Made by a program: the position numbers and the translations under genes. The notes under the pieces were generated by a model that was not told where the DNA came from, did no database searches, and saw only the letters and a list, made by a program, of their open reading frames with translations. This document shows, one piece after another, positions 1-64,000 of a DNA stretch of 64,000 nucleotides. Origin of the DNA: Solen grandis (Eukaryota > Mollusca > Bivalvia > Adapedonta > Solenidae); the NCBI GenBank assembly GCA_021229015.1, contig CM037783.1, forward strand, positions 27,286,154 through 27,350,153, read 5' to 3'. The number at the start of each line of letters is the position of its first letter. Position 1 is the first letter of the stretch.

Positions 1-1006
1 ACTTTGGTAAAAGTAAATGTAAGGGAATATTTAAGTTATGACCATTTAAGCAAGACTTACATGTAGAGTTGTTGTCTCTGCTGTGCCCACTATACAATTC
101 ATGCAAGCAAGACAGATGCAAGAAATAGAATTAATAATAGTTACCTTGCCTGATCCAAAATGTTTTTCTTTAGTGTTTAGTCTTGTTGATGAGAAATGAG
201 AACTTTCACTCTGCATCACCACCCTGACTATATACATGCCTTATAAAATTTATTATAAAGTTATCGCGGTCGCGGGATCCTATTTTTTGCCATATTTTCA
301 CTATTTCCGTTACCATAGCAACCAAAATTTTAGTCAAAGAACAAAAATAAAATGATGTGCATAATCTACATATTGCCATCTAGTCATATACCAAGTTTCA
401 TCAAGTTAGCTTGTTTAGTTATAAAGTTCTCATGGGATCCCATTTTTGCCATATTTTCACTATTTCCATTAACATAGCAACCAAATTTTAGTTAAGAACA
501 AAAATAAAAAAGTGCATAATCACAATTGCCATCTAGTCATATACCAAGTTTCATCAAGTTAGCTTGCTTAGTTATAAAGTTATCGCGGGATCCCATTTTT
601 TTGCCATATTTTCACTATTTCCGTTACCATAGCAACCACAAATTTAGTCGAATAAAAAGAAATAAAACAATGTACATAATCTACACATTGCCATCTAGTC
701 ATATACCAAGTTTCATCAAGTTAGCTTGCTTAGTTATAAAGTTATCGCGGGATCCCATTTTTGCCATATTTTCACTATTTCCGTTACCATAGCAACCACA
801 ATTTAGTGAAAAAAAAATAAAAAGTCATAATCTCACATTGCATCTAGTCATAAACCAAGTTTCATCAAGTTAGCTTGCTTAGTTATTAAGTTATCGCGGG
901 ATCCAGATTTGAGCGGACAGACAGACGGACGGACAGACGGACGGACGGACGGACAGACGGAGGGCAAACCTATAGTCCCCTCCGGTGTGAACTCCGGTAG
1001 GGGACT
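1..1006. repeat. Repeat with GTCCCCTACCGGTG-type end, copy I, cut by window start
   Basis: Contains four to five tandem modules of about 160 bp (each with GCGGGATCCCATTTTTGCC ... TTAGCTTGCTTAGTTATAAAG) from about 245 to 905, then a GACG/GACA tandem run (916-960) and the end hairpin AGTCCCCTCCGG...CCGGTAGGGGACT. Bases 1-240 match 7757-7990. The small ORFs here are non-coding by-products. Confidence 0.8.
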
Positions 1007-2197
1007 AATAAATCTTTATTTTGATATCGCTTTCTTATAACTTGACCAATTTTACTATTCTAGGTACCAAAATAAATGGCCTGAAATTCCATTGTAGCAT
1101 ATTTGGTTCTAGTTTTATAGGTATTCAAATATAAACAATTAAACTTAAACCTCTTAATTCTGCATATCAAAATTCTTTTTTTATTTTCGTGTACAGTCGC
1201 GGGAATGAAATAGTAAATGCTACCATGCAATAGAATCGTCGACGCGTGTAGCCTCGTGAGTAAAATTCAAATAACGCTTGTACATACGATCGAGACGACT
1301 GTATTACACAAAGTTACTAAATTTTGCGCTTTTAGCTAATGCCTTGGTCACACATTCAGGATTTTTACTGCCGTCCTTGATAGGACCATTCCCGATTAAA
1401 ATGTGTCAAAAGTCTGATCAAGATCCTGTGATTCGTGGCTGGAAATTCAAACTTATTAAAATTTGTAAAAACATTTATTTAATCACGACAACAATCAGAT
1501 ATTGTTCAGGAGGCGTCCCGATCCAGCCGTTTCCAGCAGAATTCGTCCCGATTATCCCGTTCTCAATCCGATTCTGATCCGATACAGCAGAATCTGTCAC
1601 GACATAGTCACGATTGTAATCCGACTAGACAAAATCGGCTGAGTTTCCCGAATGTTACGGGACGCACCTAACTGTCAGGAGTGCTTGGCCGACCTCTCCG
1701 GACCATTCCCGATCCGTAGGACTCTGTTACGAACATATACGACTGCGTTCAGACAATGATAGGACATTGAGGATAGTAATCCGACTTTTTCGCTTTTCGT
1801 GTCGTAGCGCTGTCTGATCTCAAACGGGAGCCATAATCGGCACTGTGTGAACGCCGCATTACAGACAAATTAGCTTGCAGCGTCTTGAACGGATGACATG
1901 TGTTGATCATTTTGTTTCAAACGTCTACACTTATACACGCTCATGGTATCTCAAGCTGGCAATTAAATTACATTGTATTACATATATTTTCACTTAGGTT
2001 ATCATTTATCATAAATTTGGAATATAGCTTGTACAACATTTATCGATAGATGCAACAATAAAGTCGGGAAATTGCAATGTTTCAACAACGGTCTAAATGA
2101 CATGTGTCAAAACGTATTATCGCAATGTTGCAATTTATTACATGTAACGTAAATAAAATGATTTGACAAAACATTAAATCATTGTCAACACTTGCTT
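1007..2197. repeat. Block A/B unit, copy I (no gene)
   Basis: AT-rich repeat also found at 8277-8614 (left part, to 1346) and 15853-16720 (right part, from 1348). Here the two parts are continuous, which makes this the uninterrupted reference for the composite at 8616-15846. Contains CCCGAT/GTCCCGAT-rich stretch (1390-1720). No coding potential. Confidence 0.75.
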
Positions 2198-2505
2198 AGT
2201 TTGTTTGTTTGTTTGTTTGTTGGGTTTAACGTCCCACCAACAGTATTTCAGTCATTTGGAGACGATGTCTACTTAATGCAGTTATAGTGCTGCCACACTG
2301 CAGTATCACGTCGCAGACATGTGGCATGATACCACACCCAGTCACATTATCCTGATACCGGGCCAACCAGTCCTGCAACTACCCTTATATGCTAAGTGTC
2401 AAGCAAGGGAGCTATAACAGTACCATTTTTTACGACTTTGGTATCGAACCCACGACCCCCCGCTCCCGAGGCGGACGCTCTAAACACTCGGCCACCGGGA
2501 ACGGT
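2198..2505 (-). mobile_element. tRNA-headed SINE, copy I
   Basis: On the minus strand it starts with a tRNA-like pol III head: A-box TGGCCGAGTGTTTAGAGCG (about 2476-2494) and B-box GGGTTCGATACC (2440-2451). A tRNA-unrelated body and a tail of AAAC repeats follow. Same element at 16720-17023, 22172-22488 and, older, 39403-39680. Confidence 0.8.
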
Positions 2506-3480
2506 ACACCTGTTTAACTAGTAATATCAATATGATATAAGTAAAAAGTTGTGTTTTTTTTTCCAATTTATATGACTAAAACATATCTGTAAACTTACAT
2601 TTTCCGAAAATGCTTCAATTAAGGTGAAAGCGAAAGTAGGATATTTTATGAAAATTTTTACAATTGGCTTTAAATTCGTATTTTTTATGTAACTTCCTTA
2701 TTTCTTGATCAATTTCAAAACTCTAGGTGCCAAAATAATCGTCTTAAAATTCTCTACATCTCACTTGCTTAATGTAAGCACATATTTCTAATGATTCTTA
2801 AGATATAAGCCGGAAAACTCTGACATGACGGCAGAATCGCTGAAATTCTACATGTTTAAATTCTTATTTTTGATGTAACTTCCTTATACTTGGATCAATT
2901 TCAAAACTTTAGGTACCAAAATAATCGTCTTAAAATTCTCTACATTTCACACGCTTTATCTATAGGAATATTTTTAATATTTTTTGAGATACAAGCTCTT
3001 AAACCTCTTGAAAAATGAAAAAATCACCAAAGCTATATGCACGAATTTCGTTTTTTCCCCATTCCTCCATGAATCTTAGGTCAATCATTAAACTTTAAGC
3101 ATCAAAAGAACGGCCAAACATTGCTCTACAAATAATATTCATCATCATATTTTCAAAAATCAAAGAATTTCGAGATATAAACTGTTAAACACACTGAGGG
3201 TTACCGAATTTTGTTTTTTCCGCCATAACTCAACCGATTCAATCCCGATCATCAAAAACGAAATATCATCTGAAAGGTCTTTCTAAGCACTACAAATTAT
3301 ACGCATAGTGTCTCGATAGATTTTTTCCGTTTTTGAGATATTTAAGGCCGAAGAAAAACCCGATAATTGATATATGACCTTGACCTTTGGGATTTTCCGG
3401 AAACGGAAGTGACATGGCTCCATAGAATCTAATACTGCATCTTCAGACAAAATTTCAAGCAAATCATACAAAAAATAAAG
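2506..3480. repeat. Short tandem modules of the large block, copy I (no gene)
   Basis: Modules of roughly 170-180 bp around AACTTCCTTAT...GATCAATTTCAAAACT...TACCAAAATAATCGTCTTAAAATTCTCTACAT repeat twice here and three times at 17190-17680. The segment 3068-3480 is found again at 9291-9710 and 17768-18180. Contains TGACCTTGACCTTTGGGA. Confidence 0.75.
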
Positions 3481-6400
3481 CCTACAGGGATTAAAAACCG
3501 TTAAGTTTTAATACGAAAGTTTTAATAGCATTATGACGTCATGTGACGTCATATGGCGTTCATCTTTTCAGAATGTAAAGAAGACATATAGACTAATATT
3601 CAATCCAAATCTCAGCTTTCTAGCTTTTCTGGAAGCGATTTTATACGCATCTGAAATTTGACGTCATTAGTTCGAATCTTGGATTCGCATAAAACATTTG
3701 CCTTTTCAAATTTGGAAAAACGGACACCGGGATGCACAACTAGAGCCTAACATACACAATCTGTGAAATTTTGATAACAATCGATCCAGAAATAATGGCT
3801 GTACACCGCGTACAAACTTTTTCACCCGACGTCAAATCTGACGTTATATGACGTCGTATGAATATAAAATTCATTGCATCCGAAAGCTCATGGTTTGAAA
3901 TATATGCCATAAAATTTTCATTGTTCTGAGTCAATGGCAACACCTCGAAATGTACACAAACATAAGAGGAAGAAAAAAAGAATAATAAGAAGAAGAAGAA
4001 GAAGAATAACTAGATTTCATTCGTTGATACGAATGATAGGACTTTCTGCTACATTTGTCAAATACTTAAAAGCAAAAAAAGTAAGAGGATATGAAATTGC
4101 AGCCTTTAACTTGCTTTTGTATGGCCATAACTTAAATTCTTTAAATATGGAGGAAATGGCAAAAGTAACTGAAAATCATTTTTTTTATATTGATTTATTT
4201 AACTTGGACTATTTTTATAATCTATTTTACAAATCAAATTTATTTAAAACGCTTACAATTCGAATTCCATCCTGTAATAATGGCTGTAGACCGCGTACAA
4301 GAGTGTGTAGACAACGTCAAGTTTGATGTCACATGACATCATAGGCATAAGAAAATCAATGAAATGAAATATTAAGTATCTTAAATATATCAAGTAATTT
4401 TTTCATGCTCCTTGCAACTTTGCAACATATAGAAATTAACGCGTAGATATATTAACATTCTTTTTGACCTTATGACGTCAAATGACGTTAATCTTCACAG
4501 AATATAAATAAGTCTTAAAGACTAATATTCAGTCCAAATATTAACTTTCTAAATCATCTCGAAGCGATTTTATATGTTTTTGAAATTCGACGTCAATGTT
4601 TCGAAACTTGGATTCGCCATAGAACCATTGTCTTTTCGTATTTTCGAATTTGTAAAACAGGACCCGGGATACACAACTAGAGCGTTACATATACATTCTT
4701 TGAAATTTGCTGAAAATCGGTCCAAAAATAATGGCTGTACACCGCGTAAAACCTTTTTGTCCTGACGTCAAATCTGATGTGATATAACGTCAAATTAATA
4801 TGAATTACATTGCATTTTAAAGCATTTCTAAAGTATATACCATAAGATTTCATGGTCCTGGGAAGTTACCAACATATTAAATTTACGCATATATATCAGA
4901 AATAATTTTTGACCTTATGACGTCATATGACGTCAAATGACGTTCATCTTCATAGAATGTAAAGCACTCTTGGAGACTTATTTACTTTCCAAATATTAGA
5001 TTTCTAACTCATCTGGAAACGATTTTATACGTATTTAAAATTTGACGTCAATGGTTTGAATATTGGATCCGCCATAAAACCTTTGTATTTTTGAATTTTG
5101 TAAACGGACACCGGGATGCTCAACTATAACCTAATATACACTTACTGTGAAAGTTTTATGAAAGTCGGTTCATAAACAATGGCTGTAGACCGCGTACAAA
5201 CTTTTGTAGCATATGGCAAGTGTAACGTCATATGACGTCATAGGCATATGAAATCTGTAGAATTAAAAATATCAACATTTGAAGCAAAATGTCATATAAT
5301 TTCCATTTCTATGGACCATTTAAACATATAGAAATTTTCTTGTAAATATTAGAAATAGATTTTCATGTAATGACCTCATCTGACGTCACATGACGTTCAT
5401 TTTCACAAAATCTATCAGTCATCCATTAACCTACATAATGTTCAAATATCAACTTTCTATCTCATATGGGACCGATTTTATAAGCATTTGGAAATTAACG
5501 ACCTCGGTTCGAATCTTGGATACTCCATAGAACCATGGTCTTTTAGAATTTTGAAAAACGGATAGCGGGAAGCACAACTAGATCTTAATATACACATTCT
5601 GTGAAAATTTGATGAACATCGGTTCTTAAGTAATGGCTGTAGACCGCGTACAAACTTGTGTAGAATATGTCAAGTGTGACGTCATATGACGTCATATGCC
5701 TATAAAAAATATTGAAATAGAAATTATATCGTGAGAAACATATGTCATTAAATTTTTATTGCTCTTCGACCATTTCAACATATAGAAATAATCTTGTTAA
5801 TGTTAGTAATATATTTTCATATAATGACGTCATATGATGCAAATTTTCAAAATATTTTTAAGACTCCGAGAGACCTACATACTGACCAAGTATCAACTTT
5901 TTATCTCAAATAGGACTGATTTTATAAGCATTTGAAAATTTACGGCCTTGGTTCGAATCTTGGATTCGCTAAAGAACCTTGGCAATTTCGAATTTTGAGA
6001 AACGGACACCGGGATGCACAACTAGAACTTAATATACACATTCTGTGAAAATTTGATGAAAATCGGTTCATCAATAATGGCTCTGGACCGCGTACAAACT
6101 TTTGTAGCTTATTTCACGTGTGACGTCATATGACGTCATAGAGATATGAAAATCATAGAAATCAAAATTTCAGCGTTTGAAGCATGTGTCATTAAATTTT
6201 CATTGCCCTTCGACAATTTCAACATATAGAAATATTCTTGTTAATATTAGAAATACATTATCATATAATGACGTCACGTGACGTCATATAACATTTATTT
6301 TCACAAAATGTTTAAAACTTCTAGAGACCTATATACTGATTGAATATCAACTTTCTATCTTAAATAAGACAGATTTTATAAGCATTTCAAAATTTACGAC

Positions 6401-7050
6401 CTTGGTTCGAATCTTGGATTCGCTATAGAACCATAGACTTTTCGAATTTTGAAAAACGGACACAGGGATGCACAACTAGAACTTAATATACACAATCTGT
6501 GAAAATTTAATGAAAATCGGTTCACAAACAATGGCTGTAGACCGCGTACAAACTTTTGTAGCATATTTCAAAGGTGACGTCATATGACGTCATAGGCATA
6601 TGAAAATCATAGAAATAAAAATTTCAGCGTTTGAAGCATGTGTCTTTAAATTTTCATTGCCCTTCGACAATTTCAACATATAGAAATATTCTTGTTAATA
6701 TTAGAAATACATTATCATATAATGACGTCACGTGACGTCATATGACATTTATTTAAAATGTTTAAAACTTCTAGAGACCTATATACTGACTAAATATCAA
6801 CTTTCTATCTTAAATATGACAGATTTTATAAGCATTTGAAAATTTACGACCTTGGTTCGAATCTTGGATTCGCCATAGAACCATGGACTTTTCGAATTTT
6901 GAAAAACGGACACCTGGATGCACAACTACAGCCTAACATACACATTCTGTGAAATTATGATGAAAGTCGGTCCAGAAATAATGGCTGTAGACCGCGTACA
7001 AACTTTTTCAGGTGACGTCAAGTCTGACGTTATATGACGTCATATGAATA
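3480..7050. repeat. CRE-palindrome satellite, array I
   Basis: Diverged monomers of about 454 bp (clear spacing 5677-6121-6575). Each has a TGACGTCATATGACGTCA-type palindrome (perfect at 4918, 5677, 6121, 6575) and 148 bp later a TGACGTCACGTGACGTCA-type palindrome (perfect at 6269, 6723). A conserved piece reads GACACCGGGATGCACAACTAGA and AATGGCTGTAGACCGCGTAC (positions vary). No ORF of significance. Confidence 0.9.
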
Positions 7051-7129
7051 TGAAATTCAATGCATCCGAAAGCTCATGGTTTGAAATACATGCCATAAAA
7101 TTCTGATTGTTCAGGGCCAATGGCAACAC

Positions 7130-7500
7130 ATCGAAATTAACACAAATATAAGAGGAAGAAAAAAAGAATAATAAGAAGAAGAAGAATAAACAGTACAAAC
7201 CCAATATGACTTTCTGCCAGTAGGCAGAAAGTCCTAATAAGAAGAAGAAGAATAAACAGTACAAACCCAATAGGACTTTCTGCTTTAGGCAGAAAGTCCT
7301 AATAAACAGTACAAACCCAATAGGACTTTCTGCCGAAAGGGCAGAAAGTCCTAATAAAAAAACAGTACAAACCCAATAGGACTTTCTGCCGAAAGGGCAG
7401 AAAGTCCTAATAATAATAATAAACAGTACAAACCCAATAGGACTTTCTGCTTTAGGCAGAAAGTCCTAATAATAATAAGAAGAAGAACTAGATTTCATTC
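7130..7500. repeat. GAA-rich tract and five-copy hairpin array
   Basis: AGAAGAAGAA tracts followed by five tandem units of about 50-60 bp: CAGTACAAACCCAATAGGAC then TTTCTGCC, a short loop, and GGCAGAAAGTCCTAATAA. Every unit is a hairpin. Units start near 7193, 7255, 7305, 7365 and 7424. Confidence 0.85.
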
Positions 7501-7684
7501 GTTGATACGAATGATAGGACTTTCTGCTAACATTGAAAAATATAAAGATTAATTCCGTTAGAAAGAATATATATTAAATTCCCTACCTTTTACTTTTTTT
7601 TTTTTTCTATGGACTTCTCATGCATGAACTTTTTGAAATAAGCCATATTCCAAAAATAAAAATAACTGGGTTGCAAGCAAACTT

Positions 7685-8276
7685 GTCCCCTACCGGTGAG
7701 GTGCATAATTTTTCCATTACCACAGCAACCAGAATTTTGGTCCAAGAAAAACAAGACTTTGGTTAAAGTAAATGTAAGGGAATATTTAAGTTATGTCCAT
7801 TTAAGCAAGACTTACATGTAGAGTTGTTGTCTCTGCTGTGCCCACTATACAATTCATGCAAGCAAGACAGATGCAAGAAATAGAATTAATAATAGTTAGC
7901 TTGCCTGATCCAAAATGTTTTTCTTTAGTCTTTAGTCTTGTTGATGAGAAATGAGCACTTTCACTCTGCATCACCACCCTGACTATATACATGCCTTATA
8001 AAATTTATTATAAAGTTATCGCGGTCGCGTGATCCCATTTTTTGCCATATTTTCACTATTTCCGTTACCATAGCAACCACAATTTTAGTCGAATAAAAAA
8101 AATAAAACAATGTGCATAATCTACACATTGCTATCTAGTCATAAACCAAGTTTCATCAAGTTAGCTTGCTTAGTTATTAAGTTATCGCGGGATCCAGATT
8201 TGAGCGGACAGACAGACGGACGGACAGACGGAGGGCAAACCTATAGTCCTCTCCGGTGTGAACACCGGTAGGGGAC
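7685..8276. mobile_element. 592-bp repeat with 14-bp terminal inverted repeats, copy II
   Basis: Perfect inverted ends GTCCCCTACCGGTG (7685-7698) and CACCGGTAGGGGAC (8263-8276). Contains one of the 160-bp modules and the GACGGACG run. Copy I differs by having extra modules. Non-coding, MITE-like; superfamily unknown. Confidence 0.7.
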
Positions 8277-8614
8277 TAATAAATCTTTATTTTGATAAAG
8301 CTTTCTTATAACTTGACCAATTTTACTATTCTAGGTACCAAAATAAATGGCCTGAAATTCCATTGTAGCATATTTGGGTCTAGTTTTATAGGTATTCAAA
8401 ATATAAACAATTAAACTTAAACCTCTTAATTCTGCATATCTTTTTTTTTTTTTTTCATTTACAGTCGCGGGAATGAAATAGTAAATGCTACCATGCAATA
8501 GAATCGTCGACGCGTGTAGCCTCGTGAGTAAAATTCAAATAACACTTGTACATACGATCGAGACGACTGTATTACACAAAGTTACTAAATTTTGCGCTTT
8601 TAGCTAATGCCTAG
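8277..8614. repeat. Block A, copy II
   Basis: Matches 1007-1346. Ends at GCCTAG (8609-8614), where the composite 8616-15846 begins. Confidence 0.75.
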
Positions 8615-8615
8615 G

Positions 8616-9286
8616 CACAGGGACTTGCTCCCATACACACACACACCACACACACCACACACACACACTGTACATACACTATCAACAAGGGTGGACATCT
8701 TTTCAGGGGTCGACTCGCTTCAACTCCGTTTTTTCAAATCATTCAAATAAAGCTATGAAGTTAACATACGGAATCACTCAAATATATATTTCTCTATCGA
8801 AATATACAAAATCGTCGTGAAAATAATCCTCCTTTGTATGTTTATTTGTTTGAAATATATGCGAATTCGAGAAAAGGACAACAACCTGGACCAGCAGCGC
8901 AGTACATTTCGGGATGATTCGGATTTTTACGCTGCGAAATTGGTCAGCGATATTGCGATTATTTTCCCGCAATCTGTCAAACCGTTAAATTTAAATTATT
9001 AAAGGGCTGACTATTCGGGCGTTGAAAGAAAAAAAAAAACCAGGCAGTATGGAGAAATCAGCTGTTTCTTGGTAATTTTCTTGTTGTAAAATAAATTATT
9101 TAAAGACTTAGATATAAATTCACTTGTCTGTGAGTGTGTGTTTTTAAATTGAAATAAATATCACAGGGATTTGATGTTCAGTAGAATTTAGTATTCCGTA
9201 TATATAAGAAAAAATATGTTTTGTATGCATGGAGTACTATTATTTTCAGAATTTTATTTTAAATTACTGAACTTCAAATCCCTGTG
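8616..9286 (+). mobile_element. Boundary element, left copy
   Basis: 671 bp. Outer end CACAGGGACTTG, CA-repeat near 8635-8668, and at the inner end a nested 125-bp palindromic MITE (9162-9286; CACAGGGATTTGATGTTCAG ... its complement). Small opposing ORFs (8778-8972 and 8817-9002) of about 60 codons show no known motif. Confidence 0.75.
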
Positions 9287-10430
9287 ATATCCATGAATCT
9301 TAGGTCAATCATTAAACTTTAAGCATCAAAAGAACGGCCAAACATTGTTCTACAAATAATATTCATCATCATATTTTCAAAAATCAAAGGATTTCGAGAT
9401 ATAAACTGTTAAACACACTGAGGGTTACCGAATTTTGTTTTTTCCGCCATAACTCAACCGATTCAACCCCGATCATCAAAAACTAAATATCATCTGAAAG
9501 GTCTTTCTAAGCACTACAAATTATACGCATAGTGTCTCGATAGAATATTTACCGTTTTTGAGATATTTAAGGCCGAAGAAAAACCCGATAATTGATATAT
9601 GACCTTGACCTTTGGGATTTTCCGGAAACGGAAGTGACATGGCTCTATAGATTCTAATACTGCATCTTCAGACAAAATTTCAAGTAAATCATGCAAAAAA
9701 TAAAGGCTACAGGGCTTAAAAACCGTTAAGTTTTAATACGAAAGTTTTAAGAGCATTATGACGTCATGTGACGTCATATGGCGTTCATCTTTTAAGAATG
9801 TATAGATGATCTGGAAACTAATATTCAGCCCAAATATCAGCTTTCTAGCTTTTCTGGAAGCGATTTTATACGCATTTGAAATTTGACGTCATTAGTTCGA
9901 ATCTTGGATTCGCCATAAAACCTTTGCCTTTTCGAATTTGGAAAAACGGACACCGGGATGCACAACTAGAGCCTAACATACACATTCTGTGAAATTTTGA
10001 TGAAAATCGATCCAGAAATAATGGCTGTAGACCGCGTACAAACTTTTTCACCTGACGTCAAATCTGACGTTATATGACGTCATATGAATATACAATTCAT
10101 TGCATCCGAAAGCTCATGGTTTGAAATATATGCCATAAAATTTTCATTGTTCTGAGTCAATGGCAACACCTCGAAATTAACACAAATATAAGAGGAAGAA
10201 AAAAAGAATAAGAAGAAGAAGAAGAAGCAGAAGAATAACTAGATGTCATTCGTGAAAACGAATGATAGGACTTTCTGCAAGCTGTGTTAATGCAAAAAGC
10301 AGGAGATAGAAGTTTCATGTAATGACTCACCTCTGGTAGTATTTCATGTTCATGCTGAACAATTGACATTATATTCCGAAATTAGTGCAAATGATAAGAA
10401 CTTTCATAACCTAAACATATGTAGAAATAA
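9287..10430. repeat. Interior of composite: block segment, CRE monomer, GAA tract
   Basis: Matches 3068-3990 in the same orientation: TGACCTTGACCTTTGG, CRE pairs near 9760 and 10050-10080, GAAGAAGAA tract near 10195-10235 and a CATTCGTGAAAACGAATG hairpin near 10248. No gene. Confidence 0.8.
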
Positions 10431-11530
10431 AAAAACCTTCGAATCTTATTTCAGCCACAGAACTTCGGTCTTTCGGAATTTCGATTAGCTGACAGGATAT
10501 GCACACCTAACTTTCAAGATGTACCATCTGTGAAAATTTGAAGAAAATCCGACCATAAATAGCGGCTGTAGAGCGTGAACACCATTTTTCACTATTTTTA
10601 GCTCTGACGTCACATGACGTCATAGTGTGCTAAAGATGCTTTTGTTCAAAAGGGCATATTTTACTGTCATAACTCTGAAATTTTCGTTATTCTGAACAAC
10701 TGGCATCATGTCAAAATCATTGCCCAAATATGAAAATTAAGAAGTATGCTTATGACGTCACAAGACGTCATATGACGTCAAGACTCAAGATATATGTAGA
10801 AATTCTGCAGAACTGCAAACTGTGTAAGTTTCAACTTTCTATCTCATCCTGAAGCTCTTTAATCCTAAAATGAAATTATCGGTCCTATGTTCGAATCTTA
10901 TTTCAGCCACAGAACTTCGGTCTTTGGGAATTTCGGTTAGTTGACAGGATATGCACACCTGAGTTTCAAAATGTACCATCTGTGAAAATTTGAAGAAAAT
11001 CCGACCATAAATGACGGCTGTAGAGCGCGAACACCTTTTTTCACTATTTTTAGCTGTGACGTCAAATGACGTCATAGGGTACTGAAGATGCTTTTGTTCA
11101 AAAGCGCATACTTTCCTTTCATAACTCTGAAATTTTCATTATTCTGAACAACTGGCATCATGTCGAAATCATTGCCCTAAAATGAAAATTAAGAAGTATG
11201 CTTATGACGTCACATGACGTCATATGACGTCACGCCTCAAAATATTTGTAGAAATTCTGCAGAACTGCAAACTGTGTAAGTTTCAACTTTCTATCTCATC
11301 CTGAAGCTCTTTTATCCTAAAATGAAATTTTCGGTCCTATGTTCGAATCTTATTTCAGCCACAGAACTTCGGTCTTTCGGATTTCGGTTAGCTGACAGGA
11401 TATGCACACCTTTGATTCAAGATGTACCATCTGTAAAAAATTGAAGAAAATCCGACCATAAAGACGGCTGTAGAGCGCGAACACCATTTTTCACTATTTT
11501 TAGCTGTGACGTCATGTGACGTCATAGGGT
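10430..11530. repeat. Diverged CRE satellite subfamily, three monomers
   Basis: Three monomers of about 450 bp (CRE pairs at about 10605, 11057, 11506). They share CGAATCTTATTTCAGCCACAG and ATCCGACCATAAA but differ clearly from array I. The perfect TGACGTCATATGACGTCA at 11215 sits in a triple CRE (11205-11232). Confidence 0.8.
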
Positions 11531-11639
11531 GCTGAAAATCATTAAAATCAAAATTTCCTCACGTGACTAATAAGCCATAAAAATTTCATCGTCCTAGGAC
11601 TATTGCAACATATAAAAATAAGCGTTTAGTTAGGAAGAA

Positions 11640-12410
11640 GAAAAGAATAATAATAACTAGAACTTAATATACACAATCTGTGAAAATTTGATGAAAATTG
11701 GTTCACAAACAATGGCTGTAGACCGCGTACAATCTTTTGTTGCATATTTCAAATGTGACGTCATATGACGTCAAAGGTATATGAAAATCATAGAAATCAA
11801 AATTTTAGCATTTGAAACATGTGTCATTAAATTTTCATTGCCCTTCGACAATTTCAACATATAGAAATATTCTTGTTAATATTAGAAATACATAATAATA
11901 TAATGACGTCACGTGACGTCATATGACATTTATTTTCACAAAATGTTTAAAACATCTAGAGACCTATATACTGACTAAATATCAACTTTCTATCTTTAAC
12001 AGGACAGATTTTATAAGCATTTAAAAATTTACGACCTTGGTTCGAATCTTGGATTCGCTATAGAACCATGGAATTTTCGAATTTGGAAAAAACGGACACC
12101 GGGATGCACAACTAGAGCCTAACATACACATTCTGTGAAAATTTGATGAAAATCGGTCAAGAAATAATGGCTGTAGACCGCGTACAAACTTTTTCACCTG
12201 ACGTCAAATCTGACGTTATATGACGTCATATGAATATGTAATACCTTGCATCCGAAAGCACATGGTTTGAAATATATGCCATAAAATTTTCATTGTTCTG
12301 AGTCAATGGCAACACCTCGAAATTAACACAAATATAAGAGGAAGAAAAAAAGAATAATAAGAAGAATAAGAACTAGATGTCATTCGTTTAAACGAATGAT
12401 AGGACTTTCT
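11640..12410. repeat. CRE satellite, array II, then GAA tract
   Basis: Monomer like array I with perfect palindromes at 11756 (CATATG centre) and 11904 (CACGTG centre). Closely matches 14310-15050, so the two stretches are recent duplicates. Confidence 0.85.
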
Positions 12411-12500
12411 GCAACATCTGCTTTATATAGTATATATAGAAGATGACATAATCTGCAACATCTGCTTTATATAGTATATATAGAAGATGACATAATAGAT
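12411..12500. repeat. 40-bp tandem duplication
   Basis: Two near-perfect copies of CTGCAACATCTGCTTTATAT plus AGTATATATAGAAGATGACATAAT. No gene. Confidence 0.8.
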
Positions 12501-13640
12501 AATCTGTCCAAATTGCAACTTTCTATCTCCTCTATTTTCTATATAAAATAGCACAAATAGAACACATTCTGTGAATTTTAATAAAAGTCCGCCCATATCT
12601 TGCACATGTAGTTTACATACAACATTTATACTATGTCATATGACATGAAAGAAAAATGAAACAGTGTTCAAATGTAAGTTTCTAACTTTCATCACACATA
12701 GAATTTCATCACTCCAGCTCAGTTGTAACCTTGTTTAATTTTAGCCTCATTAGGAAGAAGTATTGAATATTTGTATAGTGCTATATCCTTTCGACACCTG
12801 TAACGTAGTTAATCGTATTTAGCGATTTTGGCGTGCTTGGGCTTCCGTAGTTTTGCCATAAATTCCTGGAATTTCGAACTATGGTGATATTTTGAAAGGT
12901 AACATCCCAGCCTACAAACTGATGCAATATGAATATCGTTAGCATAACAATGCAGTTTTTAGATGGTCTAAAATGTGGGGCTGCGTGTGAATTTTTCAAG
13001 GCTTGCAAACTGCTCGCTAGCTACATAGTGTTGCAAATACGGATTTTTGTCTTGTGCCGTTGTACATGTATTAACTTCAATGCTTATTTTGGAAACAGTC
13101 AACATTCGACAAAAAACAACAACAACAACAAAAAAAAGGACAAAATCAAGATATAGCCCATCAATTGCAATTTGATTTTTTTTTTTTTTTTTTTTTTTTT
13201 AAGTCGTTGCGCAAGTATTTAAGCTTGGTGACCCCTGCGCGTGACCTTTTCCATATTTTTATGATGCATGATTATGAAATATCTTATTTTCCATGTAACT
13301 TTCTTATATGAAGTCCAATTTCAATAAACTTGGTACCGTTAGAAAGCTCTTAAAACATGCTACATTTTATACGCATACTGTATAAACCTATCTTCAGTCG
13401 TTTCTGAGATATTGATGTTAAACCTCAAGAAAACAGCATATTATCAGCAAAATAAGCTTCATTTTATTTAGTTTTTTTTTTTTTTTTTTTGCTTATAACT
13501 TTGTATTGCGTAAACCAATTTTAATAAACTAAATTTTTGGAAACGTCAATCATTCAGCTATAATTCTTATTCATACATATATTTACAAAAACCGATATTT
13601 ATTGAGATAGAAAGAAGAAAAGAATAATAATAATAAACAA
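12500..13640. other. Low-feature AT-rich stretch
   Basis: No convincing coding sequence. Contains a CAACAACAACA tract near 13115, poly-T runs at 13177-13200 and 13471-13490, and a module related to the AACTTCCTTAT repeats (13300-13420). Confidence 0.6.
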
Positions 13641-15050
13641 ATGACGTCACGTGACGTCATATAACGTTTATTTTCACATAATTGTTAAGACACCCAGAGA
13701 CCTACTAACTGACAAAATTTCACCTTTCTATCTCAAATAGGACAGTTTTTATAAGCATTAAAAATTGACGTCTTTGGTTCGAATCTTGGATCCACCATAG
13801 ATGCTTGGACTTTTCGAATTTTGAAAAACGGACACCGGTATACACAATAAGAACGTAATATACACATTCTGTGAAAATTTGATAAAAATCGGCCCATTAA
13901 TAATGGCTCTGGACCGTGTACAAACTTTTGTAGTCAACTTCAAATGTGACGTCATATGACGTCATAGGCTTCTGAAAATCATTGAAATCGAAATTTCAGC
14001 GTCTGAATCATTTGTCATTAAAATTTCATTGCCCTTCGACAATTTCAACATATAGAAATACTCTTGTTAATATTAGAAATACATTATCATATAATGACGT
14101 CACGTGACGTCATATGACGTTTCTTTTCACAAAATGTTTAAGACTCCCAGAGACCTATATACTGACCAAATATCACTTTTCTATCTGAAATAGGACCGAT
14201 TTTATAAGCATTTAAAAATTTACGACCTTGGTTCGAATCTTGGATTCGCTATAGAACCATGGACTTTTCGAATTTTGAAAAACGGACACTGAGATGCACA
14301 ACTAGAACTTAATATACACAATCTGTGAAAATTTGATGAAAATTGGTTCACAAACAATGGCTGTAGACCGCGTACAATCTTTTGTTGCATATTTCAAATG
14401 TGACGTCATATGACGTCAAAGGTATATGAAATCATAGAAATCAAAATTTTAGCATTTGAAACATGTGTCATTAAATTTTCATTGCCCTTCGACAATTTCA
14501 ACATATAGAAATATTCTTGTTAATATTAGAAATACATAATAATATAATGACGTCACGTGACGTCATATGACATTTATTTTCACAAAATGTTTAAAACATC
14601 TAGAGACCTATATACTGACTAAATATCAACTTTCTATCTGAAATAGGACCGATTTTATAAGCATTTAAAAATTTACGACCTTGGTTCGAATCTTGGATTC
14701 GCTATAGAACCATGGAATTTTCGAATTTGGAAAAACGGACACCGGGATGCACAACTAGAGCCTAACATACACATTCTGTGAAAATTTGATGAAAATCGGT
14801 CAAGAAATAATGGCTGTAGACCGCGTACAAACTTTTTCACCTGACGTCAAATCTGACGTTATATGACGTCATATGAATATGTAATACCTTGCATCCGAAA
14901 GCACATGGTTTGAAATATATGCCATAAAATTTTCATTGTTCTGAGTCAATGGCAACACCTCGAAATTAACACAAATATAAGAGGAAGAAAAAAAGAATAA
15001 TAAGAAGAATAAGAACTAGATTTCATTCGTTGATACGAATGATAGGACTT
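13640..15050. repeat. CRE satellite, array III
   Basis: The most regular array: CACGTG-centred palindromes at 13642, 14095 and 14548 and CATATG-centred ones at 13947 and 14401, which gives a period of 453-454 bp. Followed by a GAA tract and the TTCTGC hairpin remnant. Confidence 0.9.
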
Positions 15051-15193
15051 TCTGCTAACATTGAAAAATATAAAGATTAATTCCGTTAGAAAGAATATAT
15101 ATTAAATTCCCTACCTTTTACTTTTTTTTTTTCGTATGGACTTCTCATGCATGAACTTTTTGAAATAAGCCATATTCCAAAAATAAACAAGTA

Positions 15194-15846
15194 ACAGGGA
15201 TTTGAAGTTCAGTAGAATTTAGTATTCCGTATATATAAGAAAAAATATGTTTTGTATGTATGGAGTACTATTATTTTCAGAATTTTATTTTAAATTACTG
15301 AACTTCAAATCCCTGTGATATTTATTTCAATTTAAAAACACACACTCACAGACAAGTGAATTATATATCTAAGTCTTTAAATAATTTATTTTACAACAAG
15401 AAAATTACCAAGAAACAGCTGATTTCTCCATACTGCCTGGGTTTTTTTTTTTCTTTCAACGCCCGAATAGTCAGCCCTTTAATAATTTAAATTTAACGGT
15501 TTGACAGATTGCGGGAAAATAATCGCAATATCGCTGACCAATTTCGCAGCGTAAAAATCCGAATCATCCCGAAATGTACTGCGCTGCTGGTCCTTTTCTC
15601 GGATTCGCATATATTTCAAACAAATAAACATTCAAAGGAGGATTACTTTCACGACAATTTTGTATATTTCGATAGAGAAATATATATTTGAGTGATTCCG
15701 TATGTTAACTTCATAGATTTATTTGAATGATTTGAAAAAACGGAGTTGAAGCGAGTCGACCCCTGAAAAGATGTCCACCCTTATTGATAGTGTATGTACA
15801 GTGTGTGTGTGTGTGTGGTGTGTGTGTATGGGAGCAAGTCCCTGTG
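15194..15846 (-). mobile_element. Boundary element, right copy
   Basis: 653 bp, inverted copy of 8616-9286, including the nested MITE at 15194-15317. The GT/CA repeat is shorter here. The 60-codon ORF at 15509-15691 is the counterpart of the left minus-strand ORF, with small indels. Confidence 0.75.
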
Positions 15847-15852
15847 GCCTAG

Positions 15853-16719
15853 TCACACATTCAGGATTTTTACTGCCGTCCTTGATAGGATCATTCCCGA
15901 TTAAATTTGTGTCAAAAGTCTGATCAAGATCCTGTGATTCGTGGCTGGAAATTCAAACTTTTATTAAAATTTGTAAAAAACATTTATTTAATCACGACAA
16001 CAATCAGATATTGTTCAGGAGGCGTCCCGATCCAGCCGTTTCCAGCAGAATTCGTCCCGATTATCCGTTCTCAATCCGATTCTGATCCGATACAGCAGAA
16101 TTTGTCACGACATAGTCACGATTGTAATCCGACTAGACAAAATCGGCTGAGTTTCCCGAATGTTACGGGACGCACCTAACTGTCAGGAGTGCTTGGCCGA
16201 CCTCTCCGGACCATTCCCGATCCGTAGGACTCTGTTACGAACATATACGACTGCGTTCAGACAATGATAGGACATTGAGGATAGTAATCCTACTTTTCGC
16301 TTTTCGTGTCGTAGCGCTGTCTGATCTCAAACGGGAGCCATAATCGACACTGTGTGAACGCCGCATTACAGACAAATTAGCTTGCAGCGTCTTGAACGGA
16401 TGACATGTGTTGATCATTTTGTTTAAAACGTCTACACTTTACACGCTCATGGTATCTCAAGCTGGCAATTAAATTACATTGTACTATAACATATATTTTC
16501 ACATAGGTTATCATTTATCATAAATTTGGAATATAGCTTGTACAACATTTATCGATAGATGCAACAATAAAGTCGGGAAATTGCAATGTTTCAACAACGG
16601 TCTAAATGACATGTGTCAAAACGCTCAAAGGATTATGGGTAACACAATGCTGCAACTGATATTCATAAGTAACGTAAATAAAATGATTTGACAAAACATT
16701 AAATCATTGTCAACACTTG
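15853..16719. repeat. Block B, copy II
   Basis: Matches 1348-2197 with small indels. No gene; the 60-90 codon ORFs here are not conserved between copies. Confidence 0.75.
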
Positions 16720-17023
16720 TTTAATTTGTTTGTTTGTTTGTTCGGTTTAACGTCCCACCGACAGTATTTCAGTCATTTGGAGACGATGTCTACTTAATGC
16801 AGTTATAGTGCTGCCACACTGCAGTATCACGCGTAGACATGTGGCATGATATCACACCCAGTCACATTATCCTGATACCGGGCCAACCAGTCCTGCAACT
16901 ACCCTTATATGCTAAGTGTCAAGCAAGGGAGCTATAACAGTACCATTTTTTACGACTTTGGTATCGAACCCACGACCTCCCTCTCTCGAGGCGGACGCTC
17001 TAAACACTCGGCCACCGGGAACG
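16720..17023 (-). mobile_element. tRNA-headed SINE, copy II
   Basis: Same element and same position in the block as 2198-2505, so it was already there before the block was duplicated. B-box GGGTTCGATACC about 16963-16974. Confidence 0.8.
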
Positions 17024-18715
17024 GTACACCTGTTTAGCTAGTAATATCAATATGATATAAGTAAAAAGTTTGTTTTTTTCAATTTATATGACTAATACAT
17101 ATCTGTAAACTTACATTTTCCGAAAATGCTTCAATTAAGGTGAAAGCGAAAGTAGGATATTTTATGAAAATTCTTACAAATGGCTTTGTATTCGTATTTT
17201 TTATGTAACTTCCTTATTTCTTGATCAATTTCAAAACTCTAGGTGCCAAAATAATCGTCTTAAAATTCTCTACATCTCACTTGCTTAATGTAAAACTTAT
17301 TTCTAATGATTCTTAAGATATAAGTCGTAAAATTCTGACATGACGACAAAATCGCTGAAATTCTATATGTTTAAATTTTTATTTTTGATGTTACTTCCTT
17401 ATACTTTGATCAATTTCAAAACTTAAGGTACCAAAATAATCGTCTTAAAATTCTCTACATCTCATTCGCTGAATGTGTTGACTTATTTCATATGGGTTTT
17501 AAGATATAAGCCTTGAAACTCTTACATAACGACAAAATCGCTGAAATTCTACATGTTTAAATTCTTATTTTTGATGTAACTTCCTTATACTTGGATCAAT
17601 TTCAAAACTTTAGGTACCAAAATAATCGTCTTAAATTCTCTACATTTCACACGCTTTATCTATAGGAATATTTTTAATACTTTTTGAGATACAAGCTCTT
17701 AAACCTCTTGAAAAATGAAAAAATCACCAAAGCTATATGCACGAATTTCGTTTTTTCCCCATTACTCCATGAATCTAGGTCAATCATTAAACTTTAAGCA
17801 TCAAAAGAACGGCCAAACATTGCTCTACAAATAATATTCATCATCATATTTTCAAAAATCAAAGAATTTCGAGATATAAACTGTTAAACACACTGAGGGT
17901 TACCGAATTTTTTTTTTTCCGCCATAACTCAACCGATTCAACCCCGATCATCAAAAACTAAATATAATCTGAAAGGTCTTTCTAAGCACTACAAATTATA
18001 CGCATAGTGTCTCGATAGAATATTTACCGTTTTTGAGATATTTAAGGCCGAAGAAAAACCCGATAATTGATATATGACCTTGACCTTTGGGATTTTCCGG
18101 AAACGGAAGTGACATGGCTCTATAGATTCTAATACTGCATCTTCAGACAAAATTTCAAGTAAATCATGCAAAAAATAAAGCCTACAGGGCTTAAAAACCG
18201 TTAAGTTTTAATACGAAAGTTTTAAGAGCATTATGACGTCATGTGACGTCATATCGCGTTTATCTTTTCAGAATGTATAGAAGATCTGGAAACTATATTC
18301 AGCCTAAATCTCAGCTTTCTAGCTTTTCTGGAAGCGATTTTATACGCATTTGAAATTTGACGTCATAGTTCGAATCTTGGATTCGCCATAAAAAATTGCC
18401 TTTTTCGAATTTGGAAAAACGGACACCGGGATGCACAACTAGAGCCTAACATACACATTCTGTGAAATTTTGATGAAAATCGATCCAGAAATAATGGCTG
18501 TAGACCGCGTACAAACTTTTTCACCTGACGTCAAATCTGACGTTATATGACGTCATATGAATATACAATTCATTGCATCCGAAAGCTCATGGTTTGAAAT
18601 ATATGCCATAAAATTTTCATTGTTCTGAGTCAATGGCAACACCTCGAAATTAACACAAATATAAGAGGAAGAAAAAAAAGAATAAGAAGAAGAAGAAGAA
18701 GCAGAAGAATAATAA
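17024..18715. repeat. Block copy II: tandem modules and one CRE monomer
   Basis: Three AACTTCCTTAT modules (17200, 17390, 17570), then the segment matching 3068-3990 with CRE pairs near 18237 and 18540, then an AGAAGAAGAAG tract at about 18664-18708. No gene. Confidence 0.8.
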
Positions 18716-18890
18716 AAAAACAGTAAAAACCCCAATATGACTTTCTCCCTGTAGGCAGAAAGTCCTAATAAGAAGAAGAAGAATAAAAAAACAGTACAAA
18801 CCCAATATGACTTTCTGCCTTTTGGGCAGAAAGTCCTAATAATAACTAGATTTCATTCGTGATACGAATGATAGGCCTTTCTGCAACTTT
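18715..18890. repeat. Hairpin array, second location
   Basis: Two full units of the CAGTACAAACCCAATATGAC / TTTCTGCC...GGCAGAAAGTCCTAATAA hairpin and a partial third. Confidence 0.75.
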
Positions 18891-19067
18891 TGAAATGTAA
18901 AGTTTTAATACCTTTTAGAAAGAATATTTATTATATTTCCTACCTTTTACTTTTTTTTTTTTTTTTTCGTATGGAATTCTCATGCATGAACTTTGTGAAG
19001 TAAGCCATATGTCGAAAATAAATAAATCTTATTTTGATATCGCTTTCTTATAACTTGACCAATTTTA

Positions 19068-19300
19068 ATTTTTTGTTGTTGTTGTTGTTGTTGTTGTTGT
19101 ATTGGTGTTTACCGTCGCTGTGATGGTATTGCAATCATATAGAGACGTCCACTAATTACAGGCGGAGGAAGACCCCGAGAAACACAGAGATACGCGGATA
19201 TAACCACCGACCTACCGCAAGCCAGCTGGAAGGCTTCCTCACATGAAAAATCCTAAGTCCCTACCGGAATTCGAACCCACAGCGTGAGGGGCTGAAGATT
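19068..19300 (-). mobile_element. Second SINE type inserted in block A
   Basis: On the minus strand a B-box-like GGGTTCGAATTCCGG (about 19265-19280) near the start and an AAC-repeat tail (the GTTGTTGTT run, about 19075-19099). Flanked by CCAATTTTA (19059-19067) and CCAAGTTTA (19301-19309). The same place is empty in the other block A copies (around 1048-1060 and 8315-8330). Confidence 0.7.
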
Positions 19301-19597
19301 CCAAGTTTAGCATTCTAGGTACCAAAAAAAATGTCCTGAAAATCCCTACACTTCAATTGTAGCATATTTGGGTCTAGTTTTATAGGTTTTCAAAATAAAG
19401 AAAATTAAACTTAAACCTATTAATTCTGCATAACAAAATTCTTTTTTTTTTTTAATTTCGTTTTACAGTCGCGGGAATAAAACCGTAAATGCTACCATGC
19501 AATAGATCGTCGACGCGTGTAGCCTCGTGAGTTAAATTTCAATAATGCTTGTACATACGATGGGGGACGACTGAATTCGTTATAGTTAGTGTTTATT

Positions 19598-19672
19598 AAG
19601 AGAGAATTTAACAGTTAAGAAGCCAGAACGAGCGTAACGAGTGACGGCTTTCTTAACTGTTAATTCTCTCTT
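19598..19672. repeat. Foldback hairpin 1
   Basis: Arms 19598-19624 and 19646-19672 (AAGAGAGAATTTAACAGTTA ... complement), loop AGAACGAGCGTAACGAGTGAC. The overlapping 83-codon ORF is not credible. Confidence 0.75.
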
Positions 19673-19887
19673 AGTGTTTGAAATTATATTTTGCCCAAAT
19701 TTGAAATCATTCCTTTTTTTCAAAATTTTGTCTCCATTTAATTCATTTATCGGCATCATCTTGTCACTAAATACTATTCCGCTAAATCAACTGATAAATT
19801 TTAAAAAACCAGCTTCAAACACCTTCACTGTGCATGTGCGTCAAGATGTGTCGGAAAAAGCGGAGCTTTATGTGTTCACCAAAATAG

Positions 19888-20331
19888 ACTAAGACCACAA
19901 TTAACCTGCCCTTGGTTACCGGATGTTCCTACACAGAAAAAAGTAAACCCTATTTAATGCTGAATTAAGGTGAGATTTGACTGAAAGACATGCAAAAGGA
20001 TTGAATTCTATAGAACAGTTAAAATAGTCATAAAATGCCCAATTGGAGGCCTTATTGCACAACAAATTAATAGTTTAGCATTCCCGAGGGGGAATTTTTG
20101 GGAAAATTGGCGTGAAATGGCCGACCGGTGCCACTAAATTCATACCATTTATTTGGCCTTAAAAAAGGTCAAAAAGTAGTCGGTGACTCCATGTTTAAAA
20201 TGTACAGAATTATTTCTCTTGAATAGATCTACTAATGAGGGTAAGTTTGGATGCCAATGTCCCTTACAGAAATTGTCATTTGTATATATGCTTATATAGA
20301 ACATATAGTAAATTTAAATTGTGGTCTTAGC
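19888..20331. mobile_element. MITE-like element with 14-bp inverted ends
   Basis: Perfect inverted repeats CTAAGACCACAATT (from 19889) and AATTGTGGTCTTAG (20317-20330), about 440 bp apart. No coding capacity. Confidence 0.5.
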
Positions 20332-21100
20332 CCACGCGGGGTAACGTGTTACAGGGATTTTTGATGTAACGCATGAACATCGACAAAAATAATACACAGC
20401 AACCATAGAGAACAAACATTTACCACCAGGATTCTGATTAATCCAAAATAACCAAGAACTCTACCCTTCCGTTAGTTTAGTTTAAAACAGTATTATTGCC
20501 TAAGTAATGATGATACAACATTGAAGATTTTAAAAATAAGCAAGAGGGTTTGACCACAAGTTCTAACAACATTAGTATCGGTCATCGCTTTAAAGACACT
20601 TGTGTAATTTTCAATGTCTACACATGTTAACACAGAAGGGGAATATATAACTAATTTCTAAACAAAGCGATTAAGTAAATATCCCATTAAATAAATTCAA
20701 ATTGAAAAAGTATATAAATAATGAGAAGAGAAGAAAAAAACACACTTACAAAAAAGGGTTACTTAAATCAAAAAAAATAAAAAAATAATGTCCCAAAAAA
20801 CAAAATATATAGGTGCAGATATATGAACCTTTCTAAACAGTATCTTTTATTCCCAAAATTTTAATCACCACTTTTTGCGGAAGAGATCAAAGTCGGCTTC
20901 CGGTTCAATGCTCATTGGAGCGTAGATCTACACAGATATACACACTAGAGCGACGCATTGACCTTTGAAAATAACATGTTACATGTCACGTGATGTAATT
21001 CACGCCGGGGAAAAGGTTTATAGGGGGAGTCTAAAAAAACAATACTATAATTTGGAATGTGCGGGCTGCGTTAATTTCAAACATTTAAATTTTTAAACAC
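20332..21100. other. No gene seen
   Basis: AT-rich unique-looking sequence with short A runs. Nothing recognisable. Confidence 0.5.
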
Positions 21101-21224
21101 TAAGTAAGTTAGTGTTATTTAGTAAGCATTAAGTGACTAGTCCATTAAATCGGTCGCGCGGCTTTGCCGTGCCTGACCGATTAATTTAAGTAATGCTTAC
21201 TAAAAAATACACTAACCTATACTT
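21101..21224. repeat. Foldback hairpin 2
   Basis: Arms of about 50 bp (TAAGTAAGTTAGTGTTATTT... and ...TACACTAACCTATACTTA) with loop GCGCGGCTTTGCCGTGCC. Confidence 0.75.
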
Positions 21225-21499
21225 AATTTAAAACTGACTAACTTAGAGTTTGCCCTTACTATTACTACGTTATGGGTGCATATTAGAAGATGGCGCCATA
21301 TAAGTGTTACGTCAGCGTGTTGTTAAAGTATTCACACACTGCACATCTTTTCCCAAAAAGGGTGAACCATAAAATTTTTCGCATTTTTTTACCGTGGCTC
21401 ATTTTCTTTTTAATTTCAATCAATTTTTTGTGGAGGCGTTTTTTTTTTAAATTTTAAATTTATCTTGTTTTGAATTATTTGAAAATCAGAAAATATCAA

Positions 21500-24400
21500 C
21501 TGTTGTTTTTAAAGGGAAAGAACAAAATATGTAAAAAAAAATTTCTTTTAAAAAATTTCGGTTCAGCGGAAGGAATGGGAATTTTTTTAAAAAAAAAAAA
21601 AAAAAAACCCCCCCGGAAAAAACCAAATCAAACAGATAACACTGATCTGTAAGTTTTTTAAAAAAAACGTAAAAAACCCAATTATTCAATTTTTGTTTTT
21701 AACCAAAATTTCGAAAAAAAGGGTTTTGGAAATAGCTCCCTTTTTTGGGCCCGCTCATTTTAATAAGGTATTTTTCTAGGACTGTTTGGCCCGGTGCCCG
21801 GGATAATTTTACTGGGTGGGGGGTTACATGCCAACTCTTGGGCCGTGATACTGACTGTGACAACACAAAAATTTTTCCCTAAAGTAACTTTTTCCTCCAA
21901 AAAAATTAAATACTGTGGGTTTGGGACGTTAAACCTAAAAAAACTATCTTGTTTTTTTAGTTTTTAATTAGCACCTTTTCTTTCCTTGGGAGTCCCTTTG
22001 CAAAAATTTTTTCCAAAACTCCTAAATTTCAAAATTTTAAAATTTTATCTATAAACATGTTTAAAATTAAAGGGCAATTTTAAATAATGTTTAAAAAAAA
22101 CGTCAACATACCCAGTGTGCAAAACCCCCGGTGTTTGGGATCGGGGGTAGTAAACACTGCTTATATGATATCTTTTTTTTGTTGGGTTTAACGTCCCCCG
22201 ACAGAAAATTACCCAGTCACGATGTCTACTTCATGCGGGTATGGGAAACAACCACATTTGCAGATCACCCGTAGACATGTGGAAATGATCCCAAAAACCC
22301 ATCACACACCCCTGAAACGCGCAAACCCAACCCTTTGAAAAAAAACCCTCCAATATGCTGAGCCCAAGAAAGGGGGGAGTTTAAAAAAACATACCATTTT
22401 TACGACTTTGGTATGTCGGGTCGGGGATCAAACCCACGCCCCTTCCCTCCCGAGGGGGCCCGTTTCTAACCCTCGGCCACCGGAAAGGGTACGCCTTGTT
22501 TAGCTAAAAAACCCAATATAAAAATAATTAAAAAGTTTTTTTTGCAATTTATATAAAACAAATCCCAACGTAAATTTACAAATTTTTCCAAAAATTTCTT
22601 AAAAATGAACGTGAAAGCGAAAGGTGGGAAATTTTCTCGAAAATTCTTACACGGGTTTTTATATTCGTTTTTGATGTAACTTCCTTATATTTTCATAATT
22701 TAAAAACCCTTTTGGGGTACCAAAAAATCGTTTTAAAAAACCCTCTACATCTCACTTGCTTAAGGTTGGGGGACTTATTTCAAATGACTTTGAAAATTTT
22801 TAAAGCCGAAAGAACTTTGCCCAACACGGCAAATCGCTAAAAATTCCCAACATTTTTTAAATTCTTATTTTTGATGAAAATTTCCCTTATATTTTTAAAA
22901 CAATTTCCAAAACTTAAGGTACCAAAATAATTGTCGAAAATTCCAACATTTCACACCCCTTTTTTTTAAAAGGAATTTTTTTAAATACTTTTGAGATATA
23001 AGCTTTTAAAAAACCCCCTGAAAATGAAAAATCACCAAAAGCTATATGCACGAACTTCGTTTTTTTTCCCCCTAAACTCCATGAATCTTAGGGCAATCAA
23101 AAAAACTTTTCATCAAAAGAAAAGGCACAACATTTCTCTACAAAAAAAATTCCTCATCATATTTTAAAAAAAAAAAAAAGGTTTTTTGAGATATAAACTG
23201 TTTAAAAACACTGGGGTTACCCAAATTTTTATTTTCCGACATAACTCAACCGATTCAAAAAACCCCCACAACAAAAACCCCAAATTAAACATCCCAAAAA
23301 TTTTTTCAAAGCACTAAAAAAAAAAAAAAATTTTCCCATATGTCTCGATAAAATAATTACCGTTTTTGAATATTTAGGGCCGAAGAAAAACCCCATAATT
23401 GATATAAACCTTTACCTTTGGGATTTTTTCCCGGGAAAAGGAAAAATGACCTACCTCCATATAATTTTAATAATTTCATCTTCAGACAAAATTTCAAGCA
23501 AAACATACAAAAAATAAAGCCTACAGGGCTTAAAAACCTTTAAGTTTTTAAAACGAAAGTTTAATTTCCTAAAACGTCATGTGACGCCCTATGAGTTCAT
23601 CCTTTTGGGAAAGTAAAATTTAACCCAGAGACAAAAATTTAGTCCAAAAAACACTTTCCCAGCTTTTCTGGAACGATTTTATACGCAAATTTTAAATTTG
23701 ACTTCCCTTAGGGCCCAATCTTGGATTCGCCCTAAAACATTTGCCCTTTTTTAATTTTTAAAAAAAAGGGCACAAACGGGGCACAATAAGAGCATAACAT
23801 ACACCCTTCTGGAAAAAATTTTATGGGAAAAACGGGGCCAGCAAAAGGGTGAAACCCCGTACAAACTTTTTTACCCGACGTTTTAAATCTGACGTTATAA
23901 AAAAAGTCCCTAAAATATGAAATTTTATTGCTCCGAAAACTCATGGTTTGAAATTTATGCCATAAAAAAATTTTTTTGTTCGACTCAATGGCAACCCCCT
24001 CGAACTTTAAACAAAAAAAAAGAGGAAGAAAAAAAGAATAAAAAAAGAAAATAAAAAAAAAAACAGTACAAACCCCAAAATGACTTTCTGCCTGAAAGGA
24101 GAAAAACCCAAAAAAAAAAAAAACAGAAAAAAACCCAATAGGCCTTTTTGCCCCAAAAAGGGCCCGAAAGTCCCCAATAAGAAACAAGAAAAAACTTTAA
24201 AAAAAAATATTCGGCTAAGGGTGAAAGATAAACAGATTTTTCCCGTCCCTAGAACAAATTCCCCCGGAAAAGCGCGCGAAGACCACCGGGACAACAAAAT
24301 TTTTTTACGCTCTAGAATAGTTTCAATATTTTTTTTTTAAAGAAATAAACTTAAATTTTTAGACGGTAATCCCAAAAAAATTTTATTGTAAAATAGGCTT

Positions 24401-24945
24401 GTTTTTATATTTTTTTTATATCATTTTGCATATGACAATTATATATAAAAACTTTAAATTTTTTTTTTTTGGTTTTGGCGAATTAAATTTTTTAATGAGA
24501 GCATCTCGGCAGGCTGGGAAAAATTTAATTACAATTTAAATTTAAGGGGGTTTTATGTCCCCTAACCGTGGGTTTTTGTTTTTTGTTTTAAAAACATTTT
24601 CCCCAAAGAAGCATTCCTCCAAATTTATGGAAAGGATTGTAATTTAAAATTACGAATCACTTTTTATGTTTACATCCCAAAAAGGAAAATAATAACACCA
24701 AGCTGAATTTATATTTTAAAAAAGGCTGCACCCCAAATTTTTAAATAATTTTATTTGTCATTAAAAGATGCGTTTAAACCCCCCAACAGGAAATCCCTTT
24801 TTTTCAGCTTAGAAAATTTTTTACCGCGTTAGCGGGACAAATTTAATGGTTTTTAAAAAATGCGAGTTGAAATCGAAATTAAACAGCTAAAGCCGAAAAA
24901 CCCTAACAAACCCAAAAGGTCTTTCCCGCTTCAGGCAGAAAACCC
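21500..24945. other. Low-accuracy sequence: degraded third copy of the block
   Basis: From about 21500 the text is full of lengthened homopolymers (AAAAAAACCCCCCC and similar). 22170-24180 can be followed line by line against 16720-18830, with substitutions that favour extending a neighbouring base run. It looks like a badly polished contig end, not biology. Every ORF in this stretch is unreliable. Confidence 0.8.
22172..22488 (-). mobile_element. tRNA-headed SINE, copy III (corrupted)
   Basis: Recognisable by GGTTTAACGTCCC at the left, CGATGTCTACTTCATGC, and CGGCCACCGG at the head. Many apparent errors. Confidence 0.7.
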
Positions 24946-25045
24946 NNNNNNNNNNNNNNNNNNNNNNNNNNNNNNNNNNNNNNNNNNNNNNNNNNNNNNN
25001 NNNNNNNNNNNNNNNNNNNNNNNNNNNNNNNNNNNNNNNNNNNNN
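24946..25045. other. 100-base assembly gap
   Basis: Exactly 100 N: a scaffold join of unknown true size. It separates the repeat region from the first visible exon (x20). Confidence 0.98.
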
Positions 25046-25211
25046 AAAAGTATCAATTTTTTTTTGCTTTTTCTTTCTACATGTTTTTGAACGTCTAGAT
25101 TCCACAAAAAAAATCAAGATGTTCATGGTTTCCAGCTGCACATACTGTTACGGGTTATGCGATTCCCAGCCATCCATGCCACATTCAAGGGGACAAAATG
25201 ACCATATTTAC

Positions 25212-25313
25212 TTTCAAAGTGTACCAACGCTTTCTTCTATTGGCTTTTCTTTCCAAAGTTTTAATCTCGTCCTCTGTAAGGTTTTTATTCCCCTTTTTAC
25301 CGTTTTTGGCATT
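25212..25313 (-). CDS. Candidate exon x20, basic segment before the channel domain
   Basis: 102 nt, phase 0, 34 codons (NAKNGKKGNKNLTEDEIKTL ... NRRKRWYTLK). Very good acceptor (pyrimidine tract ending CCCTCAG), donor GTAAAT. Strongly basic. Lies only 166 bp from the N gap; all later exons, including the pore domain, are missing from view. Confidence 0.55.
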
Positions 25314-28300
25314 CTGAGGGAATTCAAGAAAACAATTTCAACACTTCATATCTCTGACAATTCTTGATATATGCTCTTGCCATGATCATTTATCAAGTCA
25401 TACCTGCAGTTCTTTCTGCATAATTAAAAGCATTAGTAAACATGTTGCAAGAATTCAATAAATGTCTCTGGATGAGATAATAAACCATTGCTAGCACCTT
25501 AATGCAATGTTCAAACTTACCCCTAATTTTTGTTTTAGCTTAAACAGTATATTTGAGTTTCTAACATTCAATTACTCCTCTTGATAATTTAAATGGACTA
25601 GAAAAATATAAAAATAATTAACAACAACCAAACTGAAAATATAAAACATATTACTCTATGTACTATATGTACCAGGGTATGTAATTATAATTTGCTAGCT
25701 AAGTTAAAAAAATATATAGAGACTAAATGTTAAAAGAGAATACTACTGGTATATACTAATCATGAAACAGGAGGGACATGATGGCCCTAAATTGCTCACC
25801 TGAATTCAACTGCTGGAGAGCAAAAAATTTACACATAATAAATTATATAGTATTTAAATTTTATTAATTTTTAGTTCTGTAAGCCATCTTGGTAGGCAGA
25901 CCTAAACGATTTTAACTATTTTAGCTCAGTACCACCTAAGGATCATTCCTGTAAAGTTTCATCAAAATTTGCTCAGTCGTTAAGAAGGAGACGTCATTTA
26001 AAGATTTTCTATTTTTAACTCTGGCAGATATTTTGGTCGGCGGATCAGAATAATTTAAGCTTATTTTGCTCAGTACCACCTAAGGATCATTCCTATTGAG
26101 TTTCATTAAAATTTGCTCAGCGGTTTAGGAGGAGATGTCATTTAAAGATTATTCTAATTTTAGCTCTGGTGGCCATCTTTGTAGGTGGACCGGAATAGTT
26201 TTAGCTGTTTTTATGCAGTATCACCCAATGATCATTCCTATTGAGTTTCATTTAATTTGCTTAGCAGTTTCGGAGGAGATGTCGTTTAAAGATTTTTCTA
26301 TTTTTAACTCTGGTGGCCATCTTGGTTGGCGGATCGAAACGATTTTTGCTCAGTACAATCTAAGGATCATTCCTATAAAATTTCATCAAAATCTACTAAG
26401 CAGTTTAGGAGGAGATGTCGCTTAAAGCAAAAGTTGACAACACACAATGGACGCCGGAAAAAGACTGATCACAATACCTCACCTGAGCACTACTTTGTGC
26501 TCAGGTGAGCTAAAACCACCCCAAATCATTCTTCAGCTGAAGGAAGGACACAAATATTAATACATAGTTATAGCCACTAAAATCAGATGAATAATTACAT
26601 ATGAGAAAACACTTCAACTATTCCTGGAGTAGCATGCTTATTTAGATGCAAAATGGAGGAGAAAAGTCATTTAATACAGTAAAAGGCATGTTATAAGAGA
26701 TAGAGGGGGGAGCTTCATACCAAAAATGATTTCACACTTAAAATATGGGGATAATACACAGTAAACACGATCTATAGAAATAAAGATCACTTCAGTGGGT
26801 TACAATAATTAAGAACAATGTATATGGTTAAATTTACTTTTAATTTAAAAAGTAGCAATTAACATCTAGACGTTTCTGAATATTTTTAATCACGAAAGAA
26901 TTTGAATATAGTGATATTCCAATACTTCAATAATCTTTTCAAGAATCTAAATAGCATACAACTTTTATGTAAAATGATTAAAAGATGAAAGTGTAAGAGA
27001 ACTACACTATAATGGGAATACAGGGAGAGTGAATTGGTGCTTCATAAAGATTTGAAAGTCTGATGCTGCTTTCATCCAACCATACCCCTTGCTGTGTTCT
27101 ATGAACATTTTTTTTTCAAATGTAATATTTAACTGATTTGCAATCAGTTTAATTCAGTTTACGGTTCCATCAAGTATTGACCATACCTCAGTTAAACTTA
27201 ACCATAAGTTAAATCGTAAGAATTTGAATATGGAACTGTAGAAGAGCATGTTTTCATTTTTAACTTCTTGGGACTAACAAGGGATATGCCTGAATTTAAA
27301 CACCTGCATACTAATTTTAACAAAGTAACCTAATTTAGCAAAGTGACGGGTCATTAATTGAGTGAGTTTACCTTCTTCTCTATGGCTTGCTTCTCCTTGA
27401 CAACCAAAGGCCAAACAACGTATTAATTGTCACACATTTCGAAAGAAACAAATTTTGAATAACATGGAAAAAACAATGACTTTTCAGTTCTTTTTTTCAA
27501 GCAAGTAGGAAAATTATAGAATGATTATACATGAATCACTTAAATCATATATATAGAATCTCACAAGAGTTCATATAATATAGAATTTTATTAAACGAGT
27601 TCAAGGAAATGGTAAAAAGCGAGCCTCTGACGAGCTATTTACCATTTTCTTGAACGAGTTTCATAAAATTTTATATTATATGACAACTCATGTGAGATTC
27701 TTTTTATCACATGACTTTAACAGAATAATAATATTTGACGTTTCACGCGCGTTTTTGCAATATGTTTTTATCCTATGAAATGTATAGGGTTAAATGAAGT
27801 CATGACATTGTTATATTACATGTTTTAACCCTTTCCCTCATATAGACTCATTTTGACGCACTCAATAGGTACCACATAAAGCCTGATCTGCAGAAAACCA
27901 CAGTTAAACCTTACCAAATTTAATTATAAAGTCCTCATTTCCAGACCACTGAGGAGCAGCGAACAGCATAAAACCTGATCAGCCTGCGAGTTACTCGCAG
28001 GCTGATCTGGTTTTATGCTGTTCGCATAGGTCTTTTCATGGTGTCCTCTATGAGGGAAAGGGTTAATATAAGAAAATATGTAATGGTTATATTACACGGA
28101 AAACAAGGCACGTCATGTGATAAATCTTCATTTTTCCTGATCTAGTAAATTAACAATGATGACTCTTTATAGCAAGCACGAGATACCGCATAAAGATATA
28201 GTAACACATTATATCTTGCATGCATTTTATATCCAAATAATGGCTGTAAGAATTGAGATGAGCTAATACATGATGATGTCTTTTTTCTATTACAAATTCT

Positions 28301-29108
28301 ATAAATCTATATTGGATGAACTAAATCATTGTTACCTTAGAAACTCAAAGGCAGTAGGTCAATACAATTAAAATTGGTTTGATTTGATAGAAAATCAAAC
28401 AACTGAACCATAGATATCTGAATCTAGTTTTCTGAAAACATTGCAAGAATCTAACGATCTTGTGATGAACAAAACTGAAAAGTCTGAAAAACAGTTTCAT
28501 AGAAATTCAAGTGTTGTGCAGAAGAAACTTCATTAAAACATTCATTGTGAACCAGTTTAAAAAAGAGTGCAAACACAGAAGTATAGTAAACTAGAGCTAT
28601 CACTGAATGTTATTAATACCCCTGCAAACAACTTTATCACAGAAATTCTATTACTCTTATAAAATCCTTGACAGAGTTATCTGCACTTGGATGCAAATTG
28701 GTCTTGTCATGATAAATCATTATTCAGGTGTGATAACATAAATCAAGAACAGTCACAAATTTTCACATTATGTGAGTGTAGAACTTGATGTAATGTGACA
28801 TGACGGGATGAGCTTAGTTCCTATTTAGTGCAAACATCATTATATGCAGCGAGGGTATAAAAAATATATTTAAACATTCTCCGAAAAGAAGCATTATTCA
28901 AAGACCATGTATAGTAAGGTTTGTGTATTCAAATAATTATGTACACATATAATATAAAACAGCGTTTTGTACTTCTTCAGTGATGTTAAGATGAAAATAT
29001 TGAATTTAATTATTAGGAATGGCAACGAATAACTATTTTGGTATTCGAATATTTGGTAAATGTTGCAAGCGAATATTTCTATCAAAATAAGAATATAAAA
29101 TTCATTTT

Positions 29109-29146
<38 letters not shown>

Positions 29147-32100
29147 GCGTGACTGAATGCTTTAATATTCATTTATCTTATTATTCTTCATTAACTGAAT
29201 ATTATGACATTAATCTTATATAATGACCCCTTTTGTACCCGTAATAATAATCAACAATTCAAATGCAATGCTTTTGCTACGTTTCTTACAATTCAAATTG
29301 TATTGTGAACATGAACAGTTGTTTTGCGGTGTATGAAATATTTCGCAAACATGAATATTGCTGTTAGAATGTCAGCATGTTGCCATGAAAATAAAACTTT
29401 AAATTATTTTATAATGTAAGGAAAACCTGACAGTGCGTGAAAATTTGTTAATGCTAACTAAATTAGTTAGTGCCTTAACCTTTCAAAATACTGACAATTA
29501 ACTTTAATTTAAGTCAGAGAGATGATATTTCAAGCATATCAATTATGTTTTCCTATTATTTCACAATACAATAAATCCTAATGTTTGTTAGGTATTTGCA
29601 CTGTACATACTTTGAAATTATAACTAACAAAATTATATATCTATATTCAATTTACAGACAAAACAATCTAAAAATTTAATTAATTATTCATTTGTGTATT
29701 ACAATTTCAATATAAAATCATAAAATTTGGTTGATATCATCGTGATTGTAATATAACTGAATTAACAGCTTAATCTACCCAGGTGCACGAAAACCTTCAC
29801 AACACTCAAAAAATACTATGATCGTAAGAAAAATATATCTAATATATCTAAATAAATCTGTATCATTTTCTTTCATAGAATTATATGAAGCTATTCTTAC
29901 TATCTTGACTCCTAATCGTTTGAGACTTTTTTCATCTAATATTTATTGATTTGGGACCTATTATACCATAAAAATTGGCGTTAAAATCATGCAAATGTGA
30001 ATGCTGTATGTAGATACATTTACAAAATCTGAACGAGATGGAAAGAAATAGATACATGACTTTTAGTGCCTTTTAAAGCTAAAAAAGTGACAGATTTGAT
30101 ATATGATTGAATCTTATAATGTATCACGGTTCTAGAAGAATTACATATATATATTAAAACAGAAACTGAGCAGTTTCTTGTGGTTTATATAACTCCTATA
30201 TAAAACTGCCAGTTATATAGAATATAACCCACATTTCCTAGACAGACCAAACTTACTTGCTCACCATTTTTCATTAAAATATATCCATGGCTACGTGATA
30301 AGTCCATTAATATTTGAACCAATGTTTATACAACTATTTGCTGCAGTTTGAAATGTTTGAAACAAGAGCATCATGGGACAACACATACCTCGTATGCCTT
30401 CCATGCTTCTGTCATGGTGACGACCAGCACATCCGTGTCCAGGTACTCCATTACCTCCTGCAACAAGCAATCACTCACACGTTAACATATACTCATTATA
30501 CCACCTTCTGAGATATTCTCATTAATTCATTCAATCCTGAAAAAAATGTATTTAAAGCAGTCTTAATTCAACTTTTGCAATTAATCAACTTTTAATGAAA
30601 AAAGGTGTACATTTTCAAACAAATATAAAGATTGTCACTTTAATGATTAATACTGATAGTGAAAAAGCAGATAATGGTAGAGTGATAACAAAATCTACTG
30701 AAGATATCAGTAATTTGATGTAAATCGAAAACAAAGGAATTCAACTTTATACAAGAGCTCATTGTTAAAGCTTTGTGACAACATTTGAATAATGATAATG
30801 AAAAAAGATATTTAAAAAAACAACCTGAAAAATGTGCATCATCAGAGATACATTCATGATTCAGTTAATTTATTTCTGAATAGATATTACCTCTGACCAC
30901 ACAATGTCTTTCAACTACACCAACAACAGGTAACATATTAAACATCCAAACATATGGACCAAATCTAAGCATATAGCTATTACAATGCTAAATTCTTGAT
31001 TGTAATCCTTTATATCAAACTGGGAAAATCAGTTTAGATCACAGTCATATTATACTGATAGTCTGGAATATCTATCACAGTCATATTGTACTGATAATCT
31101 GGAATATCTATCACAGTCATATTATACTGATAATCTGGAATATCTATCACAGTCATATTATACTGATAGTCTGGAATATCTATCAGTCATATTATACTGA
31201 TAGTCTGGAATATCTATCACAGTCATATTATACTGATAGTCTGGAATATCTATCAGTCATATTATACTGATAGTCTGGAATATCTATCAGTCATATTATA
31301 CTGATAGTCTGGAATATCTATCAGTCATATTATACTGATAGTCTGGAATATCTATCACAGTCATATTATACTGATAGTCTGGAATATCTATCACAGTCAT
31401 ATTATACTGATAGTCTGGAATATCTATCCGTCATATTATACTGATAGTCTGGAATATCTATCACAGTCATATTATACTGATAATCTGGAATATCAATCAC
31501 AGTCATATTATACTGATAATCTGGAATATCTATCACAGTCATATTATACTGATAATTTGGAATATCGATCAGTCATATTATACTGATAATCTGGAATATC
31601 GATCACAGTCATATTACACTGATAATCTGGAATATCTATCACAGTCATATTATACTGATAATCTGGAATATCTAATGTGACAATAAAACAGCTATATAAA
31701 GAGACACCACACACAAAGGTAGGTTGGAAAAAATGCATTTCTCCTTCTCTCCTATAAATATGGCATAACTAATTATAAATAAACTGCAGAAAAATAAAAT
31801 ATAATTTCACAATGAGTACAAAGATATTCCAAAGAGTTATTTTATCTTGCTGTATGTAGCTTATGGAAAACTAGTTTCCAGATAAAAAGAACTACCAACA
31901 TCTGTATGACTACCTTAAGCTGATGCACAATATATATTATTAAATGTTTTCCTAAATCTGCACATCAATTCCTAACAATTAATTGTTTCCCTGCATTCTC
32001 TGTTATCATAATACCACATTCTGTAAATAAAATTACTCTTGAATATGCAAACAGAATGTTTCAACTAACATCTCAGCACTGTAGTATGAAATCTAGTTTG

Positions 32101-35100
32101 ACTCACTTTCTTCATGAATAAACTATATAAAAGTTACAATACCACATCTATATGATACAGGCTATGTGCCACATTTCAGTATTCATGTGTTCATATTAAA
32201 GTCAAAACAGTAATGTTAGTGATTAAATTAAACCTTGATTTTTTTATACGACTAAAGAAATCTGCACTATGAAGCATTACATTATCAGGGTACAACAGGT
32301 ACAAAATTTGCAGGACTATAATATATTTTACTGACAATACCTAGAGTGACCTTAGTAAGTCATAAAATATTAACGATAGGTACACATCCCACCGTCTCTT
32401 GAGACAAGGTAAATTGCAAAGCTGATGTTAATATTTATAAAAAAAAAACAGGAGTAGGCATTGAAATGGAATATTTAGGCATTTTCATTTGGGGACCAAA
32501 AATGTGAAATATACATTCCAAATATTTCAATGTTACTTTGCGGTATGTGGAATAAAGGCCTGGGCTTAGTTGAAAGAATCACTATTTCATTAAAATGGTG
32601 ACACAGTAATTTTTTGCCAAAGTTACTATATGAATATTCTCTTCATAAATCCATCAAAATGTGTTATAAAGCAGATGGCATTCTGTGACAAAATCAAGCA
32701 GGCCTTCCCTGTGTTGTGATTGTCATCTAATTTTAGTTTAGAAGCATTTCTATATATCACACAAGCTTGAAGCATGGCTTGATAAAAGAAACATCAAATT
32801 TGTGCAAAAACCATATAAAAATAATCCTGCTTGTTATTACAGATTTTGTATCAAAAGGAGTAAAGTGTCTTTAATTTATCACCAACAAAAATGTATGTTA
32901 TTTCCTGCTATGCATAGACATAAATTAAGATAGAAAGCATACACTACCTACTTGATAAAATGCATTTACAGTGCATTTTACAATATTTTTCTTTATGGTT
33001 TGGTTAAAAATAAGCTGTAAGCATATACTGATATATATTTCAAGCATAATAAATGAACGCTGCTATGTTTTCCAATACTATCAACAATTCTACAATCTTC
33101 TAAATCAGTTGCACATGAGACTTCAAACATCTTGACCTCTGTCTCTAGATAGCCATACCTTAGAGGAAATGTCAAGTCGTCGAGCTTCTTGATGCTGTCC
33201 CTTTATAATGAAGGGAAGGATATTAAACTTGACACTTTTGAATTTGATGCAACAATTAGTAGAGGATACATAACTGCCTAAAACATTCAAACTGATTTTT
33301 TAAAATGAAGTACAATAAATTAAGTTCAATAGATAAATGTCTCAGCCTAATATGAATTGCTAGTGTCGATATTATACTAATGTCCAACCCACAAGAGATT
33401 TAGTTGCAGATATATTCCAAGGGCCATAATTCTGTCAAAAAAGTGCCATACAACCTGTAACTGGTCATGATACACTAACATTCAAAATTGTTGTTTTATT
33501 ATTTTCAAGTATGCAAGAAAAAGTCAAGGAAACTGTTGTATGACAAAAATACTTAGAGCTAAACAAGCATAAATCTGTAGACCTTGGCCACTAAGTGGTG
33601 AGGGAACAAACTGAGCTAGTCCTGTAGTATCAGGCTGTTGAAGCCATACATATCTACCAATCAGTGAAGTCCATATTAAGTTAGCATGCATAGGTACAAC
33701 ACGTAATAAAACAAGGTGGTGTGAACAACACTAAACCTTTACCACTCAAAGGCTATCAAGGACATAATACTTGTATATGCAACCAATATAAATCCTGATC
33801 AGCCTGCAAGCAATTTACAGGCATATCAGGTGTTACACTCTTAGCTTATACTCTGCAATGCTTTGGAAATAAAGTAGGAACAATGAGTCACTAGTTCATT
33901 GTGAGATTGCACTCCATCTGATTTGGCTTTTTCATGGTATATCATGTTTTAACCCTTTCCCTCATAGAGGAAACCATGAAAAGACCTATGCGAACAACAT
34001 AAAACCAGATCAGCCTGCGAGTAACTCGCAGGCTGATCAGGTTTTATGCTGTTCGCTGCTCCTCAGTGGTCTGGAAATGAGGATTTTATAATTAAATTTG
34101 GTAAAGTTTAACTGTGGTTTTCTGCAGATCAGGCTTTATGTGGTACCTATTGAGTGCGTCAAAATGAGTCTATATGAGGGAAAGGATTAAAATAGCATAA
34201 GTGTGGTGAAGGTTCAACAACAATATACAACTACATATACAGTGATTGCTGATGTTCACACAGTAATGATATTGTTCAAATCTTTGCTATTTTTACTTTG
34301 TCACAATTGGTAGAATATGGGAGTCAATGCTCAGGTGTATTCCATTATAGTCTAACAAGATTAATGTGTCTGACATGGTGCTCATTCATTGATTGTAATC
34401 TACCAATGAAGGTTTGTTGATAACATAACCATTTCAATCAAATAAGATCTAGCTGCCTATATTCATATGGTTAATATACCACTCAATGTTCATTGCAAGT
34501 CACTGGGCAGTAATTATGTAGAGTTATAAATTGGAGAATTAAATGAAGAGATAACATAATAGACATGTATCTATTTTAAATATTTTTTTGAAATATGATT
34601 AAAGAGGAAGCATTTTCCCAAACTGAAATGTCTGTCTAGAAAATAGTACAAATGAAAATGGTTTGTATCAGGATACCATTTGAGGAAATAATTTCTGTAT
34701 TTTTTTAATATCGAAACACTAGTTCCTCATTAAGGAGTAAATTATTGTTTCAGTCAAGCTTTTTTTGCATCGGAACTTAAAACATGTGGTTAAGTACACA
34801 ACAAAACACTGATAGGGACTGATTTTTTTAAATTAAAAAAACATGCAATCACTGTAATGAGTATGAAATAACTTCAGATATTATAAACTGGATAAACTGA
34901 TGGCTGATTTCCAAGACAAACAGCTTCTCAGTTGCTTAGGCAAATCCTCAATATGAATGCAATTCAAATATAATAAACCATCATTTTTTTTTCAATTTCA
35001 TTTGCAAAACTATTGATAACTGCTTATTCATTTATGTGTAGTTACCATAAGTTGTACCAATCTCTCTATTTCATCCTTTTAAACAAAAAGGGTGTATTCA

Positions 35101-38100
35101 AAGATAGTAATATTTTCCTTTTATTTTCTCATTACTATGAAAATAATAACATATCAATATTTCTATTTTCCTTGTACAATAAGTTTTAAAAGTTAGATAA
35201 TTATCTTCTACTTTTATCTTATATCAAAATTTAGAACTACTTAAAACCATTACATTTTACATGTAATTATTTACATGAAAATCAGCCCTTGACAATAATA
35301 AAAAGGATAAAGAAAGTGTATTTGCCTAGTACATACAGTGCTCTTGGTAGAATTAGACACCGCTCCATTCTGCTGAAATTTCAAATGTTAAAGACAATTG
35401 CAGAATTCCAAAGGACATTTGTTTGCAGAAATATTATTTCTGACAATAAAGTCTGAAAAGAAATAAATGAGTAATAAAACAATGTGTTAAATACTGAGTT
35501 TATCAGTCATTCAACCTTTAAACAACACTTTGAAATTAAACCGAAAATAAGAAAACATATACTGAAAAACAGAGAAAGTCTGAACATACTATGTCTATTT
35601 TTACAATCAAACAATCAACCACCAGGCATATGACAGGGGCTTAGCAAGCCCTCTATTCATGTGAATTCATCTAAGGGGTGCAGGGACGTCCAACAAATAA
35701 CCCTCTACTCAGCAGATTTTTATGAGAAATAGAGCCGATATATATTTAAAAAAATACAAGCCCAAATGATGTTTGGCTAATAAGAAGAGTCTAAAGAGGA
35801 TTTGGATTTTTCTTTTTTGCCAGAATCATATTGATTCTGCAAGGTACAAGTATACGGGCTACTACAAGCCTGCAAAATAAATAATAAAGATTTTATACTT
35901 ATTCACTAACCATCTGCAGACCTGTCACTCTGATTCATATACATGTACACTAAACTTCCATTCCTTTAAAATTTTATACTTTTGTTCTAAAATTGTATTC
36001 ATATTCAAAATTTAAAAATGGCGTCACAATTTTGCACAGATGGACGGACGGTTCAGTTACCATATGCCCACCTTCGGGGGCATAAAAATGTTGCTTATCC
36101 CTTTCCCTCATATAGACTCATTTTGACGCACTCAGTAGGTACCACATAAAGCCTGATCTGCAGAAAACCACAGTTAAACCTTACTAAATTTAATTACAAA
36201 ATCCTCATTTCTAGACCACTGAGGAGCAGCGAACAGCATAAAACTCGCAGGCTGATCTGGTTTTATGCTGTTCGCATAGGTCTTTTCATGGTGTCCTCTA
36301 TGAGGGAAAGGGTTATATATGTCCACTAGAGACAATAAGTCTTTAAAACCTTCCAGTGTGCATCTTACTGGTCCAGCTTGGGAATCATAGCACAAGGGGA
36401 GGATTAATATAAGTTTAAAAACTTGTTTCCAAATCATCTTAAAAACAAGTTTAAAAGAATGGCAAGTCCCTATGGAACCATATATTAAAGCAAATTGTTG
36501 TTTCAACAGGACAAAAATAATACAATTCTAATTAAAGTGACATTGTGCAGACCACAACACATTAAATTAAAGTCACTAAATGCCTACCAGTCTTTAATCA
36601 ATAAGTTAAAAATAACTAGACATTGACAACTGCACATGGGTATAGCCATATATGATCAGACCACCATGCTGTTGGGGATTACCACAAGCAAGAACATAAC
36701 AAAGGATATTTTGTACTGCGGTAGTGCTCTGTGAATAGTTCAGTGTGTGAGTAAATGTTTCTGGCTTGAGATCTGCATTTTACAATTTTGGATACACAAA
36801 CAATAGCGACATTACCACATTGGGTTTTCTGCCCTGGTATAGAGCAAAAGACCAGTCATATCTCTAAAAATGAATATCATATAAAATGAGAAACAAATGA
36901 AAATGAAAATATTCAATTAGTTGATATTAAACAAAATGCTACTGAACAAATTAAACATTGAAACTATTGATATCTTTTTATACTTCAATTTATCACTACC
37001 ATTTCAGTGCAATTTAAGTTCAAGCCCAAATGCCAATGTTATACATGTACTGAGACTGTTATTGAATCTAATGATCTAATGACCATACATGAACATAGGG
37101 TCTGCAGAACTTATTAGGTTTTGGCACAAGAAAAAACACAACGAAAAACATAATTTTGATGTACACATTACTGAATAAAATTCAAATAGACAGAGAGAGA
37201 AGACATGATTATAAGGTTTATATTAATATTTAGATAAACAAATTAAGTAATCTTTGAAATGGGAATAAAATTAATCAATTACGGAGTGTACAGCATTCAT
37301 GCATTCTCTCTACAACATCAATCAGTCTGTCCAACTGTTCAAGACTGAAGGTATTAAATCTAAATCTTCAAGTTAATTCATCACCAATTCCAAAAGTGTT
37401 AAAGGTTATCTAAACAACAAAGCAGATATCGATTTAATATTCATTAAAAAGAAGAAAAAAAAATTAAATTCAACTTAGTATATAAGAAACCAAATAGGCC
37501 TTTGTTTGTTTAATACAGAAGAAAGATAAATTATTAAGCAAGTGTATAAAATCAGATATATATGAACAAGTTGATTGCAATGTTTATGTTTATCATGGTC
37601 CAGAATTAAAGTACAGAGGAACTGGGAGAATTATAGAAGAGAAAGCTTATCATTGTATATTCGAAGTTGAAAACTATGTGAATAACATTTTTAATACAGT
37701 GATATATGTATATCTGGATTAAGAATATATGAAAAATACATAAAAGAAAAACTTAAAAATATTCCTAGGATTAATAGACATCAATCGTACATTCTAATCT
37801 TGAATAACGAAGATGCCATGTTTACATTTAGATAACATCAGAGTATGAATCTTCACTTTTTATAAAAGATGAAATTTGTTGGAGATTGATCACTGATGAA
37901 TTTTTGTACAGTGTGAATTCTTTCTTAGTGACCTCTTTACTAAGTACAAGAAAAGGTACGAAAGGTATGAAATTTGGTAATTTGTTATTATTTTATAGTG
38001 AAAGACTGGTTATGGCAAATAGGACATTTTGAAGTGTTGTCTCTGTACTCAGTTGACAAATTGAGATGGTAATGAGTGACCTCTCACCTTTGGTAAGTTG

Positions 38101-41100
38101 ACCTGCGCACCTCCATCCTCTTTCTCCTTGGGGTTCTCTTCCGTCAAACAGCGGATCAGGACTCCAATGGCCTGTTTCAAACCGTAAACCTGTAACCCAT
38201 GACAACAACAAGATCAGGAACAGGGGTCAATCCTTTGAATGTCAACCCAATAAACCTTAGGATTTTAGCACTGAATTATAGATGGAAAATTGACAACAAA
38301 ACTGTCCCTTCTCCTTCATTCCTAAATGCACTAGAACATCTCGTCTCTGGCCCTTATTCATCAATATGTAAGTAAGGGCAAGTTTTCAAAGAAATCTTTA
38401 GCTTTTCTTTAAATATTTAAGTGTCTCCAGTTTTATATCATAATAAACAACCCGAATTCTTAACAGATAATGGGTCTTTGTAACTTCATTCAATCTTAAA
38501 AAAAACAAAAACAAAAAAAAACAATAAAAAAAAACACATAAGCCTTAAAGAAGCTTACAAAAATGAATTTTCCTCAGATAATATGATGACCATTAAAATC
38601 GAAAGCAGAAGTTCTTTGATATGATCATACCTCATGAAATGCTATCTTCAAAATCAGACAAAAAAATAAATGTCTGTGTCAAACTGATTGGTTGATGAGT
38701 GTTTGACTGAAATGAAGGGGTTGGTTGATTGGTCAGAAACATGGCCAAAGGGTATTTCATCAGAAATAAATTTTCTATTCTCTTTTTCATCAAAATTTGT
38801 GTACTAAGGATAAGTACATTATTGTTAATAAAAATATTCCTAACAAAGCATGACAATTAGTTTATCAACATTTTTTAATGTCATTGGCTTAATAGTTTGC
38901 CAGGTGGTAATGCTTACATTTTGTTTGTTGTACTTACCTGTTCAGTGTCACATTCTTTGAAAACGCCCACTCTCAGAATGTGGTTGACATAGTCACAGAT
39001 CTTGTTGTCAAACACCACTGCTTGGTTGGTTCCGTTACCCTGGAAACACAACGCCAAATAGTATGACATCGTAGTGAAATCTGCAAGCCTTGTCATGTTA
39101 AACGTATAAATATTTTGGTTATTTATATACAGTTTGTTTAAAATTTAGGTGAAGCATAGATTTATCTCAACATAGGAAACAATACTTTAACTTTAGTTTG
39201 AATTAAAAGTTTGAAGTCCAAAGCATATCCAAAATAGGTATTTTCAAATATATATAATATTTTTCAATTTAGTTAGAAGGTAAAAAGGATTGATCATAAA
39301 ATCAAAGGTATGTAGCATACCCTTCCACCCATATCATCATCTAGTTTACAGTAAACTAGAGCTACCACTGACAGTGATGTATATTCCTCCTACACAGCCT
39401 TATCTCTGTTTGATTGTTCGATCAATTGATTTTCATGTCCCACCGACAGTGTTGCCACACTGCAGTATCTCACTATAAACCTGTTGCATGATACCATTCC
39501 CAGTCATGTTATTCCACCTGGCCAGCCACTTTTAGAACTACCCTGAGCTGAGCACCAAGCATGGGAGCTATACCAGTACCATTTTCAACGAATTTGAATT
39601 AACACTCCTGGGTATAGAACCCACAACCTACCAATTTCGGAGCAGCTACTCTAACCACAAGGACCAGTCTCTCAGTATGAAATGATAAATATTATGTAAA
39701 ATAGGATGACATGGGACAATGGGCATGATTCCTATACAGTTCAGCCTCAGTCTGCAAACCTTGGGTTTAATGTACCCCATATTTGAATGAAATAGCAATT
39801 GCAGGTCAGTTTTTATGAATTCTTGCGACTATCATGTAAATGATAAACCCAGATATAAGAGAAAGTGACTGGCTACTGGTCTTGAAATCTTACCGAGGTA
39901 AACTCCACTAGAGTTTCAAACACCTGTGTGATGAGGGCAATTGAATTCTTGTTGATGTTGGAGTAAAGGATGTTAAGGAACTTGGTTGTCTCTCCAACAA
40001 GATTCACAGACTTGATGTTGTCCGGTTGCTCTCGAAGGTAACTCTACAAATGAAAGTGATCTTGTTGGGGGAATGTATAAATGTATGTACACACATAATT
40101 CAAGAGAAAATAAAATATGTTGATGAAAGATAAATAAAATAAAACAAGAAATGTTCCTTGGAAAACATGTTTCACCTGCTGAAAGAAGTGTGACAGGCAA
40201 AGTGTGGCAGACAGATGACAAAGAATTGATCCCTTTGTGTCAGCTCTGCTAACAGCAGGTGACACACAAATTTCAATGCAAAGCACAGTCTTAAAGGTGT
40301 ATTTTGTGATAGGACAAACAACTTAAAATCAACATTTTACCATGTGCTAGTTCTAATGCCTGAATAATTTAGATACAGATAGATATTATTTCATACATTT
40401 CTTTTTGTAATTCATATAGAACTAACAAAATCCTGTTCGATGGGCACGAATCACTAATTTTTGTACATATACCTCATATAATATAAATAAAAAGTAAAAG
40501 ATTTGAAAAATAAATCTCTTTCAAATATGCAGAATACTACATCTTATGTCATGTCATGACTTACCTGTAAGCCACTGTGCTGGTTGTCACACATCAATCC
40601 AAGAATCCTCAGCACCAGCTCTACATCTTATGTCATGACTTACCTGTAAGCCACTGTGCTGGTTGTCACACATCAATCCAAGAATCCTCAGCACCAGCTC
40701 TACATCTCATGTCATGACTTACCTGTAAGCCACTGTGCTGGTTGTCACACATCAATCCAAGAATCCTCAGCACCAGCTCGATATAACCATCGTCCTTAAA
40801 CTCAAGGTCAGTTGGCATCTCAGAGGCACTGGACATCAGGGCTTGGACCTCTTCATCTTCCATGTTCTATAAGTAAGTCCACCATTAGAAACATATGTAA
40901 GGTTTTCTTGTATTGTTACTAGTTAAGTTCTTATCAAAATTGTTAAGCAATTGCTTTTTAGCAAATTCTTACAAATTGCAGTACAATTGGTAAAGTCAGG
41001 GTTATCAGTAACCCCTAATTTTGAATCTCTGACCCAAAACTACATGGTGTTATGAATTCCACTAGTAAAACAAAGTCAATCATGGCCATCCATGGCACAG

Positions 41101-44100
41101 AGTAGAGGAACTATCCAGAAATTAAATGTTTTGTGCAAAATAAAAACAAATTGTGTTCAATTGTACAGACCTACAAATTTAAAACTAACACGGTCTTAAA
41201 GAAGTTGACATTTATTTCCCGTACGTCTTAAAACCTGTTTGTCTTTGGTAGGAACAAATACTTTAGGAGAAAATACTGAATTTCATATACATTTACACAC
41301 TGTCTTTGACACTCAGGTCTTTGCTCAACTATTCTTTATAATCTTTGTTAAACTTCTTAATGAAAACTGAACACCGCACTGAGTGATTCAACTGGTACTG
41401 CATACATAATGCTATATGCAGCTCATTATCTTATTTTCCCAAGAAAATCTACATCATGATCAAAAGAAGCATTCTGGCTATATCATTTAATAATTAACAG
41501 CTAATAAAATATATATGAAAATATTACTAATGCTACAAATATCTTAATTTTTTATTCATACTATATGTGTAAACTATATACTTAAACCATTTACTCAGAA
41601 CAAAAAGTTTTCCAAATAAATGTGAAAACAAAAAATCTTATAATCATTAGGAACACAGAAATGAAGGGGTACATAACTGATTGGTGGAAAGGTTCACATA
41701 AAACATCTTTTCTGTTTAAGTCAACTCTGGTGTTATAGAGAGATTATATTCATAACAAGAGGACCATGATGGCCCTAGATCACTTGAAAGAATACAAAAG
41801 CTTATTTAAAGCCATTCAAATCACTTTATATTACTACTTTCAGCAGCAACCAGATTAAAGTTTTAGAAACAAAATATTCTTAAGTTAGTCAATCATTTGG
41901 AGGCCTTGTATTTCATGGGATAAACTTTATTTTAGGAATTATGGAAGACAGCCATGAGACAACCATTTGTGAAAAAAGAAATTAGATTTTACCCATTGGC
42001 TTCATTGAAGAAGAATTTTGAAATTTTCTATATAGAGCTGTATCAGGAAACTACCAGAGCCCCTTGTGGCCTCATTTTTCAAGAGATAAACTTTATTTTG
42101 GCAGTTATGGCAGGCAGCCATGAGGTGACCATAAATGACAGAAATTTTTTATTTCTTACTATCCGTGGAGTATATGAGGAAACAAGATCACTAGGGGCCT
42201 CTTTTTTATGGGATCAACTTTATTTTAGCAGTTATGTTAGACAGCCATGAAATGACAATTTGTTTAAAATAGAATTATATTCTGTTCACTGGCTTCGTAG
42301 AAGAATAATTTTGAAACTTTATATAGAGTTTAAGGAAACTAGCCAACTCCCTAAGAGCACCAGTTTTCAGGGGATCAACTTTATTTTAGCAATTACGGTT
42401 GACTGCCTTGAAGTGACCATTTGTGCTTAATTATATTATATTCTGGCCATTGGCTTCACAGAAGAAAAACAATTGAAATTTTCTATAAAGAATATATAAG
42501 AATACTTCTCAACCCCGTGGGGCCCATTTTTCTGGGGATCAACTGTACTGCTGGTAGCCATTGCAACCAGAGTTCTGCATGGATCAAGTTTTTATTAACT
42601 TTTGTGAAGGGCCATCCAAGGGTCATTCATGCTAAGTTTCTTCAATTTCTACCCAATGGTTTCAGAGGAGATGTTGTTTAAAATTTGTTGTTTACAACAG
42701 AAGATGGGCAGTGACAGAAGCAGGGTGATAACAATAGCTAACCTTGAGCATGTTGTGCTCTGGTGAGCTAAAAATTCTTATAAATTAAGATATTACGGTA
42801 AACTGAAAAAGGAGTATTTTAGATTTTCTAGTGAAGCTTTTAAGATAAACAAATTTCAAAAAGTGTTTATATAAGAGTATTAGAAATGTCAGTTTTATTT
42901 AGTAATACATCGTGATGAGCATTATAGGACTGATAAAGTATAATTCCTCTCCCAATGCACCTTCCTGTTTTTATATTGATAATTTCAACTCAAACTTAAC
43001 CTATTTTCTATAATTTTCAGTGATAAGTTTTCACATACGGCTAGGTATTCGATGAAAGATTTCTATTTTTCTGTAGATATTGGAAAGTTCCATAAGTTCC
43101 AATGTGTAACCGACAGGTTTTCCAAGTATTACTAAAGTTAGTAACATGCAGCCACACTAAGACCTGCACTGTTAAATTGACAACTTGATTGAGAAGCTAT
43201 TAGACTGTTTTCTAAAAGCAATGTGAGCAATATTTGCGATTATTACTTTTTTTAAATTCTTGCAATCCATAATTTCAGTCAAAATTTGGCAATTTATTCC
43301 GTACTAATGAACTTCCAAATGAATCAAGTCCTATAAATATTAGTTATAATGTGTGAAGAAAAATAAGTTCATGGTGGTATGTGGAGCATATAGTAGTATT
43401 GTGGGCACAGTATTCAGTGTAAAAATACTTATTGGCATGTGTGACAATCTCATATTGTGTGAATATATTCCAAGATAACGTAAAAACATAAAGGACGACA
43501 ATAAGTCTACACCACTATTCAAAGTAATTCATATACATACACATGGTACAAAAGGGAACAAGACAAAGGAAATAAATAGCCTCACACTTGAAATAAACAA
43601 TACCAAATGATTGACAAAGAGATATCTTTCCTAACCCATATAACTAAATGACATATAAACAGACAATAATACAAAACAAGGGGGTTAGGATGCATGCTTA
43701 ATTGTCATGTACAAAATAAAAAATATATATGTGCATACTTTTGATCTCGATGGTTTTATCTGGTAAAGATTGCAGCATGACAAACAATTAAAAGAAAATA
43801 TGAATGAATGAAGCAATATATAGATGCATAACAATCGTCCACTTAGTACACCTCTGTGTTTAAATCCAGTGAATATAAATACTGCTATCCAGAAATGATA
43901 CATACTACTGGATTTATATAATGCTATTTCTTTTTGTAAAAAAATATAAAGGATGACATTTTTTTCATAATAAGTTAATAACGGATATTGATAAACAATA
44001 GCCAAATTTATCGCACAGATAAAATTCGTACCGTTTCCTTGTTGTTTACATGAAACAGGAAGTAATATTCTATGTATGCACCGTTTGAAGGTCAAGGTTA

Positions 44101-47100
44101 CTTTGCTTAACTTAAAGCGCGGCTTCAGCTAAACTCGCTAAACTTTCGATCAGTTTAAAATAAATTAAGGTATTTGGTAAGATGCCTAGAGGCAGGGGTC
44201 GGAGGACGCGGGGAGGTGCAGGAGTGCCCTATACGCGCGGCAGAGGAGGCGGCACAGCAAATTCAGAGGCTAGCGTTACTGAAGTGGTGCAGCTGTCTGC
44301 AGACACGTGCACCACTTCGCCAGGTAATACCGGTAATCAATTGGATAATAACCAACCCGGTCATGTTTTCTCTGCTCTTTTCCAACCACCGCCAGATCGT
44401 CAGCACCGAGATGGGACGGTCCAATCGTTTCAGGATAACACCTCTGGGTTTTTCTTGCCCGAAAGTTCCATCTCGTGTGCTGACGATGACCTGACGATGC
44501 ACGTTCCCTCAGAAATTGTAAAAAAGATTTGGCTCGGGGAATATGTCAATCTTGCCCTATTGTTAAAAACTGGGGCTAATGATTATAACACTGTCACAGA
44601 GCAACAACTCTGCGTCAATGAACAGGGACAAATTGTATCAAAACAAAAACCGGGCCGCAGAATTCGAACAATTCGGGAGTGGACTGATGCATTTATTGTG
44701 TTCATGGCAATCTATATAAAAAAGAAGCCCGGCGCTGCACAGGAACTGCTACATTACATGAATGTAATTAGGGATGCAGAAAGTAGGAGTCCAAATTTGT
44801 CATGGTGTGCCTATGATGAAAATTTCCGCATGCGTCAAGCAAATTCATTACAAAATTGGGGTAAAATTAACCCAGATCTCTGGCTTAGATGCATGTCTTT
44901 CAATCAGCAAAGCACGCCTAGCAGTCACTCAGCAATAAATAAATCGCAAATATTCGCTTCTCAAAGACCTCGTGGTATTTGTCTTGACTTTAACAACCCC
45001 AAAGGGTGCTTCTACAAAAACTGTAAGTTTTCTCACAAATGTTTAGGCTGTGGTAAGGACCATCCAGAATTTAGATGCTTTCGTACAACCAAAAGAACAT
45101 AATGGACCACAAAATCGTTTCAATTTAAGTAAGTCCCCAATTGTCTTAGAAATGCTGAGCACGCTCTTGTCTGATTACCCAGATCATGAGGCTGGGACGA
45201 AACTGCTAAGAGGTTTTGAAAATGGTTTCTCTTTAGAATATACTGGTGAAAGAAAAAATTTTGAGTGCAACAACCTAAAATCTGCAATGGATAAAAAAAT
45301 TTTGGTTTCCGAATTAATAAATAAAGAAATAAGTGAGGGGAGAGTTGAGGGTCCTTTCAGTACACCACCTTTTAAAAATTTTCGTGTTTCTCCACTAGGC
45401 CTTGTCCCTAAAAAAGAGGCAGGCAAATTTCGTTTAATCCACCATCTTTCATACCCTGATGGTGATTCAGTGAATGACCATATAGACCCAGATCTCTGCT
45501 CTGTTAATTACACTAGATTTGATGCTGCAGTCCAGATGGTTCAGCGCCTAGGTAAAGGTGCTCTGCTAGGAAAAGCAGATATAAAATCAGCATTTAGGTT
45601 AATCCCAGTTTCACCCGAAGATTATTGCTTGCTAGGTTTCAAGTTTGAGGGAGGGTACTATTTCGACAAGGCACTTCTATTTGGTTGCAGTATTAGCTGC
45701 GCAATTTTTGAAACATTCTCAACTTTTCTAGAATGGGTTACTAAGCAAAACTGTGACCAAGCCGAACTTGAACATTATCTTGATGATTTCATCTTTGGTT
45801 GTAAGCCGGGCACTGATCAATGCTTCCAGACAATGCATACTTATTTTAATATATGTAGCTCTATAGGTGTACCAATTGCAAAGGAGAAAACAGTTTGGCC
45901 AACCACTGTTCTGGTTTTCCTTGGCTTGGAGCTTGACTCCGTGCTATCACAGGTCAGAATTCCTAAAGAAAAAATTGAACAAATAGTTACATTGATTAGG
46001 GAGACCCTTACCAAGAAAAACATTAAATTAAAGGCTATGCAATCCATAATCGGACTACTCAACTTTATGTGCAGGGCAATCGTACCAGGTCGACCATTCT
46101 GTAGACGCTTGATAAATTCAACCCGGGGTATTACTAAACCCTACTACCATATTCGCATTTCCAAGGGCATGCGGCAAGACCTTGAGATGTGGCTTACTTT
46201 CTTCAAAGACTTCAATGGAATTTCTGTCTTTCATGACAAGTTTTGGTCTCTGAATAGCAACGTTTCTCTTTTCACAGATAGCTCTGCAGCAGTTGGTAAT
46301 GGGTTTGGGGCTTACTTTAGGGGGAAATGGTCCTATGGTGTTTGGCCAGCTGATTGGCACAATCAGGGAGTGACAGATGATATAACACTTTTAGAATATT
46401 TCCCAATTTTAGTGGCTGTTTACATATGGGGCAAGCAACTGCAGAACAAAAAGGTAAAATTTTTGTGTGACAATGCTTCAGTTGTAGCAATCTTAAACGC
46501 GCAAACTTCTAAATCCCAGAGAATTATGGTCTTAGTTAGGGCCTTGACACTGAAGTGCCTTGAATATAATATAGTGCTGAAGGCTGAGCATGTCCCAGGC
46601 GTAAAAAATGATATTGCTGATAGTTTATCTCGTCTTCAGTGGTCAAGATTCCGCAAGCTGGCACCAATGGCAGAGAAGAACCCCACACCAGTACCAACAT
46701 ACCTCTGGAACATCTTCAGTTTAAATCCAGACAGCTTCTAAATGCAGGCTTGTCAGCAAATACCCATAAAGTTTATAGAAATGCGATCACATCTTTCAAG
46801 AACTTCAAAATGAATTACGCATTAAAGGACGAATGGCCTGCCCCGGTTTATCACATTGAGATGTTTCTAGCTTATTTGTTTGACAAAGGCTTTGCATATA
46901 AGACTGCAGCTACATACATATCAGCTATTAGTTATTTTCACAAAATAAATGAAATGTTAGATCCAACTCAGAGCTTTGCAATAAGTAGTAGATTAAGGGG
47001 ATATCAAAGATTTAAACCATCAGCTGACAGGCGTCAACCAATAATGTATGAACTGTTGGTTGAAATCCATGATAAGCTACATTCTGTATGTCACAACGAA

Positions 47101-50100
47101 TATGAAACCTTACTTTTTCAAACAGCATACTCAGTTGCTTTCTTTGGTCTCTTTCGTGTCGGGAACTTACTTTCACTACGAAAGACATGAGTGATAGGCC
47201 AATTTTTATTTCAGACTTGACATTAAAGAATCAAAGTGCTTCCATCAACCTACGGAAATCTAAATCTAACCAAAGTGGGCAAGCACAAATCATCAGATTG
47301 GAAGCCCTTGATACAAGAGTATGCCCAATATCTCTGTTAAAAAGATTTGTAGCAGTAAGACCACAAGGGTCTGTATACTTGTTCTGCCATGCCAACGGTT
47401 TACCTTTAACACATTACCAATTTGGGGCTGTCCTTTCAAAAAATTTAAATCAGTTGACCAATTCCTCGGGTTTCTTTCGCACTCATTCCTTTAGAATTGG
47501 TGCAGCAAGTTGGCTTGCATCCAAGGGTGTAGATAATGAAACAATCAAGAAATTGGGGAGATGGTCTTCAAATTCTTTTACAAAATACATACGCATTTGA
47601 TATGGCTTTGTTTCAATGGACCATTCCTGAACTTCCTTGTTACTCCTTCATGCAAATAAAAGGTACATTAACCTACTTGATCGACAGTTTATGGATGGTC
47701 CATTCTTATTGTTATTACCTGTCATTTCATAGTTACTAATTGTGGATAAGTTATATTTTCAGATGTTTGGCTTATTGGTGACAGTTACATATACTGGATG
47801 GAGCAGAGAGCTCATGAACGCCACATCAACTCGGACCTAGGAGTTACTGGCAGGCAATTGGCATGGTTTGGTCACCGTGGTATGAAGTGGAGGGACTTTA
47901 GACACAAACTACAGTATGTGGCACTCCACTATAAAGCGCCCAAGGCTATCTTTATCCATCTGGGTTCCAATGATCTGGGAGACACAAATGGCTGCCAACT
48001 GGAATATACTATCAAAAATGACTTGTCAAACTTGCATGCAATGTTCCCACATAGTCAAATTGTTTTTTTCAGCCTTACTTCCAAGATTAATCTGGTCTCA
48101 TACAAACATTCCGAAAGAAAAAATCGAAAGAAAGCGAAAGCATTTGAATGGTAGGTTGAGGCGTTTCATGGGTAGGGTAGAAGGTACTTTTATGCAGCAT
48201 GAAGATATAAAAAGTGATACTCCAGGACTTTTCTTTAGGGATGGTGTGCACTTGTCAGATGTTGGTATTGACTTGTTTATGCTTAGTTTCCGAGATTTGT
48301 TGGAAAAGCTGCAAGCTAAATAGGTGGTGGAATTTTGGGGCGAATATTCTATTCGTGTGGCGGAAAATTCTGGGGAGGGAGGCCATGAGATACCCTGCAA
48401 TGCGTATTTTCACCCTGCATTGTCTTGAGACTGTAGGGTCTGGTCTGGTGCGTCAAATCTGACATGGGAGTTGGACCTCATGTCAGTAGTCCCTCTGGTT
48501 TATACGGGGGACTGTCTGGTGCGTCAAGTCTGGCATGGGAGTTGGACCTCATGTCAGCAGTCCCTATTGTCTATACCTGGGACTCTCAAGGAGCGTTTCT
48601 TTTGTCATGTCATAAGAGATGGACCTTATGACATGTGGTTTGCTGGTGCGTCTTGGTTGTTGCGAATGCAGGGCTGGTCTCCCCCTCCGGTGTTTTCCCC
48701 CTAACCAAATTGAGACCATACTGCCACAATCAAAGAGAAGTTAAGTGTGCAACATTAAGTAGAAGGTTATGTTTTAGTTTGTCAACGATAATGCGGTTTT
48801 CTTATGGTTTGTCATGTACGGAAATAAACCGATATGTGCTTTTACATTTTGTGTTTTGTTGCTGAATTTTAGCCATATTGCGATAATAACGGATATTGAT
48901 AAACAATAGCCAAATTTATCGCACAGATAAAATTCGTACCGTTTCCTTGTTGTTTACATGAAACAGGAAGTAATATTCTATGTATGCACCGTTTGAAGGT
49001 CAAGGTTACTATTCTTATCAAACGGCTTTAAATCAAATTTGTTATATTCCAATCTAATAAGTTTTCATGCTAAACCTTTTCCATATTTCAGTATTGAGCT
49101 GCTCTCAGGGGCGGAAAATTCTGGGGGGGGGCCGTAGGGTCTGGTCTGGTGCGTCAAATCTGACATGGGAGTTGGACCTCATGTCAGTAGTCCCTCTGGT
49201 TTATACGGGGGACTGTCTGGTGCGTCAAGTCTGGCATGGGAGTTGGACCTCATGTCAGCAGTCCCTATTGTCTATACCTGGGACTCTCAAGGAGCGTTTC
49301 TTTTGTCATGTCATAAGAGATGGACCTTATGACATGTGGTTTGCTGGTGCGTCTTGGTTGTTGCGAATGCAGGGCTGGTCTCCCCCTCCGGTGTTTTCCC
49401 CCTAACCAAATTGAGACCATACTGCCACAATCAAAGAGAAGTTAAGTGTGCAACATTAAGTAGAAGGTTATGTTTTAGTTTGTCAACGATAATGCGGTTT
49501 TCTTATGGTTTGTCATGTACGGAAATAAACCGATATGTGCTTTTACATTTTGTGTTTTGTTGCTGAATTTTAGCCATATTGCGATAAAACTACTTTAAAT
49601 TCTCATGCTTTTTAACCCTTTCCCTCATAGAGGAAACCATGAAAAGACCTGTGCGAACAGTATAAAACCAGATCAGCATGCGAGTAACTCGCAGGCTGAT
49701 CAGGTTTTATGCTGTTCGCTGCTCCTCAGTGGTCTGGAAATGAGGATTTTATAATTAAATTTGGTAAGGTTTAACTGTGGTTTTCTGCAGATCAGGCTTT
49801 ATGTGGTACCTATTGAGTGCGTCAAAATGAGTCTATATGAGGGAAAGGATTAATCAATGGTTCCATGCCCCACACACACCTTTATACCACATGTTTATAA
49901 TAGATAAATTATTTACATGGATGGAAGAGTATCATGTATCTGAAACACGTTTATTTTTTCATAATTCAACAACCCTTTTAATTAAGAAACCACTTTTTTG
50001 TATTCTGTTGGCAGGTCATTTTAACCCTCTACCTCATGAACATCCATGTTCAATTTCATATCTTATTGAAAATTAATATACTAAACAACACAAACATACT

Positions 50101-53100
50101 GACTGTAGAGTTTGAGCTCAAATATTATAGGAACAAGCAGTAAATACCCTGATCAGGCAGCTTTTGGAAGGATCTGTCTGATCTGGGTTTCCTCCAATTA
50201 TATATATGAAGGAAAGGGTCAATACTTGAATGTTGTTGGTACAGGACAAAACTCACCTCAACATCAACTGCATCAGGGAGGGGTGTAACTTTGTTAACTG
50301 CTGCCTTGCCAAAGCTGGCCTTGCTGGTCTTAAGTGACCGCATCTCAATACCGTTGGACTGGGGAACCATCAATGTGTTGCCAGGTGGGGCCAACTGTAA
50401 TTTTATACAGTGTTATACTATACTGTACTGTAGACAGATGAGAAGGTAGACATACAGTTGAACATCACAGAACAACTCAAGGAAAAACAGAATTTAGATT
50501 CTTAGCTGCGGTTGTTGCAAAATATGTAACATTAGGCCTTTTCAGGTGACTTTAAGGTGGAAACCAAAATGGTTAAATTATGCATAAATTAGAATACTGA
50601 TGTAGATCCACACAAATAAATAATCTCATGAATAAGAATTCTTTCCAGTGCTATATTACACATATACATTTGCACTCACTGGTCCCCGGCGTCTCCTTGC
50701 TGAGTGTCTCCCAGATGTGCCGCTCCGCAGACTTGCCATGGATTGTCTCATGGACAGCATGGATGTAACGAGGTTACGATTGATCATTGTCACTGCCTGA
50801 AACAGCAAACAGCTGTACTGGTTGGATGCCAATTGCCTTAAGTAATCACCCTCTTTGTGAAGTTTATGTATTTTTGTGTTGTGGTTTTGAACCTTTTTTG
50901 GACAAGAATCTTTCAAGATCTTAAGCATAAAGTACTAGTCTAGTACTATTGTAATTTCTAATTACGAGTATGAAGAAGTGTGTTTGACCATGCTTTTATA
51001 GAAAATATAATATCATTTAATTGAAAATATAAAAAATGACAAGTGCTATCTCTGAAGGTGAAAAACTCCCCCACAGCACCCCCTATGAACAGATATAGAA
51101 TTTTTGTAAAATTGGACACGATATGACAAGACAATGTATATACATAGCCACACATCACTTAACCCTTTCCCTCATAGATACTCATTTTGACACCCTCAAT
51201 AGGTATCACATAAAGCCTGATCTGCAGAAAACCACAGTTAAACCTTACCAAATTTAATTACAAAATCCTCATTTCCAGACCACTGAGGAGCAGCGAACTG
51301 CATAAAAGCAGATCAGCCTGCGAGTTACTCGCAGGCTGATCTGCTTTTATGCTGTTCGCACAGGTTTTTTCATGGTTTCCTCTATGAGGGAAAGGGTTAA
51401 TGAAATAGTGGTGTATCAATTAAGAAATCAAAGACATATGGCCAAGGGTTAAAATGCATTATAATGGCATTCCTGTTATAAAAAGAACTGTATTATACTA
51501 ATGAACATGAACCTACTACATGTATTACCATTTCTTAATGTCAAATATAACTGGTAAAATCTTAGGACTATTAGGAAATATGAAATGCTTGGATGCAAAG
51601 CTAGAAAAACAAAGAATATTTCTTCTCTGTTTGAATTTTCCTTGAATTAGGCCTGGTGCTTAATAAATTATAACTCATCTGATATTGCAGTATCACTGTA
51701 AAACAATACTGAAGCTTTTGTAAAACAGGGTGCAACATTATGGGACACAGTACAAAAGGACTATGTTTATGAAGCCTACATAGCCACTATTTTACTGAGT
51801 GAAGTGTGAATAATGAATCATATTTGACAATTCTAATATGTAAATAAAAACCATTTGAAAAACTAAGAAGAAAAAAAATTAAATGAGATTAATTTCATAT
51901 TAAGTAACTTTATACCGTTGTTGCCATCTGTCCATCTTTCATGGCCTTCCTCAGTGCCTTGGCCTGTGCCAACATCTCCTCTACCTTTGCCTCATGCATG
52001 GCCTGCAGTACACGCCTGTATACACACAAACATCAGGTCAGCCCTCACAATACCTCAGAAATAAATACTTCCAGGTCATATATTACAATATCTTAAGCAC
52101 ATTATTAAAACTGTTCCATTACTTTTACAGTCTGTCAATGTTCGTGTTTAACCAAATATCTTCAAAGTTTTGAAATCAATCTTCTTAACTAGATAATGTC
52201 AAAATTGATTTTATCAACCTGTAAGAAAACTCAATAGCTTGAATTACTGACAACTTACCAGTCAAATCATTCATGTTTTCTTAATCATATTGTGAAACTA
52301 AAGAAAATTGGATCAGAGAAAAAAACATTTTAACTTTATTCTTTATATGTTTTAAAATAAATGTACATAGCACCTTTGATATGTTCATTGTTTAACAAAA
52401 GATTAAGAAAATGTTTTTAAAGTCATAAAGGAAAGTGAATAATTAGTAAGTTTTTTAACAATGAAAATAAAAGGAAATATTAACATTCAAGAAAAGTAAC
52501 AGTATTTATCTGTGAAGGAAGAACAGGTGAGGACCACAGCATATTCTACAGAGAAAATAAGCTACAAAATGGGTTTTTCAAAGCATCGGAAATTCTATAA
52601 ACTATAAAGTTCTCTCAAAAAAATTCAGAACAATAAAATATACAAACAACTCAATGGTATCTTTCACTAAGATTAACAGAATTAACTTTTGCACTTATTG
52701 TTTGTCTGCATTTGCACTTACTGTATTTCTGCATTTTTACTTATTGCTTTTCTGCATTGTTTTGCATAAACTGTTTTCTTGCTTTATAATAAGGTCTAAA
52801 AACCACATTCCTATCTGCTTTATCATATTGTTACATATTCTTTGCTGAGGTAGAAACTCCACATTGCTTGAATTTTTAAAAAACAACTAGACTTGAATTA
52901 GAATCATTCTTACAATTCCTGAAATTTACAATGAATCTGTTAGACCTAATATTCTTTACTTATTATTCCTTAACATAAAATATGCCATATAATACTTTTG
53001 AAAATACAAGACTGATTTTAATGACAAAAGAAACAATTTGATACTCATAATAATCATTAAAAGTTGCAATTAAAACTTTCAAATATTTAAGCAAAAAGAG

Positions 53101-56100
53101 CATTCAAATGACTGATTCTTACTCTTGGTTGATTTCAAAATATCTTACCTCTCTCTAGTTGCTATGGTAGATAGGGTCATTCTTTGTTTAATTGCAAAAA
53201 AGAATGTCTCTTCTCTTGTGCCAGTGAAATATTCAAACATACTTGACTGAAAAATTGACAATTACAATCCCATTAAGATTATGCTTAAAAATCATATGAA
53301 GATATTACACATACTGTTTTTGCCGTAACAGCTATAACATGGGATAATACTGAGTCCTGGCTAGTCTGAAACAAATCTGGATGTAATTTTGATACCATAA
53401 TTATCATTAAACCCATGTTCAACCTGATATGCACTTCTATTTCCTTTCCATATTTTGTATTCTCCTCCAACTTTGTATTACTTTCCTTTTTATTTAATGT
53501 TTTTCTTCTCCACCTTCATTTTTCAACTCATACTCTCTCCCTCTGTTTTCATTCTCCTCCAATATCATATTCCCCCATATCTTGTATTCCTCTCCTACTT
53601 TGTATTTTTCTCCCCTCACCCCACTACATTTTATCTTTCCCACATAATATTCATTCCCTTATTTCATTTTCCTCTCCAACTTCATATTTCATCTCTCTTC
53701 TGTTTTTTTTTATCAATACACTTCGCATTAATTCACCTGCTTTGTATTCCAAACATCAATTGATATTCTCCTCCCCATCTTGTATTCCATTTCCAATTCA
53801 AATACCTCCACCCATACTCTCCCTCTATGTATCCCCAACCTGTTTATTTCATTCATAATTTGTCACATACAGTGCATTAACCCTTTCCCTCATATAGACT
53901 CATTTTGACGCACTCAGTAGGTACCACATAAAGCCTGATCTGCAGAAAACCACAGTTAAACCTTACCAAATTTAATTACAAAGTCCTCATTTCCAGTCCA
54001 CTGAGGAGCAGCGAACAGCATAAAACCTGATCAGCTTGCGAGTTACTCGCAGGCTGATCTGGTTTTATGCTGTTCGCATAGGTCTTTTCATAGTTTCCTC
54101 TATGAGGGGAAGGGTTAAGTGAGTGAACTGTGGTGAACTGTGGTTATTTTGGCATTTCTGAAGCTTCTTCATAGTTTAGCATGGCCATACCATACGCTAC
54201 CCCTTTCAAAAATTTTAAAACATTGTTGTATGGAAATAAGGATAATTATGGTTCTGGGTCAAGATGGGTACACCAGGAAGGCTTGACCTAGATAAAAAGT
54301 GTTTGTACCATCTGTACAAGAGGGTTGAGACAGCTGGAAATCCCTGCATGAAGAGATGCTACATTTAGATCATTGTTACAATGAATGAAGAATACAGATA
54401 AATGCTTAGCAAACTAAAAGCTTGGGTTTACTATATTGAGCAAAACTATTGGAATTGTAAATAGCACAGAGTGAAAATGAAATAAAGATACAAATGAAGA
54501 AAATAAACTAAAATACAGACACTGCAAAATTAATCAAAGAAAAGAAACAGAAAGACGTCTAAGGAATGAACTATTAAACAGGAAGTGTGAAAAATAAAAT
54601 AATAAAAACATTTTGCCTAATCTAATGTTTCTGACTTACTGATATGCTCATAAAATGTGACAACAAATCTGTCAAGTCAAAACTAATCCATAGGCAAAAT
54701 TACAAAAGAATATATTCAACATAACTTTTTTTCAATTTCAGTAACCTTGAATTTGACCAAGGGGCCAACTGTTCCCCTTAAGCAAACTTTTAATAAACCA
54801 TTGCTACAATATAGGTTTCCTTTTATGATTTAGTCTGAATTTTTTTTCCATTTTTTAATAACAGTAAACTTGACTGAAAACACTCAAATATCCTCTTCAA
54901 GTCATATAAAGATATGTCTATCCTATATAGGATTAATAAACACTTAGATTTTATATTGACACTGCTCTTTACATTCCTCAAGGCCTCTCTTATCTTCTTG
55001 GACAAAACATGCAGTAAAAAGAACCGACTCGTTTAAAAAGATACCAAACCTAAACACCAAAAAGTAGCTAGATCAAAGATAAACAAGAAAGTCAGTAGAA
55101 CTGACAGATGCTCCCCGAAGAACGTCATTGTTACAAATAAGGCCTTGGTCAATGGGTGGGAGGATATGTTGAAATCCCCATTCCTAAATCATATCTATTC
55201 TCCTCATCAGATGAGATGTTTTACCAACTCTAATTTGGAGACTTAGTAACAGTTTACTATTTAATATGATAGTATGTGTTACTCATCAGATCTTTCATTG
55301 ATTTTTTTAAAGTTTTTATACTACTAAAAATTAAGTCATACATTTCAATGTGTGCTCATATCAAAGAGGTTAACCAACACTCTTGACATATGACTGGATA
55401 TTTGAAATAGTGTATAATGGCCTAAACAACAATTAGCTGACATGATTATGATTGACATTACTAGCATATTGAATTTTGTGGGGTTTTGTTTAAATGATAT
55501 CTCCTGTTAAATTAGGCAAATGACATGAATATTAGTCAACAACATGGTAGTAGGGGCCATAACTCTCTTAAAGATTGAGGAACCAGGTCACGTCAACGAT
55601 ATGCGTATCTACTCTTGGTAATAAAGCTTCCCATAAAGTTTCATTGAATTCAAGCCATTAGTTCCTGAGAAATAGCCCGGACAAGAATCATGCAACATGA
55701 ACAAGGCAGTCCAAAGGACAGCTATATCCCCTGCCGCTGGCCAAATATTAGAATTTGTTTGGTCATAGGATTATGTTCACCTTAACCTGGCATGGTTGTA
55801 GCAGACATAGAAGATCAGTTTAAGACAATTTAACTTTCCGGAGTTATGTATGAATCTCAGAATTCGGAGGCACATATATTAAAAGTTTACTGACAAGTTT
55901 TACATGGGAAACAGTACAAAAAGTGAACATCAATGAAGTATAGGATGTGATAGGTAACCACAAAATACATGTGTAACTCAATTAAAAACTTTATATATCA
56001 TGACATTATTTGTATGATTGTGAACATGACACGAGATATAGAGATGACATGAAAAAGTGGAGGCTTAAACATTTGACCTTCAAGGATGACCTTGACCTTG

Positions 56101-59100
56101 AGCCAGCGTGACCGCCTCATGCCTTCTGCACATCAGCTCAATGAGGTTAACATTTTAGCCGAGTTTGAAGAAATTGTGTCCAAGCGTTCATGAGATATGG
56201 AGCGGACACAAAAATAACATTTGACCTTCAAGGATGACCTTGACCTTGAGCCAGCATGACCGCCTCATGCCTTCTGCACATCAGCTCAATGAGGTTAACA
56301 TTTTAGCCGAGTTTGAAGAAAATGTGTCCAAGCGTTCATAAGATATGGAGCGGACACGGAAAATGACATTTGACCTTCAAGTATGACCTTGACCTTGAGC
56401 CAGCGTGACCGACACATGCCTTCTGCACATCAGCTCAATGAGGTTAACACTTTAGCCGAGTTTGAAGAAAATGTGTCCAAGCGTTCATGAGATATGGAGC
56501 GGACACGAAAATGTTTCGGACACACTGACGGACTGACGGACGGACGGACGGACGGACTGACGGACGGACGGACGAAGGGCATTCCTATAACCCCCCTTCC
56601 GCTTCGCGGCGGGGGATTAACTATAGGCCAAAAAGTCAAGTGGCCATAACTCTGAAAAAAATTGAGGAACCAGGTCACGCCGACGATATGCGTATCTACT
56701 CTTGGTGATAAAGCTTCCCATAAAGTTTTGCTGAATTCAAGCCATTAGTTCCTGAGAAATAGCCCGGACAAGAATCATGCAATATGTACTATAGGCCAAA
56801 AAGTCAAGGGGCCTTAACTCTTTGAAAAATTTAGGAATCGGGTCATGCTGACGATATGCGCATCTCCTCTTGGTAATAAAGCTTCCCATAAAGTTTCGTT
56901 GAATTCAAGCCATTGGTTCCTGAGAAATAGCCCGGACAAATTTCATGCAATATGTACTATAGGCTGAAAAGTCAATGGGCCATAACTCTGTGAAAAATTG
57001 AGGAACCAGGTCACGCCGACGATATGCGTATCTACTCTTGGTGATAAAGCTTCCCATAAAGTTTCGTTGAATTCAAGCCATTAATTCCTGAAAAATAGCC
57101 CGGACAAGAATCATGCAATATGAACTATAGGCCAAAAAGTCAAGGGGCCTTAACTCTGTAAAAATTTAGGAATCAGGTCATGCTGATGATATGTGCATCT
57201 CCTCTTGGTAATAAAGCTTCCCATAAAGTTTCGTTGAATTCAAGCCATTAGTTCCTGAGAAATAGCCCGGACAAGAATCATGCAATATGTACTATAGGCC
57301 GAAAAGTCAATGGGCCATAACTCTGTGAAAAATTTAGGAATCGGTCATGCTGACGATATGCGCATTTCCTCTTGGTAATAAAGCTTCCCATAAAGTTTCG
57401 CTGAATTCAAGCCGTTAGTTCCTGAGAAATAGCCCGGACAAGGAAAGTGGGACGGACGGACGGACGAACGGACGGACGGACGAAGCGGCAACTATATGCG
57501 TCACCTTCGGTGAGCATAAAAATGAGCAATATCTCATTTCTATTCAAGTTTTACACGCCTCTCTAAATACAGTGTAGATCCATTATAGCGCACTCTATTA
57601 TATAGATCCATTATAGCGCACTCTATTATACTCTACTATATTATGATTGTAACACAGTTGATAAAATATGTTATATAGAATAGGGGCCTAAATAAAGTGT
57701 CATAATGAAGCTGCACTGTATTTGGTAAAATAAACATAAACTATCTCCTAATTTGCTAATGAGCAAAAAATATCAAATTCACAGCCCTTCATTAATCTAT
57801 TCCTAAGAAGAAAAAGATAAAATTTATACATTTCATCAGGGGTGAAAATCACAAGTGCAGGTAAGTCTGTAAATAGTTAAACTAAGGAATTAATCAAGGG
57901 TAAAAAGCATTGATAAAAAGCATTGTTTTGACAGCCCCATGTTTTGTATATTAGTTTATTTAGTTAAGTTTATTTTTTTTTTCAATTTTAAAATTATTTT
58001 ATCTTACATTAATTGGGAAATAAGTTCTTACAATTTATACTAATTTGTTTCAAAATTTCCTGGGTTGGACTAGTACATATTGCATGGGAAGGTCAGTAAA
58101 AAATATTTGCCGCCCAATGGGGTTTGAACCCAAAACCTTTGGATACGCAGTCAGGTATACTACCAATGGACCACAGCGACCTTTTTAGAGATGAAAGTAA
58201 ACAAGTGTTGTTTCTCTCTTTTAAGGTAAATTTCTCATATTCTGATGATTTAGTTTTTTTTTATGTTTTTGCAAACACTTAAAAAGGATATAACTGGTAA
58301 GGCTTATCAATTTCCTTTATTTCAACCTGATCATCTAAAGTGGTTGGAAGACAGTCTAATGCAACAGGGAAGGGAGATAACTGATATATTTATTTGGATG
58401 ATTGATATGGTAAATGGATGTAATCTTAGTTTTTATATCAAAATAGGACATTTCTGACATTTAAAAGGGAGACATATAATATGAAAACTGGAGAAAATTC
58501 AAAACAATAAATTAAAAGAGATAACCAAAGACATGATTGAAATATAAAAGCAGAGATAACATACATAAAACCGACATTTATAAATGAAAAAAAAGGACAT
58601 GATTGACATATAAGACAGAGATAAATAATGCAAAAATCAGAATAACATATAGATAAATGATAACTTAAAACAGGGGGCTGTCAACTCTACGGGGGTGTGC
58701 AGATACAAGAAATGTTCAGGTGGAGCTCACAGTTACCTTTCCCTGATGGCAACCAGGGAGAGACCAAATCGTGACTTTATAGAAAAGAAAAACATCTCCT
58801 CTCTTGTTCCAGTGAAAAACTCATACATGCTGTCCTGTATTGTGAGAAAACGTTTTTACTGGTTTAAAAACTAAAGAAAACTTCCAACATGCAAATGTTT
58901 TGCAAAAGTTGCTGCTTCTATGGTGCCCATGAGACAAAACATAAAACACTGCTAGCCCTGCAGGGCCTGTGTAAGCATGTAGAGAACAACTGCTACTGAT
59001 ATGGAAAAATAATACTTCTGTTAAAATAGAAAAAATGCTGCAATGATAAACAAGTTTAATAATACACAATAAAAAATATTGGATGTATTTAATTATCAAT

Positions 59101-60015
59101 TATTTTCCAATATATCTGAATAATATTAGGTACAAATATGATAAAGGGTGATATATACTACTTACTTCTTCCTGGAAACAATGAGTGGGATCAATGGACT
59201 GAATATGTATTCCAATGTTTCAGAAAAGAGATTGAAAATATGATGTGATTACAGACATTTCTGTAATTTGCGTGAAAATTTGTCCTCCTTATCTCATGTT
59301 GTTTTTTTTCTTGTATGTAGCTAATTATATCATGTTTCTCAATGACTTTAATTTCAATTTCATACAGATTGACAGGAAAAAATAACTGGCCCTAAACAAA
59401 TACTGTACCTGGACTTCCTCATTGCCATTGAAGAGAAGTGCAGCCAGAAAGGCCAGCAGCTCACGTACGATGTCGTCGTTAGGTCTGGACAGGTGCTCCA
59501 GGGTCCCATTAATACTGCCGAGCTGGTTCAGGGCATTCTGAACATCTTCAATCACCTTCAGCTGTCTGTAAACATACCAGTCAAACACACCTTTTCATGC
59601 AGCCAATCAAGCAAGAAATGCATTTTTCTAACTTACTGTCAAGAAATCAATGCAAACTGAATTTGCTTTATACTGGCCAAAAACAGATAAACAGTTTAAA
59701 CAAGAGCACTGCAAAACCAAAGAGCCAGTCATTATTCTAGGGAAAAAAATTGTGTGTAAAATATTAACAAGGCTTTCTTGAAATTCCTTCAAAATTGTGA
59801 ATGGAGCTGCAAGTATCTACTTAATATACTGACAGTGTCAGTATAAAAATGTTGTCTGAGATCAAGGGGCAACAACTCTGCAATAGCTTACCCGACTGAC
59901 ATAAAAATTATGTCACACATATCTGCATAATAAACAGCTTTCTAACAAATTCCCACCCTGATCACATTCATAATAAAATCAAGATCTGGAGACAAATGTT
60001 CCATTTCCCCAATAC

Positions 60016-60053
<38 letters not shown>

Positions 60054-63000
60054 TCTCACACAAACACTCAAAATTGTTGAAAACCTACTTTTTGCATGAC
60101 TTGACATCATTTTCATAATCCTCTGGAAGCTTGATAATCTCATTATGCAGGATCCCGCGGAGGAGCTGCAAACACTTGATGTCCAGTTCAACCTGCAAGA
60201 TGCGCTCCTTTTCATTGAGGAGAGTCAGACTCGTTGATATCCTGTGTTGAAATGGAAGAGAAAGTTTAGCATTATTGTACAGAGAATTAGATATTCATAT
60301 CTGAAACTTTTTACAAAAAGCTTTATCACTTATGAAAATCTTCCTTGTTGGCAGTCTTTGATGTAGAAGGGCACAGGAGTACCTGATAATGACATACATA
60401 TATGTAAGAACATACTATGATATCATATTAGTTTAAACTAGTGTATTGGCCACTGTGCCATCTGGACACCCAAATAAGTTTTAACAACAAACTAGAATGG
60501 CTATAGATTACTGTAAAATCATTATTTTTCATTGCACGAAATTTAGTGGAATCTGTTATAAAGTCAATTTTGCATGTTTTAAAATGTGAGGTCTGCAAAA
60601 TAAACAGTTTTCGTAGGGATACATATTTGTTGATAAAGCCATCCCTTTAATCAATTGAAAATTAGTCACCCCATTTTAATTACTGATTCTACAGTATTAA
60701 CATTCATGCTAAACTTCTTTTGACTAAAAGCTTCAATATTCTTACCTATGTGTCTCAAGTCTTCAAAATTTATTCATTTTTATTTTGTCAATACTTATTC
60801 TACTATTAATATCACAGCACCAAAAATGTCCATTTTTAGCACAGTTTCTTTAGTATCAGTAGCTTCTATAGTGGTTTCACAAAGTATAACTGAACATACA
60901 TTCTCAGGATCAATATGAAGCATACGTACTCAAGCTGTTTGATCAACTTCTCTGCAAGTTTGAATTTTTCTAGAGGGGTCTTGGCATTGGGGTTTATGAA
61001 GCTGTTGACATGTGCCTGGAACTCTGACCCCAGGGGCAGTTCTTCGTCTCCGCCCACTTCTGAGTATGCTGAAAGTATAGTACTACATACATTACGACAA
61101 GATTCAATATAATCAGATCAATGCATAGAACATGATTTTAACCAGGATTAACTATCATATAATTATTATTTGCATATACATAATACATGTTTATACAAAC
61201 CAGACAATTATTTAGATGTAGAACCCAAATAAAGAATCCTACAGGATCTAGTTAGCATGGATACCCATTGTTTTATTATCATATGGTGAAACCCTAAAAC
61301 TACTAAGAAATTCTAAAACCACTTCTAACACAACTATTTCAAAAACTGAATGGTTTCACATATAATTTCATAATCAGGATTCCCTGATCACTCCAGATTA
61401 CATATTCATAAATCTATATTTATCTATACTCGAATGCAGGATTCTAAAGTTAGAAATTTTTATTTTCATGTTGTATTTCAAAACGAATGTGGAAAATCCT
61501 GATAAAAGATGGTAATTAAACTACTCAAAAGCGATTAAAAACCCAGTATATGTGAGTGTAGGACAGGATGGGACATGCTTTATTATAACACATGTAACAA
61601 TGGCGTGCCTCATGGAGCTTTGATACAAGATGATTTCGCGACTTACGTGCTCTGCTTGGAAAGCCTATCTGGGTCTGTACATCATTGATTCCGCCATACG
61701 CTGCCTTCATGTTCACCGCAAACACGTTCAACTTCCCGTTGATCTCCTCCTCTGCCATGTAGTAATCCTCATAGTGCTATAACCATGACAACCAGGTATT
61801 GCAAACAAATCTTTTGAAAATGAACATCATAGTACTGAGAAGAAACCTATTAGAATTAGTCTGAATAAGATATTCGAATAAAAACACAATATGAGTTATA
61901 GTCATTATAGCTATCATACAGGAAATCTATTAACCCTTTCCCTCATATAGACTCATTTTGACGCACTCAATAGGTATAACATAAAGCCTGATCTGCAGAA
62001 AACCACAGTTAAAGTTACCACAGTCCTCATTTCCAGACTACTGAGGAGCAGCGAACAGCATAAAACCTGATCAGCCTGCGAGTTACTCGCAGGCTGATTT
62101 GGTTTTATGTTGTTCCCATAGGTCTTTTCATGGTTTCCTCATATAAAACATATAATTATGATATCCTTCTTTATATATCATGAATAATGCTTTAAACAAT
62201 AGGGAATTATAAAATCTCTGGTAAAATTAATACATGTTGATAGCATACTTAAGAAATCTAGGACATTACTTTTAAAAGGGTACTAATTTTATGAAAATCA
62301 GAAGCAAAAGAGCCCCATAACTTTCAGGAGGCAAGAGAAAACCAGGTTTAAGAATGAAAACAATATGCAAATCAAATGATCTGGCCACGTACCCGCCTGG
62401 CATCACTGCGCACATCCTGCCCACTCACTCCTTTCCCATAGGTCTCATTGAACTCCTCCATCTCTTCGATGGACAGGGTGGAGTTAGAGAAGAGCACACT
62501 CATACAGGAGATCAGGCTCTGCATCTGGCGCTCGATACTGATCAATGGTGACACCACCTCCAGGAACTCCTGTTAACATGCCACATTTACCAAAGTAATG
62601 GCTGACAGAGGAACTGTTCTATATTCTTGCACTTGAAACAGTTTTGTTGTTAACCCTCAAGAGTTTTTTTTGGCCATTTTATGATTTAAATGCAGATAAA
62701 AAAAATCAGCCCTATATCCTTCATCACACTGTACATTCATCTACAAAATGATATTATATTATAAAAATCATATAACAAAATTCCACTTGGGCTAAATCCA
62801 TATTTTGCCATACATTTAATTAACATATAGTGTATTTTCAGAGACTTGGACTCAAAATATGGTGTTATAATGAGATGTTTTATATCACAGCCAGTGCCAT
62901 CCCAAATAATGGCCTCAGTAAAACATAGCCATGGCTTAATATAACTCCTTTGAAAAACCTAAAGCATCTTATGCAGACATGTACAGTAAAACAAATCCTA

Positions 63001-63477
63001 GGAAAGACAAACGGATGTATTAACAGACAGTAGTTCTGTACTACAAGATGCACAAGATGAGACTTAGGCTGACCTTGAAGGTTTTTGTCAGGTTGTCCAT
63101 ATCCTGGGGTTCCTGGGGGTACATGGCACTGTCGATCTGGTAATAGCTGCGGCAGAATATCTGTAACATACAGACTAGAGTTAAACTTCAGCCTATAAAG
63201 TCCTGTACTTTAAGTCTCATTATTTGTTGTGTAAATTCATGCAGAAAAATCTTATTTTTTTGTTTGCAATTATGTAGTCACTTGTATTTCTAAATAGAAT
63301 TTTCATACAATGATTGCTGGTGGTCTAAATCATCTGTATTCCTTTGTCAAGTGTTTATATGAAAATGAGATATTCACATTAAAACAAAAACATCTCACCT
63401 GTAAAAATGGCATGACAGCATCAAACAGGTAATGCAGTGACCCCCTTATGGTTTCTGTTCTGTCAGAACCTCTCTCA
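25212..63477 (-). CDS. IP3 receptor / ryanodine receptor-like Ca2+ release channel, internal part (exons x1-x20)
   Basis: Spliced gene read right to left; both ends lie outside what is visible. Twenty exon positions with GT/AG borders join into one open frame of 715 codons with matching phases at every junction, which is strong internal support. Landmarks recalled from the IP3R/RyR superfamily: an armadillo-type stretch ending LLFNGNEEVQ (x7), a following FF-containing helix (x8), then a block starting ILGLMCDNQ and going on with SYLREQ, ALITQVFETLVEF and GNGTNQ (x12-x14), which fits the RIH-associated domain. These proteins are tetrameric ER/SR membrane channels that release Ca2+. Whole family members are about 2700 (IP3R) or 5000 (RyR) residues, so this is a fragment from the regulatory/coupling part. 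No ligand-binding core or pore helices are present here. Residue spacing looks closer to IP3R than RyR, but a divergent invertebrate IP3R-type paralogue is possible. Spans 38 kb with introns from about 230 bp to 9.4 kb. Confidence 0.75.
25764..26515 (+). repeat. Bivalve-type dispersed repeat ending GCTCAGGTGAGCTAAAA
   Basis: Starts AACAGGAGGGACATGATGGC, includes four modules of about 145 bp (GATCATTCCTATTGAGTTTC ... GGAGGAGATGTC), and ends with CTCACCTGAGCAC...GTGCTCAGGTGAG, a hairpin. Related to 41752-42773. The ORFs at 26135-26508 are by-products. Confidence 0.75.
26516..27371. other. Intron sequence, no gene seen
   Basis: AT-rich intron between x19 and x20. No repeat or RNA gene recognised. 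Confidence 0.5.
27372..27395 (-). CDS. Candidate 24-nt microexon x19
   Basis: 24 nt, phase 0, eight codons EKQAIEKK. Acceptor GTCAAG follows a T-rich tract; donor GTAAAC. Weak alone, but the charged helix continues naturally from AWKAYE (x18) into the basic x20. Confidence 0.4.
27555..27701. repeat. Foldback hairpin 3
   Basis: Arms of about 66 bp (AGAATCTCACAAGAGTTCAT ... and complement ending GTGAGATTCT) with loop GAGCCTCTGACGAG. A wider inverted pair TTATCACATGAC (about 27704-27715) and GTCATGTGATAA (about 28112-28123) encloses TTAA MITE copy 1. Confidence 0.75.
27829..28062 (+). mobile_element. 234-bp TTAA MITE (piggyBac-like), copy 1
   Basis: Flanked by TTAA on both sides. Terminal inverted repeats CCCTTTCCCTCATA / TATGAGGGAAAGGG. 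A perfect inner hairpin (CAGCCTGCGAG / CTCGCAGGCTG) lies around 27985-28010. The TTAA target duplication and CCC-starting ends are typical of piggyBac superfamily elements; non-coding, so it would need a transposase elsewhere. Confidence 0.85.
28067..30388. other. Intron sequence with a TG microsatellite
   Basis: No gene seen. A (TG)n run lies at about 29112-29143; the ORFs over it in both strands are by-products. Confidence 0.6.
30389..30457 (-). CDS. Ca2+ release channel exon x18
   Basis: 69 nt, phase 0, 23 codons (EVMEYLDTDVLVVTMTEAWK, then AYE). Fits the helix after the RIH-associated domain, where IP3 receptors have ELVDVIKKAY. Acceptor TTGCAG, donor GTATGT. Confidence 0.7.
31041..31673. 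repeat. 36-bp minisatellite, about 18 copies
   Basis: Unit GTCTGGAATATCTATCACAG then TCATATTATACTGATA. Several units lack three bases (TATCAGTCAT instead of TATCACAGTCAT) and are 33 bp; later units tend to have ATCTGG instead of GTCTGG. Lies in the intron between x17 and x18. Confidence 0.9.
31674..33158. other. Intron sequence, no gene seen
   Basis: AT-rich, no clear repeat. Confidence 0.5.
33159..33200 (-). CDS. Candidate 42-nt microexon x17
   Basis: 42 nt, phase 0, 14 codons GQHQEARRLDISSK. Acceptor ATAAAG after a pyrimidine-rich stretch (TATCCTTCCCTTC), donor GTATGG. GC content is higher than the surrounding intron. It joins in frame to EVMEYLD of x18. Confidence 0.55.
33953..34186 (-). 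mobile_element. TTAA MITE, copy 2 (reverse)
   Basis: Full 234-bp copy in opposite orientation, TTAA on both sides; the right terminal base is changed (GGA instead of GGG). Confidence 0.85.
34191..35336. other. Intron sequence, no gene seen
   Basis: AT-rich intron between x16 and x17; only short A/T runs. Confidence 0.5.
35337..35372 (-). CDS. Candidate 36-nt microexon x16
   Basis: 36 nt, phase 0 at both ends, 12 codons QNGAVSNSTKST. Acceptor TTTCAG and donor GTATGT are both good. It is too short for similarity, so the case rests on splice signals, open frame and correct phase between x15 and x17. Ser/Thr-rich; could be a cassette insert. Confidence 0.5.
36099..36312 (+). mobile_element. TTAA MITE, copy 3, flanked by TTAT
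   Basis: 214 bp; about 20 bp of the central hairpin (one arm) are deleted. Both flanks read TTAT instead of TTAA. The matching change on both sides shows that this 4-mer is a target duplication and not part of the element. Confidence 0.8.
36317..38087. other. Intron sequence, no gene seen
   Basis: AT-rich intron between x15 and x16. The 110-codon ORF at 36174-36506 starts inside the MITE and is not credible. Confidence 0.5.
38088..38189 (-). CDS. Ca2+ release channel exon x15
   Basis: 102 nt, phase 0, 34 codons (VYGLKQAIGVLIRCLTEENP ... GGAQVNLPK). Helix matching the LLxAxMESR segment at the end of the RIH-associated domain, then a charged Lys/Glu loop. Acceptor TTACAG, donor GTGAGA. Confidence 0.75.
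38938..39039 (-). CDS. Ca2+ release channel exon x14, RIH-associated domain
   Basis: 102 nt, phase 0, 34 codons (GNGTNQAVVFDNKICDYVNH ... FKECDTEQ). The NQ and the following helix correspond to the ENQ...GIDII part of IP3 receptors. Acceptor TTCCAG, donor GTAAGT. Confidence 0.8.
39403..39680 (-). mobile_element. Old, diverged copy of the tRNA-headed SINE
   Basis: Follows the body of 2198-2505 (CATGTCCCACCGACAGTGTT, GCCACACTGCAGTATC, GGGAGCTATACCAGTACCAT) but with many changes; the pol III head is weak (TTCGGAGCAGC...). Lies in the intron between x13 and x14. Confidence 0.75.
39894..40043 (-). CDS. Ca2+ release channel exon x13, RIH-associated domain
   Basis: 150 nt, phase 0, 50 codons (SYLREQPDNIKSVNLVGETT ... 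ALITQVFETLVEFTS). Corresponds to the family pattern of LQ-x-FLR, NLVxETxxFL and IxQxxExLxEF. Acceptor TTGTAG, donor GTAAGA. Confidence 0.8.
40565..40722 (-). repeat. Two extra tandem copies of the 3' half of exon x12 with donors
   Basis: A 79-bp unit (57 exon bases plus GTAAGT and 16 further intron bases) is repeated in tandem so that the exon end occurs at 40723-40779, 40644-40700 and 40565-40621. The copies are almost identical, so the duplication is recent. They have no acceptor of their own beyond a weak TGTAG. Use of the second or third donor would add 79 or 158 nt and shift the frame. Confidence 0.85.
40723..40866 (-). CDS. Ca2+ release channel exon x12, start of RIH-associated domain
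   Basis: 144 nt, phase 0, 48 codons: acidic lead (NMEDEEVQALMSSASEMP), then GYIELVLRILGLMCDNQHSG. The ILxLxCDN-x4-LQ run matches the opening of the RIH-associated domain of IP3 receptors. Acceptor TTATAG, donor GTAAGT. The last 57 nt, the donor and 22 intron bases are repeated twice more directly downstream (see 40565-40700); only the first donor keeps the frame into x13. Confidence 0.8.
41752..42773 (+). repeat. Bivalve-type dispersed repeat, long version
   Basis: Starts AACAAGAGGACCATGATGGC and ends TGTGCTCTGGTGAGCTAAAA. Internal modules of about 150 bp (GGGATAAACTTTATTTTAG ... GCAGCCATGA) repeat five times. ORFs at 41954-42681 are by-products. Confidence 0.75.
42774..43976. other. Intron sequence left of the Ngaro element, no gene seen
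   Basis: AT-rich; the 136-codon minus ORF at 43685-44095 runs into repeat A1 and has no recognisable motif. Confidence 0.5.
43977..44102 (+). repeat. Ngaro terminal repeat A1
   Basis: 126 bp starting AATAACGGATATTG and ending CAAGGTTACT; matches A2 at 48885-49010 essentially base for base. Sequence on either side differs, which sets the left edge of the element. Confidence 0.9.
44182..45102 (+). CDS. Ngaro ORF1, Gag-like protein with zinc fingers
   Basis: 306 residues from an ATG 80 bp after A1. Starts with an Arg/Gly-rich segment (MPRGRGRRTRGGAG), likely RNA-binding, followed by a low-complexity stretch, a helical middle part and a Cys/His-rich C-terminus. Near residues 270-300 the spacing C-x8-C-x4-C-x3-H is a CCCH finger, followed by a CxxC-x3-H-x4-C knuckle-like motif. 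Role inferred from position: packaging of element RNA. It overlaps the next ORF by 53 bp in another frame (+1 relative), so RT may be made by frameshifting or re-initiation. Uninterrupted in this copy. Confidence 0.8.
   Translation: MPRGRGRRTRGGAGVPYTRGRGGGTANSEASVTEVVQLSADTCTTSPGNTGNQLDNNQPGHVFSALFQPPPDRQHRDGTVQSFQDNTSGFFLPESSISCADDDLTMHVPSEIVKKIWLGEYVNLALLLKTGANDYNTVTEQQLCVNEQGQIVSKQKPGRRIRTIREWTDAFIVFMAIYIKKKPGAAQELLHYMNVIRDAESRSPNLSWCAYDENFRMRQANSLQNWGKINPDLWLRCMSFNQQSTPSSHSAINKSQIFASQRPRGICLDFNNPKGCFYKNCKFSHKCLGCGKDHPEFRCFRTTKRT
45050..46741 (+). CDS. Ngaro reverse transcriptase / RNase H
   Basis: 563 residues, uninterrupted. RT motifs in order: VSPLGLVPKK, FRLIHHLSYP, GKADIKSAFRLIPV (catalytic Asp), LLFGCSISCAIFE and HYLDDFIFG (catalytic YxDD). 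RNase H follows: LFTDSSAAVGNGFGAYF (first Asp), LLEYFPILVAVYIWG (Glu), FLCDNASVVAIL (Asp) and VPGVKNDIADSLSR (Asp). The RT type is that of DIRS/Ngaro elements. The listed ATG may not be the true start because the frame is open across the ORF1 overlap. It overlaps the recombinase ORF by about 100 bp. It copies element RNA into DNA, probably with ORF1 protein. Confidence 0.92.
   Translation: MVRTIQNLDAFVQPKEHNGPQNRFNLSKSPIVLEMLSTLLSDYPDHEAGTKLLRGFENGFSLEYTGERKNFECNNLKSAMDKKILVSELINKEISEGRVEGPFSTPPFKNFRVSPLGLVPKKEAGKFRLIHHLSYPDGDSVNDHIDPDLCSVNYTRFDAAVQMVQRLGKGALLGKADIKSAFRLIPVSPEDYCLLGFKFEGGYYFDKALLFGCSISCAIFETFSTFLEWVTKQNCDQAELEHYLDDFIFGCKPGTDQCFQTMHTYFNICSSIGVPIAKEKTVWPTTVLVFLGLELDSVLSQVRIPKEKIEQIVTLIRETLTKKNIKLKAMQSIIGLLNFMCRAIVPGRPFCRRLINSTRGITKPYYHIRISKGMRQDLEMWLTFFKDFNGISVFHDKFWSLNSNVSLFTDSSAAVGNGFGAYFRGKWSYGVWPADWHNQGVTDDITLLEYFPILVAVYIWGKQLQNKKVKFLCDNASVVAILNAQTSKSQRIMVLVRALTLKCLEYNIVLKAEHVPGVKNDIADSLSRLQWSRFRKLAPMAEKNPTPVPTYLWNIFSLNPDSF
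46639..47600 (+). pseudogene. Ngaro tyrosine recombinase, one frameshift
   Basis: Two adjoining frames make one recombinase of about 320 residues. The first (46639-47190) carries a core-binding-like N-terminal domain (SANTHKVYRNAITSFKNF; ATYISAISYFHK) and the first catalytic Arg in FGLFRVGNLLSL. The second (47187-47600) carries HSFRIGAASWLA (H-x-x-R), the LGRWSS box and the nucleophile Tyr in the terminal KYIRI. The shift lies at about 47180-47190, where the stop and the next ATG overlap as ATGA. All catalytic residues are visible, so the frame break is the only defect. It could be a real mutation, an assembly indel, or programmed slippage. Function: inserts the circular cDNA by site-specific-type recombination, without target duplication. 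Confidence 0.88.
47602..48323 (+). pseudogene. Ngaro ORF3, SGNH hydrolase with an intron and a frameshift
   Basis: Starts at an ATG overlapping the recombinase stop (TGATATG). A first short coding part (47602-47662) runs to a donor GTACAT; a 100-bp intron ends TTTTCAG at 47762; the frame is restored as a split Asp codon. Then come LIGDSYIYW (block I nucleophile Ser), a Gly-containing block and IFIHLGSNDLGD (block III Asn). Block V appears as FRDGVHLSDVG (Asp and His) but in another frame: a one-base shift is needed in the A-rich stretch near 48115-48130. SGNH/GDSL hydrolases cleave esters; the role in Ngaro elements is unknown. Confidence 0.75.
47663..47762 (+). other. Spliceosomal intron inside the Ngaro ORF3
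   Basis: 100 bp, starts GTACAT and ends in a T-rich tract and TTTTCAG. Phase 1. The joined product runs from SFMQIK directly into DVWLIGDS, restoring the first residues of the SGNH fold, which have no ATG of their own in that frame. Confidence 0.65.
48359..48886 (+). repeat. Ngaro terminal repeat B1
   Basis: About 528 bp from GGCGGAAAATTCTGG to GCGATAA. From 48433 on it matches B2 at a constant offset of 701 bp, with no difference that I noticed over 454 bp. It abuts A2. Two tandem units of about 70 bp (GTCTGGTGCGTCAAxTCTG...) lie inside at 48440-48585. Short ORFs here are by-products of the repeat. Confidence 0.85.
48885..49010 (+). repeat. Ngaro terminal repeat A2
   Basis: 126-bp second copy of A1, lying between B1 and B2 as expected for split direct repeats. 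It is followed by about 100 bp of spacer (49011-49109) before B2. Confidence 0.88.
49110..49587 (+). repeat. Ngaro terminal repeat B2, right end of element
   Basis: Second copy of B, 478 bp; lacks about 50 bp near its start (after a G-run) that B1 has, otherwise matching. Ends GCGATAA at 49587, then unrelated host sequence. A TTAA-MITE begins 29 bp downstream. Confidence 0.85.
49616..49849 (-). mobile_element. TTAA MITE, copy 4 (reverse)
   Basis: 234 bp, TTAA at both ends, 29 bp after the Ngaro element. Small differences in the hairpin arm (CAGCATGCGAG). Confidence 0.85.
50257..50394 (-). CDS. Ca2+ release channel exon x11
   Basis: 138 nt, phase 0 at both ends, 46 codons (LAPPGNTLMVPQSNGIEMRS ... 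PLPDAVDVE). Proline- and serine-rich linker just before the RIH-associated domain. Acceptor TTACAG, donor GTGAGT. The intron after it (9.4 kb) contains the Ngaro retrotransposon. Confidence 0.7.
50680..50796 (-). CDS. Ca2+ release channel exon x10
   Basis: 117 nt, phase 0 at both ends, 39 codons (AVTMINRNLVTSMLSMRQSM ... ending RHSARRRRGP). A Ser/Arg-rich basic tail, probably a flexible exposed loop. Acceptor TTTCAG, donor GTGAGT. Confidence 0.7.
51163..51396 (+). mobile_element. TTAA MITE, copy 5
   Basis: 234 bp with TTAA on both sides, in the intron between x9 and x10. The central hairpin arms (CAGCCTGCGAG / CTCGCAGGCTG) are intact. Confidence 0.85.
51916..52015 (-). CDS. Ca2+ release channel exon x9
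   Basis: 100 nt: one base completing an Arg codon with either x8 version, then 33 codons (RVLQAMHEAKVEEMLAQAKA ... DGQMATT). Strong amphipathic helix or coiled-coil look. Acceptor ATACAG, donor GTATAA. Confidence 0.75.
53149..53246 (-). CDS. Ca2+ release channel exon x8, version B (mutually exclusive)
   Basis: 98 nt: 32 codons (SSMFEYFTGTREETFFFAIK ... STIATRE) plus two bases. Acceptor TTTCAG, donor GTAAGA, both stronger than those of version A. Core EFFTGTREE-x-FFF is kept; the divergence is concentrated in the last third (QRMTLSTIAT versus SRFGLSLVAI), the part that would differ between protein forms. Confidence 0.8.
53881..54114 (+). mobile_element. TTAA MITE, copy 6
   Basis: 234 bp with TTAA on both sides, in the intron between the two versions of x8. 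Confidence 0.85.
54119..55547. other. Intron sequence between x8 versions, no gene seen
   Basis: No third version of x8 was found here by eye. The pyrimidine-rich stretch just to the left (53440-53850), next to version B, is full of TTCTCC/CCCCAT; its ORFs are by-products. Confidence 0.5.
55548..55700. repeat. Separated first unit of the 168-bp repeat
   Basis: GGCCATAACTCT ... GAAATAGCCCGGACAAGAATC, the same unit as 56621-57440 but about 900 bp away. Confidence 0.8.
56040..56600. repeat. Three 148-bp units rich in TGACCTTGA, with GACG tail
   Basis: Units start at 56074, 56222 and 56371 (TGACCTTCAAGGATGACC then TTGACCTTGAGCCAG). End in a GACGGACG run (56518-56575) and CCTTCCGCTTCGCGGCGGGGG hairpin. 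Confidence 0.85.
56621..57484. repeat. Five 168-bp tandem units with GACG tail
   Basis: Unit starts at 56621, 56789, 56957, 57125 and 57292 (CTATAGGCCAAAAAGTCAA). Ends with GGACGGACGGACGAACGGAC (57450-57484) and CACCTTCGGTGAGCATAAAA. No gene. Confidence 0.85.
58109..58180 (-). pseudogene. tRNA-like 72-nt pol III unit, probably a tRNA pseudogene or SINE head
   Basis: On the minus strand: GTCGCTG at the 5' end can pair with GGGCGGC at the 3' end (with G-U pairs and one mismatch), A-box-like TGGTCCATTGGTAG, B-box GGGTTCAAACCC, total 72 nt, and a T6 run a few bases downstream that would stop pol III. The anticodon stem pairs badly, so a functional tRNA is unlikely. Confidence 0.4.
58737..58834 (-). 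CDS. Ca2+ release channel exon x8, version A (mutually exclusive)
   Basis: 98 nt: 32 codons (DSMYEFFTGTREEMFFFSIK ... LVAIRE) plus two bases. Acceptor ATACAG, donor GTAACT. Same length, same phase and about 21 of 32 identical residues with version B at 53149-53246. Using both or neither would shift the frame, so the pair must be alternatives. Confidence 0.8.
59409..59565 (-). CDS. Ca2+ release channel exon x7
   Basis: 157 nt: one base plus 52 codons (QLKVIEDVQNALNQLG ... FLAALLFNGNEEVQ). The pattern LL-x-x-GN-x-x-VQ is the clearest superfamily signature in the window; IP3 receptors have LLxGGNxxVQ at the matching place just before an FF motif. Acceptor TTACAG, donor GTACAG. Ends in phase 0, ready for either version of x8. 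Confidence 0.8.
60020..60051. repeat. 32-base poly-C (poly-G in the transcript)
   Basis: Uninterrupted C run; on the coding strand it is G32 in the intron, 37 bases downstream of exon x6. The true length is uncertain because such runs are hard to sequence. Confidence 0.85.
60089..60241 (-). CDS. Ca2+ release channel exon x6
   Basis: 153 nt: one base, 50 codons (ISTSLTLLNEKERILQVEL ... ENDVKSCK) and two bases. Helical region of RIH/armadillo character (LDIKCLQLLRGILHNEI). Acceptor ACACAG, donor GTAGGT. In the transcript strand a 32-base G run starts 37 bases after the exon end. Confidence 0.75.
60930..61068 (-). CDS. Ca2+ release channel exon x5
   Basis: 139 nt: two bases completing a codon, 45 codons (YSEVGGDEELPLGSEF ... 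AEKLIKQL) and two bases left over. Acceptor TTTCAG. Two overlapping donors are possible (GTACGT or GTATGC four bases on); only GTACGT keeps the frame into x6, so I chose it. Confidence 0.7.
61647..61776 (-). CDS. Ca2+ release channel exon x4
   Basis: 130 nt, starts in phase 0 and ends one base into a codon. Starts HYEDYYMAEEEINGKLNVF and ends GFPSRA. Acceptor TTATAG, donor GTAAGT (consensus). The split codon is completed by x5. Confidence 0.7.
61934..62140 (+). mobile_element. TTAA MITE, copy 7, decayed right end
   Basis: Left TTAA and left inverted repeat present. An internal deletion (AAAGTTACCACAG) is seen and the final GAGGGAAAGGG is lost, so the right end is not defined. The oldest-looking copy. 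Confidence 0.75.
62393..62569 (-). CDS. Ca2+ release channel exon x3
   Basis: 177 nt, phase 0 at both ends, 59 codons beginning EFLEVVSPLISIERQMQSL and ending DVRSDARR. Acceptor TAACAG, donor GTACGT. Predicted mostly helical, with an acidic stretch (SIEEMEEFNETYG) in the second half. Confidence 0.75.
63074..63160 (-). CDS. Ca2+ release channel exon x2
   Basis: 87 nt, phase 0 at both ends, 29 codons (IFCRSYYQIDSAMYPQEPQD... ending TKTFK). Acceptor TTACAG, donor GTCAGC, which is a weaker donor. Low-repeat, high-GC exon in AT-rich introns. Confidence 0.7.
63399..63477 (-). CDS. Ca2+ release channel exon x1
   Basis: 79 nt: one base completing a split codon, then 26 codons (ERGSDRTETIRG... ending FDAVMPFLQ). 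Acceptor TTACAG, donor GTGAGA. It is the most upstream exon I can place; its phase requires a preceding exon ending with two bases of a codon, which lies beyond or near the window edge. Confidence 0.65.
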
Positions 63478-64000
63478 CTGTAACAACAAACCAGTCAAAT
63501 AATCAGTACACCACCATCTTAAAATTGTCTAAACACAGTCTTCTGCTGGAACTCTCAACCACAATGAGAGCCTTTTGGCTACTGTGAGTTTTTAAATTGC
63601 TGATCCTTCCACTCAGTGGACCATCCCAATGTTTACAGAAATGAGAAGATTACCTTGACGTAGTGCGGAACAAGTCAGATGGTATGACAATTTACAACCT
63701 TATTCCTAATATTTTTTGACATGGAGAATTTAATCAGAACAAAACAATTATTATGAGTGAACATATAGTTCCTCATCAATATATCTTCCGCGTTGGATTA
63801 CTGGTCATGACTGCCTTTCAATTAAGAAGTTAATACTTTATAAACAGTCAGACCAAAAAATTTTTTTATTTTCATCTGCCTTTAAAATATGCTCACGAAA
63901 AATGGCATCTCTGTCTGGTAAAAGATTAACTAAGCAGGTTCTAGGAATATTTTTAACAAAAAACTACTGTAATACTAAATAGTATTCAAACTTTACTATC
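63478..64000. other. Upstream intron to window edge
   Basis: No exon can be supported. A donor-like piece at 63652-63690 lacks an acceptor in frame (see rejected list). Confidence 0.5.

Follow-up and report, generated by a model that had tools for sequence, protein, structure and literature searches.

A probable mutually exclusive exon pair in an IP3 receptor-like gene

On the minus strand of the window (the whole 64,000-nt stretch of Solen grandis DNA analysed here), exon 8 of an IP3R-like gene is found in two versions, 8a and 8b, which very probably arose by an old tandem duplication and are spliced in a mutually exclusive manner. Through the choice between them, two forms of the channel are probably available to the animal. 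A sequence-only reading of the same DNA had proposed such a pair, and the proposal has gained weight: both copies are constrained at the protein level, relatives have each exon type alone between the flanking exons, and one Mya model contains both.

Exons were located by tblastn with proteins of Mercenaria, Mya, Mactra and Pecten as queries; all those described here lie on the minus strand. Exon 1 of the stretch (63399..63477) is not the first exon of the gene and corresponds to about residue 1393 onwards of a 2601-aa relative from Mercenaria. It is followed by exons 2 (63074..63160), 3 (62393..62569), 4 (61647..61776), 5 (60930..61068) and 6 (60089..60241). Exon 7 (59409..59565), the upstream partner common to 8a and 8b, has the 3' end ...AALLFNGNEEVQ and finishes in phase 0. 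The common downstream partner, exon 9 (51916..52015), was recognised by homology; it begins with 1 nt (phase 2) and then reads (R)RVLQAMHEAKVEEMLAQAKALRKAMKDGQMATT. Homology is weak for exon 10 (50680..50796). Three further exons (40723-40866, 39894-40043 and 38938-39039; span 38938..40866) encode an RIH_assoc domain; their concatenated translation matches Pfam PF08454 (E=9e-24). No Pfam family exceeded its cut-off in a scan of exons 1-10, and a tRNA search of the window found none.

Exons 8a (58737..58834) and 8b (53149..53246) were defined by read-outs and tblastn, and their outer ends, 58834 and 53149, are exactly the limits that the sequence-only reading had given for the pair. Each is 98 nt long and runs from phase 0 to phase 2. 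Exon 8a codes for DSMYEFFTGTREEMFFFSIKSRFGLSLVAIRE plus AG, between the acceptor ACAATACAG and the donor AAG/GTAACT (AAG before the cut), with C at +5; exon 8b codes for SSMFEYFTGTREETFFFAIKQRMTLSTIATRE plus AG, between the acceptor TTTTTCAG and the donor GAG/GTAAGA (GAG before the cut). That two 98-nt exons encode one segment, in the same phase and with good splice sites, is thus confirmed: 21 of the 32 whole codons specify the same residue (22/33 when the split Arg codon is included) and the sites are GT-AG in both, the donor of 8a being the weaker. The segment follows directly on the motif LLFNGNEEVQ, as had been noted, since this motif forms the phase-0 end of exon 7. The spacing of 5.5 kb described earlier is the repeat-rich GT-AG intron between 8a and 8b (53247..58736, 5490 nt).

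At the nucleotide level the two copies are identical at 61 of 98 positions, and no other ungapped placement of 8a, on either strand of the window, scores above 44/98, which rules out a chance repeat; a search for an 8a/8b-like copy elsewhere found no other close place. Over the first 60 nt of flank, identity between 8a and 8b falls to 18/60 upstream and 14/60 downstream, and the similarity therefore does not extend past the splice sites. Residues differ at 11 positions: 1, 4, 6, 14, 18, 21, 23, 24, 27, 28 and 30. These differences had been described as clustered in the last third of the segment, which is right for five of the 11 (23, 24, 27, 28, 30) and not for the other six.

Joined as 7-8a-9 or as 7-8b-9, the reading frame is open through exon 10, because the single nucleotide at the start of exon 9 restores the frame after the phase-2 end of either copy. 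Inclusion of 8a and 8b together leads to a stop roughly 24 codons past the 8a-8b junction, and joining of exon 7 to exon 9 without either copy leads to a stop at the 8th codon; these read-outs bear out the claim that both or neither would break the frame. The two exons thus combine what is looked for in a tandem mutually exclusive pair: they are adjacent and homologous, equal in length and phase, flanked by functional-looking splice sites, productive only one at a time and, on the substitution pattern given below, both kept by selection at the protein level.

An assembly artefact or scaffold join was ruled out, as a single 50,000-nt piece free of N runs contains both 8a and 8b. A fusion of two genes was likewise rejected on the same strand, the same phase and the shared flanking exons.

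Use of the two versions in relatives

A search of other bivalves had been suggested as a check on the pair, and it returned exons of the 8a type and of the 8b type each alone, and both in a Mya model. In P0016, a 2017-aa protein, 8a stands directly between exons 7 and 9. The contig that encodes this protein is almost certainly an mRNA, as 6051 nt of its 6968 nt are coding, while introns of the window's gene measure from about 240 nt up to several kb. Across 2042 aligned columns, P0016 and the Mercenaria protein are 89.7% identical. In P0018 (Mya 'isoform X3') exons 7 and 9 likewise enclose 8a by itself, and 8b is alone in this position in P0015 (Mercenaria 'isoform X2'), P0017 (Mactra) and P0019 (Dreissena); P0015, P0017, P0018 and P0019 are database gene models, some of them predicted.

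One further Mya model, P0002, whose contig equals that of P0018 in length, contains 8a and 8b in series with altered junctions (VQ is lost and SCGQAY lies between the copies). Because of these junctions, the joining of both copies is probably an annotation error. The model nonetheless places both exons in one Mya gene, in the same order as in the window. The two forms were not seen as separate transcripts of one relative in this set, in which clustering at 90% identity hides isoforms.

Origin of the pair

Only one exon 8 was found in the stretches analysed of three paralogues from this genome, and it measures exactly 98 nt in each, so the frame-breaking length predates the duplication. The odd length is therefore in itself no sign of selection for exclusivity; rather, given this ancestral length, a duplicated exon was useful only if it was spliced exclusively.

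The segment is present in 115 of the 141 proteins compared (116 segments). Three proteins (P0002, P0016 and P0018) carry the signature F23-V28-M30, for which 8a of the window has F-V-I. F23 occurs in none of the other bivalves, the gastropods, the annelids or the nemertean of the aligned set, and T at position 30, as in 8b, is found in all those rows except Littorina, Pinctada2 and Dreissena2. This distribution makes 8b the older version and the one that most resembles the ancestral exon. Among the classical IP3R paralogues I30 is frequent, with M-N-I in 29 segments, so that only F23 is special to 8a. A scan of 21 short relatives revealed no further 8a.

The pairs of Mya, of the organism of P0016 and of the window species could also be the products of separate, convergent duplications, which we regard as unlikely though well worth weighing; this alternative concerns the origin of the pair and is compatible with mutually exclusive splicing. 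It draws on modest similarities: 8a of the window matches every other 8a form at only 20/33 residues, compared with 20-24/33 for the 8b forms, the top identity being to the Mercenaria 8b form. Trees in which 8a and 8b of the window are held together cost 0.94 log units (p-AU 0.37), and those in which 8a of the window is held with the heterodont 8b forms cost 1.62 (p-AU 0.15), on 33 columns that cannot settle the matter. However, the best trees from these 33 columns unite the three 8a forms, albeit weakly (92/75; 75/69 without two long rows). The 8a forms have F23 in common, found in no other segment, along with Y4 and V28, both of which also occur in a few other segments; the order 8a then 8b is identical in Mya and the window; and trees that make the Mya 8a and 8b sisters lose 15.9 log units (p-AU 0.058).

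Selection on the copies and enforcement of single inclusion

An old duplication of exon 8 with exclusive splicing, the reading that we prefer, agrees with the pattern of substitution. Twenty-one of the 37 nucleotide differences between 8a and 8b fall at third codon positions, with pS at 1.0 (saturated) and pN at 0.22. A saturated pS with a low pN implies that the copies parted long ago and that the protein sequence of each has been constrained; on this estimate, from 32 codons, both copies are old and both are under purifying selection.

Exon 8a has the weaker donor, with C at +5, and is the more diverged copy (longer branch), as might be expected of a dying or dead duplicate that is unused in the window species. 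Such a fate is improbable for an exon with pN far under pS, with its frame and both splice sites intact, and with counterparts that are spliced in P0016 and P0018. Slightly less probable still is a role of 8a mainly as a poison exon, which together with 8b would bring in the early stop described above and so yield less channel, its protein sequence mattering little; conservation at the protein level and the in-frame replacement of 8b by 8a in P0016 and P0018 speak against it, and a poison effect and a protein swap could coexist.

With exclusive splicing of an old pair, S. grandis would make single-exon mRNAs of both kinds. Transcripts with both copies or with neither would be removed by nonsense-mediated decay, in which case exclusivity would be set at least partly by the reading frame. 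Single inclusion is the only productive outcome by frame, and decay would be the simplest enforcer. The 5490-nt intron speaks against steric crowding as an enforcer. There are no U12-type splice sites at the pair, which speaks against a U2/U12 mismatch. Among introns 7-8a, 8a-8b and 8b-9, no long complementary stretches of note were found (the best five pairings per intron pair are 10-15 nt long, mostly A/T).

A divergent IP3R-like channel

By homology, the gene is assigned to a divergent IP3-receptor-like channel. Full-length relatives such as P0015, P0017 and P0018 carry PF08709, PF02815 (MIR), PF01365 (RIH), PF08454 (RIH_assoc) and PF00520 (ion transport), the five Pfam domains taken here to define the IP3R/RyR superfamily, and RIH_assoc is present in the window itself. 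A model of P0026 matches IP3R3 and IP3R1. The sequence-only reading had spoken of a Ca2+ release channel, a putative function drawn from homology; the RyR/IP3R glycine motif is absent from the filter region of the aligned relative, where the Mercenaria protein has VEGPYTQFEN and RyR2 has AGGGIGDEIE. GGG at the filter was found in none of the 45 relatives' pore segments and in none of the pore exons p1-p3 of the genome (see below), and the canonical glycine-rich selectivity filter (GGGIGD or GGGVGD) is lacking. The case highlights a divergent IP3R-like clade whose filter region is unusual. A single alignment between the Mercenaria relative and ITPR2 suggests that the IP3 site is retained in part: of the stretches with presumed IP3-contacting basic residues, DRQKLMR and RKN are kept and RTT.R is not.

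Location of the switched segment and putative effect

Placing the exon-8 segment within the protein took a profile and a model, which assign it to helices of an armadillo domain. A PDB search with the single sequence of exons 6-10 was insufficient, matching mainly designed armadillo proteins. In the profile match to ITPR2 the exon-8 part is weak (i-Evalue 0.026); with the single Mercenaria sequence this part scores -2.4 bits and contains no significant piece.

The switch would alter one helix face in an armadillo-type domain between RIH and RIH_assoc. Positions 23, 27 and 30 are spaced i, i+4, i+7 and therefore lie on one helix face. The 8a forms have F at 23, L or Q at 27 and I or M at 30, and the heterodont 8b forms have M or V at 23, T or I at 27 and T at 30; the norm of the clade is mostly T at both 27 and 30. 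The 8a residues at these three positions would make the helix face bulkier. A change in domain packing or in partner binding, rather than in ion selectivity, is the likely effect of the swap, and could in turn tune how the cytosolic part is coupled to the pore.

Comparison with known systems

Vertebrates vary the IP3R-type channel by three genes and optional inserts. In the clam lineage, the variation seems to come from an exon swap that alters one armadillo helix of a single gene. As a natural minimal channel pair, 11 residues apart, 8a and 8b could serve as a probe of the dialogue between the cytosolic helical domain and the pore.

The second SPRY domain of insect ryanodine receptors is encoded in part by a pair of mutually exclusive exons (PMC6026295; PMC4204029). 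As proposed for 8a/8b, one exon is used at a time in a channel of the same superfamily, and one version is taken as the common form. The insect pair differs from the clam pair in host (insects), in channel (RyR, not IP3R-like) and in location (N-terminal SPRY, not armadillo). According to PMC6026295, whose authors made no attempt to map such exons in insect IP3Rs, their presence there should not be dismissed. IP3 receptors also have small optional exons, for instance GDSLLDER in Tribolium (PMC4204029), where alternative splicing likewise affects the cytosolic region of the channel; unlike the clam exons, this is an in-frame insert that is either included or skipped, and no homologous exons are exchanged. 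Human tandem duplicated exon substitution events (PMC9741552) resemble the clam case in that old duplicated exons alternate and retune one protein segment, and differ in concerning human genes.

Our search of the open-licence PMC literature brought up no published case of mutually exclusive exons in any animal's IP3R, and no account of the present pair in molluscs, where the sequence-only reading likewise knew of none. Mutually exclusive pairs are a known kind, and the IP3R-like clam case is new to the literature searched.

A second exon pair in the pore

Matches of the Mercenaria protein in tblastn are split over three places in the genome, with residues 312-1392 on C19, 1393-2062 on C7 (the window) and 2062-2597 on C456; they are complementary among the matches listed, with 18 of 162 candidates scored. 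The piece of the window that bears the gene is exactly 50,000 nt long and bounded by two 100-N runs, and C148 and C456 are also 50,000 nt long. The assembly was likely cut into 50-kb pieces that scaffolding then misplaced, in which case the parts on C19, C7 and C456 would probably belong to one gene.

Two adjoining exons on contig C456, p1 (34165-34343) and p2 (33058-33236), are each 179 nt long and cover what we take, on comparison with RyR2, to be S5, the luminal loop and the pore helix. They are identical at 130 of 179 nt (pS 0.77, pN 0.13). The frame is kept with p1 or p2 alone and broken with both or neither. No transcript support was found for p1 and p2 as alternatives. We give about even chances to a single clam IP3R-like gene, in a clade without the glycine filter, that carries two frame-enforced switches, 8a/8b and the 179-nt pair. 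If so, the two switches together would allow the gene to encode four channels, its regulation and its pore being tuned independently, an unusual combinatorial case for an intracellular channel. A partial second copy of the gene, with a third version of the pore exon (p3), lies downstream on C456.

Pore exons and filter region

A tandem pair of exons of 179 nt each, p1 and p2, lies outside the window on the minus strand of another S. grandis contig, C456 (p2 33058-33236 and p1 34165-34343; L015 2059-2237 and 3166-3344), and codes for S5 to the pore helix. The pair is probably part of the same gene as 8a and 8b, the homologous 98-nt exons of the window; both pairs are frame-enforced. Between the two 179-nt exons, pN is far below pS. 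A partial second copy of the C-terminal part of the gene, carrying pore exon p3, occurs on C456 at about 16,000-22,000 (L019), alongside a decayed relative with stops (L019 5315-5446).

Judged from the protein sequences, the gene belongs to a divergent IP3R-like clade that seems to lack the GGGIGD/GGGVGD filter; at the filter place, P0015 from Mercenaria (residues ~2400-2415) and its relatives have VEGPYT or similar.

Exon 8/9 junction in classical IP3R paralogues

Among classical IP3R paralogues, the sister family, the exon 8/9 junction is in some forms the precise site of an insert some 11-14 residues long (KEK-MILRRKFQQKG-RSLL), which other forms lack (P0077 compared with P0087-P0091, Crassostrea virginica; also P0080, P0093 and P0101). 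On this comparison, alternative splicing seems to act on the same junction in that family.

Assembly structure and repeats

The assembly contains pieces of exactly 50,000 nt: the one that holds 8a and 8b, bounded by runs of 100 N at window 24946-25045 and L008 1199-1298, and also contigs C148 and C456. The gene is probably spread over C19, C7 (which carries the window) and C456, its parts being complementary among the matches seen; these parts were probably misplaced by scaffolding, and window positions 1-24945 may be no true neighbour of the gene.

A 67-nt palindrome (54011-54077) and a second of the same repeat family (about 51293-51359, by eye) flank exon 8b, one on each side, and similar ORF remnants turn up repeatedly in the window. 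The intron between 8a and 8b contains imperfect repeats of ~170 nt and GGAC runs (55540-57480, by eye). A 79-bp tandem repeat (40549-40779; 2.9 copies, 98% matches) duplicates the 3' end of an RIH_assoc (PF08454) exon plus its splice donor. A minisatellite at 31037-31768 translates on the minus strand as repeated IDIPDYQYNMTV.
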